Assembly (NCBI GenBank): GCA_037157565.1
Contig: JAZHRO010000013.1
Coordinates: 118,930,001 to 118,994,000 of the forward strand
Reading direction: 5' to 3'
Length of the DNA stretch: 64,000 bases
Source: Thalassia testudinum
Taxonomy: Eukaryota > Streptophyta > Magnoliopsida > Alismatales > Hydrocharitaceae
The notes beneath the pieces were generated by a model. That model had not been told where the DNA came from and did no database searches. It was given only the letters and a program-made list of their open reading frames with translations. The translations under genes and the position numbers were made by a program. Positions 1 to 64,000 of the stretch are shown here, piece by piece. How positions within the stretch are numbered: position 1 is the stretch's first letter; each line of letters opens with the position of its first letter.

Positions 1-575
1 ACTAGTATAGGGCAAAGCCCTCTCAGTAACAGGGGTCCAGCCCCTCCACAGTCCGCGTACCCTCGCCTGACTACCCTGGTTTACCCAGTGGGCCTAGGCC
101 TAACAAGTCGGTGTAGGAAGGCTAACAGAACTCCGGGCCCTGTGGGGTGGCTAGCTCTCCCCCTACACTAGCAACTCTCCCCGGTATGGTGTACGCGATG
201 GCCAGAAAGTTAGTGCAAAGTGGCCAAACCCACCCCGGTCTCAACCTGAGGGCGGCAAGCTCCCTTCTACACTAAGAGGTAATATGTGCTCTCCTTTGGT
301 ACCACGTACCCAACACACTTTCCCGTTTTACTTTTTCAGTCCCATTCCATTTATTTTCAGGAGTTCTACTCCTAATTTCCCGTAGGGTTAGTGTTCATGT
401 TTCCTCAGGTCAAGCCATTTTAAGTTTCATCAATTCAGTTTTATTCTCATATAGCCCGTGTATACATTCATATATAAGCAACTGTTATCTAATTACAGGC
501 AATTATCATTTTTCTTTATACTTTTCCAAGACTGTAATTCATCCATTCATGACATTCGTTTCGGTGTTTCTGTTA

Positions 576-779
576 CTAGGATTCATGCCACACCCTAGGA
601 TCTATCATTCAATCTGGTTTTCCAGTCCTAGGATTCATGCCATACCTTAGGATCTATCATTCAATCTGGTTTTCCAGTCCTAGGATTCATGCCATACCCT
701 AGGATCTATAATTCAATCTAGTTTTCCAGTCCTAGGATTCATGCAATACCTTAGAATCTATTAATTATTTCACAGGTGC
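576..779. repeat. 52-bp tandem repeat, about 3.8 copies
   Basis: The string CTAGGATTCATGC recurs with starts at 576, 628, 680 and 732, a constant 52-bp period. Each unit also holds a near-identical ATCTATCATTCAATCTGG block. Units differ by only a few substitutions, and the last decays at about 775. Confidence 0.9.
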
Positions 780-1039
780 ATAATTTTTTGATAAACAATT
801 AAAGGGAGCTACTCTACCCGCAAAGCCGGGAGTACTGGGGGCGTGATCGGCAAGCCCGCGTGCCTCCGCAACCCCCAGAGCCACAACAGAATGGGGTCCT
901 AACACAATTACAAGGAGCTACTCAGAACAGGATACAATTTCTATAAATAGGTAGAGGAACTAAATCTGAGAAGAACGAAACTTGAAACGTGGAAAACGAA
1001 CTTCGAACAGACCCTAAACGGGCCAAAAACGACAAGTCT

Positions 1040-1448
1040 GCCCAAAATCAGACGTCTGGAACATTTTCCAGACGTCTTAAACGATGACTCAGGTCATACC
1101 TTGCTCCTGTGCGGTCCTTCAGATGTCTAGAATCCCGCTGAACCGTTTGAACTTAGTTTCCAGACGTCCGACTGTCACTTTGGACATCTGGAGACCCTCT
1201 CCGTCGTTTGGCGCTGTGCCCAGACGTCCGATCTGTGTGGGAGGGCGTGCCCTTGCACCTTCCCGAACGAGACCTGCACGCGCATGCGATCATCCTCAAC
1301 ACGAAATGAGGAAGAACTCCTTGGCGGGATGGCTGCATGGCCATACACGCGAAAAAAGAAGGGGAGAAAAAATATCGTACCTTTCACACGTCAGGACCTT
1401 CCTCCAAACGTCCCCTGCGTCGTCTGGACGTATGTCTAGACATTTGAT
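1040..1448. promoter_or_regulatory. Cluster of GACGTC-like (C-box/CRE-type) motifs
   Basis: About eight copies of CAGACGTCT/C or its reverse complement lie at irregular spacing. Exact GACGTC cores are near 1043, 1066, 1164 and 1223, and one-base variants (GATGTC, GACATC, AACGTC, GACGTA) lie between them. GACGTC is the core bound by plant bZIP factors (C-box). Regulatory use is an inference; the clustering is directly visible. Confidence 0.4.
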
Positions 1449-1806
1449 TCTGGGAAATTTTCCCAGAATCAGGACCTCCTCGCCCTCCGCCTGCAGCGCA
1501 CAGCCGTGCCGCACCGCGCTCGCCTGCTACCTGAGCTGCAGCAGCTCCTCCCCAACACCACGCTTCCGCTGCGCACCCGCCGGTCAGCCCTGGCTGCTCC
1601 GGCAAGCTCGCACCCTCGCGATCTAGCTTTCTCCCTCTCGCAGCAGCCCCCCCTCCCCACGCACTCACAACAGCAGCTGCCGCTGCCCTCGCCCGCTCAC
1701 TCTCTCGCTGATAGGAAGAAGAAGAAGGCTGTGGAGTGAGGGTGAGGAAGAGGAGAGGGGGTATTTGAAGGCTACCGTGGGGAGAGAGAGAGAAAAAGGT
1801 GGTTGC

Positions 1807-4067
1807 TGATGGCAAAAATATGCGGTCTGTTAATTAGGTCGTTGTAACACGTAAATCCGCTTTCGCTTTTAAATTTATATTCCTAGATAGGGGAGTATCT
1901 AGGGTCGTCCAAGGAGGCCAAATGTTTGCAAAATTGTGATTCTCTTGCTTGGAATACAATCTCAACTTTCTTTTTGGTATTTTTCAATATATCATTTTTT
2001 TTGTTTTTGAATTAAGACAACATGCGAAATGGTGGAAGGTGATTTACACTTCAATTTAAATACTACTTCTAAGTGGCAAGTAGAGCCTCTCCCTAAGCTC
2101 ACTCTAGGCAAGTGGAGGCCTAGAATAATTAGGGAGAGGGAGTGAGGAATGCTAAAAACAAGCAAATAGAAATGTAAAATAGAAAATTGCAAAGAAGGCA
2201 ACTAGATAAATGAAAAGTGTTTTACAAAAAAGGCCTAGTAGATGAATGCTTCTACTATTAGAAAAATTAAAATAAAGAAATGCAAACACAAATCCTCTAG
2301 ATAGATGGTGAAGAAGAGGGCTTCTTGCTCCAAGTTTGGTAGCTCCCAAGCTTGAAAAGAATCCTTCAACTCCTTCTTTGCTGTGTTCTGCCAAGGTGAT
2401 GTCCTCCAAGGCAAGCCCAAAGGGGACGTGCCCTAAGCTTCTCTCCAAGGGTGGACGTCCACCCTAGGTCCTTCTCCCTTGCCTGGCCGTCCTCCTTGAA
2501 GTGGAAGAGTCCTCCTCCTTGGCGTGGCCCAAGTTGAAGAGAGTGGGGAGAAGAAGGCACCAAAAGGGCTAGTGATGTGCCCCTTTAATCTTCTTCTCTA
2601 CTCCTCCTTGGGCATATAAGTATAGGTGGATGTAGGTAGAAAAATACACTAATGGAGGATGCCCCAAAATGGTGGTAGGTGGTGGGTTTTTATAGAATAG
2701 GAAGGGGCTAAGGTGTCCCTTGGAATGGAGGGTGCAGATGGAATGATGGAGGTGGTTAAGGATCCAATGGCCAAGGGTGTTTGGCGCCACCTTAATAGGC
2801 ACCAAGGGGGTAGTTATAGGGGTTGACACCCCTTGATATTGGCGCCAAAATGGCTTCTAGAAGAGGGTCTAAGTTGGCGCCAAGAAGGATTCTAGAAGGG
2901 GGTTTGGTGGATGGCTAGGATGGCTTATGTGGGTAGGTGTAGGGTGGATTAAGGGCTGAAAGTTGGTGCCAATATAGAGGTGGTTAGGAGTAGTTTTTGG
3001 CGCCAACTTTAGGTGTCTTTTGGTGGAGATAATGGGGTGAAGGGATGGCTAGGAGGTGGCGCCAACTTGAGTAGGGTAGCTAGCTTAGGTAGGCTTAAGT
3101 TGGTGGACCTAGCTAGGGTTGACTTTGAAGGTAATGGATGGCCAAGGAGCTAGTTGTTAGCTAAGCTAAGCTAAGCTAAGCTAGCTTAGCTGATGGAGGA
3201 GTAGAGGAGAAGGTGTTGAAGCTAGGGTTTGGAGGGAGGAGCTGAGGAGGAGAAGTCTGGAGCTGGAGCTGGAGCTGGCTGCTGCTGAAGAGGCTGGCGT
3301 GGGGCTACTCTAGCTGGCTTAGCTTGCTAGTTCTTTGCTAGTTGCTAAGCCAAGCTAAAGTGAGCTAGCTTCTACCAAAATGAGCTGAGGTGAGCTAGGT
3401 TTGGTGCTCCCAAGGATAATCAAGCTGGTTGAGGCAACTAAGGTAGCTTAGCTCAACTGAGTTGAGCTAAGCTGAGTCCCCGGGAGCTGGACTTGAGCTT
3501 CCTGAGCTGAGATGAATTCTTCTTCAGCTGGCTGGAGTTGAGTGGAGCTGGATGTAGCTGGATCTGAGCTGGGGTGAACTCCTGTCAACTCAGCTGAGAT
3601 AGCTAGAGCTCCTTGTGGACTAGTGGGAGCTGAGATGAGCTAGACTCAGCTAAGTTGAGCTGGATCTGAGCTGACTTGAGCTAGGGTGAGCTAAAATGAA
3701 CTCTCTTGAGCTGCCATTCAGCTGAGATTAGTTGAATGGAGCTAGGATGAGCTAACCCTAGTTCAAGTGAGCTAGGTTCCAGCTGCAGTGAGCTGGATCA
3801 AGCTGAGGTGAGCTGGATCAGGCTGAGTTCCAGCTAGTCTGGGCTTCTCCTTCACCATTTGCCTTCTTGAGTGCTAGGGTTTTAGGGATCTGTGCAGTTG
3901 TACATCCCTAACACTCACGAAAACACATTAGAAAGATAATAAAAAATGCAATGCATGCCTAACCTAATTTATGCCTAAATGCAGCCCAAAAACCCGTTTG
4001 CGGAGTAAAATCCTAAGAGCTAGGTTTATTTTAATGCATAAGAATGATGATAAACTGGCATTTATCA
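1807..4067 (-). mobile_element. Solo LTR of family A (copy A1), minus orientation
   Basis: Read on the minus strand it starts TGATAAATGCCAG and ends in CCATCA. It aligns along its length with the LTRs at 6674, 19440 and 27230, and its start matches the 27230 copy best. It has the family features: a purine-rich R/U5 part, a TATA-like box, repeated TTGGCGCCAA sites and a long AGCT-rich part (3050-3850). No primer-binding site or polypurine tract adjoins either end, so it is a lone LTR. The flanking 5-mers (GTTGC and CAAGG) do not match, so one end may have arisen by recombination. Confidence 0.85.
2687..2694 (-). promoter_or_regulatory. TATA-like box of LTR A1
   Basis: The minus strand reads TATAAAAAC at the position where copies A2 and A3 have TATAAAAAG and TATAAAAGG, followed by the same kind of leader. 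It is the likely core promoter of this LTR. Confidence 0.5.
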
Positions 4068-4087
4068 CAAGGCAGCAACCATTCTTG

Positions 4088-4890
4088 TCACAGCAGCAAC
4101 AGACACGCTCTATCTATCAGCTGCTACACCAAGCTGCCAACTACCCTCTAAAGCGGGCCGACCCTTTGGAGTCTCTGAAGGAGGAATTGCAGGCATCAAT
4201 TCGTAAATCTACTCATGACAACCTACAAATAATGAAGGCAACGGCTGACCAAATATAGAGAATACAGAACACGCAAAATCAGAGGATGTCGTAGCATAGG
4301 TCATAGGGAGATCTGCCCTCCCAACCTATCCCAAACCCGAGATACGTGCAGAATTAGGGCACCCTGCCTAGATTCCAAGCACCATAGGAGCAGGCACATG
4401 CTGTTCTGCAAGCACCTCCTACACCTGGTTATGGGCTCGGTCATCCACCTCTGTTGCCAAACCCTGTGTATCCAAACCAACCTGCTCCTCTACCCCTTCA
4501 TGGATAGCACGCTGATGCAAAAGCTGTCAACTTAAAGAGAGGAAAGACTACACACGACTCGCTACCTAGGAAAGTGGTTAATGATTTTCTTGCACTCTAC
4601 CGCAAGATGGCTCACAACCCTCTTCCTCTCACATGCCATCTTCATTAGATAAAGGAAGGAAGCCCCTAGACCCTGAAATTCCCATTCCTTTTCTCGCGGC
4701 TCTAATACTAGATTCAGCACAGAAAAAGGACACGCGGAATTTCAAGGACCTGAAATCTATGTTAAAGGAAGTTCACATTTAGGTCCCTTTCCTCGAAGCA
4801 ATAGATCACATCCCTGCTATTGCTAGGTTTTTCAAGGACTACTGTACTCCGAAGAGACAACAGAGAATCAGATGACAGGCAGTATTATCT
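4088..4890 (+). pseudogene. gag: X gag C-terminal region, decayed
   Basis: The frame opening at 3971 continues past its stop at 4256-4258 through several more stops. It encodes a Gln/Pro/Asn-rich tail followed by a basic stretch (NLKRGKTTHDSLP, near 4530) and a segment before protease, in the place where plant Athila gag-pol links to protease. Several stops read TAG where the Gln-rich context predicts CAG. No zinc knuckle is visible. The N-terminal capsid part is missing. The gag assignment rests on position and composition. Confidence 0.55.
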
Positions 4891-4902
4891 GAGGAAGCTA
4901 GC

Positions 4903-5070
4903 GTGGTTATCTTAGTTGACTTACTACCCAAAAAGGACCTGGGTACACCACTGATTTCCTACTTTTTGCAGGATCCCTTTTTTGATAGGGCCCTTCTTGA
5001 CTTGGGGTCGTCCATCAACCTAACTCTCACCACAGTATTTGATCGATTTCGATTGGGGGAGTTACAGCGG
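4903..5070 (+). pseudogene. pol: X aspartic protease, N-terminal half
   Basis: The frame contains the active-site signature ALLDLGSSINL (near 4990-5020). The intact relative in element A (12761 on) has LLDLGASINL at the same place, followed by a matching TVFDRFRLGELQ segment. This is the retropepsin that would cleave Gag-Pol. The gene stops matching at about 5070, where a 577-bp foreign segment is inserted, and resumes at 5648. Confidence 0.8.
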
Positions 5071-5149
5071 GTGCTTGTCTTGGGGCCCCGGCCAGTTTGT
5101 ATCGATTAGACTCGGGTCTAGGGAATGTCAATATCGTCCTTTCCTTTCT

Positions 5150-5194
5150 CCTGCTTCTAGTGGGAGTCGATCTCAGAATCGACCTAGAAGCAGG
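5150..5194. repeat. Double hairpin in the organelle-like insert
   Basis: CCTGCTTCTAG at 5150-5160 is the exact reverse complement of CTAGAAGCAGG at 5184-5194. Inside the loop, GTCGAT pairs with ATCGAC. Such compact hairpins often lie at transcript ends in plant mitochondrial DNA, but that role is only a guess here. Confidence 0.7.
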
Positions 5195-5462
5195 TTTTCT
5201 TTACCCCCATGGGCGGTCCGGGCTTGCCAAACAAAGATCGATTGCGTAAGGGTAGTACACACATCTCACTCTCCATTCTGTCGAATCCACATTTGGGATC
5301 AGGCGGAGGTCTCGTCTCAGAACCCGACATTCACAAGAAACCTCTGATTCTTTGAAGACTGTCGACTCCAGATTCCATAGACCGACCAACGGGAGGACCC
5401 GACCGAAGTTTTGATCTCAGATTTCCATTCTTCCATGTTTCAGCAGTAGCATATTTGACCGT

Positions 5463-5549
5463 CCCTATAGGGATCATCGAGTCAATAGCAATAAGACCCG
5501 TTTGAAGAGGTTCATATACGGAACGTCTCGAAATAATACCTGGGGCAGG
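5463..5549 (-). pseudogene. atpA: Plastid atpA fragment (ATP synthase CF1 alpha subunit)
   Basis: The minus-strand frame carries [19 protein letters not shown] followed by [10 protein letters not shown], the plastid form of the ATP synthase alpha subunit just before the Walker A (P-loop) segment. The match ends at PIG, where the real protein continues RGQRELIIGD; here the frame runs into unrelated residues. Only about 29 codons remain, so it cannot function. It is a nuclear copy of organelle DNA carried inside a retrotransposon gene. Confidence 0.85.
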
Positions 5550-5647
5550 ACATTTGACCGGCCTCAATCATACGCCGGCAACGGAGCTATGAAAGCTATG
5601 AATTCACTTATGGAGCTATTATTATTGGATTGGATTGGACCTTGGTT

Positions 5648-6010
5648 ACCATACAGTTGGCTGACTGATCGGTGAAAACGTCGAGGGGGGTGGTTGAAAA
5701 TGTGATCGTAAAAGTCCAAGGATTCTGCTTTCTAGTGGACTTTTTTATTCTTGATATGGAGGTTCCTCCTAATCTCCGTGATGCACTGATTATTCTAGGT
5801 CGCCCGTTTTTGGCAACCGCCCGCACAAACATCGATTGTGCATCAGGATGAATGGAGATTTCCCTAGGGAATGAAAAGCTTAGACTGGACATTTTCAGGG
5901 CATCAAAGAACTTCAATTGTGATTTAATCGAGGAGAATGGTGAAGATGAAGATTCAGCTTTCTGTGGGAACATTGGGCTCCTCTGCAGCGTCCCAATGGC
6001 ACATTCATCT
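5648..6010 (+). pseudogene. pol: X aspartic protease, C-terminal half
   Basis: After the insert the protease frame resumes with QLADRSVKTSRGVVENV, then the ILGRPFLATA flap/C-terminal motif and a DIFRAS segment, matching element A at 12850-13110. A TGA interrupts it near 5848 where the relative has Lys or Arg. Downstream to about 6270 is the poorly conserved linker to RT. Confidence 0.75.
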
Positions 6011-6269
6011 TCACTATTAGGGGTCTAAGATCGTGATCCACACGAGATTGAGACGAATGACATACACATTTCATCCCATGGATTTGGTTGTCATGGGTGT
6101 TCATTTGCTTCTAACACCCCTGATCCTGACTATCTAGTCCTATCTAACACTGATATCTTAAGACAGGATTACATGACCATTGCAAACGGATTATTCATTA
6201 GTCAGGATCAGCAGATTTCCATTTTTGTTTCCTCTCCTCCCCTGCACAAATCCTCCCCCACCCTCCTCT

Positions 6270-6673
6270 ATTAGAGTTACAACCCTTGCCTGATTTGCTC
6301 AAGTATGTGTTTCTGGGATAAAGTGAGATGTATCCCATGATTATCAATGCTCACTTGACTCCAGACCAAGAACACCAGTTGATCTCTTTTCTACAAGCAC
6401 ATAGGGTTGCTATCGGGTGGGGCATTGCTGATCTCTATGGGATTCACCCCTCATATTGCACTCACCATATCTACACTAATGAAGGGGTGAGACCATCGAG
6501 ACAACCTCAGAGACACCTAAATCCAAATATGTTGGAGGTTGTCAAGAAGGAGATCATTAAATGGCTGGAATCGGGCATTATCTATCCAATTTCTGACAGC
6601 CAGTGGGTGAGTCCCATTCAGATTGTGCCCAAAAAGGTAGGACTTACTGTGATAAAAAATGAATTGGGTGAAT
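6270..6673 (+). pseudogene. pol: X reverse transcriptase, N-terminal part
   Basis: The frame encodes the linker and RT fingers: LPDLLKYVFLG, then [40 protein letters not shown] and WVSPIQIVPKKVGLTV. The same motifs are intact in element E. A TAA interrupts it near 6319. The frame is cut at 6673 by element A; the next part of the same domain is found at 21692, so the two pieces bracket the insertion exactly. Confidence 0.85.
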
Positions 6674-6879
6674 TGATAAACGACAGTTTATCATCATTCT
6701 TATGCATTAAAATAAACCTAGCTCTTAGAGTTTTGCTCCGCAAACGGGTTTTTGAGCTGCATTTAGGCATTAACTAGGTTAAGCATGCATTGCATTTTCT
6801 TTTGTTGTTTTAATGTGTTTTTGTGAGTGTTAGGGATGAACAGATATACAGATCCCTAAAACCCTAGCACTCAAGAAGG

Positions 6880-7560
6880 CAAATGGTGAAGGAGGAGCTC
6901 AGACTAATTGGAACTCAGCTTGATCCAGCTCACCACAGTTGGAATCTAGCTAACTTGGACTAGGGTTAGCTCATCCTAGCTCCATTCAGCTAATCTCAGC
7001 TGAATGGCAGCTCAAGAGAGCTCATCTTAGCTCACCCTAGCTCAGGTCAGCTCAGATCCAGCTCAACCTAGTTGAGTTTAGCTCATCTTAGCTCCTACAA
7101 GTCCATAGGGAGCTCTAGCTAGCTCAGCTGAGTTGACTGGAGTTCACCCCAGTTCAGATCCAGCTACATCCAGCTCCACTCAACTCCAGTCAGTTGAAGA
7201 AGAACTCATCGCAGCTCAGGAAGCTCAAGTTCAGCTCCCGAGGACCCAGCTTAGCTCAAGCTAATTGAGCTAAGCTACCTTAGCTGTCTCAACCAGTTCA
7301 ATCCTCCCCGGGAGCACCAGACCCAGCTCACCTCAGCTCCATTCAATAGAAGCCATCTCACTTTAGCTTGGCTTAGTAGCTAGCAAGAACTAGCAAGTTA
7401 AGCCAGCTAGAGTAGCCCCATGTTGACCTCTTCAGTAGCTGCCAGCTCCACTTTAGCTCCAGATTCTTCAGATCCAGCTCTTCCCTCCAAACCCTAGTTC
7501 CAACACCTTATCCTCTACTCCACCATTAGCTAAGCTAGCTTAGCTTAGCTAGCATCCATG
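6880..7560. repeat. AGCT-rich low-complexity domain of LTR A
   Basis: The tetranucleotide AGCT recurs every few bases in variants of AGCTCA, AGCTGAG and TAGCTCC. The same domain is in the other copies: 3050-3850 (reverse), 19640-20310, 27430-28190 and part of 55745-55960. It has no coding potential. Confidence 0.85.
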
Positions 7561-8025
7561 GCACCAAAAACCTAACCCTAATTCCACCTACATAACCTAC
7601 CACTCCAAGTCCACCTAAGCCTACTTAAGCTAGGTCCACCTCTACTCAAAGTTGGCACCACCTCTTCACCACCTTTCACCCCTCAGCTAACCACCAAAAG
7701 ACACCTAAAGTTGGTACCAAAACCAACCCTAACTACCTCCCTTTTGGCACCAACCTTAACCCCCATATCCACCCTACACATAACCCCTCCAAGCCATCTC
7801 CACCATTCACCTCAACCCCCTTTTAGAAGCCTCAAAGTTGGCGCCAACCCATGGCACCTCTCCATGGTTGGCACCACTTTTAGGTGTCCCTTGGCCACCC
7901 ATAACTACCACCCTTACACCCCTTAGGTGGCGCCAACCATCCTTAACCCTAGGATCACCTAACCACCTCCATCCTCCCATCTTAGCCCTCCATTTCAAGA
8001 GTCACCTTAACCCCTTATCCGACCC

Positions 8026-8034
8026 TATAAAAAG
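8026..8034 (+). promoter_or_regulatory. TATA box of the A 5' LTR
   Basis: CCCTATAAAAAGACC matches the plant TATA consensus and is conserved in position in the 3' LTR (20789). Transcription would start about 30 bp downstream, near the ACCACCATTCAAACC stretch, marking the U3/R border. Confidence 0.65.
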
Positions 8035-8932
8035 ACCACTACCCACCACCATTCAAACCATCCTTGGCTAGGAAATTCACTCTCATACTCTACCTAGAGC
8101 CCACACCCAAGAGAGAAGAAGAAGAAGATTAAGGGGATATTCTGTCCCTTTGGTGCCTTCCCCTCTTCCCTTCTTTCTTGAGCCCACACCAGCCAAAGGA
8201 GGAGCCAAGTAAGGAAGATCTTTGGAGGAGATCTTGAAGGTGGTCCATGCCACCTTAGAGGAGAATTTGAGGGTGGTGCATGCCCACCCTTGGAGGAGAG
8301 CATTGAAGGTGGTAGCATCCACCTTGGAGGAGCTCTCAAGGAAGGAGAAGAAGGAGGCCCTCTTTCCAAGCTAAGGAGCAGCTAGGCTTGTAGCAAGAAG
8401 ACTACCTTCTTCACCAAATTTTGCAAGAGGATTTGTGTTTCTTTTATTGCTTTTAGATTTTTTCATTTCTAGTAGAAGTATTCCTCTACTTGTCTTTGAA
8501 AAGAACACAAATTCTAGTTAATCAAATTGCCTTCTTTTTACTTTTTATTACAATTGTTGTTTTTGTTCTAGCGCTTGTTTCACCTCTTCTTCCTAATTAC
8601 TCTAGGCCTCCATTTGCCTAGAGTGTGCTTAGGAAGAGGATATATCTATCTCTTAAGTTTTAGTTAAGTAATTATAGGTGTTAGTACTTTCTGACACAAT
8701 TCGCATTTTGCCTTCATCTTTTCAAAACAAAAAAATTACATATTTTAAATACCAAAAAGAAAGTTGAGATCTACTTTGTAAGCAAGAGAATTGAATTGCA
8801 AATTTGCCTCCTTGGACGACCCTAGATACCCCACTGTCTAGGATACAAATTTAAAAGTGCATGCAAATTTGCGTGTTACAACGACATTGAAAACCTGCTT
8901 TTACAGATCACCCGATTCTTTGCATCGCTTTT

Positions 8933-8950
8933 TGGCGCCATTGCTGGGGA
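8933..8950 (+). other. Primer-binding site of A (tRNA-Asp)
   Basis: TGGCGCCATTGCTGGGGA matches the 3' 18 nt of plant tRNA-Asp (complement TGGCGCCGTTGCCGGGGA) with two transitions. It lies five bases after the LTR end. It would prime minus-strand DNA synthesis. Confidence 0.9.
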
Positions 8951-10630
8951 GGCACGGCTTTGTATTAGTCATTTTTCTCTTTCTTGAAGTGGATCTCATC
9001 CCCTTTTCTTTCTTTTCTTTCGTGTGTGCAGGAATTACAGCGGGAAAGTGGGAACTTGGAAGCGAAAGCTTAAAGTTCCTTTTCTTCCAGTGGATTTCAA
9101 GTTGGTTGCCCATTTCTTGTCACATTTAGGCTAAAAGACTACCAAAAAAATATTAAACTTGGCTTTCAGGACCCTAAACACTTTAATTAAGTGGAGTGGT
9201 GCCCATAAAAATTCATTGTTTGCTTGAATGTTTCATTAACACCACTCCATTGCAAGTATTGGTGTTCTATTTTTCGGGTCCAGATTTCTATCTAGATTTT
9301 AAAAATCAATTCCTAATACCATAGGACTCCTAAAATCACAAAATTTCATACATTGATTCAAAATTGAGTTAGGAACATTTGTTCCAAATTTCAGATTAAT
9401 TGGCTTTGTATTTAATTTTTAAAAATTCGTGGATTGTAGAAGGATCACACCCTCTAATCTTCCTATTTTGCTACTGTTCGTGAATTTTTAGAATTTTTAT
9501 ACTCATCCAATTTTTGTGAAATTTAGTTTTCTGGAATCCTTGTGAAATTTTACACATCATATAAAATCACCAAAATTTTATAAGGTCAGTGGTAATACTG
9601 AAAAGTCCAAAATACCCATGGGTATCATTTTTGGACTTTGACACTAGTACAAATAAAAATTCAAAATAATTATCAAAAAAATTCCTAAAATCTTATAAAA
9701 ATCTTTTCTAAAATCCTTGTTTGATTTTACATAAGGTAGTAGTATTGGTTGCATTGTTTGGACCACTACCTATTCAGGAAGCCTAAAAAGAATTCATTGG
9801 TAGTAATTTTCTGTATTAGGGTTCAAGTCCAATTAGGGTTTCTTTCTTGCTTTTTAGTCCCACAATATAAAGGAAATATATCATCACCCATACAACTTAT
9901 TTTTCCTTTGATTGTGGAGTTTCAAACTTGTTTGAACATTTAAAAAGTATAACCCTAAAACACATTCAATTAAATTGAATCCTAAAAGACATAAATACAA
10001 AACAAAATTGTGTGACAACTTGATTTGCATTGGAACCACTGTCCAATTCTTGCACACACAAAAAAAAATTGAAATAACAGGGCAACAACCCAATTAACGC
10101 CCTCCACATTCCTTGTGCACTATAGTATCCTAGACCTAACTAAAATCCGTAGCAACTTGACCCCTAAGGCTTCATCAACTTAGGTTTGCTATATAGGTCT
10201 TAAGCTTTCTTTAGTTAATACCAATTCTGTCATCTATATCTGGTGTCCAGGCTGAGGGGCTGTGTCAAACTACCAGGCCCGGGTTTGTACAAGCACCTGG
10301 GGTTTTCCCTGGGAAACGTTTGGGCCCAAACCTCCGCTTAAGCAACTTGGCTAGATTTGTTGATAGAACGGGTATTCACTATTGATTACTTATTTCCTAC
10401 GTAGACCAAGTCTTAGGTTTATTGTTAGGGAGTCGCACTTAAGTTAGGTCTAACTTTGTTTGTTTGAATTGCACACTTTCTCTCATCTCTTTCTCTTCTT
10501 CTCTCCTCCAATTCTTCCAAAATAGTGCATGCACGAGTGACGGTCCCAAAAACCACACCTTGAGGGACCATCTGATTTCGCCCCCCGCAGTAGAAGATCG
10601 TTGTTTTCTTCTCCCTCCTCTTCTAAAAAA
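8951..10630 (+). other. Untranslated leader of element A
   Basis: About 1.7 kb of AT-rich sequence lies between the primer site and gag, with no frame that resembles a protein. Long leaders are typical of this retrotransposon group. Packaging signals would be expected here, but none can be named from sequence. Confidence 0.7.
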
Positions 10631-12535
10631 ATGGAAAACCCAAGAAGCCGACAAAAAGATTCTGCTTCCACTTCTAACCCATCAGCCGACTCACAAGCTG
10701 ACTTCACTTTCCCTCACCTCCCTAATTTGGAGCAACCAGAAATACCAGCAGGGCCAGGTGGCCCTCTAATTATAACTCAAAATCCAAATCCCTTTGCCTT
10801 AATGGTCGACCATTTGGTTCGACTACAACAAAATCAAGAAGATTTAGTTAGGACTGTCACGAACCTAACTAACCAAGGACAAAATCCACCACCCTGCCAA
10901 CAGTCTGTCGTTCCTCTTAAGGATTTCTATGATTCTTCCAATTACGAGGAAAGACCAGGAGTGGTCATACCACAAGGGGATTTCAAGATCAAATCAGCCA
11001 TTCTAAACCTTATCAAACATTTTCATGGTCTTCCAAGAGAAGACCCTTTTTGTCATCTCGAGGAATTAACTGTCCTCGCTCAAACCACTCATTCCTGCAA
11101 TGTGCAGGAAGACATGTGGTTAATGAGGCTTTTTCCTCTCTCTCTTAAAGACAAAGCCTCTCATTGGTTTAGAACAGTTGGGCACCCTATTACCACCTGG
11201 CCCCAATTAAAAAACACTTTTCTAAAAAAATTTTTTCCGATCGGTCAAACAAATGCATTAAGAAGATCCATAACGACCTTTCAACAGAAAATTGGTGAAC
11301 CCCTCCACGAAGCCTGGGAAAGATTTCAGGAACTTCTAAGAAGTTGTCCCCACCATTAAATTTCACAATGGCAGTTAGTGCAGATCTTCTATCATGGATT
11401 AGAAGATCAATTGAAACGATTTGTGGATGCCTCATGTGGGGGCAATTTTTTTAACAAAGACACCGAAAGTGCCTATCTCCTCTTTGAAGAAATGAGTGAA
11501 AACTCATTTAACATGACTTCAATGGACACTTTTGGCAGATCACAAAACCCCAGACACGGAGTCCATGAAATTGACTCCAAATCCACCTCTGTTTTAGTCA
11601 CTCAAGATGATCTATATATGTTAGCTCAACGATTGGACCAGATGCAAAGTCACCAAAAGAAAATGGAAGAAAAGCTCACAAATAAACAAGCTCCACATGT
11701 TCACTCTCCACACACTAACCCTCTACACATTCTCCGAAGAGAAAATCTGCATAACATTGATCCCACATCTACTGGTCAGCAATTTCCAGCTGATTTCCTG
11801 CAAGATTTGACTGGGAATTTTGATCAAAATATTTTTGATCCCACCTCGAAAAATATTTATGCTCTCTAGGAGCAATTTAGAAACCCCTCCAACACTTCCA
11901 ATCAAAACTGGAGGACTAACCCGAATCACTCCTGGAAAAACCTGAACCCAATTCCTTTTCCCAAACAAAACTATTTTGGGAATTATGGGCAACTTATGTA
12001 TCAACCTGGACCATCCTAGGACGATATTAATAATCAGGTCATGAAAACTCTGCAAGGAATGTAGACTTAAATGATAGAAGTAACTCGCATGATTACCAAC
12101 TTGTAACACCAAGTTAAGGTTACTCCTGATCATCGACCTATTGGGAATTTACCTTCCTAACCCATTCCCAACCTAAATAATCAAAGGAATCAGTTCCAAG
12201 GTGGATATCCTAGTCAACCCATTCACCCAGCACCACAGCATCCACCAGGTTTCAATAACAGTCAGGCTTCCCGTCCTCATCCTAGAAACAATTATACTGC
12301 AAATGCAGTTACTTTGAGGAATGGGAAAACCACTCACAATCCCCTGCCTGTTAAAGAAACCCGCTTTAATGAAACACAGATTAACTCTTCCCCATCTCCC
12401 TCTCATATTGTTCAGGAACCAATTAATGGAAAACAGGGAAACCCTGCTCCATTTCCATAAGCCCTCCACTCTTCAAATAAGAAAAAGAAGAAATCCAAGC
12501 CCATTGAGAAGGAATTAATGGATTTATTTGGGTAA
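10631..12535 (+). pseudogene. gag: Gag of element A, decayed
   Basis: The ATG at 10631 (MENPRSRQKDS) is the natural start; the frame is open 30 bases further upstream but without an ATG. The protein includes the capsid-like core with WLMRLFPLSLKDKASHWF, TWPQLKNTFLKKFFP and FQQKIGEPLHEAWERFQELL, typical of plant Ty3/gypsy gag. A TAA at 11357 splits it, and the same frame continues (QIFYHGLEDQLKRFVDASCG). Further stops follow from 11867, mostly TAG or TAA at Gln-like positions, in an Asn/Gln/Pro-rich tail. No CCHC zinc knuckle is visible. Gag would form the virus-like particle. Confidence 0.9.
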
Positions 12536-12733
12536 GTCGAAATTAATATCCCTCTCCTAGATGCTATAAAATACATCCCTACCTATGTGAAATTCCTAAA
12601 AGATTTGTGTACTCCAAAAAGGCAACCCCGAAATTTAGGAAAGGCGATCCTTCCAGAAACAGTCAGCTCAGTTATGCAGAGTCGATTGCCTCTTAAGAGA
12701 AAATATCCCGGCGCCCCCCTAATTTAAGTTATC

Positions 12734-13130
12734 ATTAATGATACCTCATTTGATCACGCTTTGCTGGATCTTGGTGCCTCAATTAATCTTATCCCCACAA
12801 TTGTTTTTGAGGAATTTAAGATCGGTGAATTAAAGCCTGTTGAGGTTACTCTCCAATTAGCTGACCGATCTACAATTAAACCAAGGGGAATTGTTGAGGA
12901 TGTTCTTGTCCGGGTCAAAAATTGTTTATTCGCAGTAGACTTTTTAGTCCTGGACATAGAGGTACCAGAAGCACTAATGTTTGCCCCCATTATTCTTAGA
13001 AGACCATTCTTAGCCACCGCCCACGCGAATATTGATTGTGATTCTGGAAAGATGAAGATCATGTGTGGCGGTGAATCTGTAACCATAGACATTTTTCAAG
13101 CTTCTAGGCGGTTCCAAGAACCAGATTTCT
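12734..13130 (+). pseudogene. pol: Aspartic protease of element A
   Basis: This is part of an open frame (12761-13588) that follows gag after a stop at 12725. The active site reads ALLDLGASINLIP, the usual Athila variant with Leu between Asp and Gly. The C-terminal motif is IILRRPFLATAHANIDCDSG. The domain itself is intact over about 120 residues. It would process Gag-Pol in the particle. Confidence 0.9.
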
Positions 13131-13349
13131 TTGATGATTCGGATTCAGAAATAGAAAACATTGTGGAGGAAACTTTGCAGATTTCCCATTTAGGTTCCTG
13201 TTTTGCCATCAATATGGTTCCTGAACACTCCACTTCTTCTCACCCTTCCACCCTAACCACATGTCCAGCTAACCTTCTAGCTGACCCTTTCACTCTCACC
13301 TTACCACTAACCCACAAAGCAGAAACTCTTTCGGAGTTGAGCCCACAAT

Positions 13350-14400
13350 TGGAATTAAAACCTTTGCTCGACTCCCTTAAATATGTCTTCCTGGGTCCTA
13401 ATCAAACCATACCCCTGATTATAAATTCTGGACTTACCGGGGCACAAGAGCACAAACTTCTCCAGGTTTTGAGTAAATATCGAAAAGCTATTGGCTGGAC
13501 CCTTTCTGATCTTAAGGGTATTCATCCATCCTATTGTACACATCGTATATATTTAGAGGATGATTCTCGCCCCTCCCGCCAATCATAAAGGCCTTGAACC
13601 CTATTATGTAGGAGGTGGTAAAAAAGGAGATTATTAAGTGGCTGGATGCTGATATCATCTACCCCATTTCTGACAACTCCTGGGTTAGTCCAACACAAGT
13701 TGTGCCCAAAAAGGCTGGACTAACAGTTGTCACCAATGATAATGGGGAAAATGTAGCCACTCGAACCACCTCTTCTTGGCACGTGTGTATTAATTACCGA
13801 AAATTAAACACCACCACCAAGAAGGACCATTTCCCGCTCCCCTTTATTGATTAAATCTTGGAGTGGATAGCCAGATGGGATTTTTACTATTTTCTAGATG
13901 GTTATTTCGGCTATAATTAGGTAGCGGTTCATCCTGAGGACTAGGACAAAATAACTTTCACCTGCCCCTTCGGAACCTTTGCTTTCCAAAGAATGCTCTT
14001 CAATCTTTGCAATGCACCTATGACTTTTCAAAAGTATATGCTTGCAATATTTTCAGACCTGGTAGGTGAATGTTTAGAAGTCTTTATGGATGACTTCTTT
14101 GTTTTTGGAGATTCTTTTGACCATTGTCTCAAAAACCTTGAAAGAACTCTCCAAAAATTCATAGAAGTCAATCTAGTCCTCAGTTGGGAAAAAAGTCATC
14201 TCATGGTCCAAGAAGGTATTGTCTTGGGCCATGTTATTTCAAAACAAGGAATTACGGCAGATAAAACAAAAATAGATGCTATATCTAAGCTCCCACCGCC
14301 CACTACTATCAAACAGATCAGATCCTTTTTGGGTCATGTGGGTTTCTACTGTCGATTTATTTAAAATTTTTCCTAAATCTTCAAGCCCTTAAGTCAGCTT
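13350..14400 (+). pseudogene. pol: Reverse transcriptase of element A, decayed
   Basis: It begins with the linker LKYVFLGPNQTIPLII and [18 protein letters not shown]. Near 13588 there is a stop and a one-base frame change; the frame from 13615 continues with [20 protein letters not shown] and [17 protein letters not shown]. The FLDGY motif is at about 13895 and the catalytic FMDD at about 14088. Stops at about 13852, 13918 and 13942 are TAA or TAG where the intact copy in element E has Gln (FIDQILE, YNQV, EDQEK). It would copy genomic RNA into DNA. Confidence 0.9.
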
Positions 14401-14880
14401 CTCACTAAAGACCAGCCATTTGATTTTAATGATAAGTTCCTGGAGAGTTTTTTGAGGTTGAAGAAAGAGGTTACTAAGGCACCAATTTTGCAGGGACCTG
14501 ATTGGAATAGTCCCTTTGAATTAATGACAAATGCCTCAGATTTTGCTGTAGGGGTCGTTCTAGGGAAAAGAATTGGCAAGAAGCCCATTTGATCTATTAT
14601 GCCAGCAAAACTCTTGATGATGCACAACAGAATTACATGGTTACTGAAAAAGAACTTCTTGCCATTGTATTTGCCTTAGAAAAATTTAGATCTTATCTTT
14701 TGGGGTCACATGTCATTGTTTATACCGACCACTCAATTAAATATTTGCTGACAAAGAAAGATGCGAAACCCCGCCTTATCCATTGGATTTTGCTGCTCCA
14801 GGAATTTGACCTGGAAATCAAGGATAAGGGGGGATCGCATAATGTAGTGGCCGACCATCTCTCTCGTCTTATGATGAATG
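14400..14880 (+). pseudogene. pol: RNase H of element A, with a mutated catalytic site
   Basis: The first catalytic motif reads [10 protein letters not shown] where intact relatives have [10 protein letters not shown], so the first Asp is Asn. A frameshift near 14588 then leads into the frame [20 protein letters not shown], with [20 protein letters not shown], the YTDHS motif and VADHLSRL. The enzyme would remove the RNA template; this copy is dead by frameshift and active-site loss. Confidence 0.88.
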
Positions 14881-15871
14881 ACATAATGACCCCACCTGAT
14901 CAGTTCCCCGATGAAAGCATTTTAGTTGCTAGAAACCCTCCCTTGGTTTGTGCCCATCGCAAACTATTTAGCAACAGAACGAATCCCCGCTGATTGGCCA
15001 AAAACAAAACGGGATAAGTTCTTTGCTGATATTAAATACTATTTTTGGGAGGAGCATGACCTTGTCCGCATTTGTGCAGATCAGGTCATTCGATGATGTG
15101 TACCCAATTTTTAAATCCATGATATTTTGACACATTGTCACTCAATGGCCTGTGGCGGACATTTTTCAAGCAAGAAAACTACAGCTAAAATCCTTAATGC
15201 GGGATTCTATTGGCCTAGCTTGCACAAAGATGCTCATAACTTTGTTCGGTCCTGTGTGCATTGCCAGAGCATTGGCAACATGACTCGGAAGGATATGATG
15301 CCCCTTAATCCTATTTTAGAGGTTGAAATTTTTGATGTTTGGGGCATCGACTTCATAGGACCATTCATCAACTCTGGTGGGTATTTATATATTAGTCGCA
15401 GTTGACTATGTTTCAAAATGGATAGAAGCAATACCCACCCACACTAGTGATCACCGTGTGGTTGTGGAATTTTTGAAGAAAAATATTTTCTCAAGATTTG
15501 GCATTCTAAAAGCCATTATCAGTGACAGAGGCTCACATTTCACCCACTCACAATTCCATCACCTTCTTTCTAAATATGGGGTTAATCATAAAATTTCCAC
15601 ACCTTATTACCCCCAAACAAATGGCCAGGCTAAAGTTTCTAACCGAGAAATTAAAAATATTTTACAAAAGACGGTTAAGCTCGACCGTAAAGATTGGTCC
15701 ACCAAATTAGACGACGCTTTATGGGCCTACCATACCGCTTTTAAAACCCCGCTCGGCATGTCTCCCTTTTGTCTGATTTTTGGGAAGGCATGCCATCTCT
15801 CGGTAGAACTAAAACATAGGGCTTTTTGGGCAATAAAATAACTCAACATGGATTTATCTGACGTTGGTATC
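14881..15871 (+). pseudogene. pol: Integrase of element A, zinc-binding and catalytic core
   Basis: Frames at 15127 and 15377 cover the HHCC zinc-binding domain (HCHSMACGGHFSSKKT, then CVHCQ), the first catalytic Asp in WGIDFIGP and the second in ISDRGSHF. The third residue is lost: the motif reads [12 protein letters not shown] where active copies have Glu (QAEVSN). There is a frame change near 15400. The gene is cut at 15871 by a solo C LTR and continues at 17667. Confidence 0.9.
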
Positions 15872-17661
15872 TGATAGATGACTTTTCGCTTTTCGTTATA
15901 GTATTCCAGTGGTGGAAAAATTGACTAATAAAAAATAATGAAAATAACCACTCGCAGAAGAGCGGGTTGTGTCTATAGGGAGGCAATTATGCAATAAATA
16001 CTTAATTATTTAATATTATTTTGGATAGTGTGAAATCCCTATTCAAATCTGACATAAAATGCGAAGGAAAGTAGATTCGCAATAACTTAAAAAGATAAGG
16101 GTATATGTGTAGTTTTCCCTCACAGAAATCCTCAATAAATTTATGATGAATTTATACAATTTTCACGTGACGTGTACTAGAGAAAATTAGTACTTAAGTT
16201 AAGCCCAAAAATCAATCTTCAAACTAGTGAATATCAATAACATGCAATTATAATGAAATATGAGTGTTCATGCACAATTCTGCCATAATATAATAATAAT
16301 AAATAAAATCAAATTATGTGGCAATGGCACTGAATGTAAATACTAATTGGTGTGAAAACAGAGCATTTTTGCTCTCTCCTCCTCGCGAGAGAAAGAGAGA
16401 ACCAGCAGGGCTTTGGAGAGGCTAAGGAGGACAGCGAGGGCGAGGGCTCTCTGATGGTGGCTGCGGCGTCGATGGAGGAGGCCGGAGGTGGCCGGTGGGA
16501 GGAGGAGGAGCGCCTGCCTGTTGGAGAAGAAGGCAGAGCAACATCTGCGGTAGCCTGTTGGCGGGTGGCCGCGCGGGTGCGTGCCTATCCTCGTCTGTAG
16601 GTCCGGCTGGAAGGGGTGAGAGGGTGCAGCATGCGGGCATGGAGAGGCGCTGTGAGGAGGAGGCAGTCTGCAGGCATGTGGTGCGGCTGTAGGCTTGGTG
16701 CGGTGCGCTCTACACGCAGCTCCTGCGGTTGGTGGCGCGGACTGCAGGGAGCGCTGGAGAGGTTGGCTGCGGGGAGGCGAGCGGTGCAGTGCAGGCTGGT
16801 GGTGTTGATGTGGTGCGATGCAGGAGCGAGATAGAGGAGGGCGGGTGTGCTGAGGCGTGCGGGCACTCTGCAGGCTGAAGGGAGGTAGGCGCACCTACAG
16901 ATGGCGCGGTTGAGTGGTGCTGTGCTAGGGCGCAGTGGCTTGGCGGTGTAGATGGAGCAGCTCCTGTAGGCGCTGGAGAAGGGAGTGCTTGCGGGCACTT
17001 GCAGGCAGTGCGGTGGTGAAAGAGCGGGTGCCGGATAAAGGAAGGTGTAGGTGCTTGCAGGGGCGCGTGCCTGCGGGGAGGCGCTAGAGGGTGTGGCTGA
17101 GGTGCGCGGTTGGGAGCCTGCCGACGGGCGTGCGCAAGGTGGTGTAGGTGGGTGCGCGTTGAGTTGGCAGAGATGAAGTTGTGCACAGTGCATGCGGTGG
17201 AGTTTTTCCCTGCAAGGGGGAAGATAGATCTCCTATTCCATAGTGCACGTTGGAGATTTTCCCCGCAAGGGGGAAGATGGCTTCTGCAGTGCACCCCGCC
17301 TCCTCTCTTTTAACTTCTCTCTCTCCCCGCGTGTGCCAATCAAGGGATTTTCAAATCCCTTTTCTATTTTTGGCAGGAGGTTGTTGAGGAGAATTCCTCA
17401 GGCCAACGGCTGTTGAGGATGGCCGATGGAAAGGGAAGAGAGCCGCCAGTTATTTGAAAGGGTAATTTACCCTTTCCCCCTCATTCTTTTGCCACTTATT
17501 TTTCCTGCACATAAAAAGCACATATTAAGTTATAGAATAGATGTAAACCTAAATCATGATGCATGCAAACATTCTATAACTTAATATAGTTATTAATAAA
17601 CATAAAAGATATAATTAAAGTTACTTAGGTGTAAAATTAGTCCATTAAAATGGGCTCATCA
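15872..17661 (-). mobile_element. Solo LTR of family C inside the A integrase
   Basis: It is flanked by the exact 5-bp duplication GTATC (15867-15871 and 17662-17666). It aligns with the C LTRs at 32665 and 49506 and has no internal region, so it arose by LTR-LTR recombination. On the minus strand it starts TGATGAGCCCATTTTAATGG. The GC-rich middle (16390-17200) gives spurious long frames on both strands. It carries the family palindromes (17457-17480 and 17340-17362). Confidence 0.95.
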
Positions 17662-17666
17662 GTATC

Positions 17667-18034
17667 CATAGAAAATTACAATTAACTGAATTAGAAGAAT
17701 TATGTAATTTTTCCTATGAAAATGCAAGGATTTATAAAGATCGAACAAAGAAATTTCACGATAAATATATTGTTCAGAAACACTTTGACGCTAATCAATG
17801 TGTTTGGCTTTTCGATGCGAGATTACGTCTTTTTCCTGGCAAATTAAAATCTAAATGGACCGACCCCTTTATTATCCATAAAACATATCCATACGGCGCT
17901 GTTGATCTTTTTGATCCAAAAACTAATTCGACCTTTCAAGTCAATGGCCAATGTTTAAAGCCCTATTTTGATCATACGCCTAATCTTCCATTTGAATCTT
18001 TTAATTTCACTGAGCCAGCCACCCTTGATCACTA
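17667..18034 (+). pseudogene. pol: Integrase C-terminal part of element A
   Basis: Beyond the solo LTR the frame resumes with ELEELCNFSYENARIYKDRT, FHDKYIVQKHFDANQCVWLF and DARLRLFPGKLKSKW, then TFQVNGQCLKPYFDH, and ends at TAA 18033-18035. This matches the end of the intact pol in element E. It is the DNA-binding C-terminal domain of integrase. Confidence 0.9.
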
Positions 18035-19401
18035 ATGTACACTATGCTCAGTTGAATGGCGTAAAAGATAGCACTGGATGGGAGGTAACCCATCATTTCT
18101 TTTCCTGCTTTCCTTTTTTCTTCTTCTTTCAGGTTTTGACCATCCTAAAACCGACCGTTCTTCATTAAGGTGATCCCTTTTCCCTCCTTATGCATGAGGA
18201 CATTGCATATCTTAAGCATGGGGGGGTGTTTTTAAAATTTGACGATCGATTTAGGATTTTCAAAACCTAAAAATATGCATTTTTCTTTAGTTTATTTCCT
18301 GCTTGCATACCCAAAAAAATAAAAATGTTGAAAACTTTTTGAGGAAAAATTTTGAACTTGGGACTAAGATCGAAAAACTCACTTTTGGTACAATGGGATT
18401 TAATCTTTAACAAACTAGGGATGAGGATGCGGATATGGTCATTAGAATTTCAGGGTCAATGTTAGACTAGATCAGATATCCTTCTCTAAAAATTTCACCT
18501 AAACTCATGATAGTTCAGGTGACTTGATCCTATTTTGTAATATGGAAAGTATTTGGCTTAGTTTCTAATTCAAAAACTTACATGTCGTGAGGAACTTCTT
18601 GTGTCAATTTTCACACACAAGCCAACACTTAAAAACAACTAAAAATTTGAATAACTCCCTTGTTTGGACTTAGTAAAAGTCTGAAGCAGATCATTGGTTT
18701 GAGTTCCCATTGTTGAGAAGGAGGAAAATGCCTCCTTTGAGGACGTGATGTCAACATGTTACCGCCTCGGCGCTGCTCCATATCTATATTTCATATCTTT
18801 AGACGGAGCATTAAAGTGCATTTTAGCATCTTAAGTGTCTTGGACGGTGCTCTACCTATAGTGTCGGAGCAAGAGCTTGAGTTTGCTTGGAGCACCCCTT
18901 TACACCGCATTGTGTTTTGGGGTTATGAGCTCCTGGGTGGTGTTATGGACAGTGCTATCCTGAAGTACTGGCACTAGAGCCCCCTCGAGGAATGGTAATG
19001 GGAATGATGATCCTGACACAACTGTTGTAAGACTAAGCTAAAAATAAGCATGGGGGAAAAAAAAAAGTTAACACGCCCTTATAAATGTTGGCTTTTCACA
19101 AGCACGGATACAAGGTTTTAAAGGATTTTGCAAGTTGCGAATCAGATTCATGAGCCAGAAAAATCCTAAAAACAAAAATTTTAAGTCATCTGAATTAACA
19201 AGGGGTTAATTTGTGAATTTTTTGGAGGATATATTGATCTCGTTTTGTCTAATGATTGGATCCAAAACAAATCTCGATGTTTATTCTTAACAAATCCCGT
19301 GCCTCCTGTGTTTAGATCAACCAAGGTCCGTTAATCTTTTTTCTCCTCAAAAGTTGAAAAAATTAGATTTCCCAAGAATTCCCTTTTCCAAAAAATTAAA
19401 G
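18035..19401 (+). other. 3' untranslated region of element A
   Basis: Just after the pol stop lies the post-pol block with GGCGTAAAAGATAGCAC and GGGAGGTAACCC, also seen after pol in element E. A hairpin plus G-tract motif follows at 18192. The part 18720-19060 resembles the 3' region of element D near 53080-53370. The 73-codon frame at 18756 has no recognisable homolog. Confidence 0.7.
18192..18227 (+). promoter_or_regulatory. Conserved hairpin plus G-tract motif (internal polypurine-like), copy in A
   Basis: It reads GCATGAGGACATTGCATATC, then CTTAAGCATGGGGGGG. The same block occurs once after the coding region of every element with that part present: X, B, C, D and E. The GGCATGGGGG end mimics the true polypurine tract. 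A secondary plus-strand primer is one possible role. Confidence 0.65.
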
Positions 19402-19439
19402 TTTTGCTAAGAGACTAGCAAAAGATAAATATGGGGGTG
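19402..19439 (+). promoter_or_regulatory. Polypurine tract of A with upstream hairpin
   Basis: The stem TTTTGCTAA / CTAGCAAAA (loop GAGA, one mismatch) is followed by GATAAATATGGGGGTG and then the LTR start TGAT. The purine run is where the plus-strand primer would be left by RNase H. Confidence 0.8.
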
Positions 19440-21686
19440 TGATAAACGACAATTTCTCATCATTCTTATGTATTAAAACAAACCTAGCTCTTAGAGTTTT
19501 GCTCTGCAAATGGGTTTTTGGGCTGCATTTAGGCATTAACTAGGTTAGGCATGCATTGCATTTTATTTTGTTGTTTTAATGTGTTTTTGTGAGTGTTAGG
19601 GATGAACAGATATACAGATCCCTAAAACTCTAGCACTCAAGAAGGCAAATGGTGGAGGAGCTTAGACTAACTGGAACTCAGCTTGATCCAGCCCACTACA
19701 GTTGGAATCTAGCTCACTTGGACTAGGGTTAGCTCATCCTAGCTCCATTCAGCTAATCTAGCTGAATGGTAGCTCAAGAGAGTTCATCTTAGCTTACCCT
19801 AGCTCAGGTCAGCTTAGATCCAGCTCAACCTAGTTGAGTCTAGCTCATCTCGGCTCCCACAAGTCCACAGGGAGCTTTAGCTAGCTCAGCTGAGTTGACT
19901 GGAGTTCACCCTAGCTCAGATCCAGCTACATCCATCTCTACTCAACTCCAGCCAACTGAAGAAGAACTCATCCCAGCTCAAGAAGCTCAAGTCCAGCTCC
20001 CGGGGACCCAGCTTAGCTCAAGCTAATTGAGTTAAGCTACCTTAGCTGTCTCAACCAGCTCAATCCTCCCTGGGAGCACCAGACCCAGCTCACCTCAGCT
20101 CCATTCAACAGAAGCCAACTCACTTTAGCTTGGCTTAGTAGCTAGCAAAGAACTAGCAAGCTAAGCCAGCTAGAGTAGCCCCATGTTGACCTCTTCAGCA
20201 GCTACCAGCTCCACTTCAGTTCCAGATTCTTCAGATCCAGCTCTTCCCTCCAAACCCTAGCTCCAACACCTCCTCCTCTACTCCACCATTAGCTAAGCTA
20301 GCTTATCTTAGCTAGCATCCATGGCACCAAAAACCTAACCCTAATTCCACCTACATAACCTACCACTCCAAGTCCACCTAAACCTACTTAAGCTAGCTCC
20401 ACCTCTACTCAAAGTTGGCGCCACCTCTTCACCACCTTTCATCCCTCAGCTAACCACCAAAAGACACCTAAAGTTGGTGCCAAAATCAACCCTAACTAAC
20501 TCCCTTTTGGTGCCAACCTTAACCCCCATATCCACCCTACACATAACCCCTCCAAGACATCTCCACCATCCACCTCAACCCCCTTCTAGAAGCCTCAAAG
20601 TTGGCGCCAACCCATGGCACCTCTCCTTGGTTGGCGCCACTTTTAGGTGTCCCTTGGCCACCCATAACTACCCCCGTTATACCCCTTAGGTGGTGCCAAC
20701 CATCCTTAACCCTAGGATCACCTAACCACCTCCATCCTCCCATCTTAGCCCTCCATTTCAAGAGTCACCTTAACCCCCTATCCTACCCTATAAAAGGGCC
20801 ACTACCCACCACCATTCAAACCATCCTTGGCTAGAAAATTCACTCTCATACTCTAACTAGAGCCCACACCCAAGAGAGAAGAAGAAGAAGATTAAGGGGA
20901 TATTCTGTCCCTTTGGTGCCTTCCCCTCTTCCCTTCTCTTTTGAGCCCACGCTATCCAAAGGAGGAGCCAGGTAAGGAAGATCTTTGGAGGAGATCTTGA
21001 AGGTGGTCCATGCCACCTTGGAGGAGAATTTGAGGGTGGTGCACGCCCACCCTTGGAGGAGAGCATTGAAGGTGGTAGCATCCACCTTGGAGGAGCTCTC
21101 AAGGAAGGAGAAGAAGGAGGCCCTCTTTTCAAGCCAAGGAGCAGCTAGGCTTGGAGTAAGAAGACTCCCTTCACCAAATTTTGCAAGAGGATTTGTGTTT
21201 CTTTTATTGCTTTTATATTTTTTCATTTCTAGTTGAAGCATTCCTCTACTTGTTTTTGAAAAGAACACAAATTCTAGTTAATAAAATTGCCTTCTTTTTA
21301 CTTTCTATTGCAATTGTTGCTTTTGCTCTAGCACTTGTTTCACCTCTTCTTCCTAATTACTCTAGGCCTCCACTTGCCTAGAGTGAGCTTAGGAAGAGGA
21401 TATATCTATCTCTTAAGTTTTAGTTAAGTAATTATAGGTGTTAGTACTTTCCGCCACAATTCGCATTTTGCCTTCATCTTTTCAAAAAAAAAAATTACAT
21501 ATTTAAAATACCAAAAAGAAAGTTGAGATCTATTTTGTAAGCAAGAGAATTGAATTGCAAATTTGTCTCCTTGGATGACCCTAGATACCCCACTGTCTAG
21601 GATACAAATTTAAAAGCGTATGCGAATTCACGTGTTACAACAACATTAAAAACCTACTTTTACAAATCACGCGATTCTTCGCATCA
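19440..21686 (+). repeat. 3' LTR of element A (copy A3)
   Basis: It starts TGATAAACGACAATTT and ends GATTCTTCGCATCA, followed by the target duplication TGAAT. It keeps more intact TTGGCGCCA sites than the 5' LTR (near 20411, 20598 and 20629). Differences from 6674-8927 are scattered substitutions and small indels, so the insertion is not recent. Confidence 0.95.
20789..20797 (+). promoter_or_regulatory. TATA box of the A 3' LTR
   Basis: CCCTATAAAAGGGCC is a good plant TATA box at the position matching 8026 in the 5' LTR. Confidence 0.65.
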
Positions 21687-21691
21687 TGAAT

Positions 21692-22340
21692 CCATCTCGA
21701 CCTGCACCACAACTTGGCGGGTCTGCATTGATTACAGGAAGCTAAACTAGGCTACCAAAAAGGATCATTTTCTTTTACCCTTTATTGATTAGATTCTAGA
21801 ATGGCTGGCCGGGCATAGTTTCTTCTGCTTTTTGGATGGATACTCCGGGTGCAATCAAGTATCAATCAACCCAAAAGACCAAGACAAGATGACTTTTACG
21901 TGTCCCTTCGGAACATTCCCTTTTAAGCGGATGCCCTTCGGCCTCTACAACGCACTAGCTACTTTTTAGCGATGTATGATAGCCATCTTTTCAGACATGA
22001 TTGGGGAATGTGTAGAAGTGTTCATGGATGACTTCTCCGTGTTTGGAGATGATTTTTCGTCTTGTCTTGATAACTTCACAAAGATCCTCATGAGATGTAT
22101 AGAGGTTAACCTAGTACTTTTATGGGAAAAAAGCCATTTTATGGTGAGGGGTGGCATCGTACTAGGCCACAAGATCTCCTCTAATGGACTTGAGGTCGAC
22201 CGAGCTAAGTCTAAAATCATTTCGCGCTTACCTTCGCCTAGCTTGGTTAGGCAAATCTGATCATTCTTAGGGCATGTTGGATTTTATCGAAGATTCATTC
22301 AAGATTTCTCAAAAATTGCTCGTCCATTAACGAATCTTCT
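21692..22340 (+). pseudogene. pol: X reverse transcriptase, continued
   Basis: This resumes the RT cut at 6673: [11 protein letters not shown] (reading through a frame change), [18 protein letters not shown] near 21830, [27 protein letters not shown] at about 22022 and HFMVRGGIVLGH. Stops include TAG at Gln-like positions (FID-QILE near 21790, ATF-QRC near 21968) and a TGA where relatives have Arg (RQI-RSFLG near 22258). Confidence 0.9.
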
Positions 22341-22850
22341 GGTAACCGACACACCCTTTTATTTCGAGTCCTCGTGTCTCAGCGCCTTCGAGACCTTGCG
22401 AAGTGCTGTTTCAAGTGCACCTATTCTCTAACCTCTTGACTGGTCTCTCGACTTCAAGATGATGTGTGACGCCTCTAACTTCACTGTTGAAGCCGTTCTT
22501 GGCCAACGTTGGGATCGCCAACCATTTATAATATACTACGCTAGCAAAACACTGAATGAGGCTCAACGTAAATATATAGTCACTAAGAAAGAATTGCTAG
22601 CTGTGGTATTCGGGTTGGAGAAATTCAGGTCATACTTACTCGGGTCCAAAGTTATCATCTACATTGAACATTCCACCTTTTGGCATTTGTTGGCAAAGAA
22701 GGATGCCAAATCGTGCCTTATCAGATGGATTCTTCTTTTGTAGGAGTTTGATGTCGAAATCTGCAACAAAGCCAGAGCACATAATGTTGTGGCAGATCAC
22801 TTGTCTCGGCTAGACCCTGATTATATTTTGTACTCCCTGCTGATATCAGA
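22341..22850 (+). pseudogene. pol: X RNase H, decayed
   Basis: Motifs in order are [57 protein letters not shown] and VADHLSRL. The third acidic site has Glu (YIEHS) where relatives have Asp (YSDH or YTDH). Stops at about 22429 (TAA) and 22741 (TAG) stand where element E has Gln. Confidence 0.88.
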
Positions 22851-22979
22851 TTGATTTCCGGATGAGACTCTGTTGTCCATCAACTATATTGAGTTTCCTT
22901 GGTATGCTAATATAGTAAACTATCTCGTCGTAGGTAGGCTACCTGCGGGATTATCCAAGGATCAAAAACTCAAATTTAT

Positions 22980-24170
22980 ATAGAGGCTAAATTCTATTTT
23001 TGGGACAACCCACTGCTCTTTCGCATTGGAGCTGATCTGATCATCCGTAGATGTGTCCCTGATTCAAAAATCTCTAGTGTGCTATCCTTCTGCCAGAGCG
23101 ATGCTTGTGGGGGTCATTTCTCAGGCCGAAAGACCGTTGCAAAGATTTTGCAGTTGGGATTTTTTGGCCAACCATTTTTAGAGATACACACGAGTTTGCC
23201 AAGTGCTGTAAGCGATGCCAAGTGGTCGGTTCTATGACCTGGAGAGACATGATGCCTCTCCAATCCATTCTTGTCGTAGAAGTGTTCGACGTCTGGGGCA
23301 TTGACTTTATGGGCCCCTTCCCGAACTCGCATGGCATTGGGTACATACTCTTCGCAGTAGACTATGTCTCAAAGTGGGTAGAAGCTACCCTGGCAAGATG
23401 AGATGATCATAAGACTGTTATATCCTTCGTTCAGGAATTCATTTTTGCGAGATTCGAAGTTCCTTGCGCTCTGATAAGCGTTGGGGGTAGTCACTTCATC
23501 CATGCCCATTTCAGGTCATTATTGAAGAAATACGGGGTGCAGCACCGCATTGCTACCTTGCATCACCCACAGACTAATGGGCAGGCTGAAGTATCAAACT
23601 GTTAAATCAAGCTTATCCTTCAAAAGATGGTTAGAACTGATAGGAAGGATTGGCCTGATCGGTTGATTGATGCACTATGGGCATATCAGATCGCGTACAA
23701 GGCCCCGCTCGGAATGTCGCCATACCGCATGGTGTATGGAAAGGCCTATCACCTTCCTGTGGAGCTAGAGTACCATGCCTTTTGGGCACTGTAAAAGCGT
23801 AATTTTAACCTCGAGGCTGGAGATTATGAAAGGAAGCTCCAGCTCAATGAGTTAGAGGAGATTAGGTGGGAAGCTTACGAGAATGCAAAAATATACAAAG
23901 ACATGAAAAAGGCTTTCCATGATCGACACATCCTGAGGAAGGAGTTCGCACCAAACCAGCAGGTCTGGTTATTTGACTCCCGACTCAAATTTGTTGCAAG
24001 AAAGCTTAAGTCCAAGTGGACTAGGCCATTTCTGGTGGTCCACCCATATCCTAATGGGGCGGTCCAAATTAGAAACCCAAAATCTGGGCATGTTTTTACG
24101 GTTAATGGCTAGTGCCTCAAACCATTCTTTGCCCAGGAACCTCCTCCAGCTGATGAAATGATACATCTTC
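22980..24170 (+). pseudogene. pol: X integrase, decayed
   Basis: The zinc-binding domain ([20 protein letters not shown]) is followed by the catalytic core with WGIDFMGP and NGQAEVSN. The middle catalytic motif reads ISVGGSHF, with Val for Asp. A TGA at about 23400 replaces an Arg codon. The C-terminal domain (FDSRLKFVARKLKSKW, HVFTVNG) ends at a TAG at 24110 where relatives have Gln (NGQ). Confidence 0.9.
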
Positions 24171-25450
24171 TCGAGGACATGTGGCTGATGAGTTGCCCAG
24201 CTGGAGGCATTAAACTCGACACGTACACATATATACATACCATATATACATAGCATATTTCAATTTCGCATATTATTTTGCATATTGTGTATGGCATTGC
24301 AGTGATGGCATGAGCTGAATGACAATTCAGAAGCGGTTCCAGGTGATCTCTTCCACATACACCTTGCCTTATTTCTTTTATTCATGGATGAGGACTTGCA
24401 AACACTTAGGCATGGGGGGCTAGTCCATAAAAACTGAAAATTTTCTGCCAACAAGTAGGGGATTAGATCGTTTTATCAAGAGGTTTTATTAAAGATTTAT
24501 TCTTTAGTCGATTCCTAAGCTTAGAATCCAGTATAACCTCACATCTGCATGTAGAATCTACAATAGATCCACTGTGAAAATCGATAGACATCTCTAGTTT
24601 GTCGAGAAGAAGAATTACTTCTTCTCCTAAACCCTTGGACAACAATCAGGGAGTCAGGTGAACCGTCTTCTAGTAGATCCACCAAAACATATGTGAGATG
24701 AGAGTAGAGAGTCTACTGGTGCTCTAAGGCTAGTGTAAGGAATCTTTAACTTTGAATAATTGAATAATAACACTTGGAGATGGGAATAATTTTCGCTCTC
24801 AGTTCTTGCATACTAATTTTGTGAGAAATTTCGTACGAGAGCCACCAAATAAGGGAAAAGCACAGAGAGCGGGTTTTGATAAAACTAGGACTGAGGTGGA
24901 TGGTCACGACCATCCTCTTTAGAATCCTCAGCTGAAGGAGGGTACTGATGTCAAGGTCAGTAATACGCCGTCCTATCCGTTCCCTACCCGGTGCCGAGAG
25001 TAGGCACTTCTACCAAATAAGCCACCTGAGATCCTCTTGGTCATCCCAAAAAAATCCCAAATAATGCCTCATGAATAAAAGTACATATGCCGTGTGCATT
25101 TGTGCATTATGTCATGGTGCCAGTAGATTTGAAAAAAAAGAAAAAAAAGCATACAAAAGAGGTATTTGCTGGAAAAAAAAAGTGTTATGTTAAGAAGTTT
25201 GAGTTATGTAAATCAAAGAGTTTTGAGGCAAAAACACCTACCATCCCCACGAACCACCAAATATAGCCTAAACCTATTTTTTTTGTATTTCTAATCGCCT
25301 GAATATAGGCTGAGGAGTCTGACTTAGTTGTAGGTTTATTAGAACCTAATTAAAGTGTAATGCCATGTAAGACAACCAAATACAGTTACAAATCTAGTGA
25401 GATGTGAGCTCAAGAAGAAAAAGAAAAAGGAAAAGAAAAAGATAGATGTG
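24171..25450 (+). other. 3' untranslated region of element X
   Basis: It begins with a post-pol block (AGGCATTAAACTCGACAC) also visible in B near 40745. The conserved hairpin/G-tract motif is at 24386. From about 24630 to 25440 it resembles, in reverse complement, the 3' region of element C (about 34750-35600). Shared phrases include TCTTCTAGTAGATCCACC, ACCAAATAAGCCAC and GGTGCCGAGA. No clear polypurine tract survives before the LTR, so the X/LTR border is uncertain. Confidence 0.65.
24386..24419 (+). promoter_or_regulatory. Conserved hairpin plus G-tract motif, copy in X
   Basis: It reads GGATGAGGACTTGCAAACAC and TTAGGCATGGGGGG. One arm of the hairpin has lost a base compared with A and B. 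Confidence 0.6.
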
Positions 25451-26800
25451 AGCGCAGTAATCATAGGCCCTAATTTTCTTGAATTAAGGTAGAACCTAGC
25501 TTAATATGGGCATGCTGCATGCATACACATTGTACATTGCATCCTAGATGATTTATATGTTTTATACATAATAATGTGCTAGTTGAGAGGTATTAATAAT
25601 TGCAGGTAATCCAGGGCTGCAGATGATAGATCCAACATTATGGATCAGTTTGGAATGACAACGGGAGTCCAACGCTTCCAAGAGCACATCAACTAGACCC
25701 TAGTAGCACCCTAGGGAGTCTGCAGAAGAAGCAAGTGCCAAGGGGCAAATTGAAGAATATCTAGACCTCAGATGACAAATCCAAATGCATTGATGGATTC
25801 GAATCGATGTTCGTAGTCCAACATCGCAAAAATCAACTCAATCGGAGACCTACATCATTAGATACAAGGTGAAGAAGATGGACGACCATGATGGCACCAT
25901 GTGGTGCCATCGCAACCGCCCCTCACCACGCCCCAATCTGGGAAGGAGTGCCGTGGGCCATTGGATTGTCATCCAATGGCCGTGATGCAGCCATGTCGCC
26001 CTCCTCCAGCCGCTTCATCAAGCGAGAGCAAGATCTCGACTGTTGGATTTTCATCCAATGGCCGAGGGTGGCTGCACAAGATTTGGAAACTATGACAATT
26101 CATGTGCGTAGCGCAGTAGAGAGCGCTTAACTGACAACGCACAATGTGGGTTTGAAGTGCAATGTGGGAATCGGTCGTGCGCGGATGAAATTCCATCACT
26201 GGATCTTCATTGGACGGATCAGCGGCGAACGCGTGGCGGGTGCGGGAGTGTCGGATGAAGACATGCACGATGATGTGTGCCTTACGAATCAACTGGCGTA
26301 ACGCACGACCTTTAAGCGGTCCGATTGAGAGATCGGATGACTAAGAAGCCTTAGGAGTTGAGGCACTGATTGAGGGCGAGAGGCAGGTGTGCTGGTGAAG
26401 CAACGGGTGGCGGGCGAGCGAAGGCCGTCGGATGCAGATCCAAGGGTGCACAGCGTGCCATGTGGCAGCACCAGATCAAACCGTGGATTTGGAATACTTA
26501 ATTAGAACTGTTGATCTCCCGATGAACGGATTTGATTAATCTGAAGCCTCTGCACGGAATTAAAGGCTTAAATACCCTAAATGCCCTTCATAAAAGCTAT
26601 AAGAAGAGGCCTACGGGTCTCCTTTGAATGCCATTCATTAGTTTTTCTTCTTCTTCCTCCTTCTACAACTCCTCTCCCTTCTTCTTCTTCCCATCTTCTC
26701 TACCTCCGTCTCTGCATCTCCGTCTGAAGCATCCGTTGGGCCACCCTGATGAATCATTGTTGCTCTTCCCATCCTCTCCAAAAGGCCACCACGAACCACC
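25450..26800 (+). repeat. X 3' LTR, left part (split by element D)
   Basis: From about 25605 the sequence aligns loosely with the B LTR: the GATCCAAC-ATGGAT segment, the AACGACTCCAAGA-like segment, and GAAGATGGACG followed by GGTGCCAT. A CT-rich leader lies at 26640-26730. The remaining part of the LTR is at 55456-55735, after element D. The left border is not sharp. Confidence 0.55.
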
Positions 26801-27229
26801 TAATTAGCCCATATTTGTAGGCTATTTAAGTATTTATGTGCCTAGACATTAAATTAATTTTAACATTTAGATAGCATACAATAGGATGTAGATAAATTAA
26901 TTCATATTTTTAGCTTAAGTGCATAATTCATGTGTAGCATCCATATCTAAATGCATTTAGAATTAACCTAGAATTGCATGTATTTGATTAGTTAATTAAT
27001 TAGGTGCATTACCTATATTATTTTAATTAACATAGAAGTTAAGGAGTTATGTATAAGTAATCCTAATTATTTTTTATTATTCTTTTCCTTCTGCAGGAAT
27101 GGCTCCACCTCTCCTCCTCCAGCCATACTTCCATAATGGCCGTGAGAAGCGGATCTGCTCCCGCCTCTCCATTTTAAACCCATGTGCACGGCTACAAAGA
27201 GAGGAGGAGACGACCACGCAATGGAAGAC

Positions 27230-29481
27230 TGATAAATGCCAGTTTATCATCATTCTTATGCATTAAAACACACCTAGCTCTTAGGATTTTACTCCGCAAA
27301 CGGGTTTTTGGGCTGCATTTAGGCATAAATTAGGTTAGGCAAGCATTGCATTTTTTATTGTCTTTTTGATATGTTTTTGTGAGTGTTAGGTATGAACAGA
27401 TATACAGATCCCTAAAACCCTAGCACTCAAGAAGGCAAATGGTGAAGGAGAAGCTCAGACTAGCTGGAACTCAGCTTGATCCAGCTCACCACAGCTGGAA
27501 CCTAGCTTACTTGAACTAGGGTTAGCTCATCCCAGCTCCATTCAACTAATCTCAGCTGAATGGCAGCTCAAGAGAGTTCATCTTAGCTCACCCTAGCTCA
27601 AGTCAGCTCAGATCCAGCTCAACCTAGTTGAGTCTAGCTCATTTTAGCTCCCACAAGTCCACTGGGAGCTCTAGCTAGCTCAGCTGAGTTGACTGGAGTT
27701 CACCCCAACTCAGATCCAGCTACATCCAGCTCTACTCAACTCTAGCTAGCTGAAGTAGAACTCATCCCAGCTCAGGAAGCTCAAGTCCAGCTCCCGGGGA
27801 CTCAGCTTAGCTCAACTCAATTGAGCTAAGCTACCTTAGCTACCTCAACCAGCTTGATCCTCCCCGGGAGCACCAGACCCAGCTCACCTTAGCTCATTAT
27901 GGTAGAAGCCAGCTCACTTTAGCTTGGCTTAGCAGCTAGCAAAGAACTAGCAAGCTAAGTCAGCTAGAGTAGCTCCATGCCAGCCTCTTCAGCAGCTGCC
28001 AGCTCTAGTTCCAGCCCCAGACTTCTCCTCCTCAGCTCCTCTCTTCAAAACCTAGCTCCAATACCTCCTCCTCTACTCCATAGCTAGCTAAGCTAGCTTA
28101 TCTTAGCTTAGCTTAGCTAGCAACCAGCTCCTTGGCCATCCACCACCTTCAACTCAACCCTAGCTAGCTCCACCAACTTAAGCCCTACCTAAGCTAGCTA
28201 TCCTACTCATTTTGGCACCACCTCTTCACCACCTTTCACCCCTCAATTAACCACCAAAAGACACCAAAAGTTGGCGCCAAAACTAACCCTAACCACCTCC
28301 CTTTTGGCACCAACTTTCAGCCCCTTTATCCACCCTACACCTACCCACATAACCCATCCTAGCCATCCACATACCCCCCTTCTAGAACCCTAAGGTGGCG
28401 CCACCTAGTGGCCTTCTAGAAGGCCCATTTTGGCACCAATTCTAAAGGGCACCAAAGCCTTAACTGCCCCCCTTAGCACCCCTTAGGTGGCGCCACTTAT
28501 CCTTAGCCCTAGGATCCCCAACTACCCCCCATATCTTATCCTAGCCATCCATTCCAAGAGCCACCTATGCCCCCCTTCCTACACTATATATACCCACCTA
28601 ACTTCCCACATGTTCTTCATCCTCCATTAGTGTATTATTCCACCTACATCCACCTATACCTACAGCCAAGGAGAAGGAGTAGAGAAGAAGATTAAGGGGG
28701 CACATCACCAGCCCCTTTGGTGCCTTCTTCTCCCCACTCTCTTCAACTTGGGCCACTCCAAGGAGGAGGACCTTTCCATCTCAAGGAGGATGGCCAGGCA
28801 AGGGAGAAGGACTTAGGGTGGACGTCCACCCTTGGAGAAAAGCTTAGGGCACGCCCCCTTAGGGCTTGCTTTGGAGGACATCAATTTGGTGGAGCTTTCA
28901 GAGACAAATAGTTGGAGCACTTCTTTTCAAGCCCAGGAGCTACTAGGCTTGGAGCAAGGAGCCTCCCCTCTTCATCAATTTTTAAAGGATTAGTGTTTCT
29001 TTACTTTGTACTTATAATTCTAGTTGTAGAAGCTTTCCTCTACTAGGGTTTTTGTACAACACTTTCTCATTAATCAAGTTGCCTTCTTTAGTTGCATTTT
29101 TAATTGCTTTGTTTTTAGCATTCTTCACTCCCTCTCCCTAATTATTCTAGGCCTCCACTTGCCTAGAGTGAGCTTAGGGAGAGGCTCTACTTGTCACTTT
29201 AGGAGTAGTGTATTGAGTTAAGTGTTAGTAACTTTCTCGCCAACAATTTCGCATGTTGACGTAATTTCAAAAAAATCATAAAAACTGTATATTAGAAAAA
29301 GACCAAAAAGAAAGTTGAGATTTATATTCCAAGCAAGAGATTTAATTTTTGCAAACTTGCCTCCTTGGACCACCCTAGATACCCCACTATCTAGGAATAT
29401 AAATTTAAAAGCGTATGCGAATTCGCATGTTACAATGACATTAAAAAATCACTTTTACAAATCATGCGATTTTCCGCATCA
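27230..29481 (+). mobile_element. Solo LTR of family A (copy A4) in the D 5' LTR
   Basis: It starts TGATAAATGCCAGTTTATCA and ends TTTTCCGCATCA. Flanks are AAGAC (27225-27229) and GAGAC (29482-29486), a 5-bp duplication with one change; the uninterrupted D 3' LTR has GAGAC at this place. It shares its start sequence with A1 rather than with element A, so family A has at least two subfamilies here. Frames within it, such as 28717-28911, are LTR sequence. Confidence 0.93.
28585..28592 (+). promoter_or_regulatory. TATA-like box of LTR A4
   Basis: CACTATATATACCC stands at the position of the TATA boxes at 8026 and 20789. Confidence 0.5.
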
Positions 29482-30757
29482 GAGACACTGCCCCACTCCA
29501 CCACTGTGCACTCCACTCCACCACGGTGGTCTCCAAGGCTGAGCTCCACCACACCAAGGGTCGGTGAGGTGACAGCTTGCCGCACCAATCCGGTGAGCTT
29601 GGCCATCACCATGAAACTACCAGATCACCCTCCCTATCCATGCACCATCAACACCATCTTCTTCTTTTTCTTCTTCTTCTTCCTCTATTTTTAGAACAAA
29701 ACCATTCCCGCATCCTACTTGCTGCACCTCTGCGCCACACTCGCAGGAGTGCGTAACCTCTTGCACGCACTCTGTCGCCATCCTCGCGTGACCGACCTCC
29801 ACGCTCTAGCCCCTAGCACATGCCTGCACACGCAAAGGTCGTGCTACAGCAGCCACCGGGCCCGCACTCCCTGAAGTGCACCGTCGACGCTCGCAGCAGC
29901 AGCGGCCCCACATCCTCCAGCCCACTGGCCCTCTCTCGCACACGTAGAGCGCACACTACAACAAACTGCGTGTGCCTCCTCTCCTTGTCTCCAACAGCAG
30001 TAGCAAGAGCTCCAAGCGACTCCTCCAGCAGCTCTGCCCGCGCACATCCGCTCGTTGTGCCTCCACCTGCGTAGTAGCCTAGCATGCACAACCGCGCCGT
30101 GTAAAGCAACCATCCCCTGCTGAACGCGCGTTTACCTCCTTACTGTCCTCCATCAGCACGTGCCACTGTCTCTGCAGTTGTCACGCACCACCATCTCCAT
30201 TCCCTCCTCTCCGCAGGCAGCAAACAGGGGTTGCAGCCAGCCACCCACCATCCATTCCTCCTCACCGCCGCCATCTCCGGCCGCCATTCTTCAAACCACC
30301 ACCTCCATTGGAAGTGTCTCGGAGGTCTTATACTTCACTGTGAATCTCGCCTCCAGCCACGGCTTGTCATGCACACACGCCAAGCACGAAGGGAATCCTC
30401 TGTTCCACTCTCAATTAATAATTACATTAGCTGCCATTGTGAGATTTTTATTAATATTATATTGTGCCACATTGCAAAATATATCCTTCAGATGTGCATA
30501 ATTGCTATTTCAGCATTAACTTTGTTGTTTACTTAATTTGAAAGCGATTTTGACTTGGTTTCTTGACGAAATTTTTTGTGAACATCTATTTTTAATCCTT
30601 ACAAGTTTTAAATAGGTATTGTGGACATGACCTACTCTCTTGTGAGTGGTTTAATTTTAATTCTAATTATTTTGATTAGTCGATTTTCCACCACTTAGAA
30701 ATACAACGATAAATCTTCTTAATAATCATTTTCGAAAGAGAAAATTGACTTATTAAA

Positions 30758-30775
30758 TGGCGCCGTTGTCGGGGA
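30758..30775 (+). other. Primer-binding site of D (tRNA-Asp)
   Basis: TGGCGCCGTTGTCGGGGA matches the tRNA-Asp complement with one transition. It lies two bases after the LTR. Confidence 0.92.
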
Positions 30776-32058
30776 GGCAACGAGCCTGTTAAACTTGCAT
30801 TCATTTATTTATTGGTTCACACAATATTTTTGAGGCGTATTTAACTTCGATCTTTTTTTTTGTGCGAGGTACTCATATTTGCTTGACGAGTTGTTGCACC
30901 AGCCTCAGCTACATCGAGGCGGACCTTGTTTCCACTTCTCAGAGGACACTGGGAGCTCCATTTCTGAAAGTAGGAGCTCGACGCACTGTGGTGGGCCTTG
31001 TCTCCACCACCGAAGGACATCTGGAGTGATCATCTTCACCTCCGTCAATTTTTTTTTCAGTAGATAGAATTTAGGTTGTAGAACTTAATTTTCATTACAC
31101 ATTTGGTTTGAGACACTTGTTTTGGGGTACATTTTAGGGGTTTTCTCCCCAACTTTCTTTTAGGCCTATGTTGGGTAACTTTTCGAGAGTCTGTTCCCAT
31201 TTATTTAGACTTAGATTTTTATTTTCTTTTGTGGATTGATTTTTCATTATTTATGCATAGGTAGGTAAAAATAAAAAAATAAAAAAACACCAGCTGCCTG
31301 CTAGAAGCTACCTGCCCATAGGTCGAATCATTTAGGATTGAATGAGCAGCATCTAGATCTAATTTCGTGTCTTGCATATTGCATGAAGAATGCTAGCATT
31401 AGGTATGCACTTCTAACTTTGCATTTCTACCTGTCATGCAAATGCATTTGGATTAATTTCAAGACCACCTAATATGTATTGAATAGATCTAACAAGTGGT
31501 CACATTTAATTTTTTGAAAGAAAAGGGACTAATTAAGGGAGGGACATTTAAAAACCAAGGATTTGATTTTCAAACTTGACGTGCGACTCAAAATTCAAAA
31601 TCTTTTGCGGTGTATGCACACTTATATCTCTTGCACCACGGCACATTTTTAGGCAGTCCTTAGGTTTGGAACCGATAGGACTAGAGCCTCCTATTACTAG
31701 GCTCTAAAGTGACCCGAACTTTAGTTCAGAGGTGAAGTTGCCTCCAAACCTTGTGGATTGAGGGTAGTTAAGAAACATCGGGAAAGCAATGCTTCAAAGG
31801 AAGGGTTTGACCTTACTTACATCCCTCTTTGCCATATTTGGTGGTGCCTAAACTTTTTGGGCTTTAGGGAGGATCACCTAAGTCCCAGTTAGGTCTTTTT
31901 AGGCATATCGTAGGTCGACAAGTAGGCACGTAACTATTTTGATAACTTGATTTGTCACCTACAAGTGGACTTAAAATCTCAAAAGCCTAATTGATTAAAG
32001 ACCTAAAAAGTCCTCTGATTTGTGTTTGCTTGGGGAATCTGATTGTGGTGCGAGTTAG
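30776..32058 (+). other. Untranslated leader of element D
   Basis: About 1.3 kb with no recognisable frame. It contains AT-rich stretches and a segment near 31650-31760 with paired CCTATTACTAGG and GAGCC/GGCTC words. Confidence 0.6.
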
Positions 32059-32664
32059 AATGGACTACGTTGACTTTCATCCTTTTACATCTTGTCCACA
32101 CCCTTACCCCCACTTTGCGATCTTCGATCCCATATGCCGAGATGGTCCATCCTTTGATGGACATAATGACAGTCATTGGGATCCATTTTACTCCTATTAT
32201 AGGAGCATTGGGCTGGTTAAGCACCAAATCAGTGAGCAGAACTTAGGAGAGGGATTTGCCTTGCCCAATATCCCACACACCATAGAAATACCCAACCCAC
32301 CCTACTTGAATGATTATAATGGTTGGACAGAAACTCCTAGGTACTTTAAGCCTGAGCTTGACTTCTCTCCTGATAGTAATGATGATTTCTCCTCCTTGAA
32401 GATGGAAATTTAGAAAATGCAAGTTGAAATGATTGAATTGTTAGGAGAATCTTAGAGAGAAGGCCAACAAGAAAAAGAAGACATTAGCCATCCAACCTAT
32501 CCCATTGAGGATGACGTGCACCCCTCTACGCTAGATGCATCCCCCATGGGAGGCCACACCCTAAGTTGGGGGGGAATTTTGGGGATTACGTAAGGGAGAA
32601 TGGATACTTTTCGAGGATTGATTTTGAAACCTCCCCGCTAGATGACACTTCCTTGAGAGGTCCA
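32059..32664 (+). pseudogene. D acidic protein, N-terminal part
   Basis: The ATG at 32059 opens MDYVDFHPFTSC. The protein has aromatic, Pro-rich motifs: GPSFDGHNDSHWDPFYSYY, LGEGFALPNIP and YNGWTETPRYFKPELDFSPD. The same motifs, diverged, are found on the minus strand in element C (PSFDGYIDNSWDHSYSYPG, GWTDTPRQPEPEIDYPP). TAG stops at 32411 and 32452 fit mutated Gln codons (EI-QKMQVEM). The frame is open up to the insertion site of C and again beyond it at 51107. It has no zinc knuckle, protease, RT or membrane signature; function unknown. Confidence 0.7.
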
Positions 32665-33889
32665 TGACGCGTCGATTTTCCTCTTCGCGTTGTAGTATTT
32701 AAGTGGTGGAAAAATTGACTAATCAAAAAAATAAAAAGAACCACTCATAGAAGAGCAGGTCATGTCCACAGGGAGGTAATTATGCAATAAACTCTCGATT
32801 ATTTTATATTCTTTCGGTAAAGTGCGAAATCTCTATGCAAATCTGACATAAAATGAGATGGAAAGTAGATTCACAATAACTTAAAAAGATAAGGGTATAT
32901 GTGCAGTTTTCCCTCACTGAAATCTTCAATAAATAAATGATGATTTTATTTAATTTTCACTTGACATATACTAGAGAAAATTAGTGCACAAGTTAAGCCC
33001 AAAACCAATCTTGAAATAGGTGAATATCATTAATGTGCAATTATTAGAGAATATAAGTGTGCATGCGTAATTTTGCCAGAATATAATAATAACAAATAAA
33101 AATCAAATTCTGGTGGCAATGGCAGTGAATGTAATTTTTATTATCAGAGAAAACAAAGCATTTACTTTCTCTCCTCCTAGTGAGAGAGAGAGAGCACTGG
33201 TGGGCTGTGGACTCGCTAGGGAGATTGGCGAGGATGAGACCTATCCGATGGAGGCCGCGGTGTCGACGGAGATGGCCGGAGGCGGCCGGACGGCGGAGGA
33301 GGAGTGGCGGCGGTGGATGGGTGCTGGCACTGCTGCGCGTGCTGCAGATGGTGTGCGCTTGCGGGTGTGGCAAGGGGTGCAGATGGCGCGCTTGCGGGTT
33401 AAAGGCGCTGGCGGAGGAAGGGAAGGCGGGCGCTGGAGGTTGAGGCACATGCCTGTGGGCGTGCAAGGTGGAGAAGGAGCGGGCGTTGTAGAGGGTTGAA
33501 GCAAGCACCTGCAGGAGGGGGCGCGCGCGTCTGCTGGCTGGTTGGAGGGTGCGGCAGTGGTGAAGTAGGAGCGGTGCCTGCAGGGGTGAGTGGAGGTAGG
33601 CGCAGTGGGGTGTCTGCGGGTGCACTTGCAGTGCCTGCGGGTGCTTGCAGGGGCGCGGGTGAGGGCAGTGCGGTGCAGGAGTGGGCGCCAGGTGGTGAGC
33701 CTGAAGGTGGTGAGGATGAGGCGCACGCCTACGGAAGAGCTGGAGGTACTTGGCTTGCACGCCTGCTAGGAGTGCTAGACGGTGAAGAACTTGGTGATGG
33801 CGGGTGCGGGCATAGGTGGCGTTGGAGAGGTTGGAGCGTGCGTGGTGGCAGTGGAGAAGATGGTGGAAGTTGTACATAGTGCACTCTTG

Positions 33890-33957
33890 ATGTAGTTCCC
33901 CGCAGGGGGGAAGGTGGCTCCATAGTGTACGCTGGGGTAGTTCCCCGCAAGGGGAAG
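33890..33957. repeat. Direct repeat of a CCCCGCAAGGGG-type hairpin in the C LTR
   Basis: Two units of GTAGTTCCCCGCA followed by AGGGG and a purine tail lie about 45 bp apart; each forms a small hairpin (CCCC-GCAA-GGGG). The same pair is present at 50680-50742 and, altered, at 17208-17275. Confidence 0.6.
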
Positions 33958-33988
33958 ATGGATCCCTTCTCCTTTCTCTGCCTTGCCT

Positions 33989-33998
33989 TTTTAACTCC
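33989..33998 (-). promoter_or_regulatory. TATA-like element of the C 3' LTR
   Basis: On the minus strand GAGTTAAAAAGGCAAGG lies upstream of the hairpin repeats and is conserved in the 5' LTR (near 50772). It is the best TATA candidate in this family. Confidence 0.4.
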
Positions 33999-34020
33999 TC
34001 CTGGTTTGCGCCTGCGAGAG

Positions 34021-34310
34021 TTAAGGGATTTTAAATCCCTTAACTATTTCTGACCGGCGGCTGTTGAGGGTGCCCGGAGGATGGGGAAAAGAACAGCCGC
34101 CGGTTATTTGAAAGGGTAATTTACCCTTTCCTCCTCATTCTTTTTCCAATTACTTTTCCTGCACATAAAAAGAACATATTAAGTTATAGAATAGATGTAA
34201 ACCTAAATCATGATGCATGCAAACATTCTATAACTTAATATCATTATTAACAAACCTAAAAGATACAATTAAAGTTAGTTAGGCGTAATATTAGTCCATT
34301 AAAATGGACT
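34021..34310. repeat. Four nested palindromes in the C LTR U3
   Basis: There is a 23-nt palindrome at 34021-34043 (arms TTAAGGGATTT / AAATCCCTTAA). A 21-nt one is at 34110-34130 (arms GAAAGGGTAA / TTACCCTTTC). A 17-bp stem pairs 34176-34192 with 34225-34241. The terminal stem pairs AGTCCATT (34293-34300) with AATGGACT (34303-34310). They recur, with small changes, in the other two C LTRs. Confidence 0.9.
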
Positions 34311-34315
34311 CATCA

Positions 34316-34354
34316 AATACCCCCATGCCTAAGATTTGCTGGTCCCTAGCAAAA
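34316..34354 (-). promoter_or_regulatory. Polypurine tract of C with upstream hairpin
   Basis: On the minus strand it reads a TTTTGCTAG/CAGCAAA hairpin with loop GGAC, then TCTTAGGCATGGGGGTATT and the LTR start TGATGAG. The layout is the same as in A, B, D and E. Confidence 0.85.
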
Positions 34355-35999
34355 ATAAAAAGTAATAGAAGTAATCAGAAGATTTCTTCTTTTCTTATTT
34401 CAAAACTTTAGAGATCCAGACAAATGTGACGTAATAATAGCCTAAGTAACGGATCTAAGTGAGAAAAAGCCAATTCATGCTGGGACTTCGTACTTCACCC
34501 TTGGTAAATATTGCTGTCGGGATAGGCAACTACTTCCCTCGGGGATAAAGCAGAGGATACTCTGTAATTTGACCCCGGCATTTGGCTTAGGTAGGAGATA
34601 TCGAGTTGAATGGATTTGTAATTGGTGGCACACACTCATCTGGTGCTACAAATAGTCTAGTACTGTAGACTCTAGATCTCTAGACTATTAGACAAGTCAA
34701 CTCTGAGCGAGGCTACACAATTGTGCTCTCTTGATCTTCCTGGGCACTCCCTCTTTTCTTTCTTTCTGAGATCACGAATCTCGCTAGATTTAGAAATTGT
34801 ACTCACTATTTGGTGGCCTCACATGGCATCCACACTTCAATTAAAGTCCTAATAACTCTACAACTAAGTTAGAGTCCTCAACCAGTATTCGGGCGATCAG
34901 AAATACTAAAAGGTAGGTATGGGTCATATTTGGTGGAACGTGATAGGTGTTTTATTGCCTTAGAAACAATGTTATATTATAACATGGACTTTTTTTTTTA
35001 ATATAACTATTTCTTCTTTTTGTTCTTTCTGTTTCTTCTTTTTTTCTTTATCTCTTCCTTTTTTTTTATTATTTCTTCTTGTTTTTGCTTCTTTTTCAAT
35101 CAACACAACACGATACGGACTTTTATTTATGAGGCATTATTAGGGATGATGATGGTCAAGAGGAAGTTGTGTGGCTTATTTGGTGGAAGTGCCTATTCTC
35201 GGCACCGGGAAGGAATGGATAGGATAGGCGTATTTCTGACCTTTGACACTATTACCCTCCTTCAGCCGAGGACTCCATAAAGGACGGTCGTAACCATCCA
35301 CCATAGTCATAGCTTTATTAAGACTCAATCTCTGTGTATCTGCCTTATTTGGTGACTCTTAGGAATTCACACAATGCACACAGGAATAGAGAGCGAAAAC
35401 TATGCCTAACTCTGAAGTATCATCATCTAATTATCCAAAACTTAAGAGTCCTTGCACTAGACTTAGTGCATCAGTAATCTCTCTACTTTCTTCTCATCAA
35501 TATGAGGTGGATCTACTAGAAGATAGTATGCCTGACTCCCTATGAACTGTCCAAGGGTTCAGTGGACTACAAATGCTTATTGGTTTTCCTCAAGGATCCA
35601 TTACCCAGTCTACGTGCACGTGAAATAAATTTACTGGATTCTAAACTTAAGAAATAATTCAAGAAGAAAAACCTCCAATGACAAAGGTATTCTGCTAGGG
35701 ACTAACCCATTTAGCTCAAGAAAAGAGAATTTTTTTTTATATGCTAACCTAAATGCATGAATACTTCCTAAAATGCAAATGCACCCCCCATGCCTAAATC
35801 CTACAATGTCCCCATTGTAAAATTAAAACAGGAGGAGAAAGGAAAGAAATCACTTGATTACCGTTGGGTTGCCTCGCAACAAGCATTGCATTTTCTGTCA
35901 GCAGCCAGACTTAGAAGGAACCTGCAAATCTACTTCCAAACAGAAAAGGTTAGGCCTTAAAAATATGCGTAACAATGCGGGCCTAGAAACAGGTAGCCA
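34355..35999 (-). other. 3' untranslated region of element C
   Basis: The sequence reads on the minus strand and is similar to the X 3' region over about 0.8 kb. A T-rich tract lies at 34988-35095, and the frame at 35020-35280 is low-complexity. The conserved hairpin/G-tract motif is at 35783-35818, with a GCGAGGCAACCCAAC post-coding block just upstream of it in the sense direction (about 35862). Confidence 0.7.
35783..35818 (-). promoter_or_regulatory. Conserved hairpin plus G-tract motif, copy in C
   Basis: On the minus strand it reads CAATGGGGACATTGTAGG then ATTTAGGCATGGGGGG. CAATG/CATTG form the stem with loop GGGA. Confidence 0.65.
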
Positions 36000-36138
36000 C
36001 GGATGTTGGCAAGCTGATGATGCAACGTAATACCAAATGCTCGCTAGAAGATATGAAAGCGAATATCCTCGCTGGGTACCTTGGGAGGTTTAGGAATAAT
36101 AAACGGAATATGAAAAGGGACCTCCCGAAATGGAATAA
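36000..36138 (-). pseudogene. C acidic protein, C-terminal end (beyond the B insertion)
   Basis: On the minus strand the frame interrupted at 46528 by B continues here, Pro/Ile-rich, to a stop near 36050. Nucleotides around 36010-36035 (CATCATCAGCTTGCCAACAT on the minus strand) are shared with D at 52325-52344, just after its stop. This confirms that B is inserted within the last part of the C protein. Confidence 0.65.
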
Positions 36139-36746
36139 GTGGATGATGTAAACACATTTACACTACTTAAAATGTCTATTTATGCATGTTCTTAAGCATA
36201 GGATTGCATTTCATGATATAAATATTGCATTACATGCATCATCTTGCATTTAGAATAGTTTGAATAAAATAGAGGTTAATTGTCTCCTTTTATGTGCTTG
36301 GACAGGGCAAATATTTTATCAGTGCCTCGGATCAAAGATCCAACCATATGGATGTGATCAGGGCGACGATTGGAGTTCAACGACTCCAAGATCGCCCTAA
36401 TCAGGCATCCATAGCATCAGATAGTGACCCGGGAACCCTAGAAGATCAAGGGCCAAGATGGTGTAAATTCGCACTTTAGATGATAAATCTGACCGCACGG
36501 ATGAATTCGGATCGACGATCGCAGCCCAACAACACAAAAATCAAGTCAATCCGACATCCGTGGCACCATCTACAACTTCCAGAAGATGGACGGCCAAGAT
36601 GGCGCCACGTGGTGCCATCTCAGCCGCCCAAACGGCCGCTTGCATTTTGTGAAGGCCCCCGCCCGATCGCTCTCCGCCGTCAGATGGAGATCCAATGGCT
36701 GTGGTCGCTCGCGCTTAAAAGCGTCTGCGCGACCATTTCGTCCGCG

Positions 36747-36798
36747 TAGCGCAGCGGCAACACAGCCGCGGGCGAAGCAGAGGTCGCGGGTTCGAGCC
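36747..36798 (+). promoter_or_regulatory. tRNA-like segment with Pol III A and B boxes in the B LTR
   Basis: TAGCGCAGCGG (36747-36757) fits the tRNA A box, and GGTTCGAGCC (36789-36798) fits the B box. Their 42-base spacing is normal for a tRNA. The T-arm can form (CGCGG/CCGCG), but I see no acceptor stem. The segment recurs at 42723-42774 and, with damaged boxes, at 45476-45527. A tRNA-derived SINE head captured by the LTR is a possible origin. Confidence 0.5.
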
Positions 36799-37107
36799 GC
36801 GGTGAGGGGGTGGAAGGCACGAGCGAGCGGGCGTGGATGAGCGTCAGATGGAGATCCAACGGCTGCACGCGCTCGATAGCGTCGACGCGTGATTGGACGC
36901 GCAATCGAACACGCAATGAGACGCGCGGGGGGTGTGCAACGCAGCGGGCGCGGACGCGATCTAAGCCGTCCGATCTCACTATCGGATAGCTGAAAATCAA
37001 TGGACATGCGCGGGCGTTGCGCGCGCGAGCCGCGCACGTCGCCCACGAAGGCCCCTTATTTATTGTTTTGAAGTTATAGTGTCCATTTTGCCCCCACTCC
37101 TTGCAAC

Positions 37108-37116
37108 TATAAAAGG
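37108..37116 (+). promoter_or_regulatory. TATA box of the first B LTR
   Basis: AACTATAAAAGGAGACC is a strong TATA box. The second LTR has TATGAAAGG at this place (43119) and the third is intact (45886). Confidence 0.75.
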
Positions 37117-37872
37117 AGACCCCCTCCATACGAAATTCTTATCCCTTCCTTCTGCTCTCTACCCCTCAAAGCTCAAGAGAAGCTTGTCCCACACCCGGGA
37201 TGCTTCTCGCGAGATAAAGTCCAATTTTCATTCCCCTTCGGAAGTGGATCCCGCAACGACGACGACGTGCTGCTTCGTTCCCGTTCTTCTGCTTCGTCCT
37301 CCTTTGTCCTGCTTCGTTCCTTTGTCCAGGCGTCGTCCCGTCTGGCTCGTCCTCCAAGCAACCGTCGAGGAGGATTTCTCTCTCCCTATTCTTTTTACTG
37401 CTTTCTAGTATAGATTTACTGCTTTCTAGTGTAGCTTTGCTCTTCCTCCAAATCGTCAAGGAGGACATTTCTCCCTCCATTCTTTTAATGCTTTCTAGAG
37501 TAAATTTATCACTTTCTAGAGTAATTGTTTTATGCTTTCTAGTTGTAATGAACAATCTCTTCAACGCAAAAATTCCTTGTTTATTCTACATCTCATTTTG
37601 ATTTCTTTGTGTAATATTCTATCTCTCTCTTACTCTCTCTCTCTTTTCTATTTATTATAAATAATTAGATAGTTTCAAATTGAATTATTCCGTGACAAAT
37701 AAAAAGAAACGCGTAGTTTTTAAATCAAACGTCCTCCTCCCTATGTTCGACCCGGAATTTTAATTTCGGTATAAATTTTATTTGTTGAACACGAATTCTT
37801 CACTTTCGAACTACAACGACAGGTTTTCCAAAACCGAACACGTTAGCGTAAGTGTTCGAGCGTTCAACATTT

Positions 37873-37890
37873 TGGCGCCGTTACCGGGGA
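37873..37890 (+). other. Primer-binding site of B (tRNA-Asp)
   Basis: TGGCGCCGTTACCGGGGA matches the tRNA-Asp complement with one mismatch and lies three bases after the LTR. The match ends after 18 nt; compare 43889, where it continues through nearly the whole tRNA. Confidence 0.93.
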
Positions 37891-39079
37891 GGTAACGATC
37901 TTTGATTTCTCTTCGCGTTTTGTAACTTACAAATCATTTACCTCACTTTTCTCCTTTCTTATTGTAATTGCAGGTACTCTTTTGAGGCAAGCAAAAGCGG
38001 TAGATTGGAGTAAAGTGCTGTGGAAGGTTTTGTAAGTTATCCCCCATTCTTTCCTCCTCCATAGATTTCATTCACCACATTGAATCCAAATTCCAATTAA
38101 CCTAGGTGTTTGCATAAATCCTAGGAATAGTTTGGTTGTTTGGATTCTCACTCACATTCATTCCACCTTCATTTATATAAAAAAAAAACAAAAAGATAAT
38201 TTTGTGGGGCAATTTTCAACAAATACACAATGTACACCCACATTTAAAGGCACTTAACCGAATTGATTTGTTTCTACTCAACCGGGTTCTGATCTGTGGA
38301 ACCGGTACACATAAAGCAACACATAAAAGAGTAGAAATCATTCTAGGTTAACCATCTTTGTGTGCCTAACTTAGTGGTGCATTTGTGGCCGGTTGTACCA
38401 CTTCAAATAAAATCAACTCATCCAGTAGTTGCCAATTACGTTCAACTCTTAGGGATTTACCAGGCACTCCACATTCTTTTTAAGCTTTAAAGGAAACATC
38501 TTCACCTGTGCTTGTAAAACTTGGTGTGCCAACGAAACTTGATTGAAAACACCTAAAGTTGAATCCTAAAAGCTACTAAGCAAGATTTGAATCTTAAAAT
38601 TCACCACATCAAAAACAATCTTGCTTGAAAACCACTGGTTGTGCACTCACACATGAATCAATCAATCATTAAGGGTACAACCCATTTAAAGGGCCCATCA
38701 CATTCCAAAGCACATTCAAACCTAGCCCTAGATAAAATAGAGTAGACGTTGGCCTTAAGGATTGGACTCGCTCTTCAGAACCCAGAACGAGATTATTTTC
38801 GATTAGTCTATTTCTGCTGTTCAATCTGATGTCTAGCTAGGGGAGTAGAGTCAAACGATTGCGGCTGGGGGGTACACTAGGAACCGGAGGCGCAAGCCGA
38901 AGGAAGAACCTTCTCCCCTGTCCCTCCTTCTAACTGGTTGGATTGAACAGACGGAAGTAGATCAAATCATTCCTTTATCTCAAGACAAGTTTTGAGAGTC
39001 TATAGGTCTTTAGGCTAACCTATTTAAGGATAGGTTTGATTGTTTGTATTGTAGGGCACCTTTCTTCCTCCCGTATATC
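37891..39079 (+). other. Untranslated leader of element B
   Basis: About 1.2 kb, AT-rich, with no recognisable frame. Confidence 0.7.
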
Positions 39080-40873
39080 ATGAATCCTTCCACATATTTC
39101 ACGCATTCCCGCTCTTTCCCTCCTGTTGTGAATTATCCTCAACATGACGATTATCCCAACTCGTATTGTAATCAACCATCAGTTAGTTGGGATAATTCGG
39201 ATTGGGGATACAATTCCGGACCCCCGTGTTTAGGGTCTAACCCTGAACACTTTGATTCTGATTTCTATCCTTCTCAGAGCTACATCGATTATAGATCGTC
39301 TTCCTTTCATGAACAACCTAATACGATCTACAATCAAGAATGATACACCAATCCTTACCCATCCTTTGATTTCACTGCCTTTAGGTCATCACCATCTTTT
39401 CAACAATCTGAAATGACCTATTATCAGGAAGGGTATAACGAATCTCAATTCGTTAATTCCCCTGCACTGAGCCCAAACCCACCCAACCCTGAACCAACTC
39501 ATTTAGTTCAGGTTAACCAGGTTCAAGATAAGGTTCTGGCTAACTTGAGGAATATCATTCAATCTTTAGAAGTTCAGCCAATACTTTGCATTGAGAGATT
39601 GGAGCCCCTGATTGAAATGATTGATGATTTAAACAAGTCTTTGTTGGATTGGCTCTAGGATGTTAAGGATAAGAACCCAGGTGAGTTCTTACTTGGGAAA
39701 TTAGTGAAATTGAGGATGAGATTTGTGGTTGCTTTGATTCAATCTTGGAATAATTCCCAGGATGAACCCTCTTCAGGAAAGCCAATCACAGAACCCGCTC
39801 AGGCACCTGTTGGGGGGGACACTTGTTACGAGGCTGACCAGATTGAATTAAAACAACCAATGAAGGATGATCTGATTTCTTCACTTGAGATCCCTAAGCC
39901 AGGTTACAAGGAAACGTATGTCTCCTTGGAACAGAAAGTGACAACTGATTTTGGGACATACATTGATACGGATCCTGATGGTGAAGATTTAAGTTGCGAA
40001 GTCTCACGCGAGTTTTCTGAACACGATTTCTGTGAGACGATTGGGCCTGAGGAATCTGATAGATCATTTGATAGCCCAATAACTGAGGAAACTGATCTTA
40101 TTAGGGCACACATTACGGATCCAAAATCGCATTTTCTGGAGGAATCAATTCAGTGCCTTGATTATCAGTTACACCCTGTTGAGCTTATTGATGATTCTAA
40201 TTCTGAGATAATTAGACCCAAGTCAATTTTGATTCTGCCACATCATTTAGACTTGGAGATTTCAGACGGGGTGATGAATATACAAGAGGTCCTGGAATTT
40301 GATATGCTGAATGAGGAGGAGAGGAGCTGGGAAGTGTTGATTTGGGAAGTTAATTTTGGAAGAAATGGTAGATTGAGTCGAAGGGTTCCTTTTAAGATGA
40401 AACCATCAAATCAGAACCCTTACGACATTTATTTCGAGGTTGTTCAACCCAAGCACACATTCAAAGATTATCCTTTTGAGTTTAAATTCTCTGTAACCCG
40501 ACTTTTTGGTCTTGGGTTGCATCCTCATAAATTACAGGCTCGACCCCGCTTGCATTCTGATTTTAGGTTTTGGGTAATTTTTATCCAGAACCTAAGATAT
40601 TCTCGATTATGGGGTGTGGGTCTGCACCACAATCTGGTCCACATCTGTGGACCTTTACTGACAGGTCAGAGGATTCTTCTGTTCATTCTGATTCAGATCT
40701 GCACTTGTGATTACTTCATTTCTTTTCTTTGTATAGTGTGCCTAGCTGAAGGCACTAAACTCAGCAGTTATACAGTTCGTTTTCATTTTTATCTCGGAGC
40801 AGACCTGACATTCACGCAATTTAGGTACTTTCTTCGCTTTTCCACTCTGTTTTATGTCTTTCTAATACAATGA
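39080..40873 (+). pseudogene. B internal protein of unknown function
   Basis: The ATG at 39080 (MNPSTYFTHS) opens a frame of about 598 codons with two stops, TGA at 39341 and TAG at 39656 (LLDWL-DVKD, fits CAG). The N-terminal 150 residues are rich in Tyr, Ser, Pro and Asn (YPQHDDYPNSYCNQPSVSWD). The middle is strongly acidic (40000-40330). The last 100 residues are hydrophobic and may be read-through of 3' sequence, since the post-pol block AAGGCACTAAACTC lies inside. No gag, protease, RT or integrase motif is seen. It is like the C/D protein in composition but not clearly alignable. Confidence 0.6.
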
Positions 40874-40902
40874 GGACATTGCATTAGATAGGCATGGGGG
40901 GG
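40868..40902 (+). promoter_or_regulatory. Conserved hairpin plus G-tract motif, copy in B
   Basis: CAATGAGGACATTGCATTAG is followed by ATAGGCATGGGGGGG. The stop codon of the B frame (TGA) falls inside the hairpin. Confidence 0.65.
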
Positions 40903-42088
40903 TGGATATTTATCTTTGAATTCATTCGTCAGCTCCGTAGATTTGTTTTATTTTGATTAAAAAAAAAATCGAAATTAGGAAAGAGAATTTGGGTTTAAGA
41001 AAATTTTCAATATTAGGAAAAACTACATTAAGATCTGAACACAAAGACCCTTCAGGTCTTTGAACTTAATCAGCCCGTGTATCCACTAAAATGTGGATTT
41101 ATTTTTTGAGTTCTCACCAACTTGAATTTTATTTTAATTGGAGTAAATAAGTTTGGGTGATAAGTACACGACTTATCAACCCGCCCTCTGATTTGAGGGA
41201 ATTTTGAGTCTTAAGCATCTACACACTTTCTTTGCACTGACTCATTGTTCGGGGATTCTAACGAAAATTGGGTAGCTAATGAACCTTCTAGGGTGATATG
41301 GCTGGCAAGTTATCGTGGGTAATAGCCCATAAGCAGGTTGTCCAAAGCCCAGTCACTGGACCTTTCTCTTTTTCCTGCCCTTAGGTAAATCTTAGACCAG
41401 GGAAGCCACCTATTTAAAAAAAAAAAATGTATATATATATATATATATCAAAAAGAAAAGGAGAAAAGAACAAAAAGAAATAAGCCACACTTCGCCGCAC
41501 GAGTATGACTGGCAAGTTGTCGGTGGTAACAGCTCATCGACCGGTTGTCCAGAACCCAGGTCAGAAAATGCTCTAAAAATTCCCAAAACACTTAGGAAGA
41601 AGCGGAGAAGTAGAATAAACCGGGGAGATATACACTGGATTCACCCTTGTGTTGACCCCGTTAAAAAATAAAAGTAGGGAGAAAGCTACCGGTTGTAAAG
41701 ATACACCTTTAGGTAGAATTCTTTTTGAGGTCACCTAGAGGCGTAGAAATCTGAAGTCCATTCTAATTGCCGGTCAATAAGTCTATCACAATCACAATAA
41801 GATGCTTTAAGCTTAGGGTTCTCATCAAATTTTGGGTGAGTTGAATGGACGTAGACAACCACTCTTAAACCCAAAAATTTGAAAATCAAAAAAATAAGAA
41901 AAGAGAAAAAGAGAAAAAGAAAATTTTCTTTTAATAAGGCGAGGGCTTGAAGCGGTCTGCATTTTGGCTGATACCCGGGCACTATTGTGTCTTTGAAAGT
42001 TCAGTTCCTAAGTAGACAATTTCTTAATGATTGAAAAATAACTTAAGTCCAAATAATCTAACCTAATTCTTTTATAAATAGCATATAG
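40903..42088 (+). other. 3' untranslated region of element B
   Basis: No frame of note. It holds a short TA microsatellite (41431-41448), poly-A runs and a repeated GTATGGCTGGCAAGTT-like phrase near 41300 and 41505. Confidence 0.7.
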
Positions 42089-42126
42089 TTTTTGCTAGGG
42101 ACTAACAAAAGATAGGCATGGGGGTA
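42089..42126 (+). promoter_or_regulatory. First polypurine tract of B with upstream hairpin
   Basis: Stem TTTTTGCTAG / CTAACAAAA with loop GGA is followed by GATAGGCATGGGGGTA, directly against the second LTR. Confidence 0.85.
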
Positions 42127-43885
42127 TGATGTAAACACATTTACACTACTTAAAATGTCTATTTATGCATGTTCTTAAGCATAGGATTGCATTTCATGAT
42201 ATAAATATTGCATTACATGCATCATCTTGCATTTAGAATAGTTTGAATAAAATGGAGGTTAATTGTCTCCTTTTATGTGCTTGGATAGGGTAAATATTTT
42301 ATCAGGGCCTCGAATCAAAGATCCAACCGTATGGATGTGATCGGGGCGACGATTGGAGTTCAACGACTCCAAGATCGCCCTAATCAGGCATCCATAGCAT
42401 CAGATAGTGACCTAGGAACCCTAGAAGATCAAGGGCCAAGATGGTGTAAATCTGCACTTCAGATGATAAATCCGACCGCACGGATGAATTCGGATCGACG
42501 ATCGCAGCCCAATGACACAAAAATCAAGTCAATCCGACATCCGTGGCACCATCTACAACTTCTAGAAGATGGACGGCCAAGATGGCCCCACGTGGTGCCA
42601 TCTCAGCCGCCCAAACGGCCACTTGCATTTTGTGAAGGCCCATCGCTCTCCGCCGTCAGATGGAGATCCAACGGTTGTGGTCGCTCGCGCTTAAAAGCGT
42701 CCGCGCGAGCATTTCGTCCGCGTAGCGCAGCGGCGACGCAGCCGCGGGCGAAGCAGAGGTCGTGGGTTCGAGCCGCGGTGAGGGGGTGGAAGGCGTGGGC
42801 GAGCGGGCGCGGAGGAGCGTCAGATGGAGATCCAACGACTGCTCGCACCCGATAGCGTTGACGCGCGATTGCACGCGCAATCGAACGCGCAATCAGACAC
42901 GCGGGGGGCGCGCAACGCAGCGGGCGCGGATGTGATCTAAGCCGTCTGATCTCGCGATCGGAAGGCTGAAAATCAATGGACGTGCGCGAGCGTTGCGCGC
43001 GCTAGCCGCGCACGTCGCCCACGAAGGGAGCTTTAGTGACGGATTTATCCGTCACTAAAGACCCCTTATTTATTGTTTTGAAGTTATAATGTCCATTTTG
43101 CCCCCACTCCTTGCAACTATGAAAGGAGACCCCCTCCATACGAAATTCTCATCCCTTCCTTCTCCTCTCTACCCCTCCAAAGCTCAAGAGAAGCTTGTCC
43201 CACACCCGGGATGCTTCTCGCGAGATAAAGTCCAATTTTTGTTCCCCTTCGGAAGTGGATCCCGCAACGACGACGGCGTGTTGCTTCGTTCCCGTTCTTC
43301 TGCTTCGTCCTCCTTCGTCCTGCTTCGTTCTCCTTCGTCCAGGCGTCGTCCCGTCCGGCTCGTCCTCCAAGCAACCGTCGAAGAGGATTTCTCTCTCCCT
43401 ATTCTTTTTACTGCTTTCTAGTATAGATTTACTGCTTTCTAGTGTAGCTTTACTCATCCTCCAAGCAATCGTCGAGGAGGACATTTCTCCCTCCATTCTT
43501 TTAATGCTTTCTAGAGTAAATTTATCGCTTTCTAGAGTAATTGTTTTATGCTTTCTAGTTGTAATGAACAATCTCTTCAATGCCAAAATTCCTTGTTTAT
43601 TCTACATCTCATTTTGATTTCTTTGTGTAATATTCTATCTCTCTCTTACTCTCTCTCTCTTTTCTATTTATTGTAAATAATTAGATAGTTTCAAATTGAA
43701 TTATTCCGTGACAAATAAAAAGAAACGCGTAGTTTTTAAATCAAACGTCCTCCTCCCTGTGTTCGACCCGAAATTTTAATTTCGGTATAAATTTTATTTG
43801 TTGAACACGAATTCTTCACTTTCGAACTACAACGACAGGTTTTCCAAAACCGAACATGTTAGCATAAGCGTTCGAGCGTTCAACA
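42127..43885 (+). repeat. Second (middle) LTR of B
   Basis: Length 1759 bp, ending GAGCGTTCAACA. Compared with the first LTR it has a 9-bp deletion near 42635, a TATA mutation and an extra 30-nt palindrome at 43031. Its U5, with repeated TGCTTTCTAG words, matches the first LTR. Confidence 0.95.
43031..43060. repeat. 30-nt palindrome in the second B LTR
   Basis: Arms CTTTAGTGACGGAT and ATCCGTCACTAAAG are perfect reverse complements separated by TT. The third LTR has it at 45799-45828. The first LTR lacks it and reads straight from CCCACGAAG to CCCCTTATTT (37041-37060). Confidence 0.95.
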
Positions 43886-43888
43886 TTT

Positions 43889-43961
43889 TGGCGCCGTTGC
43901 CGGGGATCGAACCCGGGTCGCCCGCGTGACAGGCGGGAATACTCACCACTATACTACAATC
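43889..43961 (-). tRNA. tRNA-Asp(GUC) copy fused to the B LTR (pseudo-tRNA)
   Basis: On the minus strand this reads a nearly complete tRNA-Asp including the CCA end: anticodon GTC (43928-43930) in a 7-nt loop on a CCCGC/GCGGG stem, B box (43904-43913) and A box (43946-43956). The match covers about 71 nt; the last few bases of the 5' acceptor strand are replaced (CAATCGAG against expected CAACGAC), so the acceptor stem cannot close. It lies three bases after the LTR, where only an 18-nt primer site is normal. Scanners may call it a tRNA gene; its position argues that it is a copy of the primer. Confidence 0.93.
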
Positions 43962-44834
43962 GAGTCTTAAGCATCTGCACACTTTCTTTGCACTGACACG
44001 TTGTTCGGCGATTTTTACGGAAATTGGATAGCTAATGAACCTTCTAGGGTGATATGGCTGGCAAGTTATTGTGGGTAACAGCCATAGGTAGGTTGTCCAG
44101 AGCCTAGTCACTGGACCTTTTTCTTTTTGCTGCCTTTAGGTAAATCTTAGACCAGGGAAGCCACCTACTTAAAAAAAAAAAGAAAAGAAAAAAAGAAAAA
44201 AAATCAAAAAAAGAAAAGGGAAAAGAAAAGAAATAAGCCACACTTCGCCGCACGAGTATGGCTGGCAAGTTGTCGTTGGTTACAGCTCATCGACCGGTTC
44301 TTTAGAACCCAGCTCAGAAAATGCACTAAAAATTCCCAAAACACATAGGAAGAAGCGAAGAAGTAGAATAAACCGGGGAGATATACACTGGATTCACCCT
44401 TGTGTTGACCCCGTAAAAAAAATAAAAGTAGGTAGAAAGCTACCGGTTGTAAAGATACACCTTTAGGTAGAATTCTTTTTAAGGTCACCTAGAGGCGTAG
44501 AAATCCGAAGTCCGTTTAATTACCGGTCAACGAGTCTATCACAATCACAAAAAGATGCTTAAAACTTAGGGTTCTCATTAAATTTTGGGTGAGTTGAATG
44601 GCCGTAGAAAGCCACTCTTAAACTCGAAAATTTGAAAATCAAAAAAATAAGAAAAAGAGAAAAAGAAATTTTTCTTTTAATAAGGCGAGAGCTTGAAGCG
44701 GTCTGCATTTTGGCTGATACCCGGGCACTGTTGTGTCTTTGAAAGTTCAGTTCCTAAGTAGACGATTTCTTAAGGATTGAAAAATAACTCAAGTCCAAGT
44801 AATCTAACCTAATTCTTTTATAAATAGCATATAG
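43962..44834 (+). other. Deleted internal region of B
   Basis: From GAGTCTTAAGCATCT (43962) on, the sequence aligns with 41206-42088 of the first internal region. Everything between the primer site and that point (leader, protein frame, G-tract motif) is missing. The short A-rich tracts differ in length. The frame on the minus strand at 44204-44488 is not real. Confidence 0.9.
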
Positions 44835-44872
44835 TTTTTGCTAGGGACTAGCAAAAGATAGACATGGTGGTA
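44835..44872 (+). promoter_or_regulatory. Second polypurine tract of B, mutated
   Basis: The hairpin is perfect here (TTTTGCTAG / CTAGCAAAA, loop GGA), but the tract reads GACATGGTGGTA with a T in the G run. Confidence 0.8.
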
Positions 44873-46522
44873 TGATGTAAACACATTTACACTACTTAAA
44901 ATGTCTATTTATGCATGTTCTTAAGCATAGGATTGCATTTCATGATATAAATATTGCATTACATGCATCATCTTGCATTTAGAATAGTTTGAATAAAATG
45001 GAGGTTAATTGTCTCCTTTTATGTGGTTGGATAGGGCAAATATTTTATCAGGGCCTCGGATCAAAGATCCAACCATATGGATGTGATCAGGGCGACGATT
45101 GGAGTTCAACGACTCCAAGATCGCCCTAATCAGGCATCCATAGCATCAGATAGTGACCCGGGAACCCTAGAAGATCAAGGGCCAAGATGGTGTAAATTCG
45201 CACTTTAGATGATAAATCTGACCGCACGGATGAATTCGGATCGACGATCGCAGCCCAACCACACAAAAATCAAGTCAATCCGACATCCGTGGCACCATCT
45301 ACAACTTCCAGAAGATGGACGGCCAAGATGGCGCCACGTGGTGCCATCTTAGCTGCCCAAACGGCCGCTTGCATTTTGTGAAGGCCCCCGCCCGATCGCT
45401 CTCCGCCGTCAGATGGAGATCCAACGGCTGTGGTCGCTCGCGCTTAAAAGCGTTCGCGCGACCATTTCGTCCGCGTAACGCAGCGGCGACGCAGCCGCGG
45501 GTGAAGCAGAGGTCGCGGGTTTGAGCTGCGGTGTGGGGGTGGAAGGCGCGGGCGAGCGGGCACGGATGAGCGTCAGATGGAGATCCAACGGCTGCGCGTG
45601 CCCGATAACGTCGACGTGCGATTGGACGCGCAATGGAATGCGCAATCAGACGCGCGGGGGGCGCGCAACGCAGCGGGCGCGGACGTGATCTAAGCCATCC
45701 GATCGTAAGCCGTCCAATCTCACGATCGGACGGCTAAAAATCAATGGACGTGCGCGGGCGTTGCGCGCGCGAGCCGCGCACGCCGCCCACGAAGGGAGCT
45801 TTAGTGACGGATTTATCCGTCACTAAAGACCCCTTATTTATTGTTTTGAAGTTGTAATGTCCATTTTGCCCACACTCCTTGCAACTATAAAAGGAGACCC
45901 CCTCCATACGAAATTCTCATCCCTTCTTTCTCCTCTATACCCCTCCAAAGCTCAAAAGAAGCTTGTCCCACACTCGGGATGCTTCTTGAGAGATAAAGTC
46001 CAATTTTCGTTCCGTTTCGGAAGTGGATTCCGCGACGACGACGGCGTGCTGCTCCGTTCCCATTCTTCTGCTTCGTCCTCCTTCGTCCTGCTTCGTTCTC
46101 CTTTGTCCAGGAGTCGTTCCGTCCGGCTCGTCCTCCAAGCAATCGTCGAGGAGGATAACTTCTCTCTCCCATTCTTATTTACAGCTTTTCTAGTGTAGAA
46201 TTTTCCTGCTTTATAGTGTAATTGATTTTCCGCTTTCTAGTGTAACTTTTATAAACAATTGAAATATTGAATGCATGTTCTCTTTCTCTCTCTCTCTCTC
46301 ATAGTTTGATAGCTCCATTGTAATTATATCGCCTTGCTTAACAAAAATCCTAAAAAAATATAATTGCGAATATAGATCAACATAGCCTCCCTGTGTTCGG
46401 CCCGGAATTATTTTCGGTATAAATTTTATTTGTTAAACATGAATTCTTCGCTTTTTGAACTACAACGATAGGTTTTCGAAAACCAATCTCGTAAGCGTAG
46501 CGATTCGTAAACACGTTCAACA
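44873..46522 (+). repeat. Third LTR of B
   Basis: Length 1650 bp, ending CACGTTCAACA, followed by GTGGA. Its U3 resembles the first LTR (both have the CCCCCGCCCGATCGC phrase), it has the palindrome of the second, and its U5 from about 46160 differs from both (CT-repeat, no TGCTTTCTAG array). Confidence 0.95.
45886..45894 (+). promoter_or_regulatory. TATA box of the third B LTR
   Basis: AACTATAAAAGGAGACC is identical to the box at 37108. Confidence 0.7.
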
Positions 46523-46527
46523 GTGGA

Positions 46528-48260
46528 GGATAACAAGGATCCTCCAGAGCAGGATGGGTTTTAAAAGATATACACATTATTAATTCAAACCCTTGAATGG
46601 CGAGAGTAAAAGACAAGCATCAATCCACACTCGCCATTCTACCCAAGGATGTACTGGCCTGATATGTTCTCTAGAAACAATGTACATGAGCAGAGATCTG
46701 AGCCAAGGATCGGTTAGAGAGTATAAGGGTTGTTTGTAGTGTTGGAAGGTGATGGTTAAGTCCAATGAGGGCTTATTCGGTGTTAGGTCTAATTCCAATA
46801 ATGATTCAGATTGTGTATACTCCCTAACCATTGTAAACAACTGCATATTACCCTGCCTAGCATTAATGATTGGAGTCATATTTGAATCAAGGGTAGAATC
46901 CAAATTAGAACTCTTTGATGGTATGGTCAAAATGTCAGAATCATTATCATTAAGCTCATCCTCAAATTCATTTGGTTCACTCAAATTTTTGTTGGGGTGT
47001 ATATGTGATTCATTAGGAGTTGGATCAGTATCTTCAATTATTTCTAACGGAGGATTAGTCTTAATATTTTGGAGCAAGCCTATATCGTTGAATTCGTTAT
47101 TGTTCTTAGGGTATAAATCCTCAATTGACGTGTTTTGTCCCCGAGAGTCTCCCATAGACTTCTCATTATTTTGTTTGTCCTCCTCTAATATCAACTCCTG
47201 TTTTGATGGAGGATGACTCTCAAAAGAAAGGAGGAATCTGGATTTAATCATATTATTTCTATCCTCTAGAGGTAAATCCTCAAATGATAAATAATTCCCC
47301 TGTGATTCACTCCAGATTTTCAGTCCAGGTTCCTCTATTGGGGCATCCTCATTTTCTAAATTAGACTCTTCATATCCCTGAGACCAAAATTGATCTAATT
47401 CATCCTCTATTCCGTTAGGGTCACCTTCATTGAGTGCATTTAAATCCTCAGGATACGGAATGATAGGTGTTGATTCCCGAAGTGGAGGGTCAGGAGTAGG
47501 CTCACTAAGGGTAGAATGAGATTCCACCAAATAATCAATAGGGGAAGTGATAGGAATAATACAACCTTGACCCGGGTTGGTAGGGGTAAGGAGAATACTG
47601 TCATTGGGGTCAAGGTCATTAAAGGTACCATCTTCCCTTGCTTTTGACTCCAATATAGTTCAGGTGGATAATCACTATGATCGTTGTCCTCTAGTGGCCG
47701 TGTTTCATTGGGAGAGTCTAAATGATAGCTACATAAAATTGGATCCCTATTGTCATTAGGTTCCTCAGAATTATTTTCATGATCATGACGTATGGGTAGG
47801 GATCAAGATTATTGGGAAGCGTGTAGCTAAGTTGTCTTATTTCTTCATTTAACTGTTGACTATTCCCCAACATCTCTCCCATTGATTCCATCATTTCTGT
47901 TTGTTATTTTTGCATTTCTATCATAAAAGAGGAGAGGCTACTATTACCAGGTTGGGGAGGATAGTCAATTTCAGGCTCTGGTTGCCTAGGGGTATCAGTC
48001 CAACCTCGATACGAAAAATCATGAAGGGTGGGAGGGTTGGGTGTTTGCATGGAAGTAGGGATTTCAAGGTTGGAAAATCCTGCTCCTAAGCTCTACTCAA
48101 AAGTGGGAGTTATCAAGCCAGTACTCCCAGGATAAGAATAAGAATGATCCCATGAATTGTCAATGTACCCATCAAAGGATGGATACGCTGGGGCATGGGA
48201 TCCTGATTAAAAGATGGGAAGTATTGACTCTGATAATCTGAATGATAGGAGTAAGAGTAA
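46528..48260 (-). pseudogene. C acidic protein, main part
   Basis: On the minus strand the frame starts near 48260 without a clear ATG (SYSYHSDYQSQYF, then after a frame change PSFDGYIDNSWDHSYSYPG and GWTDTPRQPEPEIDYPP). After more disruptions it runs open for 357 codons (47653-46580). Shared with the D protein are YWSQK-G-MVP, IEEPGLKIWSESQGNYLSFEDL, KPSLDL-TIxQ, DPWLRSLL and VEWRVWID, and EDPCYPPL after a final frame change. Strongly acidic throughout, no zinc knuckle or enzyme motif. Conservation of residues while the DNA has diverged suggests past selection on the protein. Confidence 0.72.
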
Positions 48261-49484
48261 TCTGTTTCTTTAAGAAAAATAATTTTAACTCTCTTAGGAT
48301 TTAGCAAAATTCAGAATATAAGCAGAAAACTTCTTAGAGAGTTCTATTGTCAAAGCAAAAGCAAATTCAAAAGGATCTATTTATAGTAGATTGTAGGTCT
48401 TAGAGTTATATGTTTAGTTGGTGGCCAAACAAGTTTTGCAAAAAATTACGCTTCCTAGGCCAACTTCACTGGTGCCTATAACCTACTCGCAAGGGATGGA
48501 AGTCTCGAATCGAGCCCACACACGAGGAACCGAAGTAACTTGGTGGATAGGCTTGTTGATTTCCGACTAACTTCTCTTGTGGTGCAAAAGAGGAGAGGTA
48601 GAAATTTATCTAGTGACCTTATGTGTGAGGTGCACAGTGTCTCAAGTGTGCAAGCATACGATCGTGTTTTGATTTTTTAAAATTCCGTAAACTAGATCCT
48701 TTTGCACACAATTTTCAGTCACAGATTTTAAGGTCCAACCTCTTAATAGTCCCAATTTTTTTAAATTGACCACTGAATTAATTTGATTCAAGCACTTTAG
48801 TGGTCTTAGGTTTAGGTTCAATGCATATGCATGACAGGTAATTGATACTCAAGAGAAGACGTACCTTACTCTAGCTTTCTTTGTGCAATGTATGCAATGC
48901 AGTGTAATAAAAATAAACTAGATGCTGCTCATTCAGTCCTAGATGGTCGTCCTATAGATATACAGCTTCTAGCAGGCAGTTCGATTTTTTTTTTTAATAA
49001 TAAACAAATAGACCTAATCTAACTAACTAACAAACATGCAGTTCAAACAATCCTAGAATCTAAATAAATGGGAACACTCTCCTAAAAATACGCTCCCGCA
49101 TACAAGAGTGATAAGAAATAAAGTGGCACTGGGAACACATTCCCAAAAATACCTGACAAGGGTCCAAAAGACAGTAATTAACTTCTAATGTCTATCTAAA
49201 CTAAATCTAAACTAGCTCTACTGACTAAATTAGAAATAGGCTTCTTCGTAAGCCTATGTGCGTGGGATCAAGGACCACGTGTTCCTGTTTCTGGCCTCCA
49301 GGTGGCGTCAAGGTCCACCAAAAAGATCATCTCTGTCGTGTGCGCCCGTTCGGGTTCAATGTCGTCGCTCTGCTGCGCCTATTGTCGTGTCAGATTCCTC
49401 GCACAATAATAAAAATGATTAGATGATTGCGCAACTTAGAATATTAAAAAAAAAAAATAACATGAATCTATTGCATCTGTTGCC
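48261..49484 (-). other. Untranslated leader of element C
   Basis: About 1.2 kb between the primer site and the protein frame, AT-rich, with no recognisable frame. Confidence 0.65.
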
Positions 49485-49502
49485 TCCCTGGCAACGGTGC
49501 CA
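49485..49502 (-). other. Primer-binding site of C (tRNA-Asp)
   Basis: On the minus strand TGGCACCGTTGCCAGGGA matches the tRNA-Asp complement with two transitions, three bases from the LTR. Confidence 0.9.
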
Positions 49503-49505
49503 ATT

Positions 49506-51101
49506 TGACGCATCGATTTTCCTCTTCGCGTTGTAGTATTTAAGTGGTGGAAAAATTGACTAATCAAAAAAATAAAAAGAACCACTCATAGAAGAGCAGG
49601 TCGTGTCCATAGGGAGGCAATTATGCAATAAACTCTCAATTATTTTATATTCTTTCGATAAAGTGCGACATCTCTATTCAAATCTAACACAAAATGAGAT
49701 GGAAAGTAGATTCACAATAACTTAAAAATAAGGGTATATGTGCAGTTTTTCCTCACTGAAATCTTCAATAAATATATGATGATTTTATGTAATTTTCACT
49801 TGACATATACTAGAGAAAATTAGTGCACAGGTTAGGCCCAAAACCAATCTTGAAATAGGTGAATATCATTAATGTGTAATTATCAGAGAATATAAGTGTG
49901 CATGCGTAATTTTGCCAGAATATAATAATAATAAATAAAAATCAAATTCTGGTGGCAATGGCAGTGAATGTAATTTTTATTATCAGAGAAAACGGAGCAT
50001 TTGCTCTCTCACCTCCTCGCAAGAGAGAGAGAGAGCACCGGCCGGCTGTGGACTCGCTAGGGAGATTGGCGAGGATGAGACCTATCTGATGGAGGCCGTG
50101 ACGTCGACGGAGATGGCCGAAGGCAGCCGGCCAGCGGAGGAGGAGTGGCGGCGGTGGACGGGTGCTGGCGTTGCTGCGTGTGCTGCAGATGGCACGCACT
50201 TGTGGATGTGGCAGGAGGTGCGGATGGCGCGCTTGCGGGTTGAAGGCGCTGGCGGAGGAAGGGAAGGAGGGCATGCACGCCTGCGGGCGTGCAAGGTGGA
50301 GAAGGAGCGGGCACTCTGCTGGCTGGTTGGAGGGCGCGGCAGTGGTGAAGTGGGAGCGGTGCCTGCAGCGTGCGTGGAGGTAGGTGCGGTGGGGTGTCTG
50401 CGGGTGCGCTTGCAGCGCCTGCGGGTGCCTGCAGGGGCGTGGGTGAGGGCAGTGCAGTGCAGGAGCGGGCGCCAGGTGGTGCGCCTAAAGGCAGTGAGGC
50501 TGAGGCACGTGCCTACGGGAGCATTGGAGGTACTTGGCTTGCGCGCCTGCTGGGAGTGCTAGACGGTCAAGAACTTGGTGATGGCAGGTGTGGGCAGAGG
50601 TGGCGTTGGAGAGGTTGGAGCGCACGTGGTGGCAGTGGAGAAGATGATGGAAGTTGTACACAATGCACGCTTGATGCAGTTCCCCGTAGGGGGGAAGGTG
50701 GCTCCACAGTGTACGCTGGGGTAGTTCCCTGCAAGGGGGAAGTTGGATCCCTTCTCCTTTCTCAACCTTGCCTTTTTAACTCCTCCTGGTTTGCGCCTGC
50801 GAGAGTTAAGGGATTTTCAAATCCCTTAACTATTTCTGGCCGGTGACTATTGAGGGTGCCCGGAGGATGGGGAAAAGAATAGTCGTCGGTTATTTGAAAG
50901 GGTAATTTACCCTTTCCTCCTCATTCTTTTGCCAATTATTTTTCCTGCACATAAAAAGAACATATTAAGTTATAGAATAGATGTAAACCTAAATCATGAT
51001 GCATGCAAACATTCTATAACTTAATATTGTTATTAACAAACCTAAAAGATACAATTAAAGTTAGTTAGGCGTAATATTAGTCCATTAAAATAGACTCATC
51101 A
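49506..51101 (-). repeat. 5' LTR of element C
   Basis: On the minus strand it starts TGATGAGTCTATTTTAATGG and ends GATGCGTCA. It is similar to the 3' LTR throughout, with the GC-rich middle at 50040-50640. One arm of the terminal hairpin is mutated. The frames in the GC-rich part are not genes. Confidence 0.95.
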
Positions 51102-51106
51102 GTCCA

Positions 51107-52306
51107 CGCCTTAAGTGGGAGGAGGATATGTATGAAAGTAGCTATACATGGGATGAAGAAAGGTGGAAACCCGAGGAAGAAAATGATCAGGTTGAGTATC
51201 CACCTCAATTATATTGGAGTCAAAAGAAGGGAATGATGGTACCATTGGAAGACCTCGACTCCGATGATAGTATTTTCGTGACATTTTATGAAGTGGGTCG
51301 AAGTCAAGTTGTTAATCCCACCTTCCCTTTTGATCATGAGATGGAACTCAAGCCCACCCTTAGGGAACTTAACCCTGAAGAAATCCACCTATCTGAGGAG
51401 TCTGATGTTACCAGTGTAAGCCATGTACCCCAGATAGAGTGCCCTAGGGGATCTGCTGAGATTTTAGATGATTCTAGACCTCGGGTATATGATGAATCGT
51501 ATGATGAGGAGAAGGATGAATTATATGAGGAACCTACATTCAAGATTTGGAGTGACACTAAGGGTGATTATGTCTTATTTGAAGAATTAGCCCCCGAGGA
51601 TGTCACAGAGTTGACCAAATTAGGTTTCCTTAGCACATCCATTGATGATATCTCTCCTCATGATGAAGTAATTGAAAATTTGGAAGTAACTTCTGAGATT
51701 AATGTGGATTCACATATATACTTCGGGGAGGATTTGAGTAAAGAACAAGAACCTAGGGATGACATTGATATGATAATCCCTAGATTTGTTGCTTCCAACC
51801 TGCCTTCATTTGATTTGGAGTCATCCTCTGATTCGCCTATGTCTAAAGGTGAAATGTTGACCCCATACGTTGAAACGATCATTGATGAAGTGCAGGCAGA
51901 TACTTCTGATAGTGCAAGGAATGCTAGGGATGCAATTGAGGAATTGGAAAGATTGTTAGGGATGGACACTGAGCCAACTAAACCCAACTTAGATCTTATG
52001 ACCATCCTGCAACCTGGAAACTTGGATACCCTAGATGATCCTTGGCTTAAAGACATGCTCACTACTATTTTGACCGGGGGGCTTAACAGACCAATATCTC
52101 TTGTAATGGAGTATTGGGTATGGATTGATGATTTCTTTGGTCAGTCCATTACCCTAGGGATTTATCTCTGCACCATTCCTTCCCCATTTCTTTTGGAGGA
52201 TCCTTGTCATCCTCCCCTTACCCCTTTGGAGGTTGTTATGATAGTTTATCCTTTAGAACCTCCTCTGGTGACCTGGGATGATTTCATTCCCATCTTGGTT
52301 GGATGA
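51107..52306 (+). pseudogene. D acidic protein, C-terminal part
   Basis: The frame is open from the C insertion site (after the second GTCCA) to TGA at 52304. It carries LYWSQKKGMMVPLEDLDSDD, EEPTFKIWSDTKGDYVLFEE, KPNLDLMTILQ, DDPWLKDML, MEYWVWIDDF and EDPCHPPL, all matched by the element C protein. It is acidic (about 400 residues here) with no known domain. The ATG at 51128 is internal to the original frame, not its start. Apart from the inserted element this half has no stop. Confidence 0.78.
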
Positions 52307-53712
52307 GCATTTGCTATCGGGATTCATCATCAGCTTGCCAACATTCTAGATTACCTGTTTTCTAGGCCAGCATTAGTTTGCTCATTGTTAGGGCCTATTT
52401 CTTTGGTTTTGGAACCTAACTTGCAGGTTCTTTGGTTACTCGGTTACCAACAAATTAACGGTAGCCCAACTCTGACCCAGGTAATACTCTTCTATGCAAT
52501 GAGGACAATGCGGATTTTAGGCATGGGGGGCGGGGCACGTGGGGATATACATAGCATTTATACATAGTGCATTCATGCATTTAGTTAAAACATTTCGCAT
52601 TGCATACATTTTCATCAAAAGAAAAAAAAAAGAACAAAGAGAAAAACATTTTGTATTATTGAGCTTAACTGGTTGGGCCCTGCATTCTTAAGCAGACCAG
52701 AACTTTAGGTTAGACTAAGTTGATTCTAGGTGTCGAACTTTAGAAGCTAGGTAAGCTACTAGCTTTAGACCTTTAGGGTCCTTTGTGGACTTAAAAACTT
52801 AAGTAGGAGTTAAGTTGCGGACCATTCCTCAAGAGGTTGAGGAAGGAAAGCTAGAGATTAAGTTAAAGGCTGGGTAGTACCTGGAGTCTTGTTCTATCTT
52901 TTGGTTTACAGGTCGTTGTAACCTAAGCATCCACATTTCACACACACTTGGTCTTGTGTAAATAGTGATCACCCATATTCATTTCTTAAAGAAAAGTTGG
53001 TTCTCTTAGTTTTGACTTAGGAAAAGCTTGAAAATACAATTTGATTGGAAGAGCTTTTGCCGTAGGAGAGGTGGAATACATACTCAACTTGAGGATGTGA
53101 TGATAACATGTCACCTCCTTGATGCTTGTCTCTTAGGATATCCATCCTACTGAAGGCATGTAAGTGCATTGTGCGGTTCAAGTACCATGGGCGGCCCTAT
53201 CTTGAAGTGCTGATTGCCACAGGCCTGAATTTGCTTAAGAATCCATGGGCGATACTATCTCGAAGTGTCAATTGCCAGGAGTTCTTGGGGTAGCTATGGA
53301 TGGTGCTATCTCGAAGCATCGAAAGCTAGGCAGCCTTCGAGGTACGATGATGGGGACAATGAATTTGACACAAACCGTGTTGATAGTTGATCCAAGGTTA
53401 GACTTAGAGGAATCAAACAAAAATATATATATTAAAAAAAAACCTTTTTCCTCTCTAGGTTGGCAATCATACCAACCTCAAATAACTCAGATCAATGCAC
53501 ATGCATGGATGCTTTAATCTCTGGGATCAATAAACACTAGGGTAGAGTTAGAAATCAGGGAAACCTGTGCCTGCAACTCATCTTTAGCCGACGTAGTTTG
53601 TAACTTGGCAACTACTTGGGAACCATAGGTCTCAAGTTTGAACTTAACATGTTACTAAAGTAAGATTGACTGGGTTGGCTGGTCTACTTGGAGAGCTGGG
53701 TTATTGCTTAAG
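52307..53712 (+). other. 3' untranslated region of element D
   Basis: The conserved hairpin/G-tract motif is at 52496. From 53080 to 53420 there are repeated phrases CCATGGGCG-TACTATCTCGAAGTG, similar both to the element A 3' region (18720-19060) and, reversed, to the 50-bp repeats of element E. The frame at 53245 is within these repeats. Confidence 0.7.
52496..52534 (+). promoter_or_regulatory. Conserved hairpin plus G-tract motif, copy in D
   Basis: GCAATGAGGACAATGCGGAT is followed by TTTAGGCATGGGGGG. Confidence 0.62.
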
Positions 53713-53750
53713 TTTGCTAGGGACTAGTAAAAATTAGGCATGGGGGTATT
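53713..53750 (+). promoter_or_regulatory. Polypurine tract of D with upstream hairpin
   Basis: TTTGCTAG-GGA-CTAGTAAA is followed by AATTAGGCATGGGGGTATT and the LTR start TGATTAGCCCA. Confidence 0.85.
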
Positions 53751-55455
53751 TGATTAGCCCATTTTGTGGGCTATTTAAGTATTTATGTGCTTAGACATTA
53801 AGTTAATTTTAACATTTAGATAGCATACATTAGGATGTAAATAAATTAATTCATATTTTTAGCTTAAGTGCATAATTCATGTGTGGCATCCATATCTAAA
53901 TGCATTTAGAATTAACCTAGAATTGCATGCATTTGATTAGTTAATTAATTAGGTGCATTACCTATATTGTTTTATTTAACATAGAAGTTAAGGAGATATG
54001 TATAATAATCCTAATTATTTTTTATTATTCTTTTCCTTCTGCAGGAACGGCTTTGCCTCTCCTCCTCTAGCCATACCTCCATAATGGCCATGAGAAGCAG
54101 ATCTGCTCCCGCCCTTCCATTTTAAACCCATGTGCACGGCTACAAAGGGAGGAGGAGATGGTAATGCAACGGGAGACACCGTCCCACTCCACCACTGTGC
54201 ACTCCACTCCACCATCGTGGTCTCTAAGGCCGAGCTCCACCACATTGTGGGCCGACGAGGTGACAGCTTGCCGCGCCAATCCGGTGATCTTGGCCATCAC
54301 CGTGCAACTACCAGATCACCCTTCTTTTCCAAGCACCACCAACACCATCTTCTTTTTCTTCTTCTTCTTCTTCTTCCTCTGTTTTCAGAACAAAACCATT
54401 CCCGCATCCTCCTTGTTGCACCTCTGCACCACACTCGCAGCAGCGCGCAACCTCCTGTGTGTACTCCCTTGCCTTCCCCGCGCGACCGATCTCCACACTC
54501 TAGCCCCTAGTGCACGCCCGCACGTGCAGAGCACACGGTACATCAACCACTGTGCCTGCACTCCCTGCAGCACGCCGTTGATTCTCCCAGCAGTAGTGGC
54601 TGCAGGTCCTCCAGCCCACCGGTCCTCACCTGCGCGAGCAGAGCGCGCACTACAGCAGACCGCATGCGCCTCCTCGCCTTGTCTCTAGCAGCAGTAGCAA
54701 GAGCTCCAAGTGGCTTTAGCAGCTTCTCCCGTGCATGTCCGCTTGTTGCGCCTCCGCCTGCGCAGCCGCCCAGCATACATAGCCACGCCGTGCACAGCAA
54801 CCATCCCTAGCTGCATGCACATGCTCCTCCTTGTGGTCCTCCATCAGCGTGTGCCACCGTCTCTACAGTTGTCGCGCACCACCATCTCCGTTCCCTCCTA
54901 TCTGCAGGTAGCAAACAGGGGTTGTAGCCAGCCACCTATCATCCATTCCTCCTTGCCGCCGCCATCTCTAGCCTCCATTCTTCAAACCACCACCACCATC
55001 TGAAGCGTCTCGGAGGTCTTATCCTTCATCGTGAATCTCGCCTCCAGCTGCGGCCTGCCGTGCACGCATGCCAAGCACAAATGGAATCCTCTATTTCACT
55101 CTCAATTAATAATTACATTAGCTGCCATTGTGAGATTTTTAATAATATTATATTATGACACATTGCAAAATATATCCTTCAGATGTGCATAATTGCTATT
55201 TCAGCATTAACTTTGTTGTTTACTTAATCTGAAAGTGATTTTGACTTGGTTTCTTGATGAATTTTTTTGTGAACATCTATTTTTAATCTTTACAAGTTTT
55301 AAATAGGTCATTGCCTCCCTGTGGACACGACCCACTCTCCTGTGAGTGGTTTAATTTTAATTCTAATTATTTTGATTAGTCGATTTTCCACCACTTAGAA
55401 ATACAATGATAAATCTTCTTAATCATCATTTTCGAAAGCGAAAATCGACTTATCA
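53751..55455 (+). repeat. 3' LTR of element D
   Basis: It starts TGATTAGCCCATTTTGTGGG (stem TAGCCCA/TGGGCTA) and ends GACTTATCA; length 1705 bp. A CT-rich run (54350-54380) and a GC-rich part (54420-54860) give spurious frames. It shows the uninterrupted site where A4 entered the 5' copy (GGGAGACACCG near 54170). Confidence 0.95.
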
Positions 55456-55735
55456 CCATCCGTGGTGCCCTTGTTCTGTTACATAAGTAGTTTATGTTTA
55501 TGTTAGAATTTGCTTAGTTAGATGTATGCAATTCATGTTCAAACTCTTTGATTGATATATATACTCCGATATTATGTCTATACTATTTAATAATTATATT
55601 GGGAACAAACGCGTGAAATCAAAAGTGCTTCCTGCCTCCTTGTGATCGACTGGGACTCACCAATCCCATTAATTTATTTGCTTGAGATGTATTTCGCGTC
55701 ATACTACAATGTGCTCATCTTTTACGCAATCTACA
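55456..55735 (+). repeat. X 3' LTR, right part (U5)
   Basis: This continues the LTR cut at 26800. GCCTCCTTGTGATCGACTGGG corresponds to the GCCTCCCTGTGTTCGGCCCGG phrase in the U5 of B. The end near 55735 (CTACA) is approximate. Confidence 0.5.
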
Positions 55736-55740
55736 ACCGG

Positions 55741-56557
55741 AACACTTTAGCTAAATGATAGCTCAAGATAGCTCATCTCATCTCAACCTAGCTCAAGTCA
55801 ACTCAGATCTAGCTCAACTTAGTTGAGTCTATATCATCTCAGCTCCCATCAGTTCACTAGGGGCTCTAGCTAGCTCAACTAAGTTGATAGGAGTCCATCT
55901 CAGCTCAGCCCTAGCTCATTCCAGCTCCACCCAGCTCATGGCAGTGGAAATCCAAGCTAGCTAAGCTACTACTTGTCAACTAGTAGCTAACTCTAACCTC
56001 CACCTTAACCCTAACTAACTCTAACCTAACCCAATTCCTTTTGGCGCCAACCCACCATAACCACCACCCTAGGCACCCCTTCATGTTGGTGCCAAAAAGC
56101 CCTAGACATCCCTTCATTTTGGTGCCAACATGAACCCCCATCCTAGCCCTACACCTCTCCCTCTATCCCCATCTAAACCCTACACCTGACCCTTTCTAGA
56201 AGCCCACTAGTGGCGCCAACCCTAAGCCACCATAACCAACCCTAAACCACCACTATTTTGGCGCCAAAACACCACCCATACCATTCCATCTTGGCACCAC
56301 ATATATCTACTCTTAATCCCACAACCACCACCATAAAAAGCCATCCTAGCCTTCCCTTATGTCCATGCCAACCCTACCCCTTTAACCACACTAAAGTTGG
56401 CGCCAACTCTCCCCTAACAACACCTACTCATACCTCTTCAATTGGCACCAACACACCCTAACCCCTCATCTCATAAGCACCACCACATAACTCCAGCTCC
56501 ACCCTACAACACACCTAACCAAACCCTTAACCCTAGCAACCACCTAGGGTTGGTGCC
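55741..56557 (+). mobile_element. LTR A fragment (copy A5), truncated
   Basis: It begins in the middle of the AGCT-rich domain (matches A2 from about 6995) and runs through the block of GGCGCC sites with the most copies seen (56040-56555). The left end is missing and the right side is cut by element E at 56557. No TATA region is present. Confidence 0.75.
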
Positions 56558-56778
56558 TGTTTTTCAACGTTTCGTGCGGATTTAAAGCGTATTATGTTGT
56601 AGTATAACCGACAAAACGTTCGAACAAATATAAAGTTTTTATTACTCGAAGACCGGAGTATCCGAGGTCGAACACAGGGAGCAAACTCAGTACTTTGTAA
56701 AACCCAAGAATACAACTGTTAAATGCAAATATAATTGATTCAAAGAGTTTTTAAGAAAGATGTAAAAAAAATAGAATT

Positions 56779-56806
56779 AGACGTCTGATTTATGTATCAG
56801 ACGTCT
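56779..56806. repeat. Hairpin with paired GACGTC motifs in the E LTR
   Basis: AGACGTCTGAT (56779-56789) is the exact reverse complement of ATCAGACGTCT (56796-56806), loop TTATGT. Confidence 0.9.
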
Positions 56807-56817
56807 TAAATGTGATC

Positions 56818-57060
56818 TTTCTTTCTCTTTTTCTTCTTCTGCTTTGCCTTTCAGATCTCTTTGCAATCTTCCCTTGTCCTTCTTCTTCTTCTCCTGCGAA
56901 GACCTCTAACCTTTCTGTTTTCCTCCTTCGCCTGCGAAGACTTCTTTCTTTCTTCTTCTTCTGTCTTGCTTTCTTCCTTCTTCGTTGCCTTCTTCTTCTT
57001 CTTTGTCTTGCTTTCTTCTTCTTCTTTGTCTTGCTTCTCCTTTCTTCTGCAGCGGCCACG
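56818..57060. repeat. CTT-rich low-complexity tract
   Basis: CTT/TTC-dominated sequence gives long frames of Lys/Arg/Glu or Ser/Leu/Phe repeats on both strands; none is a credible gene. Confidence 0.85.
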
Positions 57061-58310
57061 TCCTTCTCCTGCAATCAGCCTGCCTGCACAGGGGAACAAA
57101 ACCTAACCCTTCTCCCTCTACCCGCGCGTGTCTCTCTCTCAAGCAATTCACTCTAACCGCTCTCCCAGAGCCACAGTCTCAATCGGGTCGGATCGTACCC
57201 GGGACCAGGCGCACCTGCAGGTGTGTGATGCGCGAGGAGTGCGTAGGTCTAGGTCGGGTCGGATCCGCCAGGTCCGCGTGGTCAGGCCGCGGACGAGGCG
57301 GGTGGGGTCAGTGAGGGACCTCACCCCTGTGCTTTCGAGGCAGTAAACGTATATCACAAAAAAGCTTTATACCATACCTGTGCCTTGAGATTCCACGATG
57401 TGGGACTAAACTTTCCGTCCTTCCTTTGCGTGCGCCCGCAGACTCTCGTGTGCAATTGCCCACGCTGAAGGCCCTGCTGCTGATCCTTGCTGAACTCAGT
57501 CACCTCGCAACTCTTGCGAGAGTCTGCTGCACCTGCCGCCTGGGAAGCCTGACGCCTGCTGCTGCTCCAAGCTTCCTGCTGCTTCGACTGTTAATGGCGG
57601 CCGGAGCGTTTACCTGAACTTCCACAGAACGGCCTATTGGCCCAATTAGAATGGCTGGAAACCTTCGCCGTAGCACGGCGAAGGCGGTGGGTGATGCTGC
57701 AGGTTGCCTGTCGGCCTAGGCGTGCCCGCCTAGGTCAACCTGTGGCCGGAGACGGTGGGTTGTTCGGGGGGTGATTATGGAGGTCTGGAGTGGCAGTTGT
57801 GGGGTGGAGCGAGTTCCTGGTGGTGAGGCGGAGCTCACGAGGTGGTTGGCGAGCCGTGTGGAGTGGCGGAGTGGTGTGGGCGGCTCGCCGGAGTTCGGTC
57901 GGTGATGTGGAAGATGAGGGTGGTCAGCGTCGGTCGAGGGGTAATCAGATGAGATAACAGGGGGAAAAGAGAGAGGATAGGATGGAGAGGAGTTCTAACC
58001 TAATTGTAAGGACGAAAGGGGACAGAAGGCGGACAGCAGTACTTGCTGTCACCGGAGAAGATGACGCCCAGTGGGGGAGAACGGCGGCGACGACGGGGCT
58101 GAGGCGGCGTGCGCTGGTACTGCGCGACGCGGAGGGAGGTCAGGAAGCTAACTCTGCCACTGGTTTTGTGGCAGAGCGAAGAGGGAGGAGAGGGAGGCTC
58201 GCCGGAGCTAGCTGGGGTATTTGACCGAGCAGGAGGAGAGGAATTGAAGGGGGAAACTCGGCCAAATCAAGCTCAAGATGAGTGGCCGGGTCCGAGGGGT
58301 GTTTTATAGG

Positions 58311-58319
58311 TGCTGGACT
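58311..58319 (-). promoter_or_regulatory. TATA box of the E LTR
   Basis: On the minus strand CCTATAAAACACCCC fits the plant consensus. It is placed in the first half of the LTR as expected for U3/R. Confidence 0.55.
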
Positions 58320-59246
58320 TGGTGTGCAGGGCGTGAAGGGCACGTAATTGCCTGAGGTTGGTCGCCGGAGATGGAAAGGAGTTAGGATACCCAAATCTCT
58401 CGTGCGTTCGCACGAGAGATTGGGTTCACACCAACGATTGTGATTGACTTTATGAGGAAGGGAATTCCTCAGAGAATCCTCCTTCCATTTCTGGGAGGGA
58501 ATCTCTGAGGGATTAGAGAGCAATCCCTCTCCGAACCTCGCCGGAGTTCGGTTCTGCCCTAGCAATGGCGGCAGGACCGGTTTGCAAAGAAGGCGAGGAA
58601 CCTAGGGGGCTCTCTGCAAGGATATTCAAAAGATAGGGACCTCTTTGTGATTTGGGTGTACTAACTTGCAAAGTAGGTCAAGATGACCTCTCCTTAGGTC
58701 CAAATTTTGGTATAAACCTAATTTGGACCTAAGGAAACCAATGGAGAAGTTAGATTTCAGGTTTGACCTCGTTTGACTGGATATTTTGCGTAAAAACCCA
58801 AATTAGGTTAATTGAAGAGCTAGGACCCTAATCTAGGTCAAACTAGGTTCCAAAGGCCAAATTAAGTGTTCTAAACCCTAGAGTATGGTTTTCCATGATT
58901 TGTAGAGGGTTTACTTGCTTTTTGTTCTAACCGGAACCTTGTTAATTTAAGCGGGTCTGTTTTAGGGTTACCAAGTGTCTTTTAGTTCTTAGATTGCACA
59001 TGAACCCATTTCTGATTGACTCAACCCACTTTTTATCTCATTTAGACCATTTGACCTATGTTTTGCCTCTGAGAAATCCCGTTTATCTACTGCAATGGTA
59101 AAATTGCAGTTTTAACCTTTATTTCATGTTTTCTTCTTAGAGCACTTGTTTCTTCAGTTAGGCCTTCTTCTAGGTTATGTAGGAGCTTTTATCTTCTTTA
59201 TTGTGTCAAAATGAGCTAGTTATGGCTCATGATGAGGCTCTCATCA

Positions 59247-59284
59247 TACCCCCATGCCTAGCTTTTGCTAGTCCCTTAGCAAAA
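59247..59284 (-). promoter_or_regulatory. Polypurine tract of E with upstream hairpin
   Basis: On the minus strand TTTTGCTAAG-GGA-CTAGCAAAA is followed by GCTAGGCATGGGGGTA and the LTR start. Confidence 0.85.
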
Positions 59285-59690
59285 TTTCAAAGTTTTAACT
59301 TCCGTTCTAGACCCTGAATGTTGTCAACAATGATAAGTGCTTCTCCTTTTCTTTTGTGATTAGGTGGGAATGCCGACAATAGGCCTAGAGGTACTCAAGT
59401 ACCAACCAAAATCCGGACCTGTTCCGCTTTAGCCTCAGTCTTCTGCAAAGGTTTCTACGGCCCACAGAACCTAACCTAGGGTTTGTTGGACTCCGCGGTT
59501 AAAGCACCCGTGCTTGAGATATTTTTAGCCTAAGTTCAGTTTGCAGTGCGTTTTTTGTAAGAGAGAGATAGAAGATTTATTTGTTTGGAGAGCTTTTCTC
59601 TCTCTTTTCTTTTTTATTTCTAGCTTCGGATTAGCTTCTCAACACGGTCTGTATCGGATTCCTCGTCCCCATCATCAATCCTCAAAGGTC

Positions 59691-59890
59691 CCTGGCTTTC
59701 GAGATTTCGAGATAATCCCGCCCATGGCAACCCCCGGAACCCTGGCTTTCGAGATTTCGAGATAATCCCGCCCATGGCAACCCCCGGAACCCTGGCTTTC
59801 GAGATTTCGAGATAATCCCGCCCATGGCGTTCCGTGGCTGAATTCAGACCCTGGCGATTGACATTTCGTGATAATGCCACCCATGGTGTC
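59691..59890. repeat. 50-bp tandem repeat, three near-perfect copies and one degenerate
   Basis: CCTGGCTTTCGAGATTTCG starts at 59691, 59741 and 59791; each unit ends in CGCCCATGGC. A fourth, altered unit (CCTGGCGATTGACATTTCG) starts at 59850. The reverse complement resembles the CCATGGGCG-ATCTCGAA phrases in element D at 53180-53340. Confidence 0.9.
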
Positions 59891-60606
59891 TGAACCAACA
59901 GAGTGCTTACATGCCTCCAGTAGGATATTTAAATATCCTAAGAGACAAGCACCGAGGAGATGATATGTTGTTACGCATCTTCGAGGGGAATTTCCCGCCT
60001 CTCCGCGCTGGGAACTTGTCCAAATCAACTTGTGTTGATTGGCCGCTCCTAATCTAGGTGACTTTTTCAGAATATTAAACGCTCTTGCGTGTTTTGAATA
60101 TTTATGCGCACTGAACCAGACTGTGTGTGAATTTGGGTGCTTAGGTTACCGAATCCCGCAAACCGGAGGTCAGTTAACGAGGCCGAATACTTCCTAAGCC
60201 TTAGACCTAATACTTAAGCTTCGCATTTTCCTCAACCTCTTGAGGATTGTCCAGATTTTAACGGATACGTGAATTTTTAAGCTAAAAATCTAGCCCAAGA
60301 GGCCTAAGACCAGCGTTCCCGCTAATCTCTTGTTATATCTCTGTAGCATTTTTCTTTTCTTTTTCTTGACTCGGTCTAGAACTTCAGTTAACCCCTTAAT
60401 CTTTTACTAATGACTTTTTCTTTTTCTTTTCCTTTTGTGCTCCTTTCTTTATTTTTTGCTCTTTTTTGTCATTTTTCTTTCTTTTTCTCCTCTCATTTGT
60501 ATGACCCTGAATTGTTCCTCCCCTCTATCAAACCCCTTTTTTTTTTTTTTTTTTTATGAATGAAACCCTTTCTTGATATGAATTTTCTGACATTTTGCAC
60601 TTTCAT

Positions 60607-60643
60607 ACCCCCCCATGCCTAAGATTTGCAATGTCCCCATTGT
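60607..60643 (-). promoter_or_regulatory. Conserved hairpin plus G-tract motif, copy in E
   Basis: On the minus strand CAATGGGGACATTGCAAATC is followed by TTAGGCATGGGGGGG. Confidence 0.65.
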
Positions 60644-60851
60644 AAATTAGGTGGGTTCGAATTCAGCTTAGTTCATGTGTTAGGACAGGTGTGTGGTGAG
60701 TGAATGGGTCGAAGCGACTTGTTGCGAACGATTTCTAATCTCGGGTAGGTATACCTGAGGTGAAGTCGGCTGTTCTAATGGGTGAACCCTAAAGTGCAAT
60801 ATGAATTCCGCATAGCGATGTCAGAAACGGTTTCAGGTTTTTCAAAGAATG

Positions 60852-60890
60852 ACGGGTTGCCTCCCGTTAAGCGCTGAGTTTTACGCCATC
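60852..60890 (-). promoter_or_regulatory. Post-pol conserved block with hairpin
   Basis: On the minus strand GGCGTAAAACTCAGCGC is followed by AACGGGAGGCAACCCGT, where ACGGG and CCCGT pair. A related block follows pol in element A (18058-18092) and a shortened form occurs in C (about 35862). A GGGAGGCAACCC element after pol is familiar from Athila-type retrotransposons; its role is unclear to me. Confidence 0.6.
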
Positions 60891-60907
60891 GGCTGGGCGT
60901 AATGAGC

Positions 60908-63900
60908 TCAAGAGGAAAGGAGGGTAAAGGATGACTCAGTCAAATCTATATCGGTCATGTCAATGAACGGCTTGAGTCTCTGCCCATTCACGACAAATGG
61001 TTCAGAATCGTGGCTGAGTGGGCTGATTTCAATAGCTCCATTTCCGAAGATTTGGCGGACTAGGTAGGGTCCGACCCACTTGGATCTTAGCTTTCCTGGG
61101 AATAGTTTGAGTCGAGCATCAAAGAGTAAAACTTTTTGACTAGGATGAAAGACCTTTCTAGAAATGTGTTTGTCGTGAAAAGCTTTAACCCGTTCTTTGT
61201 AAATTCGCGAGTTCTCATATGCGTCGTGGCGTAATTCATCGATCTCGCTCATTTGAAATCTTCTGTGGGTTCCAGCCTTAGAAAGGTCGAGATTACAGGT
61301 CCGTACTGCCCAATAGGCTTTATGCTCCAATTCGACGGGGAGGTGACATGCCTTCCCGTACACTAGTCTGAAGGGAGACATTCCTAATTGGGTCTTGTGG
61401 GCGGTCCTATAGGCCCACAATGCTTCCGGAAGCCGAGAAGACCAATCTTTTCTATCAGGTCGAACAGTAACCTGAAGGATCTTCTTGATCTCTCGGTTAG
61501 ATAGCTCAGCTAGACCATTAGTTTGAGGGTGGTAAGGAGTAGAGATTCGGTGCGACACCCCGTATTTGATCATTAGTGACCTGAACTGAGCGTTTGTAAA
61601 ATGGGTCCCTCCGTCGGAAATTATAGCACGCGGAATCCCGAACCTTGAGAAAATGTTTTGATGAAGGAATTTTATAACGACTTTATGATTGTTGGTTCGA
61701 GTCGGAATGGCTTCTATCCATTTGGAAACATAATCAACTGCGAGTAAAATGTATTCGAAGCCATCCGAGGTAGGAAAGGGTCCCATGAAATCAATCCCCC
61801 AAATATCAAAAATTTCGCATACCAAGATCGGCTGTAGAGGCATCATGTCTCTATGGCTCATGTTGCCTAGAGTCTGGCAACGGGAACATGCCTTACAGTG
61901 ATTGTATGCATCTTTGAAAATTGTGGGCCAGTAGAAACCACACTGGAGGACTTTCGATGCGGTTTTATGTCCCGAAAAATGTCCACCGCATGCCTGGTCA
62001 TGGCAAAATGAGAGTATGTCTTTGATTTCCACTTCCGTGACGCATCGTCGGATTATCTGATCAGCACCAATGCGGAAGAGATACGGGTCTTCCCATAGGT
62101 AATACTTGGCATCAGAACGCAATTTGTCCTTTTTGGCCTTCGACCAATCGGGCGGAATCTGATGTGATGCCAGGTAATTAACAATATCGGCGAACCATGG
62201 AAGACTTGTACTGATAGTCAGGAGGTGCTCATCAGGAAAATGTTCTGTAATAGGTCCGGACGGATCAATAATTTCAGGAGGAAGGCGGGATAAATGATCA
62301 GCTACCACATTGTGCTTTCCCGCCTTGTCGCGAATCTCGATGTCAAATTCTTGCAACAGCAAGATCCAGCGGATTAATCGAGGTTTCGCGTCCTTCTTGG
62401 CTAGGAGATGCCTCACAGCTGTGTGATCCGAGTATATGATAACACGGGAACCCAGAAGGTATGATCTGAATTTTTCCAGGGCAAATACTACGGCCAGCAG
62501 CTCTTTCTCAGTAACCGTATAGTTACGCTGAGCCTCATCCAGTGTTTTGCTGGCGTAGTAAATGACCACAGGTTTCCCATCAATTTTCTGCCCCAAAACC
62601 GCTCCTACAGCGAAGTCAGATGCATCGCACATGATCTCAAAGGGTTGAGACCAATCAGGGGACTGTAGGATTGGGGCTTGGGTGACTCGGTCACGTAAGA
62701 TCTCAAATGCTTGAGTGCATTCCTTGGAAATTCCGAAAGGCACATCCTTGGAAAGCAGATTGGTCAGGGGGCGCGCGATTTTGGAGAAATCAGGGATGAA
62801 TCGACGGTAGAAACCGACGTGCCCCAAAAAAGATCGGATGTCCTTAATCGAGCTAGGCATAGGGAGCTTGGAAATCAGGTTAACCTTAGCTCGATCCACT
62901 TGGATGCCTTTCTCTGAGATTAAATGTCCCAGGACAATTCCCTCAGGCACCATGAAATGGCTCTTTTCCCAGGAAAGAACCAAATTCACCTCGATGCACC
63001 GCCTGAGTATATGGACCAAGTGTTGGAGGCAATCGTCAAATGATTGTCCAAAAACTGAAAAGTCATCCATGAAGACTTCCAGATAGTCACCTACCATATC
63101 TGAGAATATGGCAAGCATGCACCGCTGAAAAGTTGCAGGTGCATTGCAGAGACCGAATGGCATCCTTCGAAACGCGTACGTCCCGAAGGGGCAGGTGAAT
63201 GTGGTCTTTTCTTGGTCCTCTGGATGGATTGCCACCTGATTGTAACCGGAGTACCCGTCAAGAAAGCAGAAGAATCTATTTCCCGCTAGTTTCTCGAGGA
63301 TCTGATCAATAAAAGGTAGTGGGAAATGATCCTTCTTCGTGGAGGAATTTAGTCTTCTGTAATCAATGCAGACTCTCCACGAATTAGCTATTCGGGTAGG
63401 AATGACTTCCCCGGTTTCTGTCGTGATGATGGTAAGTCCTGCCTTCTTAGGTACCACTTGTGTTGGACTCACCCAACGACTGTCGGAGATCGGGTAGATG
63501 ATCCCTGCATCTAACCACTTAATGATCTCCTTTTTCACGACCTCCTGTAGGTTAGGGTTTAGTCGCCTTTGCATTTCTCTTGAAGGTCGTGAGCCTTCTT
63601 CTGTATAGATTCGATGCGTGCAGTATGAAGGGCTTATACCAGTCAAATCATCTAGAGTCCATCCAATGGCTCTACGATGTTGCTGGAGAACAGAAATCAA
63701 ACGGAGTTCCTGGTCAGGTGTGAGTCGAGAATTGATAATCACAGGAAACGTTTGATTTGAATCCAAAAAGACATATTTTAGATGTTCAGGAAGGGGCTTG
63801 AGTTCCATAACAGGATTGTCAGCAGCAGCGGGTAGTTCAGGGTTTGTATCGGGAGCAATGGTAGGAGTCATAGGTGTGTCTAAATTGTGTTCGCACTCCT

Positions 63901-64000
63901 CTGTTAGCGGTTTTTGACTTTCTAGTGGTTGATCAGGAATAATCAGGTTGTCCTCTATGTGCAATTCATCAACCACGGCTTTGACATCACAAATTTCCTC
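60908..64000 (-). CDS. pol: Pol polyprotein of element E (RT, RNase H, integrase), intact, 5' end outside window
   Basis: One open frame of 1022 codons from the GTG at 63976; it stays open to the window edge, so the real start and protease lie beyond. Numbering from 63976, RT has FLDGYSG (Asp 240) and FMDD (Asp 304, 305). RNase H has Asp 451 (MCDAS), Glu in TEKELL (490-492), Asp 517 (YSDH) and Asp 560 (VADH). The integrase zinc site is His 659, His 666, Cys 697 and Cys 700. The catalytic triad is Asp 729, Asp 788 and Glu 824, with 35 residues between the last two. The C-terminal domain contains KWVGPYLV. All catalytic residues lost in A or X are present. It could supply enzymes for its own and for related non-autonomous elements. 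Confidence 0.95.

What the first reader, a model, noticed from the sequence alone, without database searches (positions are those of the whole stretch)
43886..43965. Almost complete tRNA-Asp copied into a retrotransposon at its primer site
Seen: after the second B LTR the usual 18-nt primer site continues as the reverse complement of tRNA-Asp for about 71 nt, including anticodon GTC, and then joins the 3' part of the internal region (GAGTCTTAAG). Known: plus-strand strong-stop synthesis copies the LTR and then the attached tRNA primer, normally halting at the methylated A58 and giving 18 nt. Inference: here the enzyme read through to nearly the 5' end of the tRNA, and the product was then joined, with 2-3 nt of overlap, to a downstream site, deleting about 3.3 kb. 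This would be a genomic fossil of failed primer arrest. An alternative is recombination between the primer site and a genomic tRNA-Asp gene.
Basis: partly seen in the sequence, partly recalled or inferred. Interest (0 to 1): 0.92.

Follow-up and report, generated by a model that had tools for sequence, protein, structure and literature searches.

The report
Retrotransposon tandem scarred by primer tRNA
A nearly complete copy of the transfer RNA that primes a plant-type retrotransposon sits in the joint of a three-LTR tandem element, most likely because the element's copying enzyme failed to stop inside its primer and the faulty DNA was then stitched into a related element.

Summary
After LTR2, 71 nt (43889-43959) are the reverse complement of tRNA-Asp(GTC), from its CCA end to 4 nt short of its 5' end, joined to a 3' internal fragment. 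Four other tRNA-Asp primer sites in the window match for 18 nt only. Copying of the primer tRNA past A58 is the best source.

The whole unit LTR1-int-LTR2-tRNA-int'-LTR3 carries one 5-bp target duplication (GTGGA), and its joined flanks align through the join with a paralogue. LTR2's 3' part is sister to LTR1's (3.0% different), not LTR3's (19.6%), while LTR1's first 600 columns are nearest LTR3 (1.7%). LTR1 thus looks like a mosaic of two parents, E and F.

Best reading: an F cDNA whose right end bore the tRNA copy recombined into resident E, by homology inside LTR1 and by near-blunt joining on the right, removing about 3.3 kb of E. One aberrant reverse-transcription event before integration is the main rival; LTR ages do not exclude it. 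Ten searches of an open-access library listed no precedent. The genome itself could not be searched (tool unanswered), so frequency is unknown.

The parts
36139..36143 (.). left copy of the target-site duplication GTGGA
   Evidence: joined flanks align through the join with a paralogue
36144..37869 (+). LTR1, mosaic: first ~500-600 columns nearest LTR3 (parent E), columns from ~1000 on nearest LTR2 (parent F)
37873..37890 (+). ordinary 18-nt tRNA-Asp primer binding site (17 of 18), preceded by TTT 37870-37872
37891..42126 (+). internal region of F; 41206-42126 is the part homologous to int'; one ORF of 250 aa or more, no Pfam match
42127..43885 (+). LTR2, shared middle LTR
43886..43888 (+). 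TTT spacer between LTR end and primer site, kept here and after LTR1, absent after LTR3
43889..43959 (-). copy of tRNA-Asp(GTC), nt 5-75 including CCA; acceptor stem broken
43960..44872 (+). int': 3' part of the internal region of E, joined directly to the tRNA copy (clear homology from 43962); 82 of 916 sites differ from F's
44873..46522 (+). LTR3, right outer LTR, with a 3' part much diverged from LTR1 and LTR2
46523..46527 (.). right copy of the target-site duplication GTGGA

Best explanation
Two related LTR retrotransposons, E and F, are fused in one insertion. While F was reverse transcribed, plus-strand synthesis did not stop at A58 of the primer tRNA-Asp but ran nearly to its 5' end, so the F cDNA had a right LTR ending in TTT plus a 71-nt tRNA copy. 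Such an end offers integrase no free LTR terminus. The cDNA was instead recombined into resident element E, already integrated with the duplication GTGGA: F's left LTR paired with E's left LTR (crossover inside LTR1), and F's tRNA-tipped end was joined with little or no shared sequence to a break inside E, removing E's 5' internal region (about 3.3 kb). Shown by sequence: the tRNA copy and its ends, the single duplication and the empty site, the sisterhood of the 3' parts of LTR1 and LTR2. Supported statistically but less firmly: that LTR1's 5' part comes from E. Inferred: read-through of an unmethylated or bypassed A58; that F was unintegrated cDNA; that E was there first. Inferred route to such a cDNA: the 18-nt primer-site part of the over-long plus strand could still template completion of F's left LTR while the tRNA tail stayed as an unpaired 3' end.
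For: tRNA copy from CCA to nt 5, no gene flank. Four other primer sites in the window stop at 18 nt. One 5-bp duplication around the whole unit; joined flanks align with a paralogue at 51942-52433, ungapped for 24 columns before and 15 after the join. LTR2 keeps TTT, LTR3 does not. LTR1-LTR2 differ at 23 of 775 sites and LTR2-LTR3 at 125 of 639 over columns 1000-1792; LTR1-LTR3 differ at 10 of 600, LTR1-LTR2 at 22 of 593 and LTR2-LTR3 at 21 of 593 over columns 0-600. Order of informative sites along LTR1 in columns under 1300 is not random (p 0.006 and 0.047); LTR2-specific against LTR1-specific changes are 16:5 in columns 0-600 and 21:25 beyond (Fisher p 0.033). Outer LTRs differ in their 3' parts, unlike the template-switching complexes in print. 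Integrase-independent recombination into resident copies is described as making tandems (PMC12786077 section 4.2).
Against: If E was resident first, its LTR pair should be at least as diverged as F's; it is not (10 of 600 against 23 of 775, p 0.15, different LTR regions). The mosaic signal is not significant in columns 0-1000 alone (p 0.23, 0.80), is weaker without CpG sites (0.046, 0.19), and over the full length a test with LTR2 as the recombinant is also significant (p 0.032 and 0.0048; not in columns under 1300: 0.66 and 0.44). There is no outgroup LTR. Columns 600-1000 favour no pairing. A cDNA with a finished left LTR and a tRNA-tipped right end needs an abnormal intermediate. E's own sequence left of the join is lost. 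Long reads, a genome search and other family copies were not available.
Confidence: 0.45

Rival explanations
1. One aberrant reverse-transcription event before integration, in a particle holding both E and F RNA: the plus strand began on E, switched to F inside the LTR, copied F and then its tRNA, jumped from the tRNA to E's minus strand inside the internal region, ran to E's end, and the composite integrated once (or two cDNAs were joined before integration).
For: One duplication around the whole unit; E pair and F pair are of similar divergence (p 0.15); template switching between co-packaged RNAs is proposed for plant three-LTR complexes with one duplication (PMC1950507 section 4).
Against: That published model predicts alike outer LTRs; here LTR1 and LTR3 differ at 126 of 636 sites over columns 1000-1792. 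The tRNA should already have been removed if F's left LTR was made by normal strand transfer.
Confidence: 0.25
2. One reading: LTR2-tRNA-int'-LTR3 is one element deleted when its own read-through plus strand joined downstream, later fused to LTR1-int by recombination in the LTR.
For: Gives the order LTR-tRNA-internal fragment in one step; TTT after LTR2 is what a left LTR has.
Against: LTR2 and LTR3 differ at 125 of 639 sites in columns 1000-1792, LTR2 and LTR1 at 23 of 775; fusion of two insertions would not leave one matching duplication (for the argument; for the duplication).
Confidence: 0.1
3. Recombination between the primer site and a genomic tRNA-Asp gene.
For: Primer site and tRNA gene share about 15-18 nt, enough for a rare exchange.
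Against: [quoted passage not shown] genomic tRNA-Asp genes could not be fetched, so their flanks were not compared.
Confidence: 0.05
4. Assembly misjoin at or near 43960 between copies of the family.
For: Repetitive nested region; no reads available here.
Against: The outer ends carry a matching duplication and a collinear empty site; a misjoin alone does not put a truncated tRNA next to an LTR.
Confidence: 0.05

Closest known systems
Tandem LTR-retrotransposon insertions of plants (PMC11899658, abstract and sections 8 and 13 read; PMC7215508, passages)
   Same: LTRs share a middle LTR; one short target duplication around the whole; origin called unresolved there.
   Different: Here the second unit lacks its 5' 3.3 kb, the two units are different lineages, and a tRNA copy lies in the joint. 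The sections I read do not mention tRNA scars.
Template-switching complexes of grasses (Sabot and Schulman 2007, PMC1950507, section 4 and passages read)
   Same: Three LTRs, one 5-bp duplication, two parent elements.
   Different: There the outer LTRs are highly alike and, in the two found by genome scan, both cores complete; here the outer LTRs differ in their 3' parts, one core is truncated and tRNA is included. A term search of that paper found 'tRNA' and 'PBS' 0 times.
Plus-strand read-through of unmodified primer tRNA and tRNA at HIV-1 cDNA ends (PMC13191261 section 10; PMC5618025 passages)
   Same: [quoted passage not shown] tRNA primer sequence seen at aberrant cDNA ends.
   Different: Those are in vitro, methyltransferase-mutant-cell or episomal products; this is in a genome, in an LTR retrotransposon primed by tRNA-Asp.
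Integrase-independent retrotransposition (Tf1 and others; PMC12786077 section 4.2 read)
   Same: cDNA recombining into a resident homologous copy and making a tandem.
   Different: Here only the left side needs homology; the right side is a near-blunt join at a tRNA tip.

Membership tests
Functional tRNA-Asp gene | Complete 7-bp acceptor stem | tested here: not met
   nt 1-4 missing; 4 of 7 positions can pair with what stands there
Functional tRNA-Asp gene | D, anticodon and T arms with GTC anticodon | tested here: met
   ARAGORN and Rfam matches
Primer-tRNA read-through product | Copy starts at the CCA end directly at the primer site after an LTR | tested here: met
   LTR2-TTT-TGG...
Primer-tRNA read-through product | Continues past A58 and ends at or near the tRNA 5' end without gene flank | tested here: met
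   Ends at nt 5; genomic tRNA-Asp flanks themselves could not be compared
Primer-tRNA read-through product | Made by reverse transcriptase from a tRNA lacking the m1A58 block | not testable with these tools
   Inference only; A58 is copied as a plain A
Tandem LTR retrotransposon from a single insertion | Three LTRs with a shared middle LTR and one target duplication | tested here: met
   GTGGA at both outer ends; joined flanks align through the join
Template-switching complex (Sabot and Schulman) | Outer LTRs highly alike | tested here: not met
   10 of 600 differ in columns 0-600 but 126 of 636 in columns 1000-1792
Template-switching complex (Sabot and Schulman) | Two complete cores | tested here: not met
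   int' lacks the part homologous to 37891-41205
Unequal recombination of two neighbouring insertions | No matching duplication at the outer ends | tested here: not met
   The outer ends match, GTGGA
Unequal recombination of two neighbouring insertions | Middle LTR is the chimera | tested here: inconclusive
   LTR1 as chimera is significant in columns under 1300; LTR2 as chimera is significant only over the full length
Integrase-independent retrotransposition | cDNA joined to a homologous resident copy without integrase processing of its end | tested here: inconclusive
   TTT and tRNA kept after LTR2 fit an unprocessed end, but a left LTR also keeps TTT; genetic dependence not testable

The most novel reading that the evidence does not exclude
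Failure of the A58 stop is a general route to tandem LTR retrotransposons in plants: an over-copied primer blocks second-strand transfer and integrase, so the tRNA-tipped cDNA can enter the genome only by recombination with a resident copy. tRNA scars after middle LTRs would record this, and would show that the primer was a full-length tRNA rather than a short 3' fragment.
Probability: 0.15. Interest if true: 0.8.

Novelty: new variant of a known kind. Interest (0 to 1): 0.6.

Why it matters
The stop at A58 of the primer is known mainly from HIV-1 work (PMC13191261, section 10). This locus looks like a genomic record of that stop failing in a plant-type element, and of what then became of the DNA. 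It offers a physical mark of cDNA-end joining in tandem LTR elements, whose origin a 2025 survey leaves open, so tandem collections can be screened for tRNA scars. It also suggests that the primer here was at least 71 nt of tRNA, whereas a recent plant review speaks of priming by partial tRNAs (PMC12786077, passage).

Tried and rejected
Functional tRNA gene: broken acceptor stem. Open reading frame through the empty site: the longest open stretch over the join is 70 codons, no help, so the empty site was tested by alignment. Idea that F lacked a left U3 and joined at the U3/R border: of four TATAAA strings in LTR1 the one followed by AGG is at column 1013; a break near column 1045 is 2.8 lnL units below the best at 470, so it is disfavoured, not excluded. 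One search had a trimming error (LTR3 cut to 7 nt); its LTR end points are good, its site table was discarded and redone. Exact scans for a CCA-bearing tRNA-Asp read-through gave 0 matches in viral contigs and in genome contigs; a tRNA-Asp pattern and a tRNA-iMet read-through pattern gave 0 in viral contigs. These are viral and prokaryote collections, so this says nothing on frequency in plants. Pfam gave nothing for the 4 ORF translations from the element and its flank and a gag match for 1 of 3 ORFs elsewhere in the window.

Full report
Observation. The stretch after the second LTR was read directly and checked with ARAGORN, Rfam and a position-by-position comparison with a plant tRNA-Asp that I recalled. 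LTR2 ends CAACA at 43885, followed by TTT and then 71 nt (43889-43959) that are the reverse complement of tRNA-Asp(GTC) from the 3' CCA to nt 5. One of 71 positions differs from the recalled sequence (nt 44, C for T; it may be a real gene variant). A58, the usual stop, is copied as a plain A. The next two bases are TC, and from 43962 the sequence is homologous to 41206 onward. A scan of both strands for primer-site-like sites (TGG start, at least 13 of 18) listed 7: this copy, four with 16-17 of 18 that mismatch at nt 19-21, and two with 13 that look like chance. So the long copy is the exception in the window. It is no normal tRNA gene: nt 1-4 are missing, and 4 of 7 acceptor positions can pair with what stands there.

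Anatomy. The unit is duplication-LTR1-primer site-int-LTR2-TTT-tRNA-int'-LTR3-duplication. LTR starts were located by a shared 20-mer and ends by GTTCAACA. The five bases outside LTR1 and outside LTR3 are both GTGGA. Removing everything between, with one GTGGA kept, gives flanks that align with a paralogous sequence of the window. The second of two aligned pieces covers 51942-52433 at 63% identity (327 of 521 columns); it runs through the join and is ungapped for 24 columns before and 15 after it. So the three-LTR structure sits as one insertion in an older element. That element's probable LTRs, 32665-34315 and 49506-51101, differ at 113 of 1592 sites, and a tRNA-Asp-like primer site lies on the minus strand next to 49506. 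The composite itself holds one stop-to-stop ORF of 250 aa or more, without a Pfam match. A Pfam gag match occurs at 10541-11356. That the genome is a plant's is my inference from the elements; no call named the organism.

Who is related to whom. The three LTRs were aligned over 1792 columns. In columns 0-600 LTR1 and LTR3 are closest: 10 of 600 differ, against 22 of 593 (LTR1-LTR2) and 21 of 593 (LTR2-LTR3). In columns 1000-1792 LTR1 and LTR2 are closest: 23 of 775, against 126 of 636 (LTR1-LTR3) and 125 of 639 (LTR2-LTR3). Much of that region aligns poorly with LTR3, but better-aligned blocks agree: columns 1000-1300 give 11 of 294, 23 of 294 and 22 of 297, and columns 1665-1776 give 4 of 110, 16 of 108 and 19 of 108, for LTR1-LTR2, LTR1-LTR3 and LTR2-LTR3. 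Columns 600-1000, where most differences overlap CpG, resolve nothing: 31 of 351, 34 of 351, 31 of 385 (all).

Tests of mosaicism. With LTR1 as recombinant, the order of informative sites gives none of 20,000 shuffles as extreme over the full length, and p 0.047 and 0.006 for two statistics in columns under 1300. It is not significant in columns under 1000 (0.80, 0.23) and is weaker in columns under 1300 without CpG sites (0.19, 0.046). With LTR2 as recombinant the full-length test is also significant (0.032, 0.0048), but not in columns under 1300 (0.66, 0.44); with LTR3 as recombinant it is not (lowest p 0.31) (all). In columns 0-600 sites peculiar to LTR1, LTR2 and LTR3 number 5, 16 and 4 (chi-square p 0.005); LTR2 against LTR1 is 16:5 there and 21:25 beyond (Fisher p 0.033). 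The best single break is near column 470, with 390-480, 560-580 and 900-910 within 2 lnL units (a second form of the likelihood gave 430-600). The two internal copies differ at 82 of 916 sites. I read this as two parents: F (LTR1 3' part, int, LTR2, tRNA) and E (LTR1 5' part, int', LTR3). The F half of this is firm; the E part of LTR1 rests on the modest statistics above and on the shared duplication.

Mechanism. The tRNA is attached to F. The minus strand starts on the primer tRNA, so plus-strand synthesis through the right LTR runs into the tRNA. With native tRNA it stops at m1A58, leaving 18 nt; with unmodified tRNA it runs to the 5' end, a product described as unusable for transfer (PMC13191261, section 10). 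tRNA primer sequences are reported at some aberrant HIV-1 circle junctions (PMC5618025, passages). A tRNA-tipped end would hide the LTR terminus from integrase; this fits TTT being kept after LTR2 and absent after LTR3, though a left LTR keeps TTT too. The simplest history is E first, then F recombining into it: homology inside LTR1, and a near-blunt join between the tRNA tip and a break in E's internal region. Integrase-independent recombination into resident copies is described as a route to tandems (PMC12786077, section 4.2). The one difference in the tRNA copy fits the age of the F pair (1.05 expected) better than the LTR2-LTR3 distance (3.9 expected, P of 1 or fewer 0.10), but weakly.

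What speaks against it. E should be at least as diverged as the F pair if it was there first; it is not (p 0.15), although different LTR regions are compared. Similar ages suit one composite insertion. The published template-switching model explains one duplication but predicts alike outer LTRs (PMC1950507, section 4), which fails here in the 3' part. A finished left LTR together with a tRNA tip needs an abnormal intermediate; my proposal, that the 18-nt part of the over-long plus strand still served as template while its tail dangled, is inference. There is no outgroup LTR. A tRNA-gene exchange would have to end by chance 4 nt inside the tRNA, but tRNA-gene flanks could not be compared. An assembly error cannot be excluded without reads.

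Literature and novelty. Ten searches of the open-access library showed me titles and starts of abstracts of the best-ranked papers (up to 20 per search, of as many as 1,262 holding the terms); none of these describes a genomic LTR followed by a nearly complete primer tRNA. I did not read those papers through, and most subscription papers are not held. A 1998 Ty1 paper on untidy cDNA ends was seen only as a reference and is not held. Proposals that some SINEs arose from strong-stop DNA with a primer tRNA are recalled only. The 2025 tandem survey (abstract and sections 8 and 13 read) leaves the origin of tandems open. I therefore call this a new variant of a known kind. How often it happens is unknown: the window's genome could not be searched, and the collections scanned by pattern are viral and prokaryotic.

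Noticed in passing
43028-43061 (LTR2), with the matching stretch in LTR3: A 34-nt near-perfect hairpin is present in LTR2 and LTR3 but absent from LTR1, either lost from LTR1 or a small mobile insertion.
   Followed up: partly
32665-34315 and 49506-51101: Probable LTR pair of an older minus-strand element that contains the composite; 113 of 1592 sites differ, with a tRNA-Asp-like primer site at 49502 downward on the minus strand.
   Followed up: partly
1838-4067, 6674-8926, 19440-21686, 27230-29480: Four related 2.2-kb repeats, one of them inverted, 76-94% alike: probably LTRs of another family in nested or tandem arrangement; a tRNA-Asp-like primer site follows one of them at 8933.
   Followed up: no
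46580-47653 (-) and 51089-52306 (+): Two long ORFs without Pfam matches that lie in alignable sequence: an unnamed retrotransposon protein shared by two element families.
   Followed up: no
46220-46386 (LTR3): This part of LTR3 hardly aligns with LTR1 and LTR2, although the sequence on both sides does, as if this LTR subfamily had an exchanged segment.
   Followed up: no
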